Assembly: GCA_916048095.2 (NCBI GenBank)
Contig: OU696570.1
Span: forward strand, 3,061,018-3,125,017
Source of the DNA: Sacculina carcini
Lineage: Eukaryota; Arthropoda; Thecostraca; Sacculinidae
Direction of reading: 5' to 3'
Length of the DNA: 64,000 bases
The notes beneath the pieces were generated by a model. The model ran no database searches. It saw only the letters and a program-made list of their open reading frames with translations, and was not told where the DNA came from. The position numbers and the translations under genes were made by a program. Numbering within the stretch: position 1 is the stretch's first letter; every line of letters begins with the position of its first letter. Positions 1 to 64,000 of this stretch are shown in pieces.

Positions 1-1038
1 AGATGACACCCGAAGCTTTTCCTGACCCCGGCGCACATCTTCTCGATACTTCTCGACATTTTGATTTGAGCGAGGCTGCGGTTTTTGGTCGAAGACCTTG
101 GTCTGAGACGTGTTGCGATTAGCGCCCCCTTTTTGAGCTTCAAGCGCCCTCAATATTTTGCTGGAATTCTCCAAAATTGATTTTACTGAGGGGTATTCTG
201 TTCCAATCAGTAAACTGGACCTGGTTCTGTAATTTGATGGTAATCTATTCATTACAATATGGCTCAAAAGCCTCGAACCAAAACTGCCTTCTACGAGTGC
301 GTCCAAATTGTAATTTTGCAGCTCATAGACCGTTGACCGAATCTGATGTAACAGTCGATGCATTCCGGCAAAGTCCGTGTCTGACGGACAACTCTGCCCG
401 GTGAGTGTACACATGAGGCGCTCCACTACGGCATCTTCATCGAGATATTCGTCTTTCAAAAATGTCATAGCGGTGCCGTAATTGACATCAGTGTTTGACA
501 GATGCTTAACAACATCCAGAGCGTCTCCTCTCAAACAGCTCTTGAGGTATATGAGCTTCACCGTGTCAGAAAACTCCTCTTTTTCCCCGACAAGGTCATT
601 GAACAGTCGGATGAATTCCGAAAACTGCAACCTGTCTGAGGCGCCGTTGAATGATGGAAGTCGAATCTCCGGTGGTTTGACATGACTGACCTTAGCGGAT
701 TTTGCCGGTTGAATGGGCCGCATCGCCGCGGTTGACTGGCTCGACGCGCTGATGATAGCTGAAAGGCTTTGCGCGATCTGAGCGTGATAATCTGTCTGTG
801 ACTCGACATCCTGGTCGCACTCCTCTGGTGACGTCTCTTCTAACAAAAATGTGATTTTCAGATCCAAATTCTCAATGTCTGCAAGTTTAGCTCGGATAGA
901 TTTGACTCTGTCATGAACTACTGTCTCGTCAAGCTCCTCCTTTTCGAGTTTTTTGATCCACAAAGTCACTAACCTCTTTAGGGCACCACGTTGAACTTTC
1001 AGCTCTTTCATTGACTGAATCGTTTTGACATCATCCAT
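1..1038 (-). CDS. BEL/Pao retrotransposon gag, 3' end beyond the window
   Basis: An open minus-strand frame of exactly 346 codons runs from an ATG at 1038 to the window's left edge without a stop. It begins MDDVKTIQSMKELKVQRG, a charged helical N-terminus, and at about residue 127 enters a stretch reading KPPEIRLPSFNGASDRLQF and then EFIRLFND. This is the 'LPKFNGD...W..F...F' pattern of BEL/Pao gag (DUF1759), followed by the usual KLIYLKSCLRGDALDVV segment. The family packages retrotransposon RNA into virus-like particles. Protease, RT and integrase would lie further left, outside the window. The frame is intact as far as visible. No LTR or primer-binding site could be fixed on the right side. 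The family call rests on pattern recognition. Confidence 0.8.
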   Translation of the reverse strand, partial: MDDVKTIQSMKELKVQRGALKRLVTLWIKKLEKEELDETVVHDRVKSIRAKLADIENLDLKITFLLEETSPEECDQDVESQTDYHAQIAQSLSAIISASSQSTAAMRPIQPAKSAKVSHVKPPEIRLPSFNGASDRLQFSEFIRLFNDLVGEKEEFSDTVKLIYLKSCLRGDALDVVKHLSNTDVNYGTAMTFLKDEYLDEDAVVERLMCTLTGQSCPSDTDFAGMHRLLHQIRSTVYELQNYNLDALVEGSFGSRLLSHIVMNRLPSNYRTRSSLLIGTEYPSVKSILENSSKILRALEAQKGGANRNTSQTKVFDQKPQPRSNQNVEKYREDVRRGQEKLRVSS

Positions 1039-1685
1039 CCTGACTGAGATAAGGATGTGATTAGAGAGGACTACTAAGACCAATACAAAGTACAATTGGA
1101 AATGAGACACAGAAAATTAAATGCCAAAAAGCGACAACGACATACTTCAATTTAGCTTGTCACATGATGATAATTTACATTTTGACTTCAATAAACTGGA
1201 AAGTACAGAAAATAAATTCGCAAGATATTGTGATTTAATTTGGAGAAGCCCTTTTGTACTTTATTTATTTATACTTATTTATTTTATTTCCTTTTATACT
1301 TTATTGCGAATTTATTTTGTCGCAGGTGGCCGTTCGCGTTGTTGTACGTACAGCCCCGGTGGCAATGGATTTCTCCGCAAGTAATTGCTTGTCGCCGAAT
1401 ATTGAAAGAAGACTTGACGATAACTGAAATAGGCTTGAAATACGATGCCTCGAACGCTGAACCACGAATTATCCGTACCGAACCCCGAGTCACTAACCAC
1501 CCCGTGCTCTCTGTCTCCACTAATCCTCTTTCGCCGTTCCGGGTTGCCACGCCCCATTTTATCGCGGATTTGCCTTGAATCCTCCAAAATAGTACTGGGC
1601 TTTGAAATTATTTTCCCAATTAAATAGAATTGAAATTATTGAATTCAATTATGAATTACAATTGAAAATGATAAATATTTCTTTC
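1039..1685. other. unassigned spacer, possibly BEL/Pao 5' UTR or LTR
   Basis: About 650 bases between the BEL/Pao gag start and the viral NS3 duplicate. The stretch 1121-1320 is AT-rich and 1320-1580 is more GC-rich. Short frames occur on both strands but none has recognisable protein content. By position it should hold the 5' UTR or 5' LTR of the BEL/Pao element, but I could not find convincing TG...CA ends or a primer-binding site. Confidence 0.4.
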
Positions 1686-4574
1686 ACCAGTCACAATTTG
1701 AATCATGTTGATGATGTGTATGTGAGTGGAAAAGAACCGCCGAAAACCATTGTGAATTCGCTCAACAACGAAAAAGCTTGTCAGACTTGGGAGGAATGCA
1801 CTCACATTGGCAGATCTGGCACCTTTAACTCCAATGGTCAGTACATCAATGAGACGTTGTGGGTTGATGGCCAAAGGAGATGCGGTTGCAGATTAGGCCA
1901 ATTGTGGACACCGCGAGAAAACCGATTGCTGAACTCTGTGACTGCCGACAGGTTGGAAATGGAGCAGGAGATGATCAATAAGCTGTGCGAGCTGACAGGG
2001 GAAGAAGAAGTTAACAGTTTATTCAGGCATCTGTCTAGGAACCACAAAAGGTATTGGGGGGCTACAACGGAATTTTCTTTTGTTGACAGGATAAAAGCTT
2101 CTGTGGGAATGGACATTGATGAAGTAGTCAACGACTGTTCGCTGGGAAGAGATAAGGCAAAAATTGTTCACATTAGTTGAGGGTCCCCTTGCCCGTCCCA
2201 GGGTTTTGGTTTCATTTTTGATGGGGTGTTGCATACCAGTTGCCACTGCGTGTCATCTCCCAGGGGTTGCAGAAATTTGGTTATTCCAGTAAAAACCGGT
2301 AGCAAGTACGAAAAAAGAGTAGTTAAACCTGGGTACATAGACAAAGTCAATGATCTCGTCACTTATTGCGGCAAACCTCAAACCGAACTCCCTCAAGCAG
2401 GAGAACTTCACTACGTAGTACACCCACAATGTCAGGAAATTTTAGTTTTCAAAGCTCTGGAACTTGAAGAGGGGTCAGGCCAGACAAAATGTTCTTTCCA
2501 ACGGGTAGTGATAGTTAAAGGGGAAGACGGTATTCGTAGATTCAAGCCTATTAATAGATTTGGGTTTTATGGTTGGTCCGGGTTGCCCATTTGTAGATTT
2601 AGCGACGGTGCTCCCGTGGGGGTTTATGGTAATATGGATACCAATGTAGAGGGTAGCAAGGTGGTTAAAACTAGCTACGTTCCCGCCCCGACCGAAGTAG
2701 TTGATTGGGGAAGGGAAGTCCAGCGGTTGGTGGCTCTGCCCTTAAACAGGCCGATGTCAACAATCGTCAAGCCCACTGGGAGCGGAAAGTCCACTAGGTT
2801 TCCTTTAGAATTAGCCAAGTATCACCAGTCAATGGGATCCGAGGGTATAATTGTAGTCTTAAACCCGTTAAGACAGGTTCCCATAGAGCTCAAGAGGTAC
2901 ATGGATCAATTGATAGTTAGCGAGGAGCTTCAAAACATTCGCACAGAATTCATTGTAGGAGCTGGATTTTCGTATTGCGACTGGCGGACAATGCACACCC
3001 GGCCAGGCATCGATATTGTGTATGTTAGTTACGGCAAGTGGTTGAGCACAGAGTTTGGCAGGACCAAAGTTTTGGCCGTTGTTTACGACGAGGTACACAC
3101 TCGCCAGCCCGAAGTGGTGTGCGCACTTGATCTGCTCGAGGCAGGCAAGGACAAGCAAATTCCATGGTTTTGCGTTACCGCAACGCACCAGGGTTCGGCG
3201 GACAGGCAGATGGTGATGCATCCGCAAAGCGGCGACGACGCTGATCGTGATCCGACGAAAACCTTGATCTCAGACGGTCTTTACTTCGAGAACAATTTGC
3301 GAAGACCTGGCAGAAAGCACATCATCTTTGCTCACAAGAAGACGCTCTGTGAGCAGATCCGAGACAGATTGAGAGCCAGCACGAGATCTCAGCACATCTA
3401 CACTTACTATCGAATGCATCCTAAAGGAGCTGGAAACGTCAGAGAGTTCAACAACCACGATGACTCCATAATCATTTGCACCAACGCAGTAGAATCGGGC
3501 ATAACGTTAGTGGGAGCAACCGATTGTTGGGACAATCGGTTGCAAATCAAAGAAAAAGTTACACCGGATGGCAGTGTATCCCTGGTCGAGGAGAGTATTA
3601 ATGAATCGAGCATGAAGCAGCGGAAAGGCCGAGTGGGTAGAACCGGTTGCGAGGGCCATTACCATTACAATGAACGCAAGCAGGTAGTTCCAGATGACAA
3701 TAACGTTAGGGCGGACTTATCTTTGATTTACAGGGTTATTGCTTTTCACTATGTCCACGACTATCCTTATTTCAACGTGGCTGAGAAATACGAAGTAGAG
3801 CACCGCGATATTCTTGAGGCATGGAAACGTATTGACATTCCACTGACAACAGCGGCTCGTATCATCGCATACACGAAAATGAATTTGTACACTGTCGGGA
3901 TGTGCGCTGTCGACGGAGGAGATGGTAAGAGGTATTTTACCAAGAAGATGGTGCAACAGCTGTTCGCGACCTCTATCAACAGAGATGTGAAGAAAGCCGA
4001 CGTGCATGATGCGTTGAAAGGCCGTGGTACGAACCCGGTCTGGGAACATGACATTGACATTCCTGAAAACATCGCCATTGTCAATGCAATTGAATCAGAG
4101 ACTAACAGCTGTGTCGGTCTAACTGTGGCGACGCTTGGTACAGCGGCAATTGCTGCAGCACTAAGCCAGCTTGTGACGTTCTTTAACTCCAACAGTTGCG
4201 CTGAGCACGTATGGCAAATGGATGACCGAAACTTCGACCCGTTGCTTCGTTCCTGCTACACGACATTCCTCATGGATTATCGTGAAGCAGAAATGAGCCG
4301 GGCGGACGACGGTCAACCGGATTGCCGACTAACCAGCTTTTCACCGTTGATGAGTGTCCTTCACAACACAAAAATTCGCATCTGTGATGTCTGGATCCAG
4401 CCTGTGGTCGGCGTCCTCACCGTCGACACCATCAGGTTATGCGAAGTGACTTACCTGGTTTCCGGGTTTATGTCGATTACTAAATTCACTGGCATGGGCT
4501 CCGAGTTAAACTCGTTTGACGCCGTCAGCCACTCCCTCGGTTCGCTAAACTTTCGTGGCGTTTGTGGCGTGTGA
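1686..4574 (+). pseudogene. flavi-like NS3 protease-helicase, duplicate A, with a nonsense mutation
   Basis: Endogenous viral sequence encoding the same protease-helicase as 7991-10879. A C-to-G change at 2179 turns a serine codon into TGA at 2178-2180, just before the protease domain, so the frame is cut into 1686-2180 and 2181-4574. The serine-protease and helicase motifs downstream remain: GWSGLP, the GSGKST P-loop, DEVH, and QRKGRVGR. Further differences from copy B are mostly single amino-acid changes, for example Tyr for Ser after the helicase GAGFS motif and Thr for Asn after DEVH. The apparent start at 1602 lies in non-viral flank and is not a real start. Confidence 0.85.
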
Positions 4575-4631
4575 TTGAACGGACGTGTTTTTGGCGGCTC
4601 CTGTATTTAATTCTGATTATTGGTTGCGTTA
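1686..4631 (+). repeat. segmental duplicate A of the NS3-like region
   Basis: This 2946-bp block matches 7991-10936 base for base apart from roughly a dozen substitutions and no indel that I could see (constant offset 6305). Left of 1686 and right of 4631 the two copies have unrelated flanks: AT-rich spacer and (TA)n here, NS2-like coding sequence and a LINE 5' end there. Copy A lacks the upstream structural region, so it is most simply the derived duplicate. Confidence 0.95.
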
Positions 4632-4760
<129 letters not shown>

Positions 4761-4762
4761 GC

Positions 4763-5185
4763 GTAGTCCAAATATATAGCTTTCATGAGCATGGTATATT
4801 TCTGACCAAACTTGCCATTGTGCTTCTTGTAGGATTTCTTGCACACAGTTTTGCACATTTGGGTTGACTCGCCATTGGGCTCGAAATTGAACTTGTACGG
4901 CGAAGATCTTATTCGCTCACCGAAAACGATTTGCCCGAGATTTTCAACAGGTGGCGAGGCATCAGTACTATCGGCTTCACAAAAATCAAAGTGATCGTAT
5001 TCATACGGAACAATCGAATCAGTAGAAGTGAGCCTGTTGACAAAAACGGGCACCTCGGAGGGGCACCGTTTTGTTTGTTCCTTAACAGAGCAGTAATTCA
5101 CGGCAGCCAATCCAGGAAGATAGAAACAACGTGAAACACTCAAAAGAGAAAGACCGACCAAAGCTATAACTACCCTATTCGTCAT
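4763..5185 (-). pseudogene. TM9SF2: TM9SF2-like N-terminal exon, orphaned
   Basis: A minus-strand frame from the ATG at 5185 encodes a signal peptide (MTNRVVIALVGLSLLSVSRC) followed by the TM9SF2 luminal N-terminus: FYLPGLAAVNYC, then PVFVNRLTS, PYEYDHFDFC, ENLGQIVFGERI, SPYKFNF, and a Cys-rich segment ending ...KAIYLDY. Nonaspanins of this type are endosome/Golgi membrane proteins. An in-frame upstream ATG exists at 5215, but the 5185 start gives the typical signal peptide. Homology stops at 4763, where GC rather than GT follows (minus strand) and the (TA)n tract begins, so no convincing splice donor is present. The matching C-terminal exon in this window lies on the same strand but upstream in transcription order, so both cannot belong to one collinear gene. 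It may be a duplicated or rearranged first exon, or the first exon of a second tandem gene. Confidence 0.75.
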
Positions 5186-5280
5186 CCTAGAAGAGATATA
5201 CCATAACATACGCATTCGAACGCGCTACTATCCGGTACCAACGTACCACATTGGCCCAAAAGATCGGGTTCGTTGTCGTT

Positions 5281-7034
5281 ATGTCAGCACTATGCATCCG
5301 AAATTGCAACGCCGCGGCCCATTGGCGAATCGAGCCCATGGAAGACAATACCGACTGGGATTGCCGAAATGTCGCCATTCGCGGTGATTGTCACTCGACA
5401 TTTACTTTTGCTGCTGACTATCGATCTTTACTATCGCTTGATCCATCATCTGCGGACTGCACAAACTGGGCCACTCTGCGAGAGTGGGAGTGCAGTGTGT
5501 CTTGCGGTTGTGTCGAGGCGCCCTTCGATCGGACGTTCTGGGAAAAGGTCCGGACTTACGGTCAGCTATGCTCGAGAGAGGGAGGTTACGTCCACGCTCG
5601 GCTGGAACTTGGTACTCAAGAAGGCAAGTATAACGTGACGTGTTCGACAGTCGAAACCGCAAACAATAGGCACCGGCCGTTGTCTCGTCATCGGCGCTCT
5701 GTTGGCGATCGACCAATCGACCGGGTGGTTGAATGGGTCAAGAGCAAATTCGACGACGTGGTTAGTAACTCGTCTGTTGACATCTGCACGATGTTAAATA
5801 AGCTCAACCTGTCGCCTCGTTGGGTGGTGTTTTTTGTTGGGGCCATTTTTGTTGTACCTGTTGTTGGGCCTGCTAAAGGCACCGTAGTTATTCTTGTTTG
5901 CCTCATTGCCATGGGCCCTGTATGCGCCACTGCTTTGAATCCTATGGACGGCAGTGCTGCCCGGCAACCGCGATCAGTAGCAGAGGCAAGCATTGAATCG
6001 AACGACTGGTTTGAATGGGCAGGTGAGTTCAAGGAAGGAATGGCTTACATCATGGACAGACTGAGAATCATCGCTGCGATTGGTATTTCATTGATGTTGT
6101 TGGGCACGGTGGGACCTGTTCCGGCAGGGACTATGCTGATAGTGCTGCTAGCTATGAACGCTGCGGCCCCCACTGACGCCGTCGTAGTGAAACTCTCGCG
6201 ACATGCTGAAGTGGTAATCAACGGCAAGATCGTGCACTTTCTCCATATCCAACCTGTGTGGCGACTGGTCGAGGGTACCGAATACTGTTCCCACCTACAT
6301 CTGGGCACCATCAAGCGGTATCGTTGTAGTGGAGGCGGATCATGGGGAAGTTACCCACCACACACACCGGTTGTGGCAAACATCTCCGTTGGTCAAACGT
6401 GTCAAACAGCTCTTGTTAATAGCGACGGCAATCACGCGAGTTGTTACACTGGCTGGGGCCTGCTGGGCGGCAATCGAGGGTTTGACTGCGCATACGGAAC
6501 ATATATCCAACATTCGTGTGTGCTCAGCTGCGCTAAGTCCTGCGTTTTCCAGCGCAAACAGGTCAGTGCATACGAGATTGAAATCACGGAAGACGATGAA
6601 CGGCGCAGCCTGACGTTGTGCGGTGATCTACTAAAATGGGACGGCGCGACGGCTCGATTGATTTGTGATGAGAGTGTCCATATACAACTGGTATGCGACG
6701 GCAAGACACTGCATCCGACATCGCATTCTCAGATCCCGAATCCTCACTGGTTGAGGCGGGCTGAGGTGTGTGACCATGCGCGTCATATAGTTGAGTCATT
6801 GCGCGTAAACGTCTTCTGCGCTCGCGGGGATTTTTACCCTCGTTTCCAGTGCAAACATTCATTCTGGGGGGTCACCGAAACAAACAAATGGGCAGAATTT
6901 GTGCTGCAAGAGAGACAACCGATGCTTCGATTTATCGATTCAGCCAACATATCCCTCCCGAAAATGTGCACTCAGGTCACCATCAGGAGCATCACGAGGA
7001 AGTGCGAATTTGGACACGGCAATCGAATACTAGA
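5281..7034 (+). pseudogene. flavi-like prM/M-like and E-like glycoprotein region
   Basis: The frame is open from 5191 and has its first ATG at 5281. It stays open to 7098, but probably only sequence up to about 7034 is original. Order of parts: a Cys-rich prM-like ectodomain; a furin-type site RHRR at 5686-5697; a short stem and a paired membrane anchor at about 5815-5940; a second furin-type site RQPR at 5962-5973; another short stem and a second paired anchor at about 6061-6180; then a Cys-rich E-like ectodomain. The E-like part contains CYTGWGLLGG...CAYG from 6442, resembling the Gly/Cys-rich fusion loop of class II proteins. In flaviviruses prM chaperones E until furin cleavage. Here there are two M-like modules. 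The E region runs into a small repeat at 7023-7097 that breaks the frame. Confidence 0.65.
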
Positions 7035-7102
7035 TGTTAAAGTGTACGAAGTATGTATACTAGATGTTACTAGTAGATACTCGAATACTAGATGTTAAAG
7101 TG
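7023..7102 (+). repeat. short direct repeats disrupting the E-like frame
   Basis: A 22-bp sequence beginning tcgaatactagatgtta occurs at 7023-7044 and 7081-7102, spaced 58 bp. Its core atactagatgtta occurs a third time at 7057-7069. The spacing is not a multiple of three and stops occur inside, so this local duplication explains the break between the two parts of E. Confidence 0.85.
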
Positions 7103-7568
7103 TCGTAAGATGTACGAAGGCAGATGTTGGGCAAAGCTGAACCCAGATCTGTGGTGTTATATCCGTGGAACATCAATATGCCACATCGTTATGCTGCAAC
7201 CCGACTTGACTAGCATACTCTTGAATGATGAGGCATATGACGTAGACAGTTGTGACGAGCAATTTGATCATTTGGTGACCAGTGAACATAAGATTTATCA
7301 CAACAAAAATGACGGACACTCGACTTTCGACTTCAACAAACTACGGGAAGAACTTCTGAAATTTGCAGAAGACATGGTTTCAAGACTGAAGTTGCACAAA
7401 TGGGTCATTACTGCGGGCCTGGGGTTCATTGCTTTTGTTCTTGTTCAAGTGAATCCGATTGTGTCTGTGCTATTCATTGTTTTGGCAATGGCCCACTACG
7501 CATTTGCCTTTAGCGAAAGCGTGGTGGAGTCATTGGATTCTGATTTTTGGGCGATTTGTCCGTTATAA
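7103..7568 (+). pseudogene. flavi-like E C-terminal stem and membrane anchor
   Basis: After the repeat the coding sequence resumes in another frame (open 7092-7568). It shows a charged amphipathic stem (FNKLREELLKFAEDMVSRL) followed by two closely spaced hydrophobic segments at about 7393-7515, separated by a short polar turn (QVNP). This stem plus hairpin anchor is how flavivirus E proteins end. The frame closes at 7568, and coding sequence continues in a third frame that overlaps from 7547, indicating a small indel near 7545. Confidence 0.6.
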
Positions 7569-10500
7569 TATTGGTTGGTATAGTTTGTAAAAACGTGATC
7601 AATTTCCGGCCTGGAGAGTTTTTGGCTTTTCAAAATTTATATCTAAAATTGGTAGCAAATTTCTTTGGTTGGATTGTTCAATTTGTCTTGATGCATGTGT
7701 TCAAATCCAGTGCACCGTTGATGATGGTCATGGGGTTGGCTTTGTCGAAATTACTAGACGTTGTTTATTGCAAACTGACAGACATCGGGGCACAAGAAAG
7801 AGCGGAAAACTTGAGGATTTTTAATGTCATCGTTCTAACCGGCAACCATCTGGCTGTCGCTGCCGGTTGGGTGGCCTTTTACAAGTTGAACTTGTTCTTA
7901 GCGTGTATTTATTTTAGTGTTTTTTGGATAATGTTTGTGTTCAGGACGCACTGTGTTTGTGCGAGAGTTATTCAGTCTCTGCATGTGATAACCAGTCACA
8001 ATTTGAATCATGTTGATGATGTGTATGTGAGTGGAAAAGAACCGCCGAAAACCATTGTGAATTCGCTCAACAACGAAAAAGCTTGTCAGACTTGGGAGGA
8101 ATGCACTCACATTGGCAGATCTGGCACCTTTAACTCCAATGGTCAGTACATCAATGAGACGTTGTGGGTTGATGGCCAAAGGAGATGCGGTTGCAGATTA
8201 GGCCAATTGTGGACACCGCGAGAAAACCGATTGCTGAACTCTGTGACTGCCGACAGGTTGGAAATGGAGCAGGAGATGATCAATAAGCTGTGCGAGCTGA
8301 CAGGGGAAGAAGAAGTTAACAGTTTATTCAGGCATCTGTCTAGGAACCACAAAAGGTATTGGGGGGCTACAACGGAATTTTCTTTTGTTGACAGGATAAA
8401 AGCTTCTGTGGGAATGGACATTGATGAAGTAGTCAACGACTGTTCGCTGGGAAGAGATAAGGCAAAAATTGTTCACATTAGTTCAGGGTCCCCTTGCCCG
8501 TCCCAGGGTTTTGGTTTCATTTTTGATGGGGTGTTGCATACCAGTTGCCACTGCGTGTCATCTCCCAGGGGTTGCAGAAATTTGGTTATTCCAGTAAAAA
8601 CCGGTAGCAAGTACGAAAAAAGAGTAGTTAAACCTGGGTACATAGACAAAGTCAATGATCTCGTCACTTATTGCGGCAAACCTCAAACCGAACTCCCTCA
8701 AGCAGGAGAACTTCACTACGTAGTACACCCACAATGTCAGGAAATTTTAGTTTTCAAAGCTCTGGAACTTGAAGAGGGGTCAGGCCAGACAAAATGTTCT
8801 TTCCAACGGGTAGTGATAGTTAAAGGGGAAGACGGTATTCGTAGATTCAAGCCTATTAATAGATTTGGGTTTTATGGTTGGTCCGGGTTGCCCATTTGTA
8901 GATTTAGCGACGGTGCTCCCGTGGGGGTTTATGGTAATATGGATACCAATGTAGAGGGTAGCAAGGTGGTTAAAACTAGCTACGTTCCCGCCCCGACCGA
9001 AGTAGTTGATTGGGGAAGGGAAGTCCAGCGGTTGGTGGCTCTGCCCTTAAACAGGCCGATGTCAACAATCGTCAAGCCCACTGGGAGCGGAAAGTCCACT
9101 AGGTTTCCTTTAGAATTAGCCAAGTATCACCAGTCAATGGGATCCGAGGGTATAATTGTAGTCTTAAACCCGTTAAGACAAGTTCCCATAGAGCTCAAGA
9201 GGTACATGGATCAATTGATAGTTAGCGAGGAGCTTCAAAACATTCGCACAGAATTCATTGTAGGAGCTGGATTTTCGTCTTGCGACTGGCGGACAATGCA
9301 CACCCGGCCAGGCATCGATATTGTGTATGTTAGTTACGGCAAGTGGTTGAGCACAGAGTTTGGCAGGACCAAAGTTTTGGCCGTTGTTTACGACGAGGTA
9401 CACAATCGCCAGCCCGAAGTGGTGTGCGCGCTTGATCTGCTCGAGGCAGGCAAGGACAAGCAAATTCCATGGTTTTGCGTTACCGCAACGCACCAGGGTT
9501 CGGCGGACAGGCAGATGGTGATGCATCCGCAAAGCGGCGACGACGCTGATCGTGATCCGACGAAAACCTTGATCTCAGACGGTCTTTACTTCGAGAACAA
9601 TTTGCGAAGACCTGGCAGAAAGCACATCATCTTTGCTCACAAGAAGACGCTCTGTGAGCAGATCCGAGACAGATTGAGAGCCAGCACGAGATCTCAGCAC
9701 ATCTACACTTACTATCGAATGCATCCTAAAGGAGCTGGAAACGTCAGAGAGTTCAACAACCACGATGACTCCATAATCATTTGCACCAACGCAGTAGAAT
9801 CGGGCATAACGTTAGTGGGAGCAACCGATTGTTGGGACAATCGGTTGCAAATCAAAGAAAAAGTTACACCGGATGGCAGTGTATCCCTGGTCGATGAGAG
9901 TATTAATGAATCGAGCATGAAGCAGCGGAAAGGCCGAGTGGGTAGAACCGGTTGCGAGGGCCATTACCATTACAATGAACGCAAGCAGGTAGTTCCAGAT
10001 GACAATAACGTTAGGGCGGACTTATCTTTGATTTACAGGGTTATTGCTTTTCACTATGTCCACGACTATCCTTATTTCAACGTGTCTGAGAAATACGAAG
10101 TAGAGCACCGCGATATTCTTGAGGCATGGAAACGTATTGACATTCCAATGACAACAGCGGCTCGTATCATCGCATACACGAAAATGAATTTGTACACTGT
10201 CGGGATGTGCGCTGTCGACGGAGGAGATGGTAAGAGGTATTTTACCAAGAAGATGGTGCAACAGCTGTTCGCGACCTCTATCAACAGAGATGTGAAGAAA
10301 GCCGACGTGCATGATGCGTTGAAAGGCCGTGGTACGAACCCGGTCTGGGAACATGACATTGGCATTCCTGAAAACATCGCCATTGTCAATGCAATTGAAT
10401 CAGAGACTAACAGCTGTGTCGGTCTAACTGTGGCGACGCTTGGTACAGCGGCAACTGCTGCAGCACTAAGCCAGCTTGTGACGTTCTTTAACTCCAACAG

Positions 10501-10879
10501 TTGCGCTGAGCACGTATGGCAAATGGATGACCGAAACTTCGACCCGTTGCTTCGTTCCTGCTACACGACATTCCTCATGGATTATCGTGAAGCAGAAATG
10601 AGCCGGGCGGACGACGGTCAACCGGATTGCCGACTAACCAGCTTTTCACCGTTGATGAGTGTACTTCACAACACAAAAATTCGCATCTGTGATGTCTGGA
10701 TCCAGCCTGTGGTCGGCGTCCTCACCGTCGACACCATCAGGTTATGCGAAGTGACTTACCTGGTTTCCGGGTTTATGTCGATTACTAAATTCACTGGCAT
10801 GGGCTCCGAGTTAAACTCGTTTGACGCCGTCAGCCACTCCCTCGGTTCGCTAAACTTTCGTGGCGTTTGTGGCGTGTGA
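7547..10879 (+). CDS. flavi-like NS2-like membrane region plus NS3 serine protease/helicase
   Basis: A 1110-codon frame without a natural start: 7547 is a TTG just after the upstream frame break, so this is part of a polyprotein. Residues 1-145 form several membrane segments (NS2-like). About 300-480 is a trypsin-like protease: GVLHTSCHC supplies the likely catalytic His (codon 8549-8551) and GWSGLP the nucleophile Ser (8882-8884). About 490-880 is an SF2 helicase: P-loop PTGSGKST (9077-9100), DEVH (9392-9403), VTATHQGS, IIFAHKK, NAVESGITL, QRKGRVGR (9923-9946). The protease would cleave the viral polyprotein and the helicase unwind viral RNA. Motif V resembles pestiviruses more than mosquito flaviviruses. 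The last 200 or so residues match nothing I recognise. The motifs look complete, but with no start and no polymerase this is a non-replicating endogenous remnant. Confidence 0.85.
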   Translation: MGDLSVIILVGIVCKNVINFRPGEFLAFQNLYLKLVANFFGWIVQFVLMHVFKSSAPLMMVMGLALSKLLDVVYCKLTDIGAQERAENLRIFNVIVLTGNHLAVAAGWVAFYKLNLFLACIYFSVFWIMFVFRTHCVCARVIQSLHVITSHNLNHVDDVYVSGKEPPKTIVNSLNNEKACQTWEECTHIGRSGTFNSNGQYINETLWVDGQRRCGCRLGQLWTPRENRLLNSVTADRLEMEQEMINKLCELTGEEEVNSLFRHLSRNHKRYWGATTEFSFVDRIKASVGMDIDEVVNDCSLGRDKAKIVHISSGSPCPSQGFGFIFDGVLHTSCHCVSSPRGCRNLVIPVKTGSKYEKRVVKPGYIDKVNDLVTYCGKPQTELPQAGELHYVVHPQCQEILVFKALELEEGSGQTKCSFQRVVIVKGEDGIRRFKPINRFGFYGWSGLPICRFSDGAPVGVYGNMDTNVEGSKVVKTSYVPAPTEVVDWGREVQRLVALPLNRPMSTIVKPTGSGKSTRFPLELAKYHQSMGSEGIIVVLNPLRQVPIELKRYMDQLIVSEELQNIRTEFIVGAGFSSCDWRTMHTRPGIDIVYVSYGKWLSTEFGRTKVLAVVYDEVHNRQPEVVCALDLLEAGKDKQIPWFCVTATHQGSADRQMVMHPQSGDDADRDPTKTLISDGLYFENNLRRPGRKHIIFAHKKTLCEQIRDRLRASTRSQHIYTYYRMHPKGAGNVREFNNHDDSIIICTNAVESGITLVGATDCWDNRLQIKEKVTPDGSVSLVDESINESSMKQRKGRVGRTGCEGHYHYNERKQVVPDDNNVRADLSLIYRVIAFHYVHDYPYFNVSEKYEVEHRDILEAWKRIDIPMTTAARIIAYTKMNLYTVGMCAVDGGDGKRYFTKKMVQQLFATSINRDVKKADVHDALKGRGTNPVWEHDIGIPENIAIVNAIESETNSCVGLTVATLGTAATAAALSQLVTFFNSNSCAEHVWQMDDRNFDPLLRSCYTTFLMDYREAEMSRADDGQPDCRLTSFSPLMSVLHNTKIRICDVWIQPVVGVLTVDTIRLCEVTYLVSGFMSITKFTGMGSELNSFDAVSHSLGSLNFRGVCGV

Positions 10880-10936
10880 TTGAACGGACGTGTTTTTGGC
10901 GGCTCCTGTATTTAATTCTGATTATTGGTTGCGTTA
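7991..10936 (+). repeat. segmental duplicate B of the NS3-like region
   Basis: Partner of 1686-4631. It is continuous on the left with NS2-like viral sequence, so it is probably the parental copy. Position 8484 has C, giving a serine codon where copy A has a stop. The right edge falls at 10936, 57 bases after the stop codon, and is followed directly by a LINE 5' region. Confidence 0.95.
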
Positions 10937-10987
10937 TCGGTTATTTCGTGCGTGATCGTGTATAAGTTGTATAGTTAACTGCTGAAG

Positions 10988-11404
10988 ATGGAGGGAACAT
11001 CTAAAGCAACAAATGCGAATGACATTTTCCCTTGTAATGTATGTGGAGACCATTGCGATACGGGGATCAAATGCAACGAATATGATATGTGGAATCACTA
11101 CAAATGTACTGGATTGCGGCATTACCACATAATCACACTGAGAAAAACAAACAGGAAATTCATGTGTGAATCCTGCACCAAGCAGCGATTCAACGATTAC
11201 GATGTTATTTGGAGAGAAATTGACAGCGCCATCGAGAAAGAGAAGAACGAGGAGACAAGTGTAGATGGATTAAGTCAAACTCAAAACGTAGACACGGGAG
11301 AGAGATCTAATGGAGAAAATACTACATTGGATCCCTCCTTCATCGAAGTTGTGCGAAATAAGGGAAAAAACAACAAAAAAGTAGCATTGCAAATGGAAAC
11401 GTAA
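10988..11404 (+). pseudogene. LINE ORF1, PHD-type zinc finger N-terminal part
   Basis: It starts MEGTSKATNANDIFPCNVCG and has the Cys spacing of a PHD-type finger (CNVC, GIKCNE, W..HYKCTGL, FMCESC), the arrangement found at the N-terminus of many CR1/L2-clade ORF1 proteins, which bind the element's RNA. The frame ends in a stop at 11402-11404. The CCCH part continues in another frame whose open reading begins just before the stop. A one-base change in the A-rich stretch at about 11366-11383 would account for this. No sign of host function. Confidence 0.7.
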
Positions 11405-11436
11405 CAGATGTTCAATCTGAAGCCAAGCTGAACAAC

Positions 11437-12054
11437 TTGGAAATCGATTCAGCAGAATCAGTGGTCAAAGCTCCTCAGAAGAGTTCTGTACTCGGCATAT
11501 GCAGGTACTACAGAATACGTAATTGCAAACATGGAGTTCGAGGAATAGGATGTTCATACAGCCACCCTAAACCATGCCCCAAGTTTATGAAGCATGGATT
11601 TAACAACAAATTGGGATGTCGGCTGGGAAAGAAGTGTTCACATTTCCATCCTAACATGTGCAGAAACTCGTTGAAGTCACGAGCATGCTTAAATGAGAAC
11701 TGTAAATTCCCCAACGTAGGCCTACATCAGACAATAAACCAAAGACGAGGCCGGCTATGTTACGTAGAAGGAAGTTCAAGCGTCACACAAAAAATAGGTA
11801 CAATGGTTCACTATTCCTTCAAAAATAATGGAACGCGTCTTTTCAACTGCCTGCCACGTGAACTCAGAAATATAACGGCAGTGGCACCAGAATCCTTCAA
11901 ACGACAACTGGACAAGTGGCTGGCGAACATCGTTGATGAACCTCCCACACCAGGATATCTCAGCTCACATCACAACTACCTACCGGAGGTCGTCGGAGCA
12001 TTGAAGATATCACAGTCCGGTTCCAGCGGAAGTCCACTTCAGCTGCGTCTCTAG
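11437..12054 (+). pseudogene. LINE ORF1 CCCH fingers fused in frame to the ORF2 C-terminus
   Basis: Three CCCH-type zinc fingers: CRYYRIRNCKHG...CSYSH, CPKFMKHG...CSHFH, CRNSLKSRACLNENC. This is the arrangement typical of ORF1 in invertebrate CR1/L2-like LINEs. At about 11735 the sequence switches within the same frame to NQRRGRLCYVEG and then GTRLFNCLPRELRN, ESFKRQLDKWL and PPTPGY. That is the conserved end of the RT protein (ORF2) of these elements. The middle of the element has been lost so that ORF1 reads straight into the ORF2 tail. The frame is also open upstream of 11437, whose TTG is not a real start. Confidence 0.75.
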
Positions 12055-12118
12055 ACGACGAAATTCTCCAAAGTAACCAAAGTATACATAAAAACGGTCA
12101 ACCACGTAGCCAAATAAG

Positions 12119-12288
12119 GTTGTTGTTGTTGTTGTTGGTATAGCGCGTCGGCCGATTCCGACCACTTTGCGCTAAAATAGTCTCTAGAGCGTCACATCGT
12201 CGTTAAATGTCAATCGTCAAGATTTAAAAAAAGGATAAAATATGAGTGGAAATGACTAGGATATGAAAAGCAAATGATTTAAAGCACA
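12119..12288 (-). repeat. I-like LINE 3' UTR and (AAC)n tail
   Basis: On the minus strand this follows the RNase H stop and ends in six to seven AAC units. It also separates this element from the CR1/L2-like element on the left. I looked for a target-site duplication against the 5' end near 61767 and found none that is exact. Confidence 0.7.
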
Positions 12289-13314
12289 TCACAGTTCCTC
12301 GGCAAGACCGGTCACAAAAACGTATTCAACCAAATGTTTGGTCAAATGCGGATCACTACTGCTCAGCAAACTCGCCCTATTCCATGATATATTCTTATTG
12401 AGGCAGTATTCGCGCAATGGCTTACGACTCTCGGCATAGCGCATGCAATCTAAAAGTATATGGTCGATAGTTAAAACGGCATTACATCGAGAACAGTGAG
12501 GCGGTGGAGTACTTTCCATTAAAAACCCGTGAGTCAACCTTGAGTGACCTATACACAGTCTGGCCAGTAATACTTCTATTCTCCGTGGTAGAATAGCTGT
12601 CCCTGACCAGGGACCAACGTCATCGGTGACCTCGCCCAGTTTGTATTGATGCCGTTCTTGCTGCCAGCGGGTCTTGACAAATTGCCGAATATGCCTATCC
12701 ACGATCGCATCTGTAATCGACTTATTTAAAGGATAGTTTTGTATCGTGATCTCCTCGAGAGCGCATTTAGCCTCTGCATCCGCTAATTCGTTGCCAGTGA
12801 TTCCTCGGTGAGCTGGCACCCACATAAAAACACAGGATTTGCCGCTCGTCACAATTTGTCTATATAGGTCTAAAATTCGATGGTGAATAAAATCGAGTGA
12901 TGAATGATTGGATACATGTTGAAGTGCCGCCTTAGAATCTGATATGATAAAAAACTTTGGGTAATTTTGAAAGCTCGCAAACTCAACTGCTTTGTAGATG
13001 GCATACAGTTCCGCGTGAAATACAGTGGTGTAGGACGGCAGGCGATAGCGAAAAGTTTGCTGGTGCTCAGGTGGCACGTTTTTCACTATGACCGCGCATC
13101 CTACTCTGTCTTGCCACTTCGACCCGTCAGTGTAAACGTGTACCCAGTCCTTGTTTTGGTGATAAAACTCGGCGAACCTATCGCGAACTTCGAGGTCTGT
13201 GAGTACGCCCAATTTCTCCTGACATAGGCACGTTGTCACGGGAATGTGTGTGACCCATGGTGCAGGAGGACGGTGTACCTCAGTTTGATTTTCACTCGGT
13301 ATCGGAACGTTCAT
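12289..13314 (-). pseudogene. I-like LINE ORF2, RNase H domain
   Basis: The minus-strand frame holds a complete-looking RNase H: VHVYTDGSKW (first Asp), FHAELYAIYKAVEF (Glu), IISDSKAALQ (Asp), and VPAHRGITGNELADAEA (His and final Asp). A Cys/His segment follows (CSRCNAVLTIDHILLDC), the zinc-binding tail usual in I/Jockey-group ORF2 proteins. It degrades the RNA strand of RNA-DNA hybrids during retrotransposition. It is separated from the RT part by a stop and frame change at 13314-13318, so ORF2 is broken. The ATG at 13314 is probably fortuitous. Confidence 0.85.
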
Positions 13315-13315
13315 C

Positions 13316-14221
13316 TCAATCGATTTTGCTAAAGCTCGCCTCGAAAATGTGGATGCAAATACACGATGTCGCCGACTGCGCTGATGAGATGGAATTGGAT
13401 GAAAAATTTAAAATTCGACGGATAAAATGACCTTTTCTAATGAGAATTTTAAAAGCGTACCTCAGGATAGTTTTATTTCTCCTCACTTCAAGAGCGGGGA
13501 TACCAGTGTATGCACGTAAAGCTCCGACCGGTGATGATCTGAAAGCCCCAGAAATGATTCTGAGACCTTCATTCTGGACGGTCTCTAGCTGTTGTAAAAC
13601 TGACGGACTCGCCGCTGAGTAGACCTGCGCACCGTAGTCAATGACCGGCAAAACGAGGGTCTTATATATGCTCTGGAGCACCGACGTACTTCCGCCCGCG
13701 TACCGATTGCCCGCGATAACACGCATTATGTTCAGTCTCTTGGCGCATTGTGTCTTCAAATGGCTCACATGTTGCCGCATATTGAGTCTCTTATCAAGAA
13801 TAACTCCGAGGAATTTATGCGACTGTTGATAAGGAATTTCTTCGTCTGCCACTGTAAGTATGGGACCCTCTTGAAAACTATCAATCGCATACATTACGGC
13901 GGCAGACTTCCTTCCAGAAAACCTGAGACCATTTGTGCTCGCCCATTGTGTCAGACCGTTTAAAGCTTCTTGCATTACAGAAAACATTGCATACACCTCA
14001 CTACCTCGGATCCATATAGCACTGTCATCAGCATAAAGCGAATACGAGACTCCCGTCGGTGTGCGATCAAACATGGCATTAATCATTAAATTAAATAAAA
14101 GAGGAGATAAGCAGCTGCCCTGAGGCAGGCCCTTTGCTGACGCATGCCAGTCAGACAGGGCACTGCCCAGCCTCACCTGAAACCACCTGGTACCTGTGAT
14201 AAAATTTCTGATAAACATGGC
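13316..14221 (-). pseudogene. I-like LINE ORF2, second half of reverse transcriptase
   Basis: Minus-strand frame with RT motifs: MFIRNFITG, GLPQGSCLSPLLFNLMIN, catalytic YADD (codons 14024-14035), then the thumb/connection region, ending in a stop at 13316. The sequence upstream of about 14221 (first finger motifs and endonuclease) is missing. The frame runs on to 14296 only because it reads antisense through the array's first partial retroelement piece. The break point is the left edge of the glycoprotein array. Confidence 0.85.
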
Positions 14222-14754
14222 GCCGATGCGGTGCCATGTCGGACAAATGGGGGCATCATGCGTTGTCATGTCAACAAAGCGCGGGACGAATTCCAAGGCA
14301 CACGGCGCTCAACGACACTGTGTATCGCGGTTTGGCGGCAGCTGGGATCGGCGCGTTGCTGGAACCACGAGGCCTGGACAGAGGAGACGGACGCCGCCCG
14401 GACGGGATAACCGTATACCCTTTCACGAGCGGCAAAAGCCTTGTCTGGGACGCCACCTGCTCAAACACGTTCAGCACCACACACACGCTGAACTGCGCCA
14501 TCAACGCCGGCGCAGCAGCCCTAGCAGCAGAACAACGCAAGCGCCAGCGATACGCATCGCTGACGGACCGGTACCACTTCGTGCCAGTAGCGGTGGAGAC
14601 CAGCGGTGCTCTGGGACCAGCATGCGAGACACTGTGCAAGCACATCGGTCGAAAGATCACAGAGCGCACAGGCGAGAAGCGTGAAACTGCCTGGCTAATT
14701 CAGCGAGTTAGTCTGGCCATCATGCGCGGCAACGCTGCCTGTGTCTTGTTGTGA
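14222..14754 (+). pseudogene. retroelement ORF 3' part, first partial array unit
   Basis: The array starts here in the middle of the retroelement coding region (from GAMSDKWGHH onward) and reads to the TGA at 14752-14754. It differs from other copies by Leu for Val in GALLEP. The left junction with the I-like RT is at about 14221, and the bases gccgatgcgg could be shared by both sides. The frame described at 17863-18513 is otherwise the same. Confidence 0.8.
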
Positions 14755-14790
14755 TAGTTTTTACGTAATATGAACAATACATATGCACAC

Positions 14791-14812
14791 AAAAAAAAAG
14801 AAAAAAAAAAAA
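14791..14812 (+). repeat. A-rich tract closing a unit (one per unit, variable)
   Basis: The retroelement 3' UTR (about 36 bases after the stop) ends in gcacac followed by an A-tract, as expected of a retrotransposed poly(A) tail. Tracts: 14791-14812 (22, one G), 18550-18571 (22, two G), 22309-22330 (22 A), 26068-26088 (21 A), 29826-29849 (24, two G), 33587-33606 (20, one G), 37344-37360 (17, one G), 41097-41124 (28, two G), 44862-44882 (21, two G), 48620-48641 (22 A), 52379-52405 (27, one T), 56140-56163 (24, two T), 59901-59920 (20, one G). The different interruptions act as labels for individual units. Confidence 0.95.
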
Positions 14813-14895
14813 GTGTCAGTCTGCACACCCACTGAGACACACTGTGTTGGCTGCTTGGCAGTCACCGCGTACGAGAGCTGCCTCGGGGGGCACTG
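14813..14895 (+). repeat. 83-bp piece of I-like gag, probable target-site duplication
   Basis: From gtgtcagtctg to ggggggcactg. Read on the minus strand it encodes CPPRQLSYAVTAKQPTQC plus VSVGVQTD, the C-terminal part of the I-like gag. The same segment lies at the array's right edge (60683-60753), where it continues into native gag. It is repeated 129 bases before every glycoprotein ATG. Its left end always abuts the A-tract and its right end always abuts viral sequence, which is what a target-site duplication of the original insertion would do. Confidence 0.85.
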
Positions 14896-14941
14896 CACAG
14901 GCACAACACTTGATTCTAATCTTAGAATCTCAGCTCCGAAC

Positions 14942-17788
14942 ATGAGTGCGCTTTCTGGTTCCAAGATGTTAGTTGGCTGGGTAGTGAGCTTCATGCTTGT
15001 AATGACACTACCATGGAGCACTACCTCAATTGACTGCCAAGGCAACTCAATGTTGGCTAACTCCAATGGACACGGTTGTCCCTTTCCTAGAGATAGTATC
15101 ATGAGAAACTACGACTGCGATGGTTCCTGCAATGAGTTGCAGACCATGATCAAGAACGATAAAACAGGGAAGGTGCAGCTCATCAGACTGAAAAACTTCA
15201 CCAACATTGAGATGGATGACACTGACCAACAGATTACTGGATCCTGCTTTCTATTCAAGAGATCTGGAAAGTCACCGGAGATGGATTCTGACATTTGCTC
15301 CGTTAATGGAATCACGGTCAAGCAGTGTCAGGCTAAGACTAAGCAACAGATAGAGAGGTTGAACTTTATCGTGTCTGAAGAGGAAATCTTCTATGTGACA
15401 TCCATAACGATAAGGCCTTCCAAGACTGTTAATCTGAAGCAATGCTGCTACTGGTCAAGAAATTGCCATTGTGACACTAGAAGATGTTCATCCAGGGATA
15501 AGCTGTGCCATCAGAAGTTCTCACAAGACAGCCTTCTACCTCGCAGTGGCAATTGTACAATGAAGCGTAGGATGTGGTGCCCACTGCACGAAGTCATCGT
15601 GGAAGACAAGCTCATCTCAGCAGAATGTGTGGGGTCTCTGACAGCAGTGGTTAGCAGAGAGGAGGAGAAAATCACCAATTACGAAAATGTCTGTGACTTG
15701 ATTGGCACTACATGTTCGCCCCAGGGCATGCTGATAAGTAATCCTTTAAAGACAAACCTCCTAGTTGAGATGACAGATGTTGGCATGCATTACGATCTAC
15801 TCCTCACTCCTGGAGGAAACACAATTGACAGCAGTCTGATGGTGAGATCAGGGCTAAAGTCTTTTTCATTGAGAGTGGATATAAACGGGCAGTCATGTGA
15901 AAAGACATACACTTGTCCCAGACGGAAGATATGTGATATGATTTCCTGTTCTTTCTGTAGAGAAAAGATCTACAACTGGTCCTGTGCAACACAGATAGAG
16001 GTCCTAGTTGCCCTAATGACTGCTTGCATGAGCATCATTTGTGTGTGGATGCTTCTCATGATAACTTGTGCTTTAATCAAGCCTTTTAGGATCATCTACT
16101 CTATCCTGTTCAGATGCCTTAGGGGATCCATCTCCATCTTAATTAGGATGATGGTACGAAGAAGAGAATCTAAGAGAGTTGACACTTCTCCTCTACTGCC
16201 TAGGGTTGTGGACTCACCAAGAAATACTGTCAGGACATCAAAAGATTTTGGACGCATCAATCTCAGCAGCATGAAATGGTTGACTAAGATGGCTTTGATC
16301 TCAGCTGTGGGAGCAATGATAACAGTAGAAGAGTTGACTAGCTGCTCTGATGGGATATGCACAACTTCTTCAGATGCAAGAATTGCAGTATCTCCTGTGT
16401 CACAAACATCGAGATTCATGTTAAGAGACAAGAACAGTGGCAGATCCGTCCTGAGTTTGGAGGTGATAACAAAACACTTAAGCTATGCCTGCGACAAGAA
16501 ATTTTTGTATTACACAACCACTCCTAGTGTGAAGACAGAAGGACTCATCAGATGTGATAAGAATGGAAATGCTGAGTGCTACGATGGGCAATGCAACAAG
16601 GAGCTCTTCACCACTCCAGAAACAGGATTTGAATACAAGGATTGTGTATCTGCTGGGATGGGCTGGGGTCATGGATGTGGTTTGATTGAATCTGCTTGTG
16701 CATGGAGAAGAATGATAGTTACATCCAAACCAGGGTCTATCCCTATAAAAGTGGAGAAGTGCTCCAGCTGGAACCTTAGAGTTGATCTTGAGGTTAGGAT
16801 AACAGAAAACCAGACAATCAGAATGTCCAAGGTGCAATTGCATCCAGGGGTTCCACTAAAGCTAAACCACATACAGCTAACCCTAACAACAGCTATAACT
16901 CCACAAATTCCGGTCACCAATGATTGCATCTTGACTAAGGGGTTCGGTGACACGAAACAGCTAGCCATCGCACCATGTAATGATGTGGGTGAGTACTCAC
17001 CAGGTAGAGTTGGAGTCATACAGTGTCCAAATATATACGCTCTCAGTAATCTAGCTGAATGTGAGGTTTCTCAGTCCGCAATGAAGTTGAGTGGAACTAA
17101 ATATGTGAGAGGTGAAATAGATGGTGTGGATTTGCACGAAATAATGGACAAAAGATCCACTCCATTCAAAATTGGATCCACTTTTATCAGATCAATAAGG
17201 GGATCTCCAGTTATTACCATGAAACAAAATACATTAATGGAGATTAGTATTGTGACAAACAAAGCTAGACTGTTAGTTAGCCCTTCTACTGCTACCTGCT
17301 CCGTGATGTCAGTTTCCATGGATGGCTGTTCTCAGTGTAGCCCTGGGGCTGACATAAGCATGGCCATTGTTACTTCAGACTCTGGAGAAGCAATATTGGA
17401 ATGTCCAGGATTTCCTCCTGCAGTAACTTCGTTTAAGAGTGGCAAGGTTGATGTGGTTTTCACAATGCACTTCTCTGAGATGAAGGTTGGCTTAAACTGT
17501 AAACTCTTGTGTCCAATGAGCTCAACTCCAGTTTATATTGAGGGAGTTCTCATTCAAGAAGTTATGCAGAGATCCCAGCTCGTAGAAACATCCATGACAG
17601 ATAGCAAAAGACCAGGAGGTATAGGATGGTTCTCAACAGACTTCATCTCTACAATGTTCAGATCAATGATCCCAAGCTGGGTGCTCTGGATTATGTGCGC
17701 CCTTGTTGGAGTGTCTCTGCTTAAGGTGGTTGCTCCGATAGTGCTGACAATGTGGGGGCTATGGATACAAGGAAAGAAGGAGCACTAG
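14942..17788 (+). CDS. phenuivirus-like Gn/Gc glycoprotein precursor, copy 1
   Basis: A 948-residue precursor. Cleavage by signal peptidase should give Gn and Gc, the envelope proteins that bunyaviruses use for attachment and membrane fusion. Seen: N-terminal signal segment (VGWVVSFMLVMTLPW); Cys-rich Gn ectodomain; membrane span at about 354-379; cytoplasmic tail with basic and Pro-rich stretches; second hydrophobic segment at about 447-465 as Gc signal; Cys-rich Gc with a Gly/Cys-rich fusion-loop-like segment GMGWGHGCGL at 572-581; C-terminal span at about 912-941; tail IQGKKEH. The length matches simple phenuivirus M proteins without NSm. The ATG at 14942 is chosen because the signal segment follows; the frame is open further upstream to 14783, but that part is A-tract and antisense gag. 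Copy-specific: Met for Val in GNSMLAN. No stop or frameshift. Confidence 0.85.
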   Translation: MSALSGSKMLVGWVVSFMLVMTLPWSTTSIDCQGNSMLANSNGHGCPFPRDSIMRNYDCDGSCNELQTMIKNDKTGKVQLIRLKNFTNIEMDDTDQQITGSCFLFKRSGKSPEMDSDICSVNGITVKQCQAKTKQQIERLNFIVSEEEIFYVTSITIRPSKTVNLKQCCYWSRNCHCDTRRCSSRDKLCHQKFSQDSLLPRSGNCTMKRRMWCPLHEVIVEDKLISAECVGSLTAVVSREEEKITNYENVCDLIGTTCSPQGMLISNPLKTNLLVEMTDVGMHYDLLLTPGGNTIDSSLMVRSGLKSFSLRVDINGQSCEKTYTCPRRKICDMISCSFCREKIYNWSCATQIEVLVALMTACMSIICVWMLLMITCALIKPFRIIYSILFRCLRGSISILIRMMVRRRESKRVDTSPLLPRVVDSPRNTVRTSKDFGRINLSSMKWLTKMALISAVGAMITVEELTSCSDGICTTSSDARIAVSPVSQTSRFMLRDKNSGRSVLSLEVITKHLSYACDKKFLYYTTTPSVKTEGLIRCDKNGNAECYDGQCNKELFTTPETGFEYKDCVSAGMGWGHGCGLIESACAWRRMIVTSKPGSIPIKVEKCSSWNLRVDLEVRITENQTIRMSKVQLHPGVPLKLNHIQLTLTTAITPQIPVTNDCILTKGFGDTKQLAIAPCNDVGEYSPGRVGVIQCPNIYALSNLAECEVSQSAMKLSGTKYVRGEIDGVDLHEIMDKRSTPFKIGSTFIRSIRGSPVITMKQNTLMEISIVTNKARLLVSPSTATCSVMSVSMDGCSQCSPGADISMAIVTSDSGEAILECPGFPPAVTSFKSGKVDVVFTMHFSEMKVGLNCKLLCPMSSTPVYIEGVLIQEVMQRSQLVETSMTDSKRPGGIGWFSTDFISTMFRSMIPSWVLWIMCALVGVSLLKVVAPIVLTMWGLWIQGKKEH

Positions 17789-18513
17789 TCAGGACTTTGA
17801 CAAAATGCAAAGACTTTAGTTGGTTATACATTAAACATCCAAATGTGGCTGGGTCTTTGTGTAGTGGAGCATGGCTGCACGCGCTTCCGGTGGCCAGCCT
17901 GGGCCTTCTTCTGCCAGACGATGTGGTGCGTGTAGGCGTGGCGTTGCGTATCGGCTCGCCCGTCCAACAACCCCACAGATGCCGATGCGGTGCCGTGTCG
18001 GACAAATGGGGGCATCATGCGTTGTCATGTCAACAAAGCGCGGGACGAATTCCAAGGCACACGGTGCTCAACGACACTGTGTATCGCGGTTTGGCGGCAG
18101 CTGGGATCGGCGCGGTGCTGGAACCACGAGGCCTGGACAGAGGAGACGGACGCCGCCCGGACGGGATAACCGTATACCCTTTCACGAGCGGCAAAAGCCT
18201 TGTCTGGGACGCCACCTGCTCAAACACGTTCAGCACCACACACACGCTGAACTGCGCCATCAACGCCGGCGCAGCAGCCCTAGCAGTAGAACAACGCAAG
18301 CGCCAGCGATACGCATCGCTGACGGACCGGTACCACTTCGTGCCAGTAGCGGTGGAGACCAGCGGTGCTCTGGGACCAGCATGCGAGACACTGTGCAAGC
18401 ACATCGGTCGAAAGATCACAGAGCGCACAGGCGAGAAGCGTGAAACTGCCTGGCTAATTCAGCGAGTTAGTCTGGCCATCATGCGCGGCAACGCTGCCTG
18501 TGTCTTGTTGTGA
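17752..18513 (+). CDS. retroelement C-terminal domain ORF, copy 1 (chimeric start)
   Basis: A 253-codon frame whose ATG lies inside the end of the glycoprotein ORF in another frame (37-base overlap). Only codons from 17863 on are retroelement: SGAWLHALPVASLGLLLPDD, HRCRCG...DKWGHHALSC (Cys/His motif), GRIPRHTALND, LEPRGLDRGDGRRPDG, LVWDATCSNT, VAVETSGALGP, LIQRVSLAIMRGNAA. I know this block as the part downstream of reverse transcriptase in many invertebrate retroelement proteins. The RH..N / RPDG / WD.T pattern resembles a PD-(D/E)XK-like nuclease fold, but that is a guess. RT itself is absent. GC-rich, unlike the viral part. Copy-specific: Val for Met in GAVSDK, Val in HTVLND, Val in AVEQRK. 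Whether the chimeric ATG is used is unknown. Confidence 0.7.
   Translation: MGAMDTRKEGALVRTLTKCKDFSWLYIKHPNVAGSLCSGAWLHALPVASLGLLLPDDVVRVGVALRIGSPVQQPHRCRCGAVSDKWGHHALSCQQSAGRIPRHTVLNDTVYRGLAAAGIGAVLEPRGLDRGDGRRPDGITVYPFTSGKSLVWDATCSNTFSTTHTLNCAINAGAAALAVEQRKRQRYASLTDRYHFVPVAVETSGALGPACETLCKHIGRKITERTGEKRETAWLIQRVSLAIMRGNAACVLL
17853..17862 (+). other. phenuivirus-type segment terminus fused to retroelement
   Basis: gtctttgtgt, complement of the family-wide ACACAAAGAC end. The very next base (17863) starts the retroelement reading AGT GGA GCA TGG, Ser-Gly-Ala-Trp. The joint is identical in all twelve complete units, 74 bases after each glycoprotein stop. Confidence 0.85.
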
Positions 18514-18700
18514 TAGTTTTTACGTAATATGAACAATACATATGCACACAAAAAAAGAAAAGAAAAAAAAAGTGTCAGTCTGCACACCCACTGAGACACA
18601 CTGTGTTGGCTGCTTGGCAGTCACCGCGTACGAGAGCTGCCTCGGGGGGCACTGCACAGGCACAACACTTGATTCTAATCTTAGAATCTCAGCTCCGAAC

Positions 18701-21547
18701 ATGAGTGCGCTTTCTGGTTCCAAGATGTTAGTTGGCTGGGTAGTGAGCTTCATGCTTGTAATGACACTACCATGGAGCACTACCTCAATTGACTGCCAAG
18801 GCAACTCAGTGTTGGCTAACTCCAATGGACACGGTTGTCCCTTTCCTAGAGATAGTATCATGAGAAACTACGACTGCGATGGTTCCTGCAATGAGTTGCA
18901 GACCATGATCAAGAACGATAAAACAGGGAAGGTGCAGCTCATCAGACTGAAAAACTTCACCAACATTGAGATGGATGACACTGACCAACAGATTACTGGA
19001 TCCTGCTTTCTATTCAAGAGATCTGGAAAGTCACCGGAGATGGATTCTGACATTTGCTCCGTTAATGGAATCACGGTCAAGCAGTGTCAGGCTAAGACTA
19101 AGCAACAGATAGAGAGGTTGAACTTTATCGTGTCTGAAGAGGAAATCTTCTATGTGACATCCATAACGATAAGGCCTTCCAAGACTGTTAATCTGAAGCA
19201 ATGCTGCTACTGGTCAAGAAATTGCCATTGTGACACTAGAAGATGTTCATCCAGGGATAAGCTGTGCCATCAGAAGTTCTCACAAGACAGCCTTCTACCT
19301 CGCAGTGGCAATTGTACAATGAAGCGTAGGATGTGGTGCCCACTGCACGAAGTCATCGTGGAAGACAAGCTCATCTCAGCAGAATGTGTGGGGTCTCTGA
19401 CAGCAGTGGTTAGCAGAGAGGAGGAGAAAATCACCAATTACGAAAATGTCTGTGACTTGATTGGCACTACATGTTCGCCCCAGGGCATGCTGATAAGTAA
19501 TCCTTTAAAGACAAACCTCCTAGTTGAGATGACAGATGTTGGCATGCATTACGATCTACTCCTCACTCCTGGAGGAAACACAATTGACAGCAGTCTGATG
19601 GTGAGATCAGGGCTAAAGTCTTTTTCATTGAGAGTGGATATAAACGGGCAGTCATGTGAAAAGACATACACTTGTCCCAGACGGAAGATATGTGATATGA
19701 TTTCCTGTTCTTTCTGTAGAGAAAAGATCTACAACTGGTCCTGTGCAACACAGATAGAGGTCCTAGTTGCCCTAATGACTGCTTGCATGAGCATCATTTG
19801 TGTGTGGATGCTTCTCATGATAACTTGTGCTTTAATCAAGCCTTTTAGGATCATCTACTCTATCCTGTTCAGATGCCTTAGGGGATCCATCTCCATCTTA
19901 ATTAGGATGATGGTACGAAGAAGAGAATCTAAGAGAGTTGACACTTCTCCTCTACTGCCTAGGGTTGTGGACTCACCAAGAAATACTGTCAGGACATCAA
20001 AAGATTTTGGACGCATCAATCTCAGCAGCATGAAATGGTTGACTAAGATGGCTTTGATCTCAGCTGTGGGAGCAATGATAACAGTAGAAGAGTTGACTAG
20101 CTGCTCTGATGGGATATGCACAACTTCTTCAGATGCAAGAATTGCAGTATCTCCTGTGTCACAAACATCGAGATTCATGTTAAGAGACAAGAACAGTGGC
20201 AGATCCGTCCTGAGTTTGGAGGTGATAACAAAACACTTAAGCTATGCCTGCGACAAGAAATTTTTGTATTACACAACCACTCCTAGTGTGAAGACAGAAG
20301 GACTCATCAGATGTGATAAGAATGGAAATGCTGAGTGCTACGATGGGCAATGCAACAAGGAGCTCTTCACCACTCCAGAAACAGGATTTGAATACAAGGA
20401 TTGTGTATCTGCTGGGATGGGCTGGGGTCATGGATGTGGTTTGATTGAATCTGCTTGTGCATGGAGAAGAATGATAGTTACATCCAAACCAGGGTCTATC
20501 CCTATAAAAGTGGAGAAGTGCTCCAGCTGGAACCTTAGAGTTGATCTTGAGGTTAGGATAACAGAAAACCAGACAATCAGAATGTCCAAGGTGCAATTGC
20601 ATCCAGGGGTTCCACTAAAGCTAAACCACATACAGCTAACCCTAACAACAGCTATAACTCCACAAATTCCGGTCACCAATGATTGCATCTTGACTAAGGG
20701 GTTCGGTGACACGAAACAGCTAGCCATCGCACCATGTAATGATGTGGGTGAGTACTCACCAGGTAGAGTTGGAGTCATACAGTGTCCAAATATATACGCT
20801 CTCAGTAATCTAGCTGAATGTGAGGTTTCTCAGTCCGCAATGAAGTTGAGTGGAACTAAATATGTGAGAGGTGAAATAGATGGTGTGGATTTGCACGAAA
20901 TAATGGACAAAAGATCCACTCCATTCAAAATTGGATCCACTTTTATCAGATCAATAAGAGGATCTCCAGTTATTACCATGAAACAAAATACATTAATGGA
21001 GATTAGTATTGTGACAAACAAAGCTAGACTGTTAGTTAGCCCTTCTACTGCTACCTGCTCCGTGATGTCAGTTTCCATGGATGGCTGTTCTCAGTGTAGC
21101 CCTGGGGCTGACATAAGCATGGCCATTGTTACTTCAGACTCTGGAGAAGCAATATTGGAATGTCCAGGATTTCCTCCTGCAGTAACTTCGTTTAAGAGTG
21201 GCAAGGTTGATGTGGTTTTCACAATGCACTTCTCTGAGATGAAGGTTGGCTTAAACTGTAAACTCTTGTGTCCAATGAGCTCAACTCCAGTTTATATTGA
21301 GGGAGTTCTCATTCAAGAAGTTATGCAGAGATCCCAGCTCGTAGAAACATCCATGACAGATAGCAAAAGACCAGGAGGTATAGGATGGTTCTCAACAGAC
21401 TTCATCTCTACAATGTTCAGATCAATGATCCCAAGCTGGGTGCTCTGGATTATGTGCGCCCTTGTTGGAGTGTCTCTGCTTAAGGTGGTTGCTCCGATAG
21501 TGCTGACAATGTGGGGGCTATGGATACAAGGAAAGAAGGAGCACTAG
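18701..21547 (+). CDS. Gn/Gc precursor, copy 2
   Basis: Same 948-residue architecture as copy 1, with Val in GNSVLAN as in all later copies. No amino-acid change from the array consensus seen. Preceded by the 83-bp gag piece at 18572-18654. Confidence 0.85.
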   Translation: MSALSGSKMLVGWVVSFMLVMTLPWSTTSIDCQGNSVLANSNGHGCPFPRDSIMRNYDCDGSCNELQTMIKNDKTGKVQLIRLKNFTNIEMDDTDQQITGSCFLFKRSGKSPEMDSDICSVNGITVKQCQAKTKQQIERLNFIVSEEEIFYVTSITIRPSKTVNLKQCCYWSRNCHCDTRRCSSRDKLCHQKFSQDSLLPRSGNCTMKRRMWCPLHEVIVEDKLISAECVGSLTAVVSREEEKITNYENVCDLIGTTCSPQGMLISNPLKTNLLVEMTDVGMHYDLLLTPGGNTIDSSLMVRSGLKSFSLRVDINGQSCEKTYTCPRRKICDMISCSFCREKIYNWSCATQIEVLVALMTACMSIICVWMLLMITCALIKPFRIIYSILFRCLRGSISILIRMMVRRRESKRVDTSPLLPRVVDSPRNTVRTSKDFGRINLSSMKWLTKMALISAVGAMITVEELTSCSDGICTTSSDARIAVSPVSQTSRFMLRDKNSGRSVLSLEVITKHLSYACDKKFLYYTTTPSVKTEGLIRCDKNGNAECYDGQCNKELFTTPETGFEYKDCVSAGMGWGHGCGLIESACAWRRMIVTSKPGSIPIKVEKCSSWNLRVDLEVRITENQTIRMSKVQLHPGVPLKLNHIQLTLTTAITPQIPVTNDCILTKGFGDTKQLAIAPCNDVGEYSPGRVGVIQCPNIYALSNLAECEVSQSAMKLSGTKYVRGEIDGVDLHEIMDKRSTPFKIGSTFIRSIRGSPVITMKQNTLMEISIVTNKARLLVSPSTATCSVMSVSMDGCSQCSPGADISMAIVTSDSGEAILECPGFPPAVTSFKSGKVDVVFTMHFSEMKVGLNCKLLCPMSSTPVYIEGVLIQEVMQRSQLVETSMTDSKRPGGIGWFSTDFISTMFRSMIPSWVLWIMCALVGVSLLKVVAPIVLTMWGLWIQGKKEH

Positions 21548-22272
21548 TCAGGACTTTGACAAAATGCAAAGACTTTAGTTGGTTATACATTAAACATCCA
21601 AATGTGGCTGGGTCTTTGTGTAGTGGAGCATGGCTGCACGCGCTTCCGGTGGCCAGCCTGGGCCTTCTTCTGCCAGACGATGTGGTGCGTGTAGGCGTGG
21701 CGTTGCGTATCGGCTCGCCCGTCCAACAACCCCACAGATGCCGATGCGGTGCCATGTCGGACAAATGGGGGCATCATGCGTTGTCATGTCAACAAAGCGC
21801 GGGACGAATTCCAAGGCACACGGCGCTCAACGACACTGTGTATCGCGGTTTGGCGGCAGCTAGGATCGGCGCGGTGCTGGAACCACGAGGCCTGGACAGA
21901 GGAGACGGACGCCGCCCGGACGGGATAACCGTATACCCTTTCACGAGCGGCAAAAGCCTTGTCTGGGACGCCACCTGCTCAAACACGTTCAGCACCACAC
22001 ACACGCTGAACTGCGCCATCAACGCCGGCGCAGCAGCCCTAGCAGCAGAACAACGCAAGCGCCAGCGATACGCATCGCTGACGGACCGGTACCACTTCGT
22101 GCCAGTAGCGGTGGAGACCAGCGGTGCTCTGGGACCAGCATGCGAGACACTGTGCAAGCACATCGGTCGAAAGATCACAGAGCGCACAGGCGAGAAGCGT
22201 GAAACTGCCTGGCTAATTCAGCGAGTTAGTCTGGCCATCATGCGCGGCAACGCTGCCTGTGTCTTGTTGTGA
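21511..22272 (+). CDS. retroelement C-terminal ORF, copy 2
   Basis: Consensus sequence except Arg for Gly in LAAARIG (ctaggatcgg instead of ctgggatcgg). Retroelement-derived from 21622. Confidence 0.7.
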   Translation: MGAMDTRKEGALVRTLTKCKDFSWLYIKHPNVAGSLCSGAWLHALPVASLGLLLPDDVVRVGVALRIGSPVQQPHRCRCGAMSDKWGHHALSCQQSAGRIPRHTALNDTVYRGLAAARIGAVLEPRGLDRGDGRRPDGITVYPFTSGKSLVWDATCSNTFSTTHTLNCAINAGAAALAAEQRKRQRYASLTDRYHFVPVAVETSGALGPACETLCKHIGRKITERTGEKRETAWLIQRVSLAIMRGNAACVLL

Positions 22273-22459
22273 TAGTTTTTACGTAATATGAACAATACAT
22301 ATGCACACAAAAAAAAAAAAAAAAAAAAAAGTGTCAGTCTGCACACCCACTGAGACACACTGTGTTGGCTGCTTGGCAGTCACCGCGTACGAGAGCTGCC
22401 TCGGGGGGCACTGCACAGGCACAACACTTGATTCTAATCTTAGAATCTCAGCTCCGAAC

Positions 22460-25306
22460 ATGAGTGCGCTTTCTGGTTCCAAGATGTTAGTTGGCTGGGT
22501 AGTGAGCTTCATGCTTGTAATGACACTACCATGGAGCACTACCTCAATTGACTGCCAAGGCAACTCAGTGTTGGCTAACTCCAATGGACACGGTTGTCCC
22601 TTTCCTAGAGATAGTATCATGAGAAACTACGACTGCGATGGTTCCTGCAATGAGTTGCAGACCATGATCAAGAACGATAAAACAGGGAAGGTGCAGCTCA
22701 TCAGACTGAAAAACTTCACCAACATTGAGATGGATGACACTGACCAACAGATTACTGGATCCTGCTTTCTATTCAAGAGATCTGGAAAGTCACCGGAGAT
22801 GGATTCTGACATTTGCTCCGTTAATGGAATCACGGTCAAGCAGTGTCAGGCTAAGACTAAGCAACAGATAGAGAGGTTGAACTTTATCGTGTCTGAAGAG
22901 GAAATCTTCTATGTGACATCCATAACGATAAGGCCTTCCAAGACTGTTAATCTGAAGCAATGCTGCTACTGGTCAAGAAATTGCCATTGTGACACTAGAA
23001 GATGTTCATCCAGGGATAAGCTGTGCCATCAGAAGTTCTCACAAGACAGCCTTCTACCTCGCAGTGGCAATTGTACAATGAAGCGTAGGATGTGGTGCCC
23101 ACTGCACGAAGTCATCGTGGAAGACAAGCTCATCTCAGCAGAATGTGTGGGGTCTCTGACAGCAGTGGTTAGCAGAGAGGAGGAGAAAATCACCAATTAC
23201 GAAAATGTCTGTGACTTGATTGGCACTACATGTTCGCCCCAGGGCATGCTGATAAGTAATCCTTTAAAGACAAACCTCCTAGTTGAGATGACAGATGTTG
23301 GCATGCATTACGATCTACTCCTCACTCCTGGAGGAAACACAATTGACAGCAGTCTGATGGTGAGATCAGGGCTAAAGTCTTTTTCATTGAGAGTGGATAT
23401 AAACGGGCAGTCATGTGAAAAGACATACACTTGTCCCAGACGGAAGATATGTGATATGATTTCCTGTTCTTTCTGTAGAGAAAAGATCTACAACTGGTCC
23501 TGTGCAACACAGATAGAGGTCCTAGTTGCCCTAATGACTGCTTGCATGAGCATCATTTGTGTGTGGATGCTTCTCATGATAACTTGTGCTTTAATCAAGC
23601 CTTTTAGGATCATCTACTCTATCCTGTTCAGATGCCTTAGGGTATCCATCTCCATCTTAATTAGGATGATGGTACGAAGAAGAGAATCTAAGAGAGTTGA
23701 CACTTCTCCTCTACTGCCTAGGGTTGTGGACTCACCAAGAAATACTGTCAGGACATCAAAAGATTTTGGACGCATCAATCTCAGCAGCATGAAATGGTTG
23801 ACTAAGATGGCTTTGATCTCAGCTGTGGGAGCAATGATAACAGTAGAAGAGTTGACTAGCTGCTCTGATGGGATATGCACAACTTCTTCAGATGCAAGAA
23901 TTGCAGTATCTCCTGTGTCACAAACATCGAGATTCATGTTAAGAGACAAGAACAGTGGCAGATCCGTCCTGAGTTTGGAGGTGATAACAAAACACTTAAG
24001 CTATGCCTGCGAAAAGAAATTTTTGTATTACACAACCACTCCTAGTGTGAAGACAGAAGGACTCATCAGATGTGATAAGAATGGAAATGCTGAGTGCTAC
24101 GATGGGCAATGCAACAAGGAGCTCTTCACCACTCCAGAAACAGGATTTGAATACAAGGATTGTGTATCTGCTGGGATGGGCTGGGGTCATGGATGTGGTT
24201 TGATTGAATCTGCTTGTGCATGGAGAAGAATGATAGTTACATCCAAACCAGGGTCTATCCCTATAAAAGTGGAGAAGTGCTCCAGCTGGAACCTTAGAGT
24301 TGATCTTGAGGTTAGGATAACAGAAAACCAGACAATCAGAATGTCCAAGGTGCAATTGCATCCAGGGGTTCCACTAAAGCTAAACCACATACAGCTAACC
24401 CTAACAACAGCTATAACTCCACAAATTCCGGTCACCAATGATTGCATCTTGACTAAGGGGTTCGGTGACACGAAACAGCTAGCCATCGCACCATGTAATG
24501 ATGTGGGTGAGTACTCACCAGGTAGAGTTGGAGTCATACAGTGTCCAAATATATACGCTCTCAGTAATCTAGCTGAATGTGAGGTTTCTCAGTCCGCAAT
24601 GAAGTTGAGTGGAACTAAATATGTGAGAGGTGAAATAGATGGTGTGGATTTGCACGAAATAATGGACAAAAGATCCACTCCATTCAAAATTGGATCCACT
24701 TTTATCAGATCAATAAGAGGATCTCCAGTTATTACCATGAAACAAAATACATTAATGGAGATTAGTATTGTGACAAACAAAGCTAGACTGTTAGTTAGCC
24801 CTTCTACTGCTACCTGCTCCGTGATGTCAGTTTCCATGGATGGCTGTTCTCAGTGTAGCCCTGGGGCTGACATAAGCATGGCCATTGTTACTTCAGACTC
24901 TGGAGAAGCAATATTGGAATGTCCAGGATTTCCTCCTGCAGTAACTTCGTTTAAGAGTGGCAAGGTTGATGTGGTTTTCACAATGCACTTCTCTGAGATG
25001 AAGGTTGGCTTAAACTGTAAACTCTTGTGTCCAATGAGCTCAACTCCAGTTTATATTGAGGGAGTTCTCATTCAAGAAGTTATGCAGAGATCCCAGCTCG
25101 TAGAAACATCCATGACAGATAGCAAAAGACCAGGAGGTATAGGATGGTTCTCAACAGACTTCATCTCTACAATGTTCAGATCAATGATCCCAAGCTGGGT
25201 GCTCTGGATTATGTGCGCCCTTGTTGGAGTGTCTCTGCTTAAGGTGGTTGCTCCGATAGTGCTGACAATGTGGGGGCTATGGATACAAGGAAAGAAGGAG
25301 CACTAG
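22460..25306 (+). CDS. Gn/Gc precursor, copy 3
   Basis: Full-length. Private changes: Val for Gly in the Gn cytoplasmic tail (RCLRVSIS) and Glu for Asp in Gc (SYACEKKF). Confidence 0.85.
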   Translation: MSALSGSKMLVGWVVSFMLVMTLPWSTTSIDCQGNSVLANSNGHGCPFPRDSIMRNYDCDGSCNELQTMIKNDKTGKVQLIRLKNFTNIEMDDTDQQITGSCFLFKRSGKSPEMDSDICSVNGITVKQCQAKTKQQIERLNFIVSEEEIFYVTSITIRPSKTVNLKQCCYWSRNCHCDTRRCSSRDKLCHQKFSQDSLLPRSGNCTMKRRMWCPLHEVIVEDKLISAECVGSLTAVVSREEEKITNYENVCDLIGTTCSPQGMLISNPLKTNLLVEMTDVGMHYDLLLTPGGNTIDSSLMVRSGLKSFSLRVDINGQSCEKTYTCPRRKICDMISCSFCREKIYNWSCATQIEVLVALMTACMSIICVWMLLMITCALIKPFRIIYSILFRCLRVSISILIRMMVRRRESKRVDTSPLLPRVVDSPRNTVRTSKDFGRINLSSMKWLTKMALISAVGAMITVEELTSCSDGICTTSSDARIAVSPVSQTSRFMLRDKNSGRSVLSLEVITKHLSYACEKKFLYYTTTPSVKTEGLIRCDKNGNAECYDGQCNKELFTTPETGFEYKDCVSAGMGWGHGCGLIESACAWRRMIVTSKPGSIPIKVEKCSSWNLRVDLEVRITENQTIRMSKVQLHPGVPLKLNHIQLTLTTAITPQIPVTNDCILTKGFGDTKQLAIAPCNDVGEYSPGRVGVIQCPNIYALSNLAECEVSQSAMKLSGTKYVRGEIDGVDLHEIMDKRSTPFKIGSTFIRSIRGSPVITMKQNTLMEISIVTNKARLLVSPSTATCSVMSVSMDGCSQCSPGADISMAIVTSDSGEAILECPGFPPAVTSFKSGKVDVVFTMHFSEMKVGLNCKLLCPMSSTPVYIEGVLIQEVMQRSQLVETSMTDSKRPGGIGWFSTDFISTMFRSMIPSWVLWIMCALVGVSLLKVVAPIVLTMWGLWIQGKKEH

Positions 25307-26031
25307 TCAGGACTTTGACAAAATGCAAAGACTTTAGTTGGTTATACATTAAACATCCAAATGTGGCTGGGTCTTTGTGTAGTGGAGCATGGCTGCACGC
25401 GCTTCCGGTGGCCAGCCTGGGCCTTCTTCTGCCAGACGATGTGGTGCGTGTAGGCGTGGCGTTGCGTATCGGCTCGCCCGTCCAACAACCCCACAGATGC
25501 CGATGCGGTGCCATGTCGGACAAATGGGGGCATCATGCGTTGTCATGTCAACAAAGCGCGGGACGAATTCCAAGGCACACGGCGCTCAACGACACTGTGT
25601 ATCGCGGTTTGGCGGCAGCTGGGATCGGCGCGGTGCTGGAACCACGAGGCCTGGACAGAGGAGACGGACGCCGCCCGGACGGGATAACCGTATACCCTTT
25701 CACGAGCGGCAAAAGCCTTGTCTGGGACGCCACCTGCTCAAACACGTTCAGCACCACACACACGCTGAACTGCGCCATCAACGCCGGCGCAGCAGCCCTA
25801 GCAGCAGAACAACGCAAGCGCCAGCGATACGCATCGCTGACGGACCGGTACCACTTCGTGCCAGTAGCGGTGGAGACCAGCGGTGCTCTGGGACCAGCAT
25901 GCGAGACACTGTGCAAGCACATCGGTCGAAAGATCACAGAGCGCACAGGCGAGAAGCGTGAAACTGCCTGGCTAATTCAGCGAGTTAGTCTGGCCATCAT
26001 GCGCGGCAACGCTGCCTGTGTCTTGTTGTGA
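25270..26031 (+). CDS. retroelement C-terminal ORF, copy 3
   Basis: Equals the array consensus at protein level, intact, with TGA at 26029-26031. Retroelement-derived from 25381. Confidence 0.7.
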   Translation: MGAMDTRKEGALVRTLTKCKDFSWLYIKHPNVAGSLCSGAWLHALPVASLGLLLPDDVVRVGVALRIGSPVQQPHRCRCGAMSDKWGHHALSCQQSAGRIPRHTALNDTVYRGLAAAGIGAVLEPRGLDRGDGRRPDGITVYPFTSGKSLVWDATCSNTFSTTHTLNCAINAGAAALAAEQRKRQRYASLTDRYHFVPVAVETSGALGPACETLCKHIGRKITERTGEKRETAWLIQRVSLAIMRGNAACVLL

Positions 26032-26217
26032 TAGTTTTTACGTAATATGAACAATACATATGCACACAAAAAAAAAAAAAAAAAAAAAGTGTCAGTCTGC
26101 ACACCCACTGAGACACACTGTGTTGGCTGCTTGGCAGTCACCGCGTACGAGAGCTGCCTCGGGGGGCACTGCACAGGCACAACACTTGATTCTAATCTTA
26201 GAATCTCAGCTCCGAAC

Positions 26218-29064
26218 ATGAGTGCGCTTTCTGGTTCCAAGATGTTAGTTGGCTGGGTAGTGAGCTTCATGCTTGTAATGACACTACCATGGAGCACTAC
26301 CTCAATTGACTGCCAAGGCAACTCAGTGTTGGCTAACTCCAATGGACACGGTTGTCCCTTTCCTAGAGATAGTATCATGAGAAACTACGACTGCGATGGT
26401 TCCTGCAATGAGTTGCAGACCATGATCAAGAACGATAAAACAGGGAAGGTGCAGCTCATCAGACTGAAAAACTTCACCAACATTGAGATGGATGACACTG
26501 ACCAACAGATTACTGGATCCTGCTTTCTATTCAAGAGATCTGGAAAGTCACCGGAGATGGATTCTGACATTTGCTCCGTTAATGGAATCACGGTCAAGCA
26601 GTGTCAGGCTAAGACTAAGCAACAGATAGAGAGGTTGAACTTTATCGTGTCTGAAGAGGAAATCTTCTATGTGACATCCATAACGATAAGGCCTTCCAAG
26701 ACTGTTAATCTGAAGCAATGCTGCTACTGGTCAAGAAATTGCCATTGTGACACTAGAAGATGTTCATCCAGGGATAAGCTGTGCCATCAGAAGTTCTCAC
26801 AAGACAGCCTTCTACCTCGCAGTGGCAATTGTACAATGAAGCGTAGGATGTGGTGCCCACTGCACGAAGTCATCGTGGAAGACAAGCTCATCTCAGCAGA
26901 ATGTGTGGGGTCTCTGACAGCAGTGGTTAGCAGAGAGGAGGAGAAAATCACCAATTACGAAAATGTCTGTGACTTGATTGGCACTACATGTTCGCCCCAG
27001 GGCATGCTGATAAGTAATCCTTTAAAGACAAACCTCCTAGTTGAGATGACAGATGTTGGCATGCATTACGATCTACTCCTCACTCCTGGAGGAAACACAA
27101 TTGACAGCAGTCTGATGGTGAGATCAGGGCTAAAGTCTTTTTCATTGAGAGTGGATATAAACGGGCAGTCATGTGAAAAGACATACACTTGTCCCAGACG
27201 GAAGATATGTGATATGATTTCCTGTTCTTTCTGTAGAGAAAAGATCTACAACTGGTCCTGTGCAACACAGATAGAGGTCCTAGTTGCCCTAATGACTGCT
27301 TGCATGAGCATCATTTGTGTGTGGATGCTTCTCATGATAACTTGTGCTTTAATCAAGCCTTTTAGGATCATCTACTCTATCCTGTTCAGATGCCTTAGGG
27401 GATCCATCTCCATCTTAATTAGGATGATGGTACGAAGAAGAGAATCTAAGAGAGTTGACACTTCTCCTCTACTGCCTAGGGTTGTGGACTCACCAAGAAA
27501 TACTGTCAGGACATCAAAAGATTTTGGACGCATCAATCTCAGCAGCATGAAATGGTTGACTAAGATGGCTTTGATCTCAGCTGTGGGAGCAATGATAACA
27601 GTAGAAGAGTTGACTAGCTGCTCTGATGGGATATGCACAACTTCTTCAGATGCAAGAATTGCAGTATCTCCTGTGTCACAAACATCGAGATTCATGTTAA
27701 GAGACAAGAACAGTGGCAGATCCGTCCTGAGTTTGGAGGTGATAACAAAACACTTAAGCTATGCCTGCGACAAGAAATTTTTGTATTACACAACCACTCC
27801 TAGTGTGAAGACAGAAGGACTCATCAGATGTGATAAGAATGGAAATGCTGAGTGCTACGATGGGCAATGCAACAAGGAGCTCTTCACCACTCCAGAAACA
27901 GGATTTGAATACAAGGATTGTGTATCTGCTGGGATGGGCTGGGGTCATGGATGTGGTTTGATTGAATCTGCTTGTGCATGGAGAAGAATGATAGTTACAT
28001 CCAAACCAGGGTCTATCCCTATAAAAGTGGAGAAGTGCTCCAGCTGGAACCTTAGAGTTGATCTTGAGGTTAGGATAACAGAAAACCAGACAATCAGAAT
28101 GTCCAAGGTGCAATTGCATCCAGGGGTTCCACTAAAGCTAAACCACATACAGCTAACCCTAACAACAGCTATAACTCCACAAATTCCGGTCACCAATGAT
28201 TGCATCTTGACTAAGGGGTTCGGTGACACGAAACAGCTAGCCATCGCACCATGTAATGATGTGGGTGAGTACTCACCAGGTAGAGTTGGAGTCATACAGT
28301 GTCCAAATATATACGCTCTCAGTAATCTAGCTGAATGTGAGGTTTCTCAGTCCGCAATGAAGTTGAGTGGAACTAAATATGTGAGAGGTGAAATAGATGG
28401 TGTGGATTTGCACGAAATAATGGACAAAAGATCAACTCCATTCAAAATTGGATCCACTTTTATCAGATCAATAAGAGGATCTCCAGTTATTACCATGAAA
28501 CAAAATACATTAATGGAGATTAGTATTGTGACAAACAAAGCTAGACTGTTAGTTAGCCCTTCTACTGCTACCTGCTCCGTGATGTCAGTTTCCATGGATG
28601 GCTGTTCTCAGTGTAGCCCTGGGGCTGACATAAGCATGGCCATTGTTACTTCAGACTCTGGAGAAGCAATATTGGAATGTCCAGGATTTCCTCCTGCAGT
28701 AACTTCGTTTAAGAGTGGCAAGGTTGATGTGGTTTTCACAATGCACTTCTCTGAGATGAAGGTTGGCTTAAACTGTAAACTCTTGTGTCCAATGAGCTCA
28801 ACTCCAGTTTATATTGAGGGAGTTCTCATTCAAGAAGTTATGCAGAGATCCCAGCTCGTAGAAACATCCATGACAGATAGCAAAAGACCAGGAGGTATAG
28901 GATGGTTCTCAACAGACTTCATCTCTACAATGTTCAGATCAATGATCCCAAGCTGGGTGCTCTGGATTATGTGCGCCCTTGTTGGAGTGTCTCTGCTTAA
29001 GGTGGTTGCTCCGATAGTGCTGACAATGTGGGGGCTATGGATACAAGGAAAGAAGGAGCACTAG
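26218..29064 (+). CDS. Gn/Gc precursor, copy 4
   Basis: Full-length, consensus protein. One silent change seen near 28430 (tca for tcc in KRSTPF). The frame is open upstream to 26047 through the A-tract because of its length, a by-product of poly(A) slippage. Confidence 0.85.
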   Translation: MSALSGSKMLVGWVVSFMLVMTLPWSTTSIDCQGNSVLANSNGHGCPFPRDSIMRNYDCDGSCNELQTMIKNDKTGKVQLIRLKNFTNIEMDDTDQQITGSCFLFKRSGKSPEMDSDICSVNGITVKQCQAKTKQQIERLNFIVSEEEIFYVTSITIRPSKTVNLKQCCYWSRNCHCDTRRCSSRDKLCHQKFSQDSLLPRSGNCTMKRRMWCPLHEVIVEDKLISAECVGSLTAVVSREEEKITNYENVCDLIGTTCSPQGMLISNPLKTNLLVEMTDVGMHYDLLLTPGGNTIDSSLMVRSGLKSFSLRVDINGQSCEKTYTCPRRKICDMISCSFCREKIYNWSCATQIEVLVALMTACMSIICVWMLLMITCALIKPFRIIYSILFRCLRGSISILIRMMVRRRESKRVDTSPLLPRVVDSPRNTVRTSKDFGRINLSSMKWLTKMALISAVGAMITVEELTSCSDGICTTSSDARIAVSPVSQTSRFMLRDKNSGRSVLSLEVITKHLSYACDKKFLYYTTTPSVKTEGLIRCDKNGNAECYDGQCNKELFTTPETGFEYKDCVSAGMGWGHGCGLIESACAWRRMIVTSKPGSIPIKVEKCSSWNLRVDLEVRITENQTIRMSKVQLHPGVPLKLNHIQLTLTTAITPQIPVTNDCILTKGFGDTKQLAIAPCNDVGEYSPGRVGVIQCPNIYALSNLAECEVSQSAMKLSGTKYVRGEIDGVDLHEIMDKRSTPFKIGSTFIRSIRGSPVITMKQNTLMEISIVTNKARLLVSPSTATCSVMSVSMDGCSQCSPGADISMAIVTSDSGEAILECPGFPPAVTSFKSGKVDVVFTMHFSEMKVGLNCKLLCPMSSTPVYIEGVLIQEVMQRSQLVETSMTDSKRPGGIGWFSTDFISTMFRSMIPSWVLWIMCALVGVSLLKVVAPIVLTMWGLWIQGKKEH

Positions 29065-29789
29065 TCAGGACTTTGACAAAATGCAAAGACTTTAGTTGGT
29101 TATACATTAAACATCCAAATGTGGCTGGGTCTTTGTGTAGTGGAGCATGGCTGCACGCGCTTCCGGTGGCCAGCCTGGGCCTTCTTCTGCCAGACGATGT
29201 GGTGCGTGTAGGCGTGGCGTTGCGTATCGGCTCGCCCGTCCAACAACCCCACAGATGCCGATGCGGTGCCATGTCGGACAAATGGGGGCATCATGCGTTG
29301 TCATGTCAACAAAGCGCGGGACGAATTACAAGGCACACGGCGCTCAACGACACTGTGTATCGCGGTTTGGCGGCAGCTGGGATCGGCGCGGTGCTGGAAC
29401 CACGAGGCCTGGACAGAGGAGACGGACGCCGCCCGGACGGGATAACCGTATACCCTTTCACGAGCGGCAAAAGCCTTGTCTGGGACGCCACCTGCTCAAA
29501 CACGTTCAGCACCACACACACGCTGAACTGCGCCATCAACGCCGGCGCAGCAGCCCTAGCAGCAGAACAACGCAAGCGCCAGCGATACGCATCGCTGACG
29601 GACCGGTACCACTTCGTGCCAGTAGCGGTGGAGACCAGCGGTGCTCTGGGACCAGCATGCGAGACACTGTGCAAGCACATCGGTCGAAAGATCACAGAGC
29701 GCACAGGCGAGAAGCGTGAAACTGCCTGGCTAATTCAGCGAGTTAGTCTGGCCATCATGCGCGGCAACGCTGCCTGTGTCTTGTTGTGA
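29028..29789 (+). CDS. retroelement C-terminal ORF, copy 4
   Basis: Thr for Pro in GRITRHTALND (aattacaagg instead of aattccaagg), a variant shared with copies 6, 7 and 9 but not 5 or 8. Intact. Confidence 0.7.
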   Translation: MGAMDTRKEGALVRTLTKCKDFSWLYIKHPNVAGSLCSGAWLHALPVASLGLLLPDDVVRVGVALRIGSPVQQPHRCRCGAMSDKWGHHALSCQQSAGRITRHTALNDTVYRGLAAAGIGAVLEPRGLDRGDGRRPDGITVYPFTSGKSLVWDATCSNTFSTTHTLNCAINAGAAALAAEQRKRQRYASLTDRYHFVPVAVETSGALGPACETLCKHIGRKITERTGEKRETAWLIQRVSLAIMRGNAACVLL

Positions 29790-29978
29790 TAGTTTTTACG
29801 TAATATGAACAATACATATGCACACAAAAAAAAAAGAAGAAAAAAAAAAGTGTCAGTCTGCACACCCACTGAGACACACTGTGTTGGCTGCTTGGCAGTC
29901 ACCGCGTACGAGAGCTCCCTCGGGGGGCACTGCACAGGCACAACACTTGATTCTAATCTTAGAATCTCAGCTCCGAAC

Positions 29979-32825
29979 ATGAGTGCGCTTTCTGGTTCCA
30001 AGATGTTAGTTGGCTGGGTAGTGAGCTTCATGCTTGTAATGACACTACCATGGAGCACTACCTCAATTGACTGCCAAGGCAACTCAGTGTTGGCTAACTC
30101 CAATGGACACGGTTGTCCCTTTCCTAGAGATAGTATCATGAGAAACTACGACTGCGATGGTTCCTGCAATGAGTTGCAGACCATGATCAAGAACGATAAA
30201 ACAGGGAAGGTGCAGCTCATCAGACTGAAAAACTTCACCAACATTGAGATGGATGACACTGACCAACAGATTACTGGATCCTGCTTTCTATTCAAGAGAT
30301 CTGGAAAGTCACCGGAGATGGATTCTGACATTTGCTCCGTTAATGGAATCACGGTCAAGCAGTGTCAGGCTAAGACTAAGCAACAGATAGAGAGGTTGAA
30401 CTTTATCGTGTCTGAAGAGGAAATCTTCTATGTGACATCCATAACGATAAGGCCTTCCAAGACTGTTAATCTGAAGCAATGCTGCTACTGGTCAAGAAAT
30501 TGCCATTGTGACACTAGAAGATGTTCATCCAGGGATAAGCTGTGCCATCAGAAGTTCTCACAAGACAGCCTTCTACCTCGCAGTGGCAATTGTACAATGA
30601 AGCGTAGGATGTGGTGCCCACTGCACGAAGTCATCGTGGAAGACAAGCTCATCTCAGCAGAATGTGTGGGGTCTCTGACAGCAGTGGTTAGCAGAGAGGA
30701 GGAGAAAATCACCAATTACGAAAATGTCTGTGACTTGATTGGCACTACATGTTCGCCCCAGGGCATGCTGATAAGTAATCCTTTAAAGACAAACCTCCTA
30801 GTTGAGATGACAGATGTTGGCATGCATTACGATCTACTCCTCACTCCTGGAGGAAACACAATTGACAGCAGTCTGATGGTGAGATCAGGGCTAAAGTCTT
30901 TTTCATTGAGAGTGGATATAAACGGGCAGTCATGTGAAAAGACATACACTTGTCCCAGACGGAAGATATGTGATATGATTTCCTGTTCTTTCTGTAGAGA
31001 AAAGATCTACAACTGGTCCTGTGCAACACAGATAGAGGTCCTAGTTGCCCTAATGACTGCTTGCATGAGCATCATTTGTGTGTGGATGCTTCTCATGATA
31101 ACTTGTGCTTTAATCAAGCCTTTTAGGATCATCTACTCTATCCTGTTCAGATGCCTTAGGGGATCCATCTCCATCTTAATTAGGATGATGGTACGAAGAA
31201 GAGAATCTAAGAGAGTTGACACTTCTCCTCTACTGCCTAGGGTTGTGGACTCACCAAGAAATACTGTCAGGACATCAAAAGATTTTGGACGCATCAATCT
31301 CAGCAGCATGAAATGGTTGACTAAGATGGCTTTGATCTCAGCTGTGGGAGCAATGATAACAGTAGAAGAGTTGACTAGCTGCTCTGATGGGATATGCACA
31401 ACTTCTTCAGATGCAAGAATTGCAGTATCTCCTGTGTCACAAACATCGAGATTCATGTTAAGAGACAAGAACAGTGGCAGATCCGTCCTGAGTTTGGAGG
31501 TGATAACAAAACACTTGAGCTATGCCTGCGACAAGAAATTTTTGTATTACACAACCACTCCTAGTGTGAAGACAGAAGGACTCATCAGATGTGATAAGAA
31601 TGGAAATGCTGAGTGCTACGATGGGCAATGCAACAAGGAGCTCTTCACCACTCCAGAAACAGGATTTGAATACAAGGATTGTGTATCTGCTGGGATGGGC
31701 TGGGGTCATGGATGTGGTTTGATTGAATCTGCTTGTGCATGGAGAAGAATGATAGTTACATCCAAACCAGGGTCTATCCCTATAAAAGTGGAGAAGTGCT
31801 CCAGCTGGAACCTTAGAGTTGATCTTGAGGTTAGGATAACAGAAAACCAGACAATCAGAATGTCCAAGGTGCAATTGCATCCAGGGGTTCCACTAAAGCT
31901 AAACCACATACAGCTAACCCTAACAACAGCTATAACTCCACAAATTCCGGTCACCAATGATTGCATCTTGACTAAGGGGTTCGGTGACACGAAACAGCTA
32001 GCCATCGCACCATGTAATGATGTGGGTGAGTACTCACCAGGTAGAGTTGGAGTCATACAGTGTCCAAATATATACGCTCTCAGTAATCTAGCTGAATGTG
32101 AGGTTTCTCAGTCCGCAATGAAGTTGAGTGGAACTAAATATGTGAGAGGTGAAATAGATGGTGTGGATTTGCACGAAATAATGGACAAAAGATCCACTCC
32201 ATTCAAAATTGGATCCACTTTTATCAGATCAATAAGAGGATCTCCAGTTATTACCATGAAACAAAATACATTAATGGAGATTAGTATTGTGACAAACAAA
32301 GCTAGACTGTTAGTTAGCCCTTCTACTGCTACCTGCTCCGTGATGTCAGTTTCCATGGATGGCTGTTCTCAGTGTAGCCCTGGGGCTGACATAAGCATGG
32401 CCATTGTTACTTCAGACTCTGGAGAAGCAATATTGGAATGTCCAGGATTTCCTCCTGCAGTAACTTCGTTTAAGAGTGGCAAGGTTGATGTGGTTTTCAC
32501 AATGCACTTCTCTGAGATGAAGGTTGGCTTAAACTGTAAACTCTTGTGTCCAATGAGCTCAACTCCAGTTTATATTGAGGGAGTTCTCATTCAAGAAGTT
32601 ATGCAGAGATCCCAGCTCGTAGAAACATCCATGACAGATAGCAAAAGACCAGGAGGTATAGGATGGTTCTCAACAGACTTCATCTCTACAATGTTCAGAT
32701 CAATGATCCCAAGCTGGGTGCTCTGGATTATGTGCGCCCTTGTTGGAGTGTCTCTGCTTAAGGTGGTTGCTCCGATAGTGCTGACAATGTGGGGGCTATG
32801 GATACAAGGAAAGAAGGAGCACTAG
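29979..32825 (+). CDS. Gn/Gc precursor, copy 5
   Basis: Full-length, consensus protein, with one silent change near 31517 (cacttgagc for cacttaagc). The gag piece before it has a private C for G change (gagagctccctcgg). Confidence 0.85.
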   Translation: MSALSGSKMLVGWVVSFMLVMTLPWSTTSIDCQGNSVLANSNGHGCPFPRDSIMRNYDCDGSCNELQTMIKNDKTGKVQLIRLKNFTNIEMDDTDQQITGSCFLFKRSGKSPEMDSDICSVNGITVKQCQAKTKQQIERLNFIVSEEEIFYVTSITIRPSKTVNLKQCCYWSRNCHCDTRRCSSRDKLCHQKFSQDSLLPRSGNCTMKRRMWCPLHEVIVEDKLISAECVGSLTAVVSREEEKITNYENVCDLIGTTCSPQGMLISNPLKTNLLVEMTDVGMHYDLLLTPGGNTIDSSLMVRSGLKSFSLRVDINGQSCEKTYTCPRRKICDMISCSFCREKIYNWSCATQIEVLVALMTACMSIICVWMLLMITCALIKPFRIIYSILFRCLRGSISILIRMMVRRRESKRVDTSPLLPRVVDSPRNTVRTSKDFGRINLSSMKWLTKMALISAVGAMITVEELTSCSDGICTTSSDARIAVSPVSQTSRFMLRDKNSGRSVLSLEVITKHLSYACDKKFLYYTTTPSVKTEGLIRCDKNGNAECYDGQCNKELFTTPETGFEYKDCVSAGMGWGHGCGLIESACAWRRMIVTSKPGSIPIKVEKCSSWNLRVDLEVRITENQTIRMSKVQLHPGVPLKLNHIQLTLTTAITPQIPVTNDCILTKGFGDTKQLAIAPCNDVGEYSPGRVGVIQCPNIYALSNLAECEVSQSAMKLSGTKYVRGEIDGVDLHEIMDKRSTPFKIGSTFIRSIRGSPVITMKQNTLMEISIVTNKARLLVSPSTATCSVMSVSMDGCSQCSPGADISMAIVTSDSGEAILECPGFPPAVTSFKSGKVDVVFTMHFSEMKVGLNCKLLCPMSSTPVYIEGVLIQEVMQRSQLVETSMTDSKRPGGIGWFSTDFISTMFRSMIPSWVLWIMCALVGVSLLKVVAPIVLTMWGLWIQGKKEH

Positions 32826-33550
32826 TCAGGACTTTGACAAAATGCAAAGACTTTAGTTGGTTATACATTAAACATCCAAATGTGGCTGGGTCTTTGTGTA
32901 GTGGAGCATGGCTGCACGCGCTTCCGGTGGCCAGCCTGGGCCTTCTTCTGCCAGACGATGTGGTGCGTGTAGGCGTGGCGTTGCGTATCGGCTCGCCCGT
33001 CCAACAACCCCACAGATGCCGATGCGGTGCCATGTCGGACAAATGGGGGCATCATGCGTTGTCATGTCAACAAAGCGCGGGACGAATTCCAAGGCACACG
33101 GCGCTCAACGACACTGTGTATCGCGGTTTGGCGGCAGCTGGGATCGGCGCGGTGCTGGAACCACGAGGCCTGGACAGAGGAGACGGACGCCGCCCGGACG
33201 GGATAACCGTATACCCTTTCACGAGCGGCAAAAGCCTTGTCTGGGACGTCACCTGCTCAAACACGTTCAGCACCACACACACGCTGAACTGCGCCATCAA
33301 CGCCGGCGCAGCAGCCCTAGCAGCAGAACAACGCAAGCGCCAGCGATACGCATCGCTGACGGACCGGTACCACTTCGTGCCAGTAGCGGTGGAGACCAGC
33401 GGTGCTCTGGGACCAGCATGCGAGACACTGTGCAAGCACATCGGTCGAAAGATCACAGAGCGCACAGGCGAGAAGCGTGAAACTGCCTGGCTAATTCAGC
33501 GAGTTAGTCTGGCCATCATGCGCGGCAACGCTGCCTGTGTCTTGTTGTGA
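32789..33550 (+). CDS. retroelement C-terminal ORF, copy 5
   Basis: Private Val for Ala in LVWDVTC; Pro form of the GRIPRH variant. Intact. Confidence 0.7.
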   Translation: MGAMDTRKEGALVRTLTKCKDFSWLYIKHPNVAGSLCSGAWLHALPVASLGLLLPDDVVRVGVALRIGSPVQQPHRCRCGAMSDKWGHHALSCQQSAGRIPRHTALNDTVYRGLAAAGIGAVLEPRGLDRGDGRRPDGITVYPFTSGKSLVWDVTCSNTFSTTHTLNCAINAGAAALAAEQRKRQRYASLTDRYHFVPVAVETSGALGPACETLCKHIGRKITERTGEKRETAWLIQRVSLAIMRGNAACVLL

Positions 33551-33735
33551 TAGTTTTTACGTAATATGAACAATACATATGCACACAAAAAAAAAGAAAA
33601 AAAAAAGTGTCAGTCTGCACACCCACTGAGACACACTGTGTTGGCTGCTTGGCAGTCACCGCGTACGAGAGCTGCCTCGGGGGGCACTGCACAGGCACAA
33701 CACTTGATTCTAATCTTAGAATCTCAGCTCCGAAC

Positions 33736-36582
33736 ATGAGTGCGCTTTCTGGTTCCAAGATGTTAGTTGGCTGGGTAGTGAGCTTCATGCTTGTAATGAC
33801 ACTACCATGGAGCACTACCTCAATTGACTGCCAAGGCAACTCAGTGTTGGCTAACTCCAATGGACACGGTTGTCCCTTTCCTAGAGATAGTATCATGAGA
33901 AACTACGACTGCGATGGTTCCTGCAATGAGTTGCAGACCATGATCAAGAACGATAAAACAGGGAAGGTGCAGCTCATCAGACTGAAAAACTTCACCAACA
34001 TTGAGATGGATGACACTGACCAACAGATTACTGGATCCTGCTTTCTATTCAAGAGATCTGGAAAGTCACCGGAGATGGATTCTGACATTTGCTCCGTTAA
34101 TGGAATCACGGTCAAGCAGTGTCAGGCTAAGACTAAGCAACAGATAGAGAGGTTGAACTTTATCGTGTCTGAAGAGGAAATCTTCTATGTGACATCCATA
34201 ACGATAAGGCCTTCCAAGACTGTTAATCTGAAGCAATGCTGCTACTGGTCAAGAAATTGCCATTGTGACACTAGAAGATGTTCATCCAGGGATAAGCTGT
34301 GCCATCAGAAGTTCTCACAAGACAGCCTTCTACCTCGCAGTGGCAATTGTACAATGAAGCGTAGGATGTGGTGCCCACTGCACGAAGTCATCGTGGAAGA
34401 CAAGCTCATCTCAGCAGAATGTGTGGGGTCTCTGACAGCAGTGGTTAGCAGAGAGGAGGAGAAAATCACCAATTACGAAAATGTCTGTGACTTGATTGGC
34501 ACTACATGTTCGCCCCAGGGCATGCTGATAAGTAATCCTTTAAAGACAAACCTCCTAGTTGAGATGACAGATGTTGGCATGCATTACGATCTACTCCTCA
34601 CTCCTGGAGGAAACACAATTGACAGCAGTCTGATGGTGAGATCAGGGCTAAAGTCTTTTTCATTGAGAGTGGATATAAACGGGCAGTCATGTGAAAAGAC
34701 ATACACTTGTCCCAGACGGAAGATATGTGATATGATTTCCTGTTCTTTCTGTAGAGAAAAGATCTACAACTGGTCCTGTGCAACACAGATAGAGGTCCTA
34801 GTTGCCCTAATGACTGCTTGCATGAGCATCATTTGTGTGTGGATGCTTCTCATGATAACTTGTGCTTTAATCAAGCCTTTTAGGATCATCTACTCTATCC
34901 TGTTCAGATGCCTTAGGGGATCCATCTCCATCTTAATTAGGATGATGGTACGAAGAAGAGAATCTAAGAGAGTTGACACTTCTCCTCTACTGCCTAGGGT
35001 TGTGGACTCACCAAGAAATACTGTCAGGACATCAAAAGATTTTGGACGCATCAATCTCAGCAGCATGAAATGGTTGACTAAGATGGCTTTGATCTCAGCT
35101 GTGGGAGCAATGATAACAGTAGAAGAGTTGACTAGCTGCTCTGATGGGATATGCACAACTTCTTCAGATGCAAGAATTGCAGTATCTCCTGTGTCACAAA
35201 CATCGAGATTCATGTTAAGAGACAAGAACAGTGGCAGATCCGTCCTGAGTTTGGAGGTGATAACAAAACACTTAAGCTATGCCTGCGACAAGAAATTTTT
35301 GTATTACACAACCACTCCTAGTGTGAAGACAGAAGGACTCATCAGATGTGATAAGAATGGAAATGCTGAGTGCTACGATGGGCAATGCAACAAGGAGCTC
35401 TTCACCACTCCAGAAACAGGATTTGAATACAAGGATTGTGTATCTGCTGGGATGGGCTGGGGTCATGGATGTGGTTTGATTGAATCTGCTTGTGCATGGA
35501 GAAGAATGATAGTTACATCCAAACCAGGGTCTATCCCTATAAAAGTGGAGAAGTGCTCCAGCTGGAACCTTAGAGTTGATCTTGAGGTTAGGATAACAGA
35601 AAACCAGACAATCAGAATGTCCAAGGTGCAATTGCATCCAGGGGTTCCACTAAAGCTAAACCACATACAGCTAACCCTAACAACAGCTATAACTCCACAA
35701 ATTCCGGTCACCAATGATTGCATCTTGACTAAGGGGTTCGGTGACACGAAACAGCTAGCCATCGCACCATGTAATGATGTGGGTGAGTACTCACCAGGTA
35801 GAGTTGGAGTCATACAGTGTCCAAATATATACGCTCTCAGTAATCTAGCTGAATGTGAGGTTTCTCAGTCCGCAATGAAGTTGAGTGGAACTAAATATGT
35901 GAGAGGTGAAATAGATGGTGTGGATTTGCACGAAATAATGGACAAAAGATCCACTCCATTCAAAATTGGATCCACTTTTATCAGATCAATAAGAGGATCT
36001 CCAGTTATTACCATGAAACAAAATACATTAATGGAGATTAGTATTGTGACAAACAAAGCTAGACTGTTAGTTAGCCCTTCTACTGCTACCTGCTCCGTGA
36101 TGTCAGTTTCCATGGATGGCTGTTCTCAGTGTAGCCCTGGGGCTGACATAAGCATGGCCATTGTTACTTCAGACTCTGGAGAAGCAATATTGGAATGTCC
36201 AGGATTTCCTCCTGCAGTAACTTCGTTTAAGAGTGGCAAGGTTGATGTGGTTTTCACAATGCACTTCTCTGAGATGAAGGTTGGCTTAAACTGTAAACTC
36301 TTGTGTCCAATGAGCTCAACTCCAGTTTATATTGAGGGAGTTCTCATTCAAGAAGTTATGCAGAGATCCCAGCTCGTAGAAACATCCATGACAGATAGCA
36401 AAAGACCAGGAGGTATAGGATGGTTCTCAACAGACTTCATCTCTACAATGTTCAGATCAATGATCCCAAGCTGGGTGCTCTGGATTATGTGCGCCCTTGT
36501 TGGAGTGTCTCTGCTTAAGGTGGTTGCTCCGATAGTGCTGACAATGTGGGGGCTATGGATACAAGGAAAGAAGGAGCACTAG
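33736..36582 (+). CDS. Gn/Gc precursor, copy 6
   Basis: Full-length, consensus protein. In this unit the frame is closed through the A-tract, so upstream extension reaches only 33607. Confidence 0.85.
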   Translation: MSALSGSKMLVGWVVSFMLVMTLPWSTTSIDCQGNSVLANSNGHGCPFPRDSIMRNYDCDGSCNELQTMIKNDKTGKVQLIRLKNFTNIEMDDTDQQITGSCFLFKRSGKSPEMDSDICSVNGITVKQCQAKTKQQIERLNFIVSEEEIFYVTSITIRPSKTVNLKQCCYWSRNCHCDTRRCSSRDKLCHQKFSQDSLLPRSGNCTMKRRMWCPLHEVIVEDKLISAECVGSLTAVVSREEEKITNYENVCDLIGTTCSPQGMLISNPLKTNLLVEMTDVGMHYDLLLTPGGNTIDSSLMVRSGLKSFSLRVDINGQSCEKTYTCPRRKICDMISCSFCREKIYNWSCATQIEVLVALMTACMSIICVWMLLMITCALIKPFRIIYSILFRCLRGSISILIRMMVRRRESKRVDTSPLLPRVVDSPRNTVRTSKDFGRINLSSMKWLTKMALISAVGAMITVEELTSCSDGICTTSSDARIAVSPVSQTSRFMLRDKNSGRSVLSLEVITKHLSYACDKKFLYYTTTPSVKTEGLIRCDKNGNAECYDGQCNKELFTTPETGFEYKDCVSAGMGWGHGCGLIESACAWRRMIVTSKPGSIPIKVEKCSSWNLRVDLEVRITENQTIRMSKVQLHPGVPLKLNHIQLTLTTAITPQIPVTNDCILTKGFGDTKQLAIAPCNDVGEYSPGRVGVIQCPNIYALSNLAECEVSQSAMKLSGTKYVRGEIDGVDLHEIMDKRSTPFKIGSTFIRSIRGSPVITMKQNTLMEISIVTNKARLLVSPSTATCSVMSVSMDGCSQCSPGADISMAIVTSDSGEAILECPGFPPAVTSFKSGKVDVVFTMHFSEMKVGLNCKLLCPMSSTPVYIEGVLIQEVMQRSQLVETSMTDSKRPGGIGWFSTDFISTMFRSMIPSWVLWIMCALVGVSLLKVVAPIVLTMWGLWIQGKKEH

Positions 36583-37307
36583 TCAGGACTTTGACAAAAT
36601 GCAAAGACTTTAGTTGGTTATACATTAAACATCCAAATGTGGCTGGGTCTTTGTGTAGTGGAGCATGGCTGCACGCGCATCCGGTGGCCAGCCTGGGCCT
36701 TCTTCTCCCAGACGATGTGGTGCGTGTAGGCGTGGCGTTGCGTATCGGCTCGCCCGTCCAACAACCCCACAGATGCCGATGCGGTGCCATGTCGGACAAA
36801 TGGGGGCATCATGCGTTGTCATGTCAACAAAGCGCGGGACGAATTACAAGGCACACGGCGCTCAACGACACTGTGTATCGCGGTTTGGCGGCAGCTGGGA
36901 TCGGCGCGGTGCTGGAACCACGAGGCCTGGACAGAGGAGACGGACGCCGCCCGGACGGGATAACCGTATACCCTTTCACGAGCGGCAAAAGCCTTGTCTG
37001 GGACGCCACCTGCTCAAACACGTTCAGCACCACACACACGCTGAACTGCGCCATCAACGCCGGCGCAGCAGCCCTAGCAGCAGAACAACGCAAGCGCCAG
37101 CGATACGCATCGCTGACGGACCGGTACCACTTCGTGCCAGTAGCGGTGGAGACCAGCGGTGCTCTGGGACCAGCATGCGAGACACTGTGCAAGCACATCG
37201 GTCGAAAGATCACAGAGCGCACAGGCGAGAAGCGTGAAACTGCCTGGCTAATTCAGCGAGTTAGTCTGGCCATCATGCGCGGCAACGCTGCCTGTGTCTT
37301 GTTGTGA
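36546..37307 (+). CDS. retroelement C-terminal ORF, copy 6
   Basis: Carries the GRITRH variant, a private His for Leu in LHAHPVAS, and ctcccagac for ctgccagac near 36710 (silent in this frame), shared with copies 7 and 9. Intact. Confidence 0.7.
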   Translation: MGAMDTRKEGALVRTLTKCKDFSWLYIKHPNVAGSLCSGAWLHAHPVASLGLLLPDDVVRVGVALRIGSPVQQPHRCRCGAMSDKWGHHALSCQQSAGRITRHTALNDTVYRGLAAAGIGAVLEPRGLDRGDGRRPDGITVYPFTSGKSLVWDATCSNTFSTTHTLNCAINAGAAALAAEQRKRQRYASLTDRYHFVPVAVETSGALGPACETLCKHIGRKITERTGEKRETAWLIQRVSLAIMRGNAACVLL

Positions 37308-37488
37308 TAGTTTTTACGTAATATGAACAATACATATGCACACAAAGAAAAAAAAAAAAATGTCAGTCTGCACACCCACTGAGACACACTGTGTTGGCTG
37401 CTTGGCAGTCACCGCGTACGAGAGCTGCCTCGGGGGGCACTGCACAGGCACAACACTTGATTCTAATCTTAGAATCTCAGCTCCGAAC

Positions 37489-40335
37489 ATGAGTGCGCTT
37501 TCTGGTTCCAAGATGTTAGTTGGCTGGGTAGTGAGCTTCATGCTTGTAATGACACTACCATGGAGCACTACCTCAATTGACTGCCAAGGCAACTCAGTGT
37601 TGGCTAACTCCAATGGACACGGTTGTCCCTTTCCTAGAGATAGTATCATGAGAAACTACGACTGCGATGGTTCCTGCAATGAGTTGCAGACCATGATCAA
37701 GAACGATAAAACAGGGAAGGTGCAGCTCATCAGACTGAAAAACTTCACCAACATTGAGATGGATGACACTGACCAACAGATTACTGGATCCTGCTTTCTA
37801 TTCAAGAGATCTGGAAAGTCACCGGAGATGGATTCTGACATTTGCTCCGTTAATGGAATCACGGTCAAGCAGTGTCAGGCTAAGACTAAGCAACAGATAG
37901 AGAGGTTGAACTTTATCGTGTCTGAAGAGGAAATCTTCTATGTGACATCCATAACGATAAGGCCTTCCAAGACTGTTAATCTGAAGCAATGCTGCTACTG
38001 GTCAAGAAATTGCCATTGTGACACTAGAAGATGTTCATCCAGGGATAATCTGTGCCATCAGAAGTTCTCACAAGACAGCCTTCTACCTCGCAGTGGCAAT
38101 TGTACAATGAAGCGTAGGATGTGGTGCCCACTGCACGAAGTCATCGTGGAAGACAAGCTCATCTCAGCAGAATGTGTGGGGTCTCTGACAGCAGTGGTTA
38201 GCAGAGAGGAGGAGAAAATCACCAATTACGAAAATGTCTGTGACTTGATTGGCACTACATGTTCGCCCCAGGGCATGCTGATAAGTAATCCTTTAAAGAC
38301 AAACCTCCTAGTTGAGATGACAGATGTTGGCATGCATTACGATCTACTCCTCACTCCTGGAGGAAACACAATTGACAGCAGTCTGATGGTGAGATCAGGG
38401 CTAAAGTCTTTTTCATTGAGAGTGGATATAAACGGGCAGTCATGTGAAAAGACATACACTTGTCCCAGACGGAAGATATGTGATATGATTTCCTGTTCTT
38501 TCTGTAGAGAAAAGATCTACAACTGGTCCTGTGCAACACAGATAGAGGTCCTAGTTGCCCTAATGACTGCTTGCATGAGCATCATTTGTGTGTGGATGCT
38601 TCTCATGATAACTTGTGCTTTAATCAAGCCTTTTAGGATCATCTACTCTATCCTGTTCAGATGCCTTAGGGGATCCATCTCCATCTTAATTAGGATGATG
38701 GTACGAAGAAGAGAATCTAAGAGAGTTGACACTTCTCCTCTACTGCCTAGGGTTGTGGACTCACCAAGAAATACTGTCAGGACATCAAAAGATTTTGGAC
38801 GCATCAATCTCAGCAGCATGAAATGGTTGACTAAGATGGCTTTGATCTCAGCTGTGGGAGCAATGATAACAGTAGAAGAGTTGACTAGCTGCTCTGATGG
38901 GATATGCACAACTTCTTCAGATGCAAGAATTGCAGTATCTCCTGTGTCACAAACATCGAGATTCATGTTAAGAGACAAGAACAGTGGCAGATCCGTCCTG
39001 AGTTTGGAGGTGATAACAAAACACTTAAGCTATGCCTGCGACAAGAAATTTTTGTATTACACAACCACTCCTAGTGTGAAGACAGAAGGACTCATCAGAT
39101 GTGATAAGAATGGAAATGCTGAGTGCTACGATGGGCAATGCAACAAGGAGCTCTTCACCACTCCAGAAACAGGATTTGAATACAAGGATTGTGTATCTGC
39201 TGGGATGGGCTGGGGTCATGGATGTGGTTTGATTGAATCTGCTTGTGCATGGAGAAGAATGATAGTTACATCCAAACCAGGGTCTATCCCTATAAAAGTG
39301 GAGAAGTGCTCCAGCTGGAACCTTAGAGTTGATCTTGAGGTTAGGATAACAGAAAACCAGACAATCAGAATGTCCAAGGTGCAATTGCATCCAGGGGTTC
39401 CACTAAAGCTAAACCACATACAGCTAACCCTAACAACAGCTATAACTCCACAAATTCCGGTCACCAATGATTGCATCTTGACTAAGGGGTTCGGTGACAC
39501 GAAACAGCTAGCCATCGCACCATGTAATGATGTGGGTGAGTACTCACCAGGTAGAGTTGGAGTCATACAGTGTCCAAATATATACGCTCTCAGTAATCTA
39601 GCTGAATGTGAGGTTTCTCAGTCCGCAATGAAGTTGAGTGGAACTAAATATGTGAGAGGTGAAATAGATGGTGTGGATTTGCACGAAATAATGGACAAAA
39701 GATCCACTCCATTCAAAATTGGATCCACTTTTATCAGATCAATAAGAGGATCTCCAGTTATTACCATGAAACAAAATACATTAATGGAGATTAGTATTGT
39801 GACAAACAAAGCTAGACTGTTAGTTAGCCCTTCTACTGCTACCTGCTCCGTGATGTCAGTTTCCATGGATGGCTGTTCTCAGTGTAGCCCTGGGGCTGAC
39901 ATAAGCATGGCCATTGTTACTTCAGACTCTGGAGAAGCAATATTGGAATGTCCAGGATTTCCTCCTGCAGTAACTTCGTTTAAGAGTGGCAAGGTTGATG
40001 TGGTTTTCACAATGCACTTCTCTGAGATGAAGGTTGGCTTAAACTGTAAACTCTTGTGTCCAATGAGCTCAACTCCAGTTTATATTGAGGGAGTTCTCAT
40101 TCAAGAAGTTATGCAGAGATCCCAGCTCGTAGAAACATCCATGACAGATAGCAAAAGACCAGGAGGTATAGGATGGTTCTCAACAGACTTCATCTCTACA
40201 ATGTTCAGATCAATGATCCCAAGCTGGGTGCTCTGGATTATGTGCGCCCTTGTTGGAGTGTCTCTGCTTAAGGTGGTTGCTCCGATAGTGCTGACAATGT
40301 GGGGGCTATGGATACAAGGAAAGAAGGAGCACTAG
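37489..40335 (+). CDS. Gn/Gc precursor, copy 7
   Basis: Full-length. Private Asn for Lys in Gn (SSRDNLCHQ). It follows the shortest A-tract (17 bases), which also lacks the first G of the gag piece. Confidence 0.85.
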   Translation: MSALSGSKMLVGWVVSFMLVMTLPWSTTSIDCQGNSVLANSNGHGCPFPRDSIMRNYDCDGSCNELQTMIKNDKTGKVQLIRLKNFTNIEMDDTDQQITGSCFLFKRSGKSPEMDSDICSVNGITVKQCQAKTKQQIERLNFIVSEEEIFYVTSITIRPSKTVNLKQCCYWSRNCHCDTRRCSSRDNLCHQKFSQDSLLPRSGNCTMKRRMWCPLHEVIVEDKLISAECVGSLTAVVSREEEKITNYENVCDLIGTTCSPQGMLISNPLKTNLLVEMTDVGMHYDLLLTPGGNTIDSSLMVRSGLKSFSLRVDINGQSCEKTYTCPRRKICDMISCSFCREKIYNWSCATQIEVLVALMTACMSIICVWMLLMITCALIKPFRIIYSILFRCLRGSISILIRMMVRRRESKRVDTSPLLPRVVDSPRNTVRTSKDFGRINLSSMKWLTKMALISAVGAMITVEELTSCSDGICTTSSDARIAVSPVSQTSRFMLRDKNSGRSVLSLEVITKHLSYACDKKFLYYTTTPSVKTEGLIRCDKNGNAECYDGQCNKELFTTPETGFEYKDCVSAGMGWGHGCGLIESACAWRRMIVTSKPGSIPIKVEKCSSWNLRVDLEVRITENQTIRMSKVQLHPGVPLKLNHIQLTLTTAITPQIPVTNDCILTKGFGDTKQLAIAPCNDVGEYSPGRVGVIQCPNIYALSNLAECEVSQSAMKLSGTKYVRGEIDGVDLHEIMDKRSTPFKIGSTFIRSIRGSPVITMKQNTLMEISIVTNKARLLVSPSTATCSVMSVSMDGCSQCSPGADISMAIVTSDSGEAILECPGFPPAVTSFKSGKVDVVFTMHFSEMKVGLNCKLLCPMSSTPVYIEGVLIQEVMQRSQLVETSMTDSKRPGGIGWFSTDFISTMFRSMIPSWVLWIMCALVGVSLLKVVAPIVLTMWGLWIQGKKEH

Positions 40336-41060
40336 TCAGGACTTTGACAAAATGCAAAGACTTTAGTTGGTTATACATTAAACATCCAAATGTGGCTGGG
40401 TCTTTGTGTAGTGGAGCATGGCTGCACGCGCTTCCGGTGGCCAGCCTGGGCCTTCTTCTCCCAGACGATGTGGTGCGTGTAGGCGTGGCGTTGCGTATCG
40501 GCTCGCCCGTCCAACAACCCCACAGATGCCGATGCGGTGCCATGTCGGACAAATGGGGGCATCATGCGTTGTCATGTCAACAAAGCGCGGGACGAATTAC
40601 AAGGCACACGGCGCTCAACGACACTGTGTATCGCGGTTTGGCGGCAGCTGGGATCGGCGCGGTGCTGGAACCACGAGGCCTGGACAGAGGAGACGGACGC
40701 CGCCCGGACGGGATAACCGTATACCCTTTCACGAGCGGCAAAAGCCTTGTCTGGGACGCCACCTGCTCAAACACGTTCAGCACCACACACACGCTGAACT
40801 GCGCCATCAACGCCGGCGCAGCAGCCCTAGCAGCAGAACAACGCAAGCGCCAGCGATACGCATCGCTGACGGACCGGTACCACTTCGTGCCAGTAGCGGT
40901 GGAGACCAGCGGTGCTCTGGGACCAGCATGCGAGACACTGTGCAAGCACATCGGTCGAAAGATCACAGAGCGCACAGGCGAGAAGCGTGAAACTGCCTGG
41001 CTAATTCAGCGAGTTAGTCTGGCCATCATGCGCGGCAACGCTGCCTGTGTCTTGTTGTGA
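40299..41060 (+). CDS. retroelement C-terminal ORF, copy 7
   Basis: GRITRH variant and the ctcccagac variant, otherwise consensus. Intact. Confidence 0.7.
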   Translation: MGAMDTRKEGALVRTLTKCKDFSWLYIKHPNVAGSLCSGAWLHALPVASLGLLLPDDVVRVGVALRIGSPVQQPHRCRCGAMSDKWGHHALSCQQSAGRITRHTALNDTVYRGLAAAGIGAVLEPRGLDRGDGRRPDGITVYPFTSGKSLVWDATCSNTFSTTHTLNCAINAGAAALAAEQRKRQRYASLTDRYHFVPVAVETSGALGPACETLCKHIGRKITERTGEKRETAWLIQRVSLAIMRGNAACVLL

Positions 41061-41253
41061 TAGTTTTTACGTAATATGAACAATACATATGCACACAAAA
41101 AAAAAAGAAAAAAAAAGAAAAAAAGTGTCAGTCTGCACACCCACTGAGACACACTGTGTTGGCTGCTTGGCAGTCACCGCGTACGAGAGCTGCCTCGGGG
41201 GGCACTGCACAGGCACAACACTTGATTCTAATCTTAGAATCTCAGCTCCGAAC

Positions 41254-44100
41254 ATGAGTGCGCTTTCTGGTTCCAAGATGTTAGTTGGCTGGGTAGTGAG
41301 CTTCATGCTTGTAATGACACTACCATGGAGCACTACCTCAATTGACTGCCAAGGCAACTCAGTGTTGGCTAACTCCAATGGACACGGTTGTCCCTTTCCT
41401 AGAGATAGTATCATGAGAAACTACGACTGCGATGGTTCCTGCAATGAGTTGCAGACCATGATCAAGAACGATAAAACAGGGAAGGTGCAGCTCATCAGAC
41501 TGAAAAACTTCACCAACATTGAGATGGATGACACTGACCAACAGATTACTGGATCCTGCTTTCTATTCAAGAGATCTGGAAAGTCACCGGAGATGGATTC
41601 TGACATTTGCTCCGTTAATGGAATCACGGTCAAGCAGTGTCAGGCTAAGACTAAGCAACAGATAGAGAGGTTGAACTTTATCGTGTCTGAAGAGGAAATC
41701 TTCTATGTGACATCCATAACGATAAGGCCTTCCAAGACTGTTAATCTGAAGCAATGCTGCTACTGGTCAAGAAATTGCCATTGTGACACTAGAAGATGTT
41801 CATCCAGGGATAAGCTGTGCCATCAGAAGTTCTCACAAGACAGCCTTCTACCTCGCAGTGGCAATTGTACAATGAAGCGTAGGATGTGGTGCCCACTGCA
41901 CAAAGTCATCGTGGAAGACAAGCTCATCTCAGCAGAATGTGTGGGGTCTCTGACAGCAGTGGTTAGCAGAGAGGAGGAGAAAATCACCAATTACGAAAAT
42001 GTCTGTGACTTGATTGGCACTACATGTTCGCCCCAGGGCATGCTGATAAGTAATCCTTCAAAGACAAACCTCCTAGTTGAGATGACAGATGTTGGCATGC
42101 ATTACGATCTACTCCTCACTCCTGGAGGAAACACAATTGACAGCAGTCTGATGGTGAGATCAGGGCTAAAGTCTTTTTCATTGAGAGTGGATATAAACGG
42201 GCAGTCATGTGAAAAGACATACACTTGTCCCAAACGGAAGATATGTGATATGATTTCCTGTTCTTTCTGTAGAGAAAAGATCTATAACTGGTCCTGTGCA
42301 ACACAGATAGAGGTCCTAGTTGCCCTAATGACTGCTTGCATGAGCATCATTTGTGTGTGGATGCTTCTCATGATAACTTGTGCTTTAATCAAGCCTTTTA
42401 GGATCATCTACTCTATCCTGTTCAGATGCCTTAGGGGATCCATCTCCATCTTAATTAGGATGATGGTACGAAGAAGAGAATCTAAGAGAGTTGACACTTC
42501 TCCTCTACTGCCTAGGGTTGTGGACTCACCAAGAAATACTGTCAGGACATCAAAAGATTTTGGACGCATCAATCTCAGCAGCATGAAATGGTTGACTAAG
42601 ATGGCTTTGATCTCAGCTGTGGGAGCAATGATAACAGTAGAAGAGTTGACTAGCTGCTCTGATGGGATATGCACAACTTCTTCAGATGCAAGAATTGCAG
42701 TATCTCCTGTGTCACAAACATCGAGATTCATGTTAAGAGACAAGAACAGTGGCAGATCCGTCCTGAGTTTGGAGGTGATAACAAAACACTTAAGCTATGC
42801 CTGCGACAAGAAATTTTTGTATTACACAACCACTCCTAGTGTGAAGACAGAAGGACTCATCAGATGTGATAAGAATGGAAATGCTGAGTGCTACGATGGG
42901 CAATGCAACAAGGAGCTCTTCACCACTCCAGAAACAGGATTTGAATACAAGGATTGTGTATCTGCTGGGATGGGCTGGGGTCATGGATGTGGTTTGATTG
43001 AATCTGCTTGTGCATGGAGAAGAATGATAGTTACATCCAAACCAGGGTCTATCCCTATAAAAGTGGAGAAGTGCTCCAGCTGGAACCTTAGAGTTGATCT
43101 TGAGGTTAGGATAACAGAAAACCAGACAATCAGAATGTCCAAGGTGCAATTGCATCCAGGGGTTCCACTAAAGCTAAACCACATACAGCTAACCCTAACA
43201 ACAGCTATAACTCCACAAATTCCGGTCACCAATGATTGCATCTTGACTAAGGGGTTCGGTGACACGAAACAGCTAGCCATCGCACCATGTAATGATGTGG
43301 GTGAGTACTCACCAGGTAGAGTTGGAGTCATACAGTGTCCAAATATATACGCTCTCAGTAATCTAGCTGAATGTGAGGTTTCTCAGTCCGCAATGAAGTT
43401 GAGTGGAACTAAATATGTGAGAGGTGAAATAGATGGTGTGGATTTGCACGAAATAATGGACAAAAGATCCACTCCATTCAAAATTGGATCCACTTTTATC
43501 AGATCAATAAGAGGATCTCCAGTTATTACCATGAAACAAAATACATTAATGGAGATTAGTATTGTGACAAACAAAGCTAGACTGTTAGTTAGCCCTTCTA
43601 CTGCTACCTGCTCCGTGATGTCAGTTTCCATGGATGGCTGTTCTCAGTGTAGCCCTGGGGCTGACATAAGCATGGCCATTGTTACTTCAGACTCTGGAGA
43701 AGCAATATTGGAATGTCCAGGATTTCCTCCTGCAGTAACTTCGTTTAAGAGTGGCAAGGTTGATGTGGTTTTCACAATGCACTTCTCTGAGATGAAGGTT
43801 GGCTTAAACTGTAAACTCTTGTGTCCAATGAGCTCAACTCCAGTTTATATTGAGGGAGTTCTCATTCAAGAAGTTATGCAGAGATCCCAGCTCGTAGAAA
43901 CATCCATGACAGATAGCAAAAGACCAGGAGGTATAGGATGGTTCTCAACAGACTTCATCTCTACAATGTTCAGATCAATGATCCCAAGCTGGGTGCTCTG
44001 GATTATGTGCGCCCTTGTTGGAGTGTCTCTGCTTAAGGTGGTTGCTCCGATAGTGCTGACAATGTGGGGGCTATGGATACAAGGAAAGAAGGAGCACTAG
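41254..44100 (+). CDS. Gn/Gc precursor, copy 8
   Basis: Full-length and the most diverged copy: Lys for Glu (CPLHKVIVED), Ser for Leu (SNPSKTN), Lys for Arg (TCPKRKIC), and a silent tac-to-tat change, all in Gn. It follows the longest A-tract (28 bases). Confidence 0.85.
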   Translation: MSALSGSKMLVGWVVSFMLVMTLPWSTTSIDCQGNSVLANSNGHGCPFPRDSIMRNYDCDGSCNELQTMIKNDKTGKVQLIRLKNFTNIEMDDTDQQITGSCFLFKRSGKSPEMDSDICSVNGITVKQCQAKTKQQIERLNFIVSEEEIFYVTSITIRPSKTVNLKQCCYWSRNCHCDTRRCSSRDKLCHQKFSQDSLLPRSGNCTMKRRMWCPLHKVIVEDKLISAECVGSLTAVVSREEEKITNYENVCDLIGTTCSPQGMLISNPSKTNLLVEMTDVGMHYDLLLTPGGNTIDSSLMVRSGLKSFSLRVDINGQSCEKTYTCPKRKICDMISCSFCREKIYNWSCATQIEVLVALMTACMSIICVWMLLMITCALIKPFRIIYSILFRCLRGSISILIRMMVRRRESKRVDTSPLLPRVVDSPRNTVRTSKDFGRINLSSMKWLTKMALISAVGAMITVEELTSCSDGICTTSSDARIAVSPVSQTSRFMLRDKNSGRSVLSLEVITKHLSYACDKKFLYYTTTPSVKTEGLIRCDKNGNAECYDGQCNKELFTTPETGFEYKDCVSAGMGWGHGCGLIESACAWRRMIVTSKPGSIPIKVEKCSSWNLRVDLEVRITENQTIRMSKVQLHPGVPLKLNHIQLTLTTAITPQIPVTNDCILTKGFGDTKQLAIAPCNDVGEYSPGRVGVIQCPNIYALSNLAECEVSQSAMKLSGTKYVRGEIDGVDLHEIMDKRSTPFKIGSTFIRSIRGSPVITMKQNTLMEISIVTNKARLLVSPSTATCSVMSVSMDGCSQCSPGADISMAIVTSDSGEAILECPGFPPAVTSFKSGKVDVVFTMHFSEMKVGLNCKLLCPMSSTPVYIEGVLIQEVMQRSQLVETSMTDSKRPGGIGWFSTDFISTMFRSMIPSWVLWIMCALVGVSLLKVVAPIVLTMWGLWIQGKKEH

Positions 44101-44825
44101 TCAGGACTTTGACAAAATGCAAAGACTTTAGTTGGTTATACATTAAACATCCAAATGTGGCTGGGTCTTTGTGTAGTGGAGCATGGCTGCACGCGCTTCC
44201 GGTGGCCAGCCTGGGCCTTCTTCTGCCAGACGATGTGGTGCGTGTAGGCGTGGCGTTGCGTATCGGCTCGCCCGTCCAACAACCCCACAGATGCCGATGC
44301 GGTGCCATGTCGGACAAATGGGGGCATCATGCGTTGTCATGTCAACAAAGCGCGGGACGAATTCCAAGGCACACGGCGCTCAACGACACTGTGTATCGCG
44401 GTTTGGCGGCAGCTGGGATCGGCGCGGTGCTGGAACCACGAGGCCTGGACAGAGGAGACGGACGCCGCCCGGACGGGATAACCGTATACCCTTTCACGAG
44501 CGGCAAAAGCCTTGTCTGGGACGCCACCTGCTCAAACACGTTCAGCACCACACACACGCTGAACTGCGCCATCAACGCCGGCGCAGCAGCCCTAGCAGCA
44601 GAACAACGCAAGCGCCAGCGATACGCATCGCTGACGGACCGGTACCACTTCGTGCCAGTAGCGGTGGAGACCAGCGGTGCTCCGGGACCAGCATGCGAGA
44701 CACTGTGCAAGCACATCGGTCGAAAGATCACAGAGCGCACAGGCGAGAAGCGTGAAACTGCCTGGCTAATTCAGCGAGTTAGTCTGGCCATCATGCGCGG
44801 CAACGCTGCCTGTGTCTTGTTGTGA
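44064..44825 (+). CDS. retroelement C-terminal ORF, copy 8
   Basis: Private Pro for Leu in SGAPGP; GRIPRH form. Intact. Confidence 0.7.
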   Translation: MGAMDTRKEGALVRTLTKCKDFSWLYIKHPNVAGSLCSGAWLHALPVASLGLLLPDDVVRVGVALRIGSPVQQPHRCRCGAMSDKWGHHALSCQQSAGRIPRHTALNDTVYRGLAAAGIGAVLEPRGLDRGDGRRPDGITVYPFTSGKSLVWDATCSNTFSTTHTLNCAINAGAAALAAEQRKRQRYASLTDRYHFVPVAVETSGAPGPACETLCKHIGRKITERTGEKRETAWLIQRVSLAIMRGNAACVLL

Positions 44826-45011
44826 TAGTTTTTACGTAATATGAACAATACATATGCACACAAAAAGAAAAAGAAAAAAAAAGTGTCAGTCTGCACACCC
44901 ACTGAGACACACTGTGTTGGCTGCTTGGCAGTCACCGCGTACGAGAGCTGCCTCGGGGGGCACTGCACAGGCACAACACTTGATTCTAATCTTAGAATCT
45001 CAGCTCCGAAC

Positions 45012-47858
45012 ATGAGTGCGCTTTCTGGTTCCAAGATGTTAGTTGGCTGGGTAGTGAGCTTCATGCTTGTAATGACACTACCATGGAGCACTACCTCAAT
45101 TGACTGCCAAGGCAACTCAGTGTTGGCTAACTCCAATGGACACGGTTGTCCCTTTCCTAGAGATAGTATCATGAGAAACTACGACTGCGATGGTTCCTGC
45201 AATGAGTTGCAGACCATGATCAAGAACGATAAAACAGGGAAGGTGCAGCTCATCAGACTGAAAAACTTCACCAACATTGAGATGGATGACACTGACCAAC
45301 AGATTACTGGATCCTGCTTTCTATTCAAGAGATCTGGAAAGTCACCGGAGATGGATTCTGACATTTGCTCCGTTAATGGAATCACGGTCAAGCAGTGTCA
45401 GGCTAAGACTAAGCAACAGATAGAGAGGTTGAACTTTATCGTGTCTGAAGAGGAAATCTTCTATGTGACATCCATAACGATAAGGCCTTCCAAGACTGTT
45501 AATCTGAAGCAATGCTGCTACTGGTCAAGAAATTGCCATTGTGACACTAGAAGATGTTCATCCAGGGATAAGCTGTGCCATCAGAAGTTCTCACAAGACA
45601 GCCTTCTACCTCGCAGTGGCAATTGTACAATGAAGCGTAGGATGTGGTGCCCACTGCACGAAGTCATCGTGGAAGACAAGCTCATCTCAGCAGAATGTGT
45701 GGGGTCTCTGACAGCAGTGGTTAGCAGAGAGGAGGAGAAAATCACCAATTACGAAAATGTCTGTGACTTGATTGGCACTACATGTTCGCCCCAGGGCATG
45801 CTGATAAGTAATCCTTTAAAGACAAACCTCCTAGTTGAGATGACAGATGTTGGCATGCATTACGATCTACTCCTCACTCCTGGAGGAAACACAATTGACA
45901 GCAGTCTGATGGTGAGATCAGGGCTAAAGTCTTTTTCATTGAGAGTGGATATAAACGGGCAGTCATGTGAAAAGACATACACTTGTCCCAGACGGAAGAT
46001 ATGTGATATGATTTCCTGTTCTTTCTGTAGAGAAAAGATCTACAACTGGTCCTGTGCAACACAGATAGAGGTCCTAGTTGCCCTAATGACTGCTTGCATG
46101 AGCATCATTTGTGTGTGGATGCTTCTCATGATAACTTGTGCTTTAATCAAGCCTTTTAGGATCATCTACTCTATCCTGTTCAGATGCCTTAGGGGATCCA
46201 TCTCCATCTTAATTAGGATGATGGTACGAAGAAGAGAATCTAAGAGAGTTGACACTTCTCCCCTACTGCCTAGGGTTGTGGACTCACCAAGAAATACTGT
46301 CAGGACATCAAAAGATTTTGGACGCATCAATCTCAGCAGCATGAAATGGTTGACTAAGATGGCTTTGATCTCAGCTGTGGGAGCAATGATAACAGTAGAA
46401 GAGTTGACTAGCTGCTCTGATGGGATATGCACAACTTCTTCAGATGCAAGAATTGCAGTATCTCCTGTGTCACAAACATCGAGATTCATGTTAAGAGACA
46501 AGAACAGTGGCAGATCCGTCCTGAGTTTGGAGGTGATAACAAAACACTTAAGCTATGCCTGCGACAAGAAATTTTTGTATTACACAACCACTCCTAGTGT
46601 GAAGACAGAAGGACTCATCAGATGTGATAAGAATGGAAATGCTGAGTGCTACGATGGGCAATGCAACAAGGAGCTCTTCACCACTCCAGAAACAGGATTT
46701 GAATACAAGGATTGTGTATCTGCTGGGATGGGCTGGGGTCATGGATGTGGTTTGATTGAATCTGCTTGTGCATGGAGAAGAATGATAGTTACATCCAAAC
46801 CAGGGTCTATCCCTATAAAAGTGGAGAAGTGCTCCAGCTGGAACCTTAGAGTTGATCTTGAGGTTAGGATAACAGAAAACCAGACAATCAGAATGTCCAA
46901 GGTGCAATTGCATCCAGGGGTTCCACTAAAGCTAAACCACATACAGCTAACCCTAACAACAGCTATAACTCCACAAATTCCGGTCACCAATGATTGCATC
47001 TTGACTAAGGGGTTCGGTGACACGAAACAGCTAGCCATCGCACCATGTAATGATGTGGGTGAGTACTCACCAGGTAGAGTTGGAGTCATACAGTGTCCAA
47101 ATATATACGCTCTCAGTAATCTAGCTGAATGTGAGGTTTCTCAGTCCGCAATGAAGTTGAGTGGAACTAAATATGTGAGAGGTGAAATAGATGGTGTGGA
47201 TTTGCACGAAATAATGGACAAAAGATCCACTCCATTCAAAATTGGATCCACTTTTATCAGATCAATAAGAGGATCTCCAGTTATTACCATGAAACAAAAT
47301 ACATTAATGGAGATTAGTATTGTGACAAACAAAGCTAGACTGTTAGTTAGCCCTTCTACTGCTACCTGCTCCGTGATGTCAGTTTCCATGGATGGCTGTT
47401 CTCAGTGTAGCCCTGGGGCTGACATAAGCATGGCCATTGTTACTTCAGACTCTGGAGAAGCAATATTGGAATGTCCAGGATTTCCTCCTGCAGTAACTTC
47501 GTTTAAGAGTGGCAAGGTTGATGTGGTTTTCACAATGCACTTCTCTGAGATGAAGGTTGGCTTAAACTGTAAACTCTTGTGTCCAATGAGCTCAACTCCA
47601 GTTTATATTGAGGGAGTTCTCATTCAAGAAGTTATGCAGAGATCCCAGCTCGTAGAAACATCCATGACAGATAGCAAAAGACCAGGAGGTATAGGATGGT
47701 TCTCAACAGACTTCATCTCTACAATGTTCAGATCAATGATCCCAAGCTGGGTGCTCTGGATTATGTGCGCCCTTGTTGGAGTGTCTCTGCTTAAGGTGGT
47801 TGCTCCGATAGTGCTGACAATGTGGGGGCTATGGATACAAGGAAAGAAGGAGCACTAG
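45012..47858 (+). CDS. Gn/Gc precursor, copy 9
   Basis: Full-length, consensus protein, one silent change near 46261 (cccctactg for cctctactg). Confidence 0.85.
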   Translation: MSALSGSKMLVGWVVSFMLVMTLPWSTTSIDCQGNSVLANSNGHGCPFPRDSIMRNYDCDGSCNELQTMIKNDKTGKVQLIRLKNFTNIEMDDTDQQITGSCFLFKRSGKSPEMDSDICSVNGITVKQCQAKTKQQIERLNFIVSEEEIFYVTSITIRPSKTVNLKQCCYWSRNCHCDTRRCSSRDKLCHQKFSQDSLLPRSGNCTMKRRMWCPLHEVIVEDKLISAECVGSLTAVVSREEEKITNYENVCDLIGTTCSPQGMLISNPLKTNLLVEMTDVGMHYDLLLTPGGNTIDSSLMVRSGLKSFSLRVDINGQSCEKTYTCPRRKICDMISCSFCREKIYNWSCATQIEVLVALMTACMSIICVWMLLMITCALIKPFRIIYSILFRCLRGSISILIRMMVRRRESKRVDTSPLLPRVVDSPRNTVRTSKDFGRINLSSMKWLTKMALISAVGAMITVEELTSCSDGICTTSSDARIAVSPVSQTSRFMLRDKNSGRSVLSLEVITKHLSYACDKKFLYYTTTPSVKTEGLIRCDKNGNAECYDGQCNKELFTTPETGFEYKDCVSAGMGWGHGCGLIESACAWRRMIVTSKPGSIPIKVEKCSSWNLRVDLEVRITENQTIRMSKVQLHPGVPLKLNHIQLTLTTAITPQIPVTNDCILTKGFGDTKQLAIAPCNDVGEYSPGRVGVIQCPNIYALSNLAECEVSQSAMKLSGTKYVRGEIDGVDLHEIMDKRSTPFKIGSTFIRSIRGSPVITMKQNTLMEISIVTNKARLLVSPSTATCSVMSVSMDGCSQCSPGADISMAIVTSDSGEAILECPGFPPAVTSFKSGKVDVVFTMHFSEMKVGLNCKLLCPMSSTPVYIEGVLIQEVMQRSQLVETSMTDSKRPGGIGWFSTDFISTMFRSMIPSWVLWIMCALVGVSLLKVVAPIVLTMWGLWIQGKKEH

Positions 47859-48583
47859 TCAGGACTTTGACAAAATGCAAAGACTTTAGTTGGTTATACA
47901 TTAAACATCCAAATGTGGCTGGGTCTTTGTGTAGTGGAGCATGGCTGCACGCGCTTCCGGTGGCCAGCCTGGGCCTTCTTCTCCCAGACGATGTGGTGCG
48001 TGTAGGCGTGGCGTTGCGTATCGGCTCGCCCGTCCAACAACCCCACAGATGCCGATGCGGTGCCATGTCGGACAAATGGGGGCATCATGCGTTGTCATGT
48101 CAACAAAGCGCGGGACGAATTACAAGGCACACGGCGCTCAACGACACTGTGTATCGCGGTTTGGCGGCAGCTGGGATCGGCGCGGTGCTGGAACCACGAG
48201 GCCTGGACAGAGGAGACGGACGCCGCCCGGACGGGATAACCGTATACCCTTTCACGAGCGGCAAAAGCCTTGTCTGGGACGCCACCTGCTCAAACACGTT
48301 CAGCACCACACACACGCTGAACTGCGCCATCAACGCCGGCGCAGCAGCCCTAGCAGCAGAACAACGCAAGCGCCAGCGATACGCATCGCTGACGGACCGG
48401 TACCACTTCGTGCCAGTAGCGGTGGAGACCAGCGGTGCTCTGGGACCAGCATGCGAGACACTGTGCAAGCACATCGGTCGAAAGATCACAGAGCGCACAG
48501 GCGAGAAGCGTGAAACTGCCTGGCTAATTCAGCGAGTTAGTCTGGCCATCATGCGCGGCAACGCTGCCTGTGTCTTGTTGTGA
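47822..48583 (+). CDS. retroelement C-terminal ORF, copy 9
   Basis: GRITRH and ctcccagac variants together, as in copies 6 and 7. Intact. Confidence 0.7.
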   Translation: MGAMDTRKEGALVRTLTKCKDFSWLYIKHPNVAGSLCSGAWLHALPVASLGLLLPDDVVRVGVALRIGSPVQQPHRCRCGAMSDKWGHHALSCQQSAGRITRHTALNDTVYRGLAAAGIGAVLEPRGLDRGDGRRPDGITVYPFTSGKSLVWDATCSNTFSTTHTLNCAINAGAAALAAEQRKRQRYASLTDRYHFVPVAVETSGALGPACETLCKHIGRKITERTGEKRETAWLIQRVSLAIMRGNAACVLL

Positions 48584-48770
48584 TAGTTTTTACGTAATAT
48601 GAACAATACATATGCACACAAAAAAAAAAAAAAAAAAAAAAGTGTCAGTCTGCACACCCACTGAGACACACTGTGTTGGCTGCTTGGCAGTCACCGCGTA
48701 CGAGAGCTGCCTCGGGGGGCACTGCACAGGCACAACACTTGATTCTAATCTTAGAATCTCAGCTCCGAAC

Positions 48771-51617
48771 ATGAGTGCGCTTTCTGGTTCCAAGATGTTA
48801 GTTGGCTGGGTAGTGAGCTTCATGCTTGTAATGACACTACCATGGAGCACTACCTCAATTGACTGCCAAGGCAACTCAGTGTTGGCTAACTCCAATGGAC
48901 ACGGTTGTCCCTTTCCTAGAGATAGTATCATGAGAAACTACGACTGCGATGGTTCCTGCAATGAGTTGCAGACCATGATCAAGAACGATAAAACAGGGAA
49001 GGTGCAGCTCATCAGACTGAAAAACTTCACCAACATTGAGATGGATGACACTGACCAACAGATTACTGGATCCTGCTTTCTATTCAAGAGATCTGGAAAG
49101 TCACCGGAGATGGATTCTGACATTTGCTCCGTTAATGGAATCACGGTCAAGCAGTGTCAGGCTAAGACTAAGCAACAGATAGAGAGGTTGAACTTTATCG
49201 TGTCTGAAGAGGAAATCTTCTATGTGACATCCATAACGATAAGGCCTTCCAAGACTGTTAATCTGAAGCAATGCTGCTACTGGTCAAGAAATTGCCATTG
49301 TGACACTAGAAGATGTTCATCCAGGGATAAGCTGTGCCATCAGAAGTTCTCACAAGACAGCCTTCTACCTCGCAGTGGCAATTGTACAATGAAGCGTAGG
49401 ATGTGGTGCCCACTGCACGAAGTCATCGTGGAAGACAAGCTCATCTCAGCAGAATGTGTGGGGTCTCTGACAGCAGTGGTTAGCAGAGAGGAGGAGAAAA
49501 TCACCAATTACGAAAATGTCTGTGACTTGATTGGCACTACATGTTCGCCCCAGGGCATGCTGATAAGTAATCCTTTAAAGACAAACCTCCTAGTTGAGAT
49601 GACAGATGTTGGCATGCATTACGATCTACTCCTCACTCCTGGAGGAAACACAATTGACAGCAGTCTGATGGTGAGATCAGGGCTAAAGTCTTTTTCATTG
49701 AGAGTGGATATAAACGGGCAGTCATGTGAAAAGACATACACTTGTCCCAGACGGAAGATATGTGATATGATTTCCTGTTCTTTCTGTAGAGAAAAGATCT
49801 ACAACTGGTCCTGTGCAACACAGATAGAGGTCCTAGTTGCCCTAATGACTGCTTGCATGAGCATCATTTGTGTGTGGATGCTTCTCATGATAACTTGTGC
49901 TTTAATCAAGCCTTTTAGGATCATCTACTCTATCCTGTTCAGATGCCTTAGGGGATCCATCTCCATCTTAATTAGGATGATGGTACGAAGAAGAGAATCT
50001 AAGAGAGTTGACACTTCTCCTCTACTGCCTAGGGTTGTGGACTCACCAAGAAATACTGTCAGGACATCAAAAGATTTTGGACGCATCAATCTCAGCAGCA
50101 TGAAATGGTTGACTAAGATGGCTTTGATCTCAGCTGTGGGAGCAATGATAACAGTAGAAGAGTTGACTAGCTGCTCTGATGGGATATGCACAACTTCTTC
50201 AGATGCAAGAATTGCAGTATCTCCTGTGTCACAAACATCGAGATTCATGTTAAGAGACAAGAACAGTGGCAGATCCGTCCTGAGTTTGGAGGTGATAACA
50301 AAACACTTAAGCTATGCCTGCGACAAGAAATTTTTGTATTACACAACCACTCCTAGTGTGAAGACAGAAGGACTCATCAGATGTGATAAGAATGGAAATG
50401 CTGAGTGCTACGATGGGCAATGCAACAAGGAGCTCTTCACCACTCCAGAAACAGGATTTGAATACAAGGATTGTGTATCTGCTGGGATGGGCTGGGGTCA
50501 TGGATGTGGTTTGATTGAATCTGCTTGTGCATGGAGAAGAATGATAGTTACATCCAAACCAGGGTCTATCCCTATAAAAGTGGAGAAGTGCTCCAGCTGG
50601 AACCTTAGAGTTGATCTTGAGGTTAGGATAACAGAAAACCAGACAATCAGAATGTCCAAGGTGCAATTGCATCCAGGGGTTCCACTAAAGCTAAACCACA
50701 TACAGCTAACCCTAACAACAGCTATAACTCCACAAATTCCGGTCACCAATGATTGCATCTTGACTAAGGGGTTCGGTGACACGAAACAGCTAGCCATCGC
50801 ACCATGTAATGATGTGGGTGAGTACTCACCAGGTAGAGTTGGAGTCATACAGTGTCCAAATATATACGCTCTCAGTAATCTAGCTGAATGTGAGGTTTCT
50901 CAGTCCGCAATGAAGTTGAGTGGAACTAAATATGTGAGAGGTGAAATAGATGGTGTGGATTTGCACGAAATAATGGACAAAAGATCCACTCCATTCAAAA
51001 TTGGATCCACTTTTATCAGATCAATAAGAGGATCTCCAGTTATTACCATGAAACAAAATACATTAATGGAGATTAGTATTGTGACAAACAAAGCTAGACT
51101 GTTAGTTAGCCCTTCTACTGCTACCTGCTCCGTGATGTCAGTTTCCATGGATGGCTGTTCTCAGTGTAGCCCTGGGGCTGACATAAGCATGGCCATTGTT
51201 ACTTCAGACTCTGGAGAAGCAATATTGGAATGTCCAGGATTTCCTCCTGCAGTAACTTCGTTTAAGAGTGGCAAGGTTGATGTGGTTTTCACAATGCACT
51301 TCTCTGAGATGAAGGTTGGCTTAAACTCTAAACTCTTGTGTCCAATGAGCTCAACTCCAGTTTATATTGAGGGAGTTCTCATTCAAGAAGTTATGCAGAG
51401 ATCCCAGCTCGTAGAAACATCCATGACAGATAGCAAAAGACCAGGAGGTATAGGATGGTTCTCAACAGACTTCATCTCTACAATGTTCAGATCAATGATC
51501 CCAAGCTGGGTGCTCTGGATTATGTGCGCCCTTGTTGGAGTGTCTCTGCTTAAGGTGGTTGCTCCGATAGTGCTGACAATGTGGGGGCTATGGATACAAG
51601 GAAAGAAGGAGCACTAG
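48771..51617 (+). CDS. Gn/Gc precursor, copy 10
   Basis: Full-length. Ser for Cys in the membrane-proximal part of Gc (GLNSKLLCP, ctct for ctgt near 51329), shared only with copy 11. It probably loses one disulfide partner. Confidence 0.85.
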   Translation: MSALSGSKMLVGWVVSFMLVMTLPWSTTSIDCQGNSVLANSNGHGCPFPRDSIMRNYDCDGSCNELQTMIKNDKTGKVQLIRLKNFTNIEMDDTDQQITGSCFLFKRSGKSPEMDSDICSVNGITVKQCQAKTKQQIERLNFIVSEEEIFYVTSITIRPSKTVNLKQCCYWSRNCHCDTRRCSSRDKLCHQKFSQDSLLPRSGNCTMKRRMWCPLHEVIVEDKLISAECVGSLTAVVSREEEKITNYENVCDLIGTTCSPQGMLISNPLKTNLLVEMTDVGMHYDLLLTPGGNTIDSSLMVRSGLKSFSLRVDINGQSCEKTYTCPRRKICDMISCSFCREKIYNWSCATQIEVLVALMTACMSIICVWMLLMITCALIKPFRIIYSILFRCLRGSISILIRMMVRRRESKRVDTSPLLPRVVDSPRNTVRTSKDFGRINLSSMKWLTKMALISAVGAMITVEELTSCSDGICTTSSDARIAVSPVSQTSRFMLRDKNSGRSVLSLEVITKHLSYACDKKFLYYTTTPSVKTEGLIRCDKNGNAECYDGQCNKELFTTPETGFEYKDCVSAGMGWGHGCGLIESACAWRRMIVTSKPGSIPIKVEKCSSWNLRVDLEVRITENQTIRMSKVQLHPGVPLKLNHIQLTLTTAITPQIPVTNDCILTKGFGDTKQLAIAPCNDVGEYSPGRVGVIQCPNIYALSNLAECEVSQSAMKLSGTKYVRGEIDGVDLHEIMDKRSTPFKIGSTFIRSIRGSPVITMKQNTLMEISIVTNKARLLVSPSTATCSVMSVSMDGCSQCSPGADISMAIVTSDSGEAILECPGFPPAVTSFKSGKVDVVFTMHFSEMKVGLNSKLLCPMSSTPVYIEGVLIQEVMQRSQLVETSMTDSKRPGGIGWFSTDFISTMFRSMIPSWVLWIMCALVGVSLLKVVAPIVLTMWGLWIQGKKEH

Positions 51618-52342
51618 TCAGGACTTTGACAAAATGCAAAGACTTTAGTTGGTTATACATTAAACATCCAAATGTGGCTGGGTCTTTGTGTAGTGGAGCA
51701 TGGCTGCACGCGCTTCCGGTGGCCAGCCTGGGCCTTCTTCTGCCAGACGATGTGGTGCGTGTAGGCGTGGCGTTGCGTATCGGCTCGCCCGTCCAACAAC
51801 CCCACAGATGCCGATGCGGTGCCATGTCGGACAAATGGGGGCATCATGCGTTGTCATGTCAACAAAGCGCGGGACGAATTCCAAGGCACACGGCGCTCAA
51901 CGACACTGTGTATCGCGGTTTGGCGGCAGCTGGGATCGGCGCGGTGCTGGAACCACGAGGCCTGGACAGAGGAGACGGACGCCGCCCGGACGGGATAACC
52001 GTATACCCTTTCACGAGCGGCAAAAGCCTTGTCTGGGACGCCACCTGCTCAAACACGTTCAGCACCACACACACGCTGAACTGCGCCATCAACGCCGGCG
52101 CAGCAGCCCTAGCAGCAGAACAACGCAAGCGCCAGCGATACGCATCGCTGACGGACCGGTACCACTTCGTGCCAGTAGCGGTGGAGACCAGCGGTGCTCT
52201 GGGACCAGCATGCGAGACACTGTGCAAGCACATCGGTCGAAAGATCACAGAGCGCACAGGCGAGAAGCGTGAAACTGCCTGGCTAATTCAGCGAGTTAGT
52301 CTGGCCATCATGCGCGGCAACGCTGCCTGTGTCTTGTTGTGA
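51581..52342 (+). CDS. retroelement C-terminal ORF, copy 10
   Basis: Consensus protein, intact. Confidence 0.7.
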   Translation: MGAMDTRKEGALVRTLTKCKDFSWLYIKHPNVAGSLCSGAWLHALPVASLGLLLPDDVVRVGVALRIGSPVQQPHRCRCGAMSDKWGHHALSCQQSAGRIPRHTALNDTVYRGLAAAGIGAVLEPRGLDRGDGRRPDGITVYPFTSGKSLVWDATCSNTFSTTHTLNCAINAGAAALAAEQRKRQRYASLTDRYHFVPVAVETSGALGPACETLCKHIGRKITERTGEKRETAWLIQRVSLAIMRGNAACVLL

Positions 52343-52534
52343 TAGTTTTTACGTAATATGAACAATACATATGCACACAAAAAAAAAATAAAAAAAAAAA
52401 AAAAAGTGTCAGTCTGCACACCCACTGAGACACACTGTGTTGGCTGCTTGGCAGTCACCGCGTACGAGAGCTGCCTCGGGGGGCACTGCACAGGCACAAC
52501 ACTTGATTCTAATCTTAGAATCTCAGCTCCGAAC

Positions 52535-55378
52535 ATGAGTGCGCTTTCTGGTTCCAAGATGTTAGTTGGCTGGGTAGTGAGCTTCATGCTTGTAATGACA
52601 CTACCATGGAGCACTACCTCAATTGACTGCCAAGGCAACTCAGTGTTGGCTAACTCCAATGGACACGGTTGTCCCTTTCCTAGAGATAGTATCATGAGAA
52701 ACTACGACTGCGATGGTTCCTGCAATGAGTTGCAGACCATGATCAAGAACGATAAAACAGGGAAGGTGCAGCTCAGACTGAAAAACTTCACCAACATTGA
52801 GATGGATGACACTGACCAACAGATTACTGGATCCTGCTTTCTATTCAAGAGATCTGGAAAGTCACCGGAGATGGATTCTGACATTTGCTCCGTTAATGGA
52901 ATCACGGTCAAGCAGTGTCAGGCTAAGACTAAGCAACAGATAGAGAGGTTGAACTTTATCGTGTCTGAAGAGGAAATCTTCTATGTGACATCCATAACGA
53001 TAAGGCCTTCCAAGACTGTTAATCTGAAGCAATGCTGCTACTGGTCAAGAAATTGCCATTGTGACACTAGAAGATGTTCATCCAGGGATAAGCTGTGCCA
53101 TCAGAAGTTCTCACAAGACAGCCTTCTACCTCGCAGTGGCAATTGTACAATGAAGCGTAGGATGTGGTGCCCACTGCACGAAGTCATCGTGGAAGACAAG
53201 CTCATCTCAGCAGAATGTGTGGGGTCTCTGACAGCAGTGGTTAGCAGAGAGGAGGAGAAAATCACCAATTACGAAAATGTCTGTGACTTGATTGGCACTA
53301 CATGTTCGCCCCAGGGCATGCTGATAAGTAATCCTTTAAAGACAAACCTCCTAGTTGAGATGACAGATGTTGGCATGCATTACGATCTACTCCTCACTCC
53401 TGGAGGAAACACAATTGACAGCAGTCTGATGGTGAGATCAGGGCTAAAGTCTTTTTCATTGAGAGTGGATATAAACGGGCAGTCATGTGAAAAGACATAC
53501 ACTTGTCCCAGACGGAAGATATGTGATATGATTTCCTGTTCTTTCTGTAGAGAAAAGATCTACAACTGGTCCTGTGCAACACAGATAGAGGTCCTAGTTG
53601 CCCTAATGACTGCTTGCATGAGCATCATTTGTGTGTGGATGCTTCTCATGATAACTTGTGCTTTAATCAAGCCTTTTAGGATCATCTACTCTATCCTGTT
53701 CAGATGCCTTAGGGGATCCATCTCCATCTTAATTAGGATGATGGTACGAAGAAGAGAATCTAAGAGAGTTGACACTTCTCCTCTACTGCCTAGGGTTGTG
53801 GACTCACCAAGAAATACTGTCAGGACATCAAAAGATTTTGGACGCATCAATCTCAGCAGCATGAAATGGTTGACTAAGATGGCTTTGATCTCAGCTGTGG
53901 GAGCAATGATAACAGTAGAAGAGTTGACTAGCTGCTCTGATGGGATATGCACAACTTCTTCAGATGCAAGAATTGCAGTATCTCCTGTGTCACAAACATC
54001 GAGATTCATGTTAAGAGACAAGAACAGTGGCAGATCCGTCCTGAGTTTGGAGGTGATAACAAAACACTTAAGCTATGCCTGCGACAAGAAATTTTTGTAT
54101 TACACAACCACTCCTAGTGTGAAGACAGAAGGACTCATCAGATGTGATAAGAATGGAAATGCTGAGTGCTACGATGGGCAATGCAACAAGGAGCTCTTCA
54201 CCACTCCAGAAACAGGATTTGAATACAAGGATTGTGTATCTGCTGGGATGGGCTGGGGTCATGGATGTGGTTTGATTGAATCTGCTTGTGCATGGAGAAG
54301 AATGATAGTTACATCCAAACCAGGGTCTATCCCTATAAAAGTGGAGAAGTGCTCCAGCTGGAACCTTAGAGTTGATCTTGAGGTTAGGATAACAGAAAAC
54401 CAGACAATCAGAATGTCCAAGGTGCAATTGCATCCAGGGGTTCCACTAAAGCTAAACCACATACAGCTAACCCTAACAACAGCTATAACTCCACAAATTC
54501 CGGTCACCAATGATTGCATCTTGACTAAGGGGTTCGGTGACACGAAACAGCTAGCCATCGCACCATGTAATGATGTGGGTGAGTACTCACCAGGTAGAGT
54601 TGGAGTCATACAGTGTCCAAATATATACGCTCTCAGTAATCTAGCTGAATGTGAGGTTTCTCAGTCCGCAATGAAGTTGAGTGGAACTAAATATGTGAGA
54701 GGTGAAATAGATGGTGTGGATTTGCACGAAATAATGGACAAAAGATCCACTCCATTCAAAATTGGATCCACTTTTATCAGATCAATAAGAGGATCTCCAG
54801 TTATTACCATGAAACAAAATACATTAATGGAGATTAGTATTGTGACAAACAAAGCTAGACTGTTAGTTAGCCCTTCTACTGCTACCTGCTCCGTGATGTC
54901 AGTTTCCATGGATGGCTGTTCTCAGTGTAGCCCTGGGGCTGACATAAGCATGGCCATTGTTACTTCAGACTCTGGAGAAGCAATATTGGAATGTCCAGGA
55001 TTTCCTCCTGCAGTAACTTCGTTTAAGAGTGGCAAGGTTGATGTGGTTTTCACAATGCACTTCTCTGAGATGAAGGTTGGCTTAAACTCTAAACTCTTGT
55101 GTCCAATGAGCTCAACTCCAGTTTATATTGAGGGAGTTCTCATTCAAGAAGTTATGCAGAGATCCCAGCTCGTAGAAACATCCATGACAGATAGCAAAAG
55201 ACCAGGAGGTATAGGATGGTTCTCAACAGACTTCATCTCTACAATGTTCAGATCAATGATCCCAAGCTGGGTGCTCTGGATTATGTGCGCCCTTGTTGGA
55301 GTGTCTCTGCTTAAGGTGGTTGCTCCGATAGTGCTGACAATGTGGGGGCTATGGATACAAGGAAAGAAGGAGCACTAG
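52535..55378 (+). CDS. Gn/Gc precursor, copy 11
   Basis: 947 residues: an in-frame 3-bp deletion near 52774 removes one Ile in Gn (VQLRLKNF for VQLIRLKNF). It also carries the Ser-for-Cys change of copy 10. No frameshift. Confidence 0.85.
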   Translation: MSALSGSKMLVGWVVSFMLVMTLPWSTTSIDCQGNSVLANSNGHGCPFPRDSIMRNYDCDGSCNELQTMIKNDKTGKVQLRLKNFTNIEMDDTDQQITGSCFLFKRSGKSPEMDSDICSVNGITVKQCQAKTKQQIERLNFIVSEEEIFYVTSITIRPSKTVNLKQCCYWSRNCHCDTRRCSSRDKLCHQKFSQDSLLPRSGNCTMKRRMWCPLHEVIVEDKLISAECVGSLTAVVSREEEKITNYENVCDLIGTTCSPQGMLISNPLKTNLLVEMTDVGMHYDLLLTPGGNTIDSSLMVRSGLKSFSLRVDINGQSCEKTYTCPRRKICDMISCSFCREKIYNWSCATQIEVLVALMTACMSIICVWMLLMITCALIKPFRIIYSILFRCLRGSISILIRMMVRRRESKRVDTSPLLPRVVDSPRNTVRTSKDFGRINLSSMKWLTKMALISAVGAMITVEELTSCSDGICTTSSDARIAVSPVSQTSRFMLRDKNSGRSVLSLEVITKHLSYACDKKFLYYTTTPSVKTEGLIRCDKNGNAECYDGQCNKELFTTPETGFEYKDCVSAGMGWGHGCGLIESACAWRRMIVTSKPGSIPIKVEKCSSWNLRVDLEVRITENQTIRMSKVQLHPGVPLKLNHIQLTLTTAITPQIPVTNDCILTKGFGDTKQLAIAPCNDVGEYSPGRVGVIQCPNIYALSNLAECEVSQSAMKLSGTKYVRGEIDGVDLHEIMDKRSTPFKIGSTFIRSIRGSPVITMKQNTLMEISIVTNKARLLVSPSTATCSVMSVSMDGCSQCSPGADISMAIVTSDSGEAILECPGFPPAVTSFKSGKVDVVFTMHFSEMKVGLNSKLLCPMSSTPVYIEGVLIQEVMQRSQLVETSMTDSKRPGGIGWFSTDFISTMFRSMIPSWVLWIMCALVGVSLLKVVAPIVLTMWGLWIQGKKEH

Positions 55379-56103
55379 TCAGGACTTTGACAAAATGCAA
55401 AGACTTTAGTTGGTTATACATTAAACATCCAAATGTGGCTGGGTCTTTGTGTAGTGGAGCATGGCTGCACGCGCTTCCGGTGGCCAGCCTGGGCCTTCTT
55501 CTGCCAGACGATGTGGTGCGTGTAGGCGTGGCGTTGCGTATCGGCTCGCCCGTCCAACAACCCCACAGATGCCGATGTGGTGCCATGTCGGACAAATGGG
55601 GGCATCATGCGTTGTCATGTCAACAAAGCGCGGGACGAATTCCAAGGCACACGGCGCTCAACGACACTGTGTATCGCGGTTTGGCGGCAGCTGGGATCGG
55701 CGCGGTGCTGGAACCACGAGGCCTGGACAGAGGAGACGGACGCCGCCCGGACGGGATAACCGTATACCCTTTCACGAGCGGCAAAAGCCTTGTCTGGGAC
55801 GCCACCTGCTCAAACACGTTCAGCACCACACACACGCTGAACTGCGCCATCAACGCCGGCGCAGCAGCCCTAGCAGCAGAACAACGCAAGCGCCAGCGAT
55901 ACGCATCGCTGACGGACCGGTACCACTTCGTGCCAGTAGCGGTGGAGACCAGCGGTGCTCTGGGACCAGCATGCGAGACACTGTGCAAGCACATCGGTCG
56001 AAAGATCACAGAGCGCACAGGCGAGAAGCGTGAAACTGCCTGGCTAATTCAGCGAGTTAGTCTGGCCATCATGCGCGGCAACGCTGCCTGTGTCTTGTTG
56101 TGA
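55342..56103 (+). CDS. retroelement C-terminal ORF, copy 11
   Basis: Consensus protein; silent tgc-to-tgt in CRCG near 55577. Intact. Confidence 0.7.
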   Translation: MGAMDTRKEGALVRTLTKCKDFSWLYIKHPNVAGSLCSGAWLHALPVASLGLLLPDDVVRVGVALRIGSPVQQPHRCRCGAMSDKWGHHALSCQQSAGRIPRHTALNDTVYRGLAAAGIGAVLEPRGLDRGDGRRPDGITVYPFTSGKSLVWDATCSNTFSTTHTLNCAINAGAAALAAEQRKRQRYASLTDRYHFVPVAVETSGALGPACETLCKHIGRKITERTGEKRETAWLIQRVSLAIMRGNAACVLL

Positions 56104-56292
56104 TAGTTTTTACGTAATATGAACAATACATATGCACACAAAAAAAAAATAATAAAAAAAAAAGTGTCAGTCTGCACACCCACTGAGACACACTGTGTTG
56201 GCTGCTTGGCAGTCACCGCGTACGAGAGCTGCCTCGGGGGGCACTGCACAGGCACAACACTTGATTCTAATCTTAGAATCTCAGCTCCGAAC

Positions 56293-59139
56293 ATGAGTGC
56301 GCTTTCTGGTTCCAAGATGTTAGTTGGCTGGGTAGTGAGCTTCATGCTTGTAATGACACTACCATGGAGCACTACCTCAATTGACTGCCAAGGCAACTCA
56401 GTGTTGGCTAACTCCAATGGACACGGTTGTCCCTTTCCTAGAGATAGTATCATGAGAAACTACGACTGCGATGGTTCCTGCAATGAGTTGCAGACCATGA
56501 TCAAGAACGATAAAACAGGGAAGGTGCAGCTCATCAGACTGAAAAACTTCACCAACATTGAGATGGATGACACTGACCAACAGATTACTGGATCCTGCTT
56601 TCTATTCAAGAGATCTGGAAAGTCACCGGAGATGGATTCTGACATTTGCTCCGTTAATGGAATCACGGTCAAGCAGTGTCAGGCTAAGACTAAGCAACAG
56701 ATAGAGAGGTTGAACTTTATCGTGTCTGAAGAGGAAATCTTCTATGTGACATCCATAACGATAAGGCCTTCCAAGACTGTTAATCTGAAGCAATGCTGCT
56801 ACTGGTCAAGAAATTGCCATTGTGACACTAGAAGATGTTCATCCAGGGATAAGCTGTGCCATCAGAAGTTCTCACAAGACAGCCTTCTACCTCGCAGTGG
56901 CAATTGTACAATGAAGCGTAGGATGTGGTGCCCACTGCACGAAGTCATCGTGGAAGACAAGCTCATCTCAGCAGAATGTGTGGGGTCTCTGACAGCAGTG
57001 GTTAGCAGAGAGGAGGAGAAAATCACCAATTACGAAAATGTCTGTGACTTGATTGGCACTACATGTTCGCCCCAGGGCATGCTGATAAGTAATCCTTTAA
57101 AGACAAACCTCCTAGTTGAGATGACAGATGTTGGCATGCATTACGATCTACTCCTCACTCCTGGAGGAAACACAATTGACAGCAGTCTGATGGTGAGATC
57201 AGGGCTAAAGTCTTTTTCATTGAGAGTGGATATAAACGGGCAGTCATGTGAAAAGACATACACTTGTCCCAGACGGAAGATATGTGATATGATTTCCTGT
57301 TCTTTCTGTAGAGAAAAGATCTACAACTGGTCCTGTGCAACACAGATAGAGGTCCTAGTTGCCCTAATGACTGCTTGCATGAGCATCATTTGTGTGTGGA
57401 TGCTTCTCATGATAACTTGTGCTTTAATCAAGCCTTTTAGGATCATCTACTCTATCCTGTTCAGATGCCTTAGGGGATCCATCTCCATCTTAATTAGGAT
57501 GATGGTACGAAGAAGAGAATCTAAGAGAGTTGACACTTCTCCTCTACTGCCTAGGGTTGTGGACTCACCAAGAAATACTGTCAGGACATCAAAAGATTTT
57601 GGACGCATCAATCTCAGCAGCATGAAATGGTTGACTAAGATGGCTTTGATCTCAGCTGTGGGAGCAATGATAACAGTAGAAGAGTTGACTAGCTGCTCTG
57701 ATGGGATATGCACAACTTCTTCAGATGCAAGAATTGCAGTATCTCCTGTGTCACAAACATCGAGATTCATGTTAAGAGACAAGAACAGTGGCAGATCCGT
57801 CCTGAGTTTGGAGGTGATAACAAAACACTTAAGCTATGCCTGCGACAAGAAATTTTTGTATTACACAACCACTCCTAGTGTGAAGACAGAAGGACTCATC
57901 AGATGTGATAAGAATGGAAATGCTGAGTGCTACGATGGGCAATGCAACAAGGAGCTCTTCACCACTCCAGAAACAGGATTTGAATACAAGGATTGTGTAT
58001 CTGCTGGGATGGGCTGGGGTCATGGATGTGGTTTGATTGAATCTGCTTGTGCATGGAGAAGAATGATAGTTACATCCAAACCAGGGTCTATCCCTATAAA
58101 AGTGGAGAAGTGCTCCAGCTGGAACCTTAGAGTTGATCTTGAGGTTAGGATAACAGAAAACCAGACAATCAGAATGTCCAAGGTGCAATTGCATCCAGGG
58201 GTTCCACTAAAGCTAAACCACATACAGCTAACCCTAACAACAGCTATAACTCCACAAATTCCGGTCACCAATGATTGCATCTTGACTAAGGGGTTCGGTG
58301 ACACGAAACAGCTAGCCATCGCACCATGTAATGATGTGGGTGAGTACTCACCAGGTAGAGTTGGAGTCATACAGTGTCCAAATATATACGCTCTCAGTAA
58401 TCTAGCTGAATGTGAGGTTTCTCAGTCCGCAATGAAGTTGAGTGGAACTAAATATGTGAGAGGTGAAATAGATGGTGTGGATTTGCACGAAATAATGGAC
58501 AAAAGATCCACTCCATTCAAAATTGGATCCACTTTTATCAGATCAATAAGAGGATCTCCAGTTATTACCATGAAACAAAATACATTAATGGAGATTAGTA
58601 TTGTGACAAACAAAGCTAGACTGTTAGTTAGCCCTTCTACTGCTACCTGCTCCGTGATGTCAGTTTCCATGGATGGCTGTTCTCAGTGTAGCCCTGGGGC
58701 TGACATAAGCATGGCCATTGTTACTTCAGACTCTGGAGAAGCAATATTGGAATGTCCAGGATTTCCTCCTGCAGTAACTTCGTTTAAGAGTGGCAAGGTT
58801 GATGTGGTTTTCACAATGCACTTCTCTGAGATGAAGGTTGGCTTAAACTGTAAACTCTTGTGTCCAATGAGCTCAACTCCAGTTTATATTGAGGGAGTTC
58901 TCATTCAAGAAGTTATGCAGAGATCCCAGCTCGTAGAAACATCCATGACAGATAGCAAAAGACCAGGAGGTATAGGATGGTTCTCAACAGACTTCATCTC
59001 TACAATGTTCAGATCAATGATCCCAAGCTGGGTGCTCTGGATTATGTGCGCCCTTGTTGGAGTGTCTCTGCTTAAGGTGGTTGCTCCGATAGTGCTGACA
59101 ATATGGGGGCTATGGATACAAGGAAAGAAGGAGCACTAG
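56293..59139 (+). CDS. Gn/Gc precursor, copy 12 (last complete)
   Basis: Full-length. Private Ile for Met in the C-terminal membrane span (VLTIWGLW, ata for atg at 59101-59103). The same change also removes the ATG of the overlapping retroelement frame. Confidence 0.85.
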   Translation: MSALSGSKMLVGWVVSFMLVMTLPWSTTSIDCQGNSVLANSNGHGCPFPRDSIMRNYDCDGSCNELQTMIKNDKTGKVQLIRLKNFTNIEMDDTDQQITGSCFLFKRSGKSPEMDSDICSVNGITVKQCQAKTKQQIERLNFIVSEEEIFYVTSITIRPSKTVNLKQCCYWSRNCHCDTRRCSSRDKLCHQKFSQDSLLPRSGNCTMKRRMWCPLHEVIVEDKLISAECVGSLTAVVSREEEKITNYENVCDLIGTTCSPQGMLISNPLKTNLLVEMTDVGMHYDLLLTPGGNTIDSSLMVRSGLKSFSLRVDINGQSCEKTYTCPRRKICDMISCSFCREKIYNWSCATQIEVLVALMTACMSIICVWMLLMITCALIKPFRIIYSILFRCLRGSISILIRMMVRRRESKRVDTSPLLPRVVDSPRNTVRTSKDFGRINLSSMKWLTKMALISAVGAMITVEELTSCSDGICTTSSDARIAVSPVSQTSRFMLRDKNSGRSVLSLEVITKHLSYACDKKFLYYTTTPSVKTEGLIRCDKNGNAECYDGQCNKELFTTPETGFEYKDCVSAGMGWGHGCGLIESACAWRRMIVTSKPGSIPIKVEKCSSWNLRVDLEVRITENQTIRMSKVQLHPGVPLKLNHIQLTLTTAITPQIPVTNDCILTKGFGDTKQLAIAPCNDVGEYSPGRVGVIQCPNIYALSNLAECEVSQSAMKLSGTKYVRGEIDGVDLHEIMDKRSTPFKIGSTFIRSIRGSPVITMKQNTLMEISIVTNKARLLVSPSTATCSVMSVSMDGCSQCSPGADISMAIVTSDSGEAILECPGFPPAVTSFKSGKVDVVFTMHFSEMKVGLNCKLLCPMSSTPVYIEGVLIQEVMQRSQLVETSMTDSKRPGGIGWFSTDFISTMFRSMIPSWVLWIMCALVGVSLLKVVAPIVLTIWGLWIQGKKEH

Positions 59140-59864
59140 TCAGGACTTTGACAAAATGCAAAGACTTTAGTTGGTTATACATTAAACATCCAAATGTGGC
59201 TGGGTCTTTGTGTAGTGGAGCATGGCTGCACGCGCTTCCGGTGGCCAGCCTGGGCCTTCTTCTGCCAGACGATGTGGTGCGTGTAGGCGTGGCGTTGCGT
59301 ATCGGCTCGCCCGTCCAACAACCCCACAGATGCCGATGCGGTGCCATGTCGGACAAATGGGGGCATCATGCGTTGTCATGTCAACAAAGCGCGGGACGAA
59401 TTCCAAGGCACACGGCGCTCAACGACACTGTGTATCGCGGTTTGGCGGCAGCTGGGATCGGCGCGGTGCTGGAACCACGAGGCCTGGACAGAGGAGACGG
59501 ACGCCGCCCGGACGGGATAACCGTATACCCTTTCACGAGCGGCAAAAGCCTTGTCTGGGACGCCACCTGCTCAAACACGTTCAGCACCACACACACGCTG
59601 AACTGCGCCATCAACGCCGGCGCAGCAGCCCTAGCAGCAGAACAACGCAAGCGCCAGCGATACGCATCGCTGACGGACCGGTACCACTTCGTGCCAGTAG
59701 CGGTGGAGACCAGCGGTGCTCTGGGACCAGCATGCGAGACACTGTGCAAGCACATCGGTCGAAAGATCACAGAGCGCACAGGCGAGAAGCGTGAAACTGC
59801 CTGGCTAATTCAGCGAGTTAGTCTGGCCATCATGCGCGGCAACGCTGCCTGTGTCTTGTTGTGA
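59103..59864 (+). CDS. retroelement C-terminal ORF, copy 12
   Basis: Consensus protein from 59214. The usual overlapping ATG is ATA here, so this copy would need another start. Otherwise intact. Confidence 0.6.
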   Translation: MGAMDTRKEGALVRTLTKCKDFSWLYIKHPNVAGSLCSGAWLHALPVASLGLLLPDDVVRVGVALRIGSPVQQPHRCRCGAMSDKWGHHALSCQQSAGRIPRHTALNDTVYRGLAAAGIGAVLEPRGLDRGDGRRPDGITVYPFTSGKSLVWDATCSNTFSTTHTLNCAINAGAAALAAEQRKRQRYASLTDRYHFVPVAVETSGALGPACETLCKHIGRKITERTGEKRETAWLIQRVSLAIMRGNAACVLL

Positions 59865-60047
59865 TAGTTTTTACGTAATATGAACAATACATATGCACAC
59901 AGAAAAAAAAAAAAAAAAAATTCAGTCTGCACACCCACTGAGACACACTGTGTTGGCTGCTTGGCAGTCACCGCGTACGAGAGCTGCCTCGGGGGGCACT
60001 GCACAGGCACAACACTTGATTCTAATCTTAGAATCTCAGCTCCGAAC

Positions 60048-60680
60048 ATGAGTGCGCTTTCTGGTTCCAAGATGTTAGTTGGCTGGGTAGTGAGCTTCAT
60101 GCTTGTAATGACACTACCATGGAGCACTACCTCAATTGACTGCCAAGGCAACTCAGTGTTGGCTAACTCCAATGGACACGGTTGTCCCTTTCCTAGAGAT
60201 AGTATCATGAGAAACTACGACTGCGATGGTTCCTGCAATGAGTTGCAGACCATGATCAAGAACGATAAAACAGGGAAGGTGCAGCTCATCAGACTGAAAA
60301 ACTTCACCAACATTGAGATGGATGACACTGACCAACAGATTACTGGATCCTGCTTTCTATTCAAGAGATCTGGAAAGTCACCGGAGATGGATTCTGACAT
60401 TTGCTCCGTTAATGGAATCACGGTCAAGCAGTGTCAGGCTAAGACTAAGCAACAGATAGAGAGGTTGAACTTTATCGTGTCTGAAGAGGAAATCTTCTAT
60501 GTGACATCCATAACGATAAGGCCTTCCAAGACTGTTAATCTGAAGCAATGCTGCTACTGGTCAAGAAATTGCCATTGTGACACTAGAAGATGTTCATCCA
60601 GGGATAAGCTGTGCCATCAGAAGTTCTCACAAGACAGCCTTCTACCTCGCAGTGGCAATTGTACAATGAAGCGTAGGATG
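60048..60680 (+). pseudogene. Gn/Gc precursor, copy 13, truncated
   Basis: Identical to the other copies for 211 codons (signal segment and first part of Gn), then cut after aggatg at 60680, where the I-like gag piece begins. Gc, the fusion segment, the viral terminus and the retroelement part of this unit are missing. The frame continues to 60998 only through antisense gag. Confidence 0.9.
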
Positions 60681-60682
60681 AC

Positions 60683-61737
60683 ACACCCACTGAGACACAC
60701 TGTGTTGGCTGCTTGGCAGTCACCGCGTACGAGAGCTGCCTCGGGGGGCACTGTCTCTCGTACAGTTTGCGGGCTTCACCGAAAGATATGCCTTGGTTGG
60801 CCTGAATCGCGCATATTTCTTTTTCCTTCTGCCACACAGGGCAGCTGCTGTGTCCGGCGGAGTGCTCGGTGCTGCGGCAGTGCAGACAGCGACAGGGGAC
60901 GCTACACGGCTTGTCACCGTGGTCGCGCTCGCCGCACCGTGCACACAGCGCCTCAACACGACAATTGCGCGCACCGTGTCCATATCGCTGGCACCTGAAG
61001 CAGCGAAGTGGGTTCTGAATGAACACGCGCACATCGTACTTCAGGTAGCCAGCAAATATTTCTGTTGGTCGAGTTGATGAGTTGAAAGTGAGGATGAGCA
61101 GCGGTGTTGGTCGTCGTTGACCGTCGCGGAACGCAGTCACACGACGCACACCACTCACCCCCTCGGCACTGAGTCCCTTGCAAATATCCTCTTCCGACAG
61201 GTCTCGCAGCTCGGGAGCAAAGACAACTCCTTTCGACGAGTTGCGGACACTGTCGGTGGTCACTGTAACAGGTTGGTGACAAAATTCTGTGCATTTCAGC
61301 AGCCTCAACGTTTGCTTGGCGTTCATTGTTTTCACCATAAAACAACCATCAAACGGAGTCTGGCACTCAAACTTGACTTTGCCGAAAAAACACTCTAATT
61401 GTGCACACGGCCAGAAAGGTCCAATTCGCCTGAAGGAAAAAGTCTCGTTTTTGGATCTAATAATCACAAATGAACCGTTGGGATCCACATACCTATTGTT
61501 CAGATCTGAGGTGGTTGGTGAAGCATTTCCGTTTTCCTTGCCAATAGTCAATTCCTCATTAGATTTAGTCGCCGTCGTATCCTTTTTCGTTGCCGTGTCG
61601 GTGGTCAGGGAAACATCACTCGTACAAGAAACCTCCGAGTGACGATCCGAAGAGCTGGACTTCCTGCCCCTATGTCGTTTGCGCCGTTTCCGGGTCCCGG
61701 GCGGACCCGGCGCCTCTACCACGCCTGGCCGGGTCAT
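60683..61737 (-). pseudogene. I-like LINE gag (ORF1), 3' end cut by the array
   Basis: Minus-strand frame from ATG 61737. It begins with a basic Ser/Arg/Lys-rich region (TRKRRKRHRGRKSSSSDRHS) and contains three CCHC-type knuckles, CFRCQRYGHGARNC, CARCGERDHGDKPC and CLHCRSTEHSAGHSSC, then CPVWQKEKEICAI and the segment shared with the array units. About 351 residues are real. Beyond 60683 the reading enters antisense glycoprotein. This ORF1 binds the LINE RNA. It is the 5' half of the same kind of element whose RT/RNase H lies at 12119-14221 on the same strand. Confidence 0.85.
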
Positions 61738-61767
61738 GGACCGACCATGCGGGTCACCGCTCCCTCA
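60683..61767 (-). mobile_element. I-like LINE, 5' half
   Basis: It comprises gag plus a short leader (61738-61767, minus-strand GAGGGAGCGGTGACCCGC). To its right is A-rich non-element sequence. With the 3' half at 12119-14221 it brackets the array. The order and strand fit one interrupted element that also lost endonuclease and half the RT. Confidence 0.75.
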
Positions 61768-62193
61768 AAAAAAAACAAAAAAACCCAATAAACCTAGAAA
61801 ATTAGGGAAAAAAACTACAAAAAAGGAAAAAGATCGCAAGTGCTAGATAAGTCCCGTCAAGTCAGTCAATCGTCAACACAATGCTGCCGGAAAGACTGCA
61901 CACACAAGACGAAAATGTGACATGTGCGTTACAATATGAGACAGCACGGTCAGTTTTGTATTATGATGCAATCATCAGCCTAATAGGATAAATAAAACTA
62001 AATGTAATAGACAATTTAACATATCGTCAACAGCTAAATAATTCATTATATCGTCAATTATGCCTTAACAATATGATCAAAATCAATAAACATTCTTGGG
62101 GTTGCTACGCGACACAACCGCTCCCGATTTCCTTCAGTCGATAAAAAACCGATAATCTCGCCGAGGAGAACACCTTTATACGAGCATACCCCA
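61768..62193. other. AT-rich intergenic spacer
   Basis: A-rich at 61768-61835, then AT-rich unique sequence with no frame of substance on either strand. No RNA gene or known element seen. Confidence 0.5.
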
Positions 62194-62199
62194 TTTATT
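62194..62199 (-). promoter_or_regulatory. candidate poly(A) signal of TM9SF2
   Basis: TTTATT on the plus strand is AATAAA on the minus strand, about 400 bases after the TM9SF2 stop codon. It gives a 3' UTR of ordinary length, which includes a (CA)-rich stretch at 62521-62558. Other AT-rich sites are possible. Confidence 0.45.
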
Positions 62200-62520
62200 C
62201 AAAACGCATAAGCATTTACGATATACAAGCAGATAAAGTAAAACAGTGTTTGGCTTTCATCAATATTAGCACACAAAAATTATATACATTTGGGAGGACC
62301 AAATGGCAAGTGTTTCACAAACCTGACGTGTTGAACATAAATATTGTCCATAAATAAACCTTATCTGCATAACTTCAACGTGAATCAAGTAACAAATTGG
62401 TGACGTACACAAACAAACAGGCAAAGCTGAAAATACAACGGAAAACTCCGAGCGTTCACATCTCTTCTATGAGATTCTGTCGATGTCACAAACAAAGACA
62501 CCCATAATCAATTATGGCAA

Positions 62521-62521
62521 C

Positions 62522-62555
<34 letters not shown>

Positions 62556-62558
62556 TAC
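62521..62558. repeat. (CA)-rich microsatellite in the TM9SF2 3' UTR
   Basis: Alternating acat/acac units followed by pure CA, just downstream of the TM9SF2 stop in transcription order. Confidence 0.85.
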
Positions 62559-62600
62559 CCACAAACGACAGTGAAAAAGCACAATGAAACCTGTGACAAT

Positions 62601-63470
62601 TCAGTCCACCTTAACCACACTGTAGATTTTGCGCACAAACCAGAAGCACGCAAGAAAGCCGAACGTTCCGCACATGAGAAAGAAGAGATAGACCATGATG
62701 GCCGTATAGCCAAAATAGAGGAAATCCGACGTGATATCCTGCGTGCCCAGCTTGACCACGTAGTAGTGACAGCAATAGAAGAACAGGTAGAGTGCCGTCG
62801 AGCCGGATGTCAAGAAACTGCGCCACCACCAGCGATAGTCCTCCGAACACAGATGGAAGTAGCAAAGAAGAACGGTGGTCTGGGCACAGGTGATCACCAA
62901 AATGCACACAACCACAAAGAGAAAGCCGAACATGTAGTAGATCTCATTCGACCAGATCGAGTTGAGAATGAAGAACATTTGCACAAAAATACAACCGAAG
63001 GGCAGCACACCTCCCATCACTATACTGGGCAGCGGTCGTGTGTACAGCGTCTGCTCGGGAATCTGGCGTGGAATTTGATTGGTGCGAACCGGATGTTCGA
63101 TGGAGCGCTTCTTGTAGCCGAAATAGGCGCCGACAAACGTCAACGGCACCGAAATGCCAAACCACAGACACATCAGCGCCAAAATTGTGAGAAAAGGCAG
63201 CGCGCCCGACGACCCCTGCTGCCAGAGAACGAAATTCAACAGCAGCGTGATGAGAAACACGACGCCGGGCGCCAGAGTCGATGTCAGCAAAATATTGCGC
63301 ACCCAACGGTCGCCGTGAAACGACTTGTACAGCCGCGCCGACACGTAACCGGCCGGGGTTCCCAAGCACACGTACAGCACAAGACCGCAAGTCATCAACG
63401 AGCCGCGGTTGGCCGGCGACAAGAAGCCGAGACATGCAAACACCAGCGTGATCACAGCCATCAACACCAC
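62601..63470 (-). CDS. TM9SF2: TM9SF2 (nonaspanin/EMP70) C-terminal exon
   Basis: The last coding exon of a host gene: 289 residues ending in the TM9SF2 C-terminus KIYSVVKVD, stop at 62601-62603. The exon starts at 63470 directly after an AG acceptor (minus-strand ...gtgtgtcacag), with reading frame VVLMAVITLVFACLGFLSP. Hallmarks: ACLGFLSPANRGSLMTC, LGTPAGYVSARLYKSF, VPLTFVGAYFGYKK, a Pro-rich loop NQIPRQIPEQ, and several membrane spans, including the final FLACFWFVRKIYSV. Nonaspanins are nine-span endosome/Golgi proteins. Only the C-terminal spans are in this exon; the earlier exons must lie right of 64000. The coding frame is intact and strongly conserved, so the gene is probably live. Confidence 0.92.
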   Translation of the reverse strand: MVLMAVITLVFACLGFLSPANRGSLMTCGLVLYVCLGTPAGYVSARLYKSFHGDRWVRNILLTSTLAPGVVFLITLLLNFVLWQQGSSGALPFLTILALMCLWFGISVPLTFVGAYFGYKKRSIEHPVRTNQIPRQIPEQTLYTRPLPSIVMGGVLPFGCIFVQMFFILNSIWSNEIYYMFGFLFVVVCILVITCAQTTVLLCYFHLCSEDYRWWWRSFLTSGSTALYLFFYCCHYYVVKLGTQDITSDFLYFGYTAIMVYLFFLMCGTFGFLACFWFVRKIYSVVKVD

Positions 63471-63475
63471 CTGTG

Positions 63476-63476
<1 letters not shown>

Positions 63477-63502
<26 letters not shown>
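63477..63502. repeat. (CA)n tract against the TM9SF2 splice acceptor
   Basis: Thirteen CA units. On the transcribed strand they form a (TG)n run ending six bases before the acceptor AG, in place of a normal pyrimidine tract. Confidence 0.9.
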
Positions 63503-63506
<4 letters not shown>

Positions 63507-63516
63507 TATAAATCAG

Positions 63517-63592
63517 GGGTGATTTACCGGGGTGATTGTACCCTCTAAGTGTACGAGCACTCAGGGACTACGAACACCCCGGTAAATCACCC
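63517..63592. repeat. inverted repeat (18-bp perfect arms) in the TM9SF2 intron
   Basis: gggtgatttaccggggtg at 63517-63534 and its exact reverse complement at 63575-63592, with a 40-base loop that itself has partial pairing (gtaccct with agggactac). It may be a fold-back element end or a structured intron segment. Confidence 0.8.
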
Positions 63593-64000
63593 TTAGGACA
63601 CCCTTAGGGGATGCGAGCCTGGTTCCCTAAGGGGTACGACGATTTATGTGCTCTGCAGGAAAAAAATAATGCTATTTTGAACCAAATACATTTTTATTTA
63701 TGCATGCGCATGTTTTCTTACAGGGCCTTTAATATTTGAATGAATAGCTGATTGAGAGAAAATTGAATAGAAAGTTTTGTTATTACGTTGTTTCTATTTT
63801 CTCGACTGTCGGCAAACAGAAGCCGGTTCCGATGTCGTGCCGTTCTCGTTCACAATACCAGAGAGCGGATATAAGCATATCGTGTAATGTTCAGTGCGGC
63901 CGTGTGATGTGCGAAGGCAATGGTTTTTCTAACAGTTGTGCCTGTCATTCGTTGTCATGTCATGTCTTTGCGATGGATATGAAATATTCAATTGAATGTT
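63593..64000. other. intron or upstream sequence, nothing recognised
   Basis: A few short ccctta/ctaaggg repeats up to 63640, then AT-rich sequence and a mixed stretch to the window end. No exon of TM9SF2, repeat family or RNA gene was recognised. Confidence 0.4.

Follow-up and report, generated by a model that had tools for sequence, protein, structure and literature searches.

A tails and target duplications are the marks from which the germ-line entry of RNA viruses that make no DNA has mostly been deduced. Template jumping by the R2 reverse transcriptase was reportedly observed in vitro by Bibillo and Eickbush in 2004. According to the accessible part of PMC8857657, this enzyme jumps in vitro between the ends of templates in a manner that depends on nontemplated addition. 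U6/LINE-1 and other LINE-1 chimeras are described in the available text of PMC13174262 as a full-length foreign RNA, there of cellular origin, placed 5' of a 5'-truncated LINE (L1) in the same sense and followed by an A tail, all made in one event; the words virus and viral are absent from the main text of that source as far as it was available. Non-retroviral endogenous viral elements (EVEs) made by LINEs, among them bornavirus-like ones, are presented in the available parts of PMC2987831 and PMC8554740 as mammalian copies of viral mRNAs that have an A tail of their own and are accompanied by target duplications. For insect EVEs, A tails and target duplications were not apparent in the 2010 survey, in its accessible portion (PMC2987831). 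Atlas virus, according to the available part of PMC9094657, is a belpaovirus with phlebovirus-like Gn/Gc, whose envelope gene lies inside a gag-pol retroelement.

Here, we analyzed a stretch of 64,000 nucleotides of Sacculina carcini (the window, C1:3061018-3125017 of a 264-Mb assembly), in which a viral genome segment is joined to a LINE. The insert is a LINE-made EVE that works like the LINE-1 chimeras, and in it a complete viral segment and the LINE sequence itself are combined. It differs from those chimeras as presented in PMC13174262 in its partner, a complete viral segment instead of a cellular RNA, and in its LINE, which is R2-like. With the LINE-made EVEs of PMC2987831 and PMC8554740, as far as described in the portions available, it shares that RNA-virus sequence was put in the germ line by a retroelement; in contrast, the LINE sequence itself is attached here. 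It resembles R2 jumping in reverse transcriptase class, direction, and use of the acceptor's 3' end, whereas the jumps in the accessible part of PMC8857657 were made in vitro on added RNAs and the present product lies in the germ line with a viral acceptor. Atlas virus supplies the nearest solved Gc (PMC9094657, in its available part), but the gene studied here belongs to a free segment with its own termini. No virus-LINE fusion or endogenous bunyavirus array of this kind was found in the literature, of which our coverage was partial. The features of the window are as follows.

12289-14221, minus strand: left flank, part of the target LINE, which we take to be Jockey-like, interrupted where it meets the array; matches to RVT_1 (E 5.8e-17) and RNase_H (E 2e-14)
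14222-60753, plus strand: tandem array consisting of a truncated LINE piece, 12 complete units, and 1 partial unit
14896-17862, plus strand: viral part of the first complete unit, without roughly the initial 103 nt of the segment
14942-17788, plus strand: Gn/Gc glycoprotein frame, 948 aa from the first ATG, as it stands
17789-17862, plus strand: viral 3' UTR, 74 nt, read directly
17846-17862, plus strand: terminal arm at the 3' end of the viral segment, TGGCTGGGTCTTTGTGT in plus sense, recognized by pairing with the 5' end at L010:2752
17863-18549, plus strand: 3' part of the R2-like LINE, 5'-truncated at the joint, 687 nt; outside copies match from here or 2 bases on
18550-18571, plus strand: A-rich tail of the LINE, read directly
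18572-18654, plus strand: 83 bp of the target LINE, present in each repeat unit, with matches in other genomic copies and adjoining the right flank
60754-61760, minus strand: right flank, a further part of the target LINE, end approximate; its first 347 bp match the flank of the sister array

The preliminary description of this DNA had claimed that a viral terminus meets a retroelement base-exactly, with retroelement coding sequence beginning at the next base. This joint was confirmed at base resolution: a phenuivirus-type M segment has its final base at 17862, and the 3' part of an R2-like LINE starts at 17863. Among the matches listed (18 of 18, with 40 of 277 candidates scored), LINE copies outside the arrays began to match at 17863 in 17 cases and at 17865 in one, corresponding to bases 264 and 266 of the query, base 264 being 17863. 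The LINE sequence common to the copies extended upstream of the breakpoint in all six genomic copies inspected, and an open frame spanned the breakpoint in L018, L053, and L021. A genome search with the 83 bases up to the joint (17780-17862), for which 22 of 22 candidates were scored, gave 22 matches, every one of them within the two arrays; therefore, no LINE copy found holds viral bases. A retroelement copy holding the 74 pre-joint bases, which the preliminary description had named as what would show them not to be viral, was likewise not found among these matches. All 22 complete viral parts end at the joint in GGGTCTTTGTGT, and the LINE follows directly with 0 bases between.

The LINE was characterized from its other copies. 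Its reverse transcriptase matched RVT_1, and the nearest solved chains were R2 proteins (E 5e-12, versus 1e-4 for LINE-1), the placement on which the term R2-like is based. Copies of the LINE are dispersed over many contigs and not confined to 28S rDNA, the insertion site of R2 proper. In L021, the LINE frame stays open for 1106 aa between stops; a C-terminal zinc knuckle and a PD..D pattern, together a possible restriction-like endonuclease region, were seen in it by eye, the Pfam match being to RVT_1 only. The 5' ends in 21 loci fell at many points between -81 and about -2950 from the breakpoint, the latter value being the limit of the query; the value for L052 leans partly on a weak 64% match, and another measurement gave -779. 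The A-rich tails vary in length among the other copies. By eye, the LINE often stood in or beside AC-rich microsatellites (L011-L017, L049-L053, and L068-L077 among others), a sequence type that it may favour for insertion. Whether this LINE captures RNA repeatedly was also considered. An Rfam search of 20 loci gave 3 matches, none within about 2 kb of a LINE 5' end; recurrent capture of RNA of known families was thus rejected for these loci, and jumping has not been established as a habit of this LINE.

The other end of the viral segment was located outside the window. The viral 3' UTR ends in gtctttgtgt, and the segment end at 17862 reads CTTTGTGT. The original 5' end, ACACAGAGACCAGCCACC, was found at L010:2752, within the sister array's first copy, and has a single place in the genome; the segment in this founding copy is complete and 3,068 nt long. 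When the first 17 bases of the founding 5' end were paired against the end at 17862, the score was 16.5 out of 17, with a 1-nt bulge. On both strands of window 1-14200, the 28,364 positions used as controls reached 13.0 at best, and the second-best end inside the viral part scored 14. When both ends were joined by a linker, the fold had a z of -5.6, and 0 of 200 shuffles were as good. The unpaired G is one among three G at -10 to -12, so that the possible placements of the bulge are equivalent; the folding program chose base 11 or 12 for it. In the available part of PMC7156889, bandaviruses, UUKV, and RVFV are reported to have M and L panhandles with one base left unpaired at position 10 (or 11), and the complementary termini found here, with an unpaired base at 10 or 11, agree with that published signature of Phenuiviridae M segments. 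Hence, 17862 is the true viral segment terminus, as the preliminary description had held, and the same 5' end was seen at an independent locus. Since the founding 5' end pairs with 17862, a complete segment is joined end to end to a 5'-truncated LINE.

The coding content of the segment was consistent with this assignment. Pieces of the frame matched Phlebovirus_G2 (E 2.8e-27), with Phlebovirus_G1 slightly below the cut-off, and the frame thus encodes a Gn/Gc polyprotein as in Phenuiviridae M segments. The Gc piece, compared with solved structures, matched best to 7a4a (E 5.2e-18), followed by phenuivirus Gc chains (E 4e-10 and weaker); 7a4a is the Gc of Atlas virus, from a hookworm belpaovirus (PMC9094657, in its available part). 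No exogenous relative of the viral piece was found among viral contigs, and a protein search, which sees only proteins near the length of the piece, yielded 939 candidates with 0 at E <= 0.001. A diverged M-segment relative, comprising the 5' half only, was identified on another contig (C25, L048:4244-5928); it shows 67% DNA identity to the array segment over a 448-bp stretch, and Phlebovirus_G1 was above the cut-off there. This relative starts at L048:4244 with the same 22 bases as the founding 5' end, plus one shared base before them, and the flank preceding it is otherwise unrelated to that of the array. A piece of an orthomyxovirus-like PB1 (Flu_PB1, E 1.4e-25) was observed close to it (L048:6786-7808). 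This locus was considered as a second virus-LINE chimera and rejected: the M-segment half, the PB1 piece, and LINE-like coding debris are separated by other DNA, so there is no clean joint.

The insertion site was reconstructed from copies of the target LINE. The target runs uninterrupted through ...GCAGCTGCGGGATG/GTGTCAGTC in 20 of the 21 copies inspected, small variants included, the exception being L041; these are empty paralogous sites within this one genome. In the array, the A tail abuts GTGTCAGTC, and on the opposite side the target stops at GCAGCTG. The 83 bp that follow each A-rich tail (14813-14895 and equivalents) resemble a viral 5' UTR but match copies of the target LINE and are target DNA. 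Between the target and the viral 5' terminus lie 44 nt of filler, and about 7 target bases are missing. The 24-nt core of the filler was found in the genome only at its own place (up to 3 mismatches), and a local source was not detected, the longest local match being 11 nt, a length reached by 47 of 300 shuffles. A cap-snatched leader is possible at the end of the filler. No clean target-site duplication, which would be expected of a LINE chimera, was found around the whole insert. According to the available part of PMC2881922, target-primed insertion can also result in loss of bases at the target site; the absent duplication therefore lowers, without excluding, membership among the LINE chimeras.

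Beyond the content of the preliminary description, the joint was observed to be repeated in a tandem array, and a sister array lies downstream (C1:3137872-3175455, L010-L014). The period is approximately 3759 bp, and the arrays hold 22 complete viral parts (12 in the first, 10 in the sister) plus one partial. In the repeat unit, base 83 of the target DNA behind the A tail is joined to the viral 5' UTR near nt 104, and the segment's initial 103 nt or so are absent from the viral copies in the window. This joint of target DNA to viral 5' UTR indicates that amplification took place after insertion and at the DNA level. The right flanks of the two arrays are 100% identical over the first 347 bp, which also match other genomic copies, and left-flank sequence is shared, including a flavivirus-like element. 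These common flanks indicate that a larger duplication produced the two arrays. Compared with copy 1, the other 19 copies of equal length show 2 to 8 differences in 2,967 bases. Every complete copy of the first array (12 of 12) has an intact Gn/Gc frame, 948 aa long in 11 of them and 947 aa in the remaining one; in the sister array, 3 of 10 frames are intact, and the other 7 stop after 250, 322, or 324 aa. Among the 20 copies of equal length (2 of the 22 were left out for length), the changes were 20 nonsynonymous, stops included, 10 synonymous, and 1 at a UTR site, with 3.57:1 expected from counting possible changes. Selection on the array was considered and not adopted: these counts are too weak for constraint, and a young array explains the intact frames equally. 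It is unlikely that an R2-type reverse transcriptase in a germ-line cell acquired a full-length bunyavirus antigenome end to end and that the host, having amplified Gn/Gc to 22 complete copies, retains the array with intact frames for a function, e.g., interference with related viruses based on protein or small RNA.

Several other elements were observed nearby. A second non-retroviral EVE, a piece of a flavivirus-like polyprotein, lies at 7544-10879 and about 1686-4574, with an open frame of 1111 aa, and encodes a pestivirus-type NS3 peptidase (E 1.8e-13) and a helicase. It occupies four genomic places (C1:3050410, 3063712, 3070017, and 3130265), the two in the window being 6305 bp apart. An (AT)n tract of about 66 copies (4632-4760) directly follows one of these copies. 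Two overlapping frames (10979-12054), located after the flavivirus-like element and before the target LINE, show Cys/His patterns that by eye resemble zinc fingers. In addition, TTAGG repeats, which point to an arthropod, were present at two contig starts (L057 and L058) among the 14 contig ends examined; COX1 of the host was looked for and not found.

We propose, with a probability of roughly 65%, that the insert arose by target-primed reverse transcription on LINE RNA followed by a jump onto the 3' end of a viral RNA that was full-length and of plus sense. An R2-type LINE would have nicked the Jockey-like LINE, and reverse transcription of the R2-type LINE's own RNA would have begun in the A-rich tail. 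The enzyme would have copied 687 nt before leaving this template, either because a broken LINE RNA had its 5' end there or because it stalled. Its next template would have been a complete phenuivirus M-segment RNA of plus sense, probably the antigenome, which it entered by a jump at the 3' terminal base and copied as far as the 5' terminal base. The other side would then have been sealed with the loss of about 7 target bases and the gain of the 44 nt of filler. A later tandem duplication at the DNA level, with a unit that includes the 83 bp of target DNA, would have multiplied the insert, and a larger duplication would have given the two arrays. The anatomy of the insert fits this scheme and that of LINE chimeras: the partner RNA stands 5' of the LINE in the same sense and is used from its 3' terminal base, and the LINE is 5'-truncated with a complete 3' end and an A-rich tail, which is the order of acceptor RNA, LINE 3' part, and poly(A) that had been described beforehand. 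The template switch put forward in the preliminary description is thus supported with respect to the joint; that the reverse transcriptase jumped, rather than copying RNAs ligated earlier, we infer from the use of the acceptor from its terminal base together with an R2-like enzyme. The absence of a clean target-site duplication, the 44-nt filler, and the lack of other captured RNA in the loci searched argue against a jump, as do the statements in the accessible part of PMC8857657 that the R2 enzyme mostly adds nontemplated A, which do not favour jumping, and that jumping is perhaps unneeded physiologically.

Ligation of the viral RNA to a broken LINE RNA, e.g., by RtcB, with the chimera then reverse-transcribed as one template, would yield the same blunt, same-sense joint. 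RtcB needs a 2',3'-cyclic phosphate or 3'-phosphate end, while a viral 3' end made by a polymerase should be 3'-OH, and the exact use of the terminal base fits a jump at least equally; we therefore regard prior ligation as unlikely. It is nevertheless one of two accounts of the U6/LINE-1 chimeras in the available text of PMC13174262, and LINE-1 chimeras of human mobility assays are attributed to ligated RNA in the accessible part of PMC8857657. Somewhat less improbable is a capped run-off mRNA as the template behind this same joint, since the 3' UTR comprises just 74 nt and the 44 nt of non-viral sequence before the 5' terminus could include a cap-snatched leader. Such leaders are usually reported to be shorter than 44 nt, and the core of the filler has no other place in the genome. 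A full-length antigenome had been named as the template in the preliminary description; the complete founding 5' terminus strengthens the full-length, plus-sense part of that claim, and from the complete 5' and 3' viral ends we infer that the antigenome is a more probable template than a run-off mRNA with a host leader.

Two further readings were judged far less probable. EVEs and LINEs both occur in the neighbourhood, and separate insertions of virus and LINE might have abutted by chance or been brought together by a later deletion. However, no target DNA separates the two parts, the joint falls on the viral terminal base, and a single A-rich tail and a single target site serve both, which makes this course very unlikely. 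The match of the Gc piece to 7a4a (E 5.2e-18; PMC9094657, in its available part) could instead mean that the gene is the envelope of an Atlas-type BEL/Pao retroelement and not a virus segment. Against this, the repeat unit consists fully of the 83 bp of target, the viral part, the LINE, and the A tail; neither the linked gag-pol nor the LTRs that accompany a BEL/Pao envelope were found in it. The segment also has its own terminal panhandle, and its 5' terminus recurs at an independent locus. An envelope origin is hence scarcely credible, and target-primed reverse transcription with a jump to the viral RNA remains the preferred reading.

In this locus, both ends of the segment and part of the carrier retroelement are kept in one insert. 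Because these are preserved together, the mechanism, the template, and the class of the enzyme become testable. The insert records how a retroelement can bring an entire RNA-virus segment into inherited DNA.
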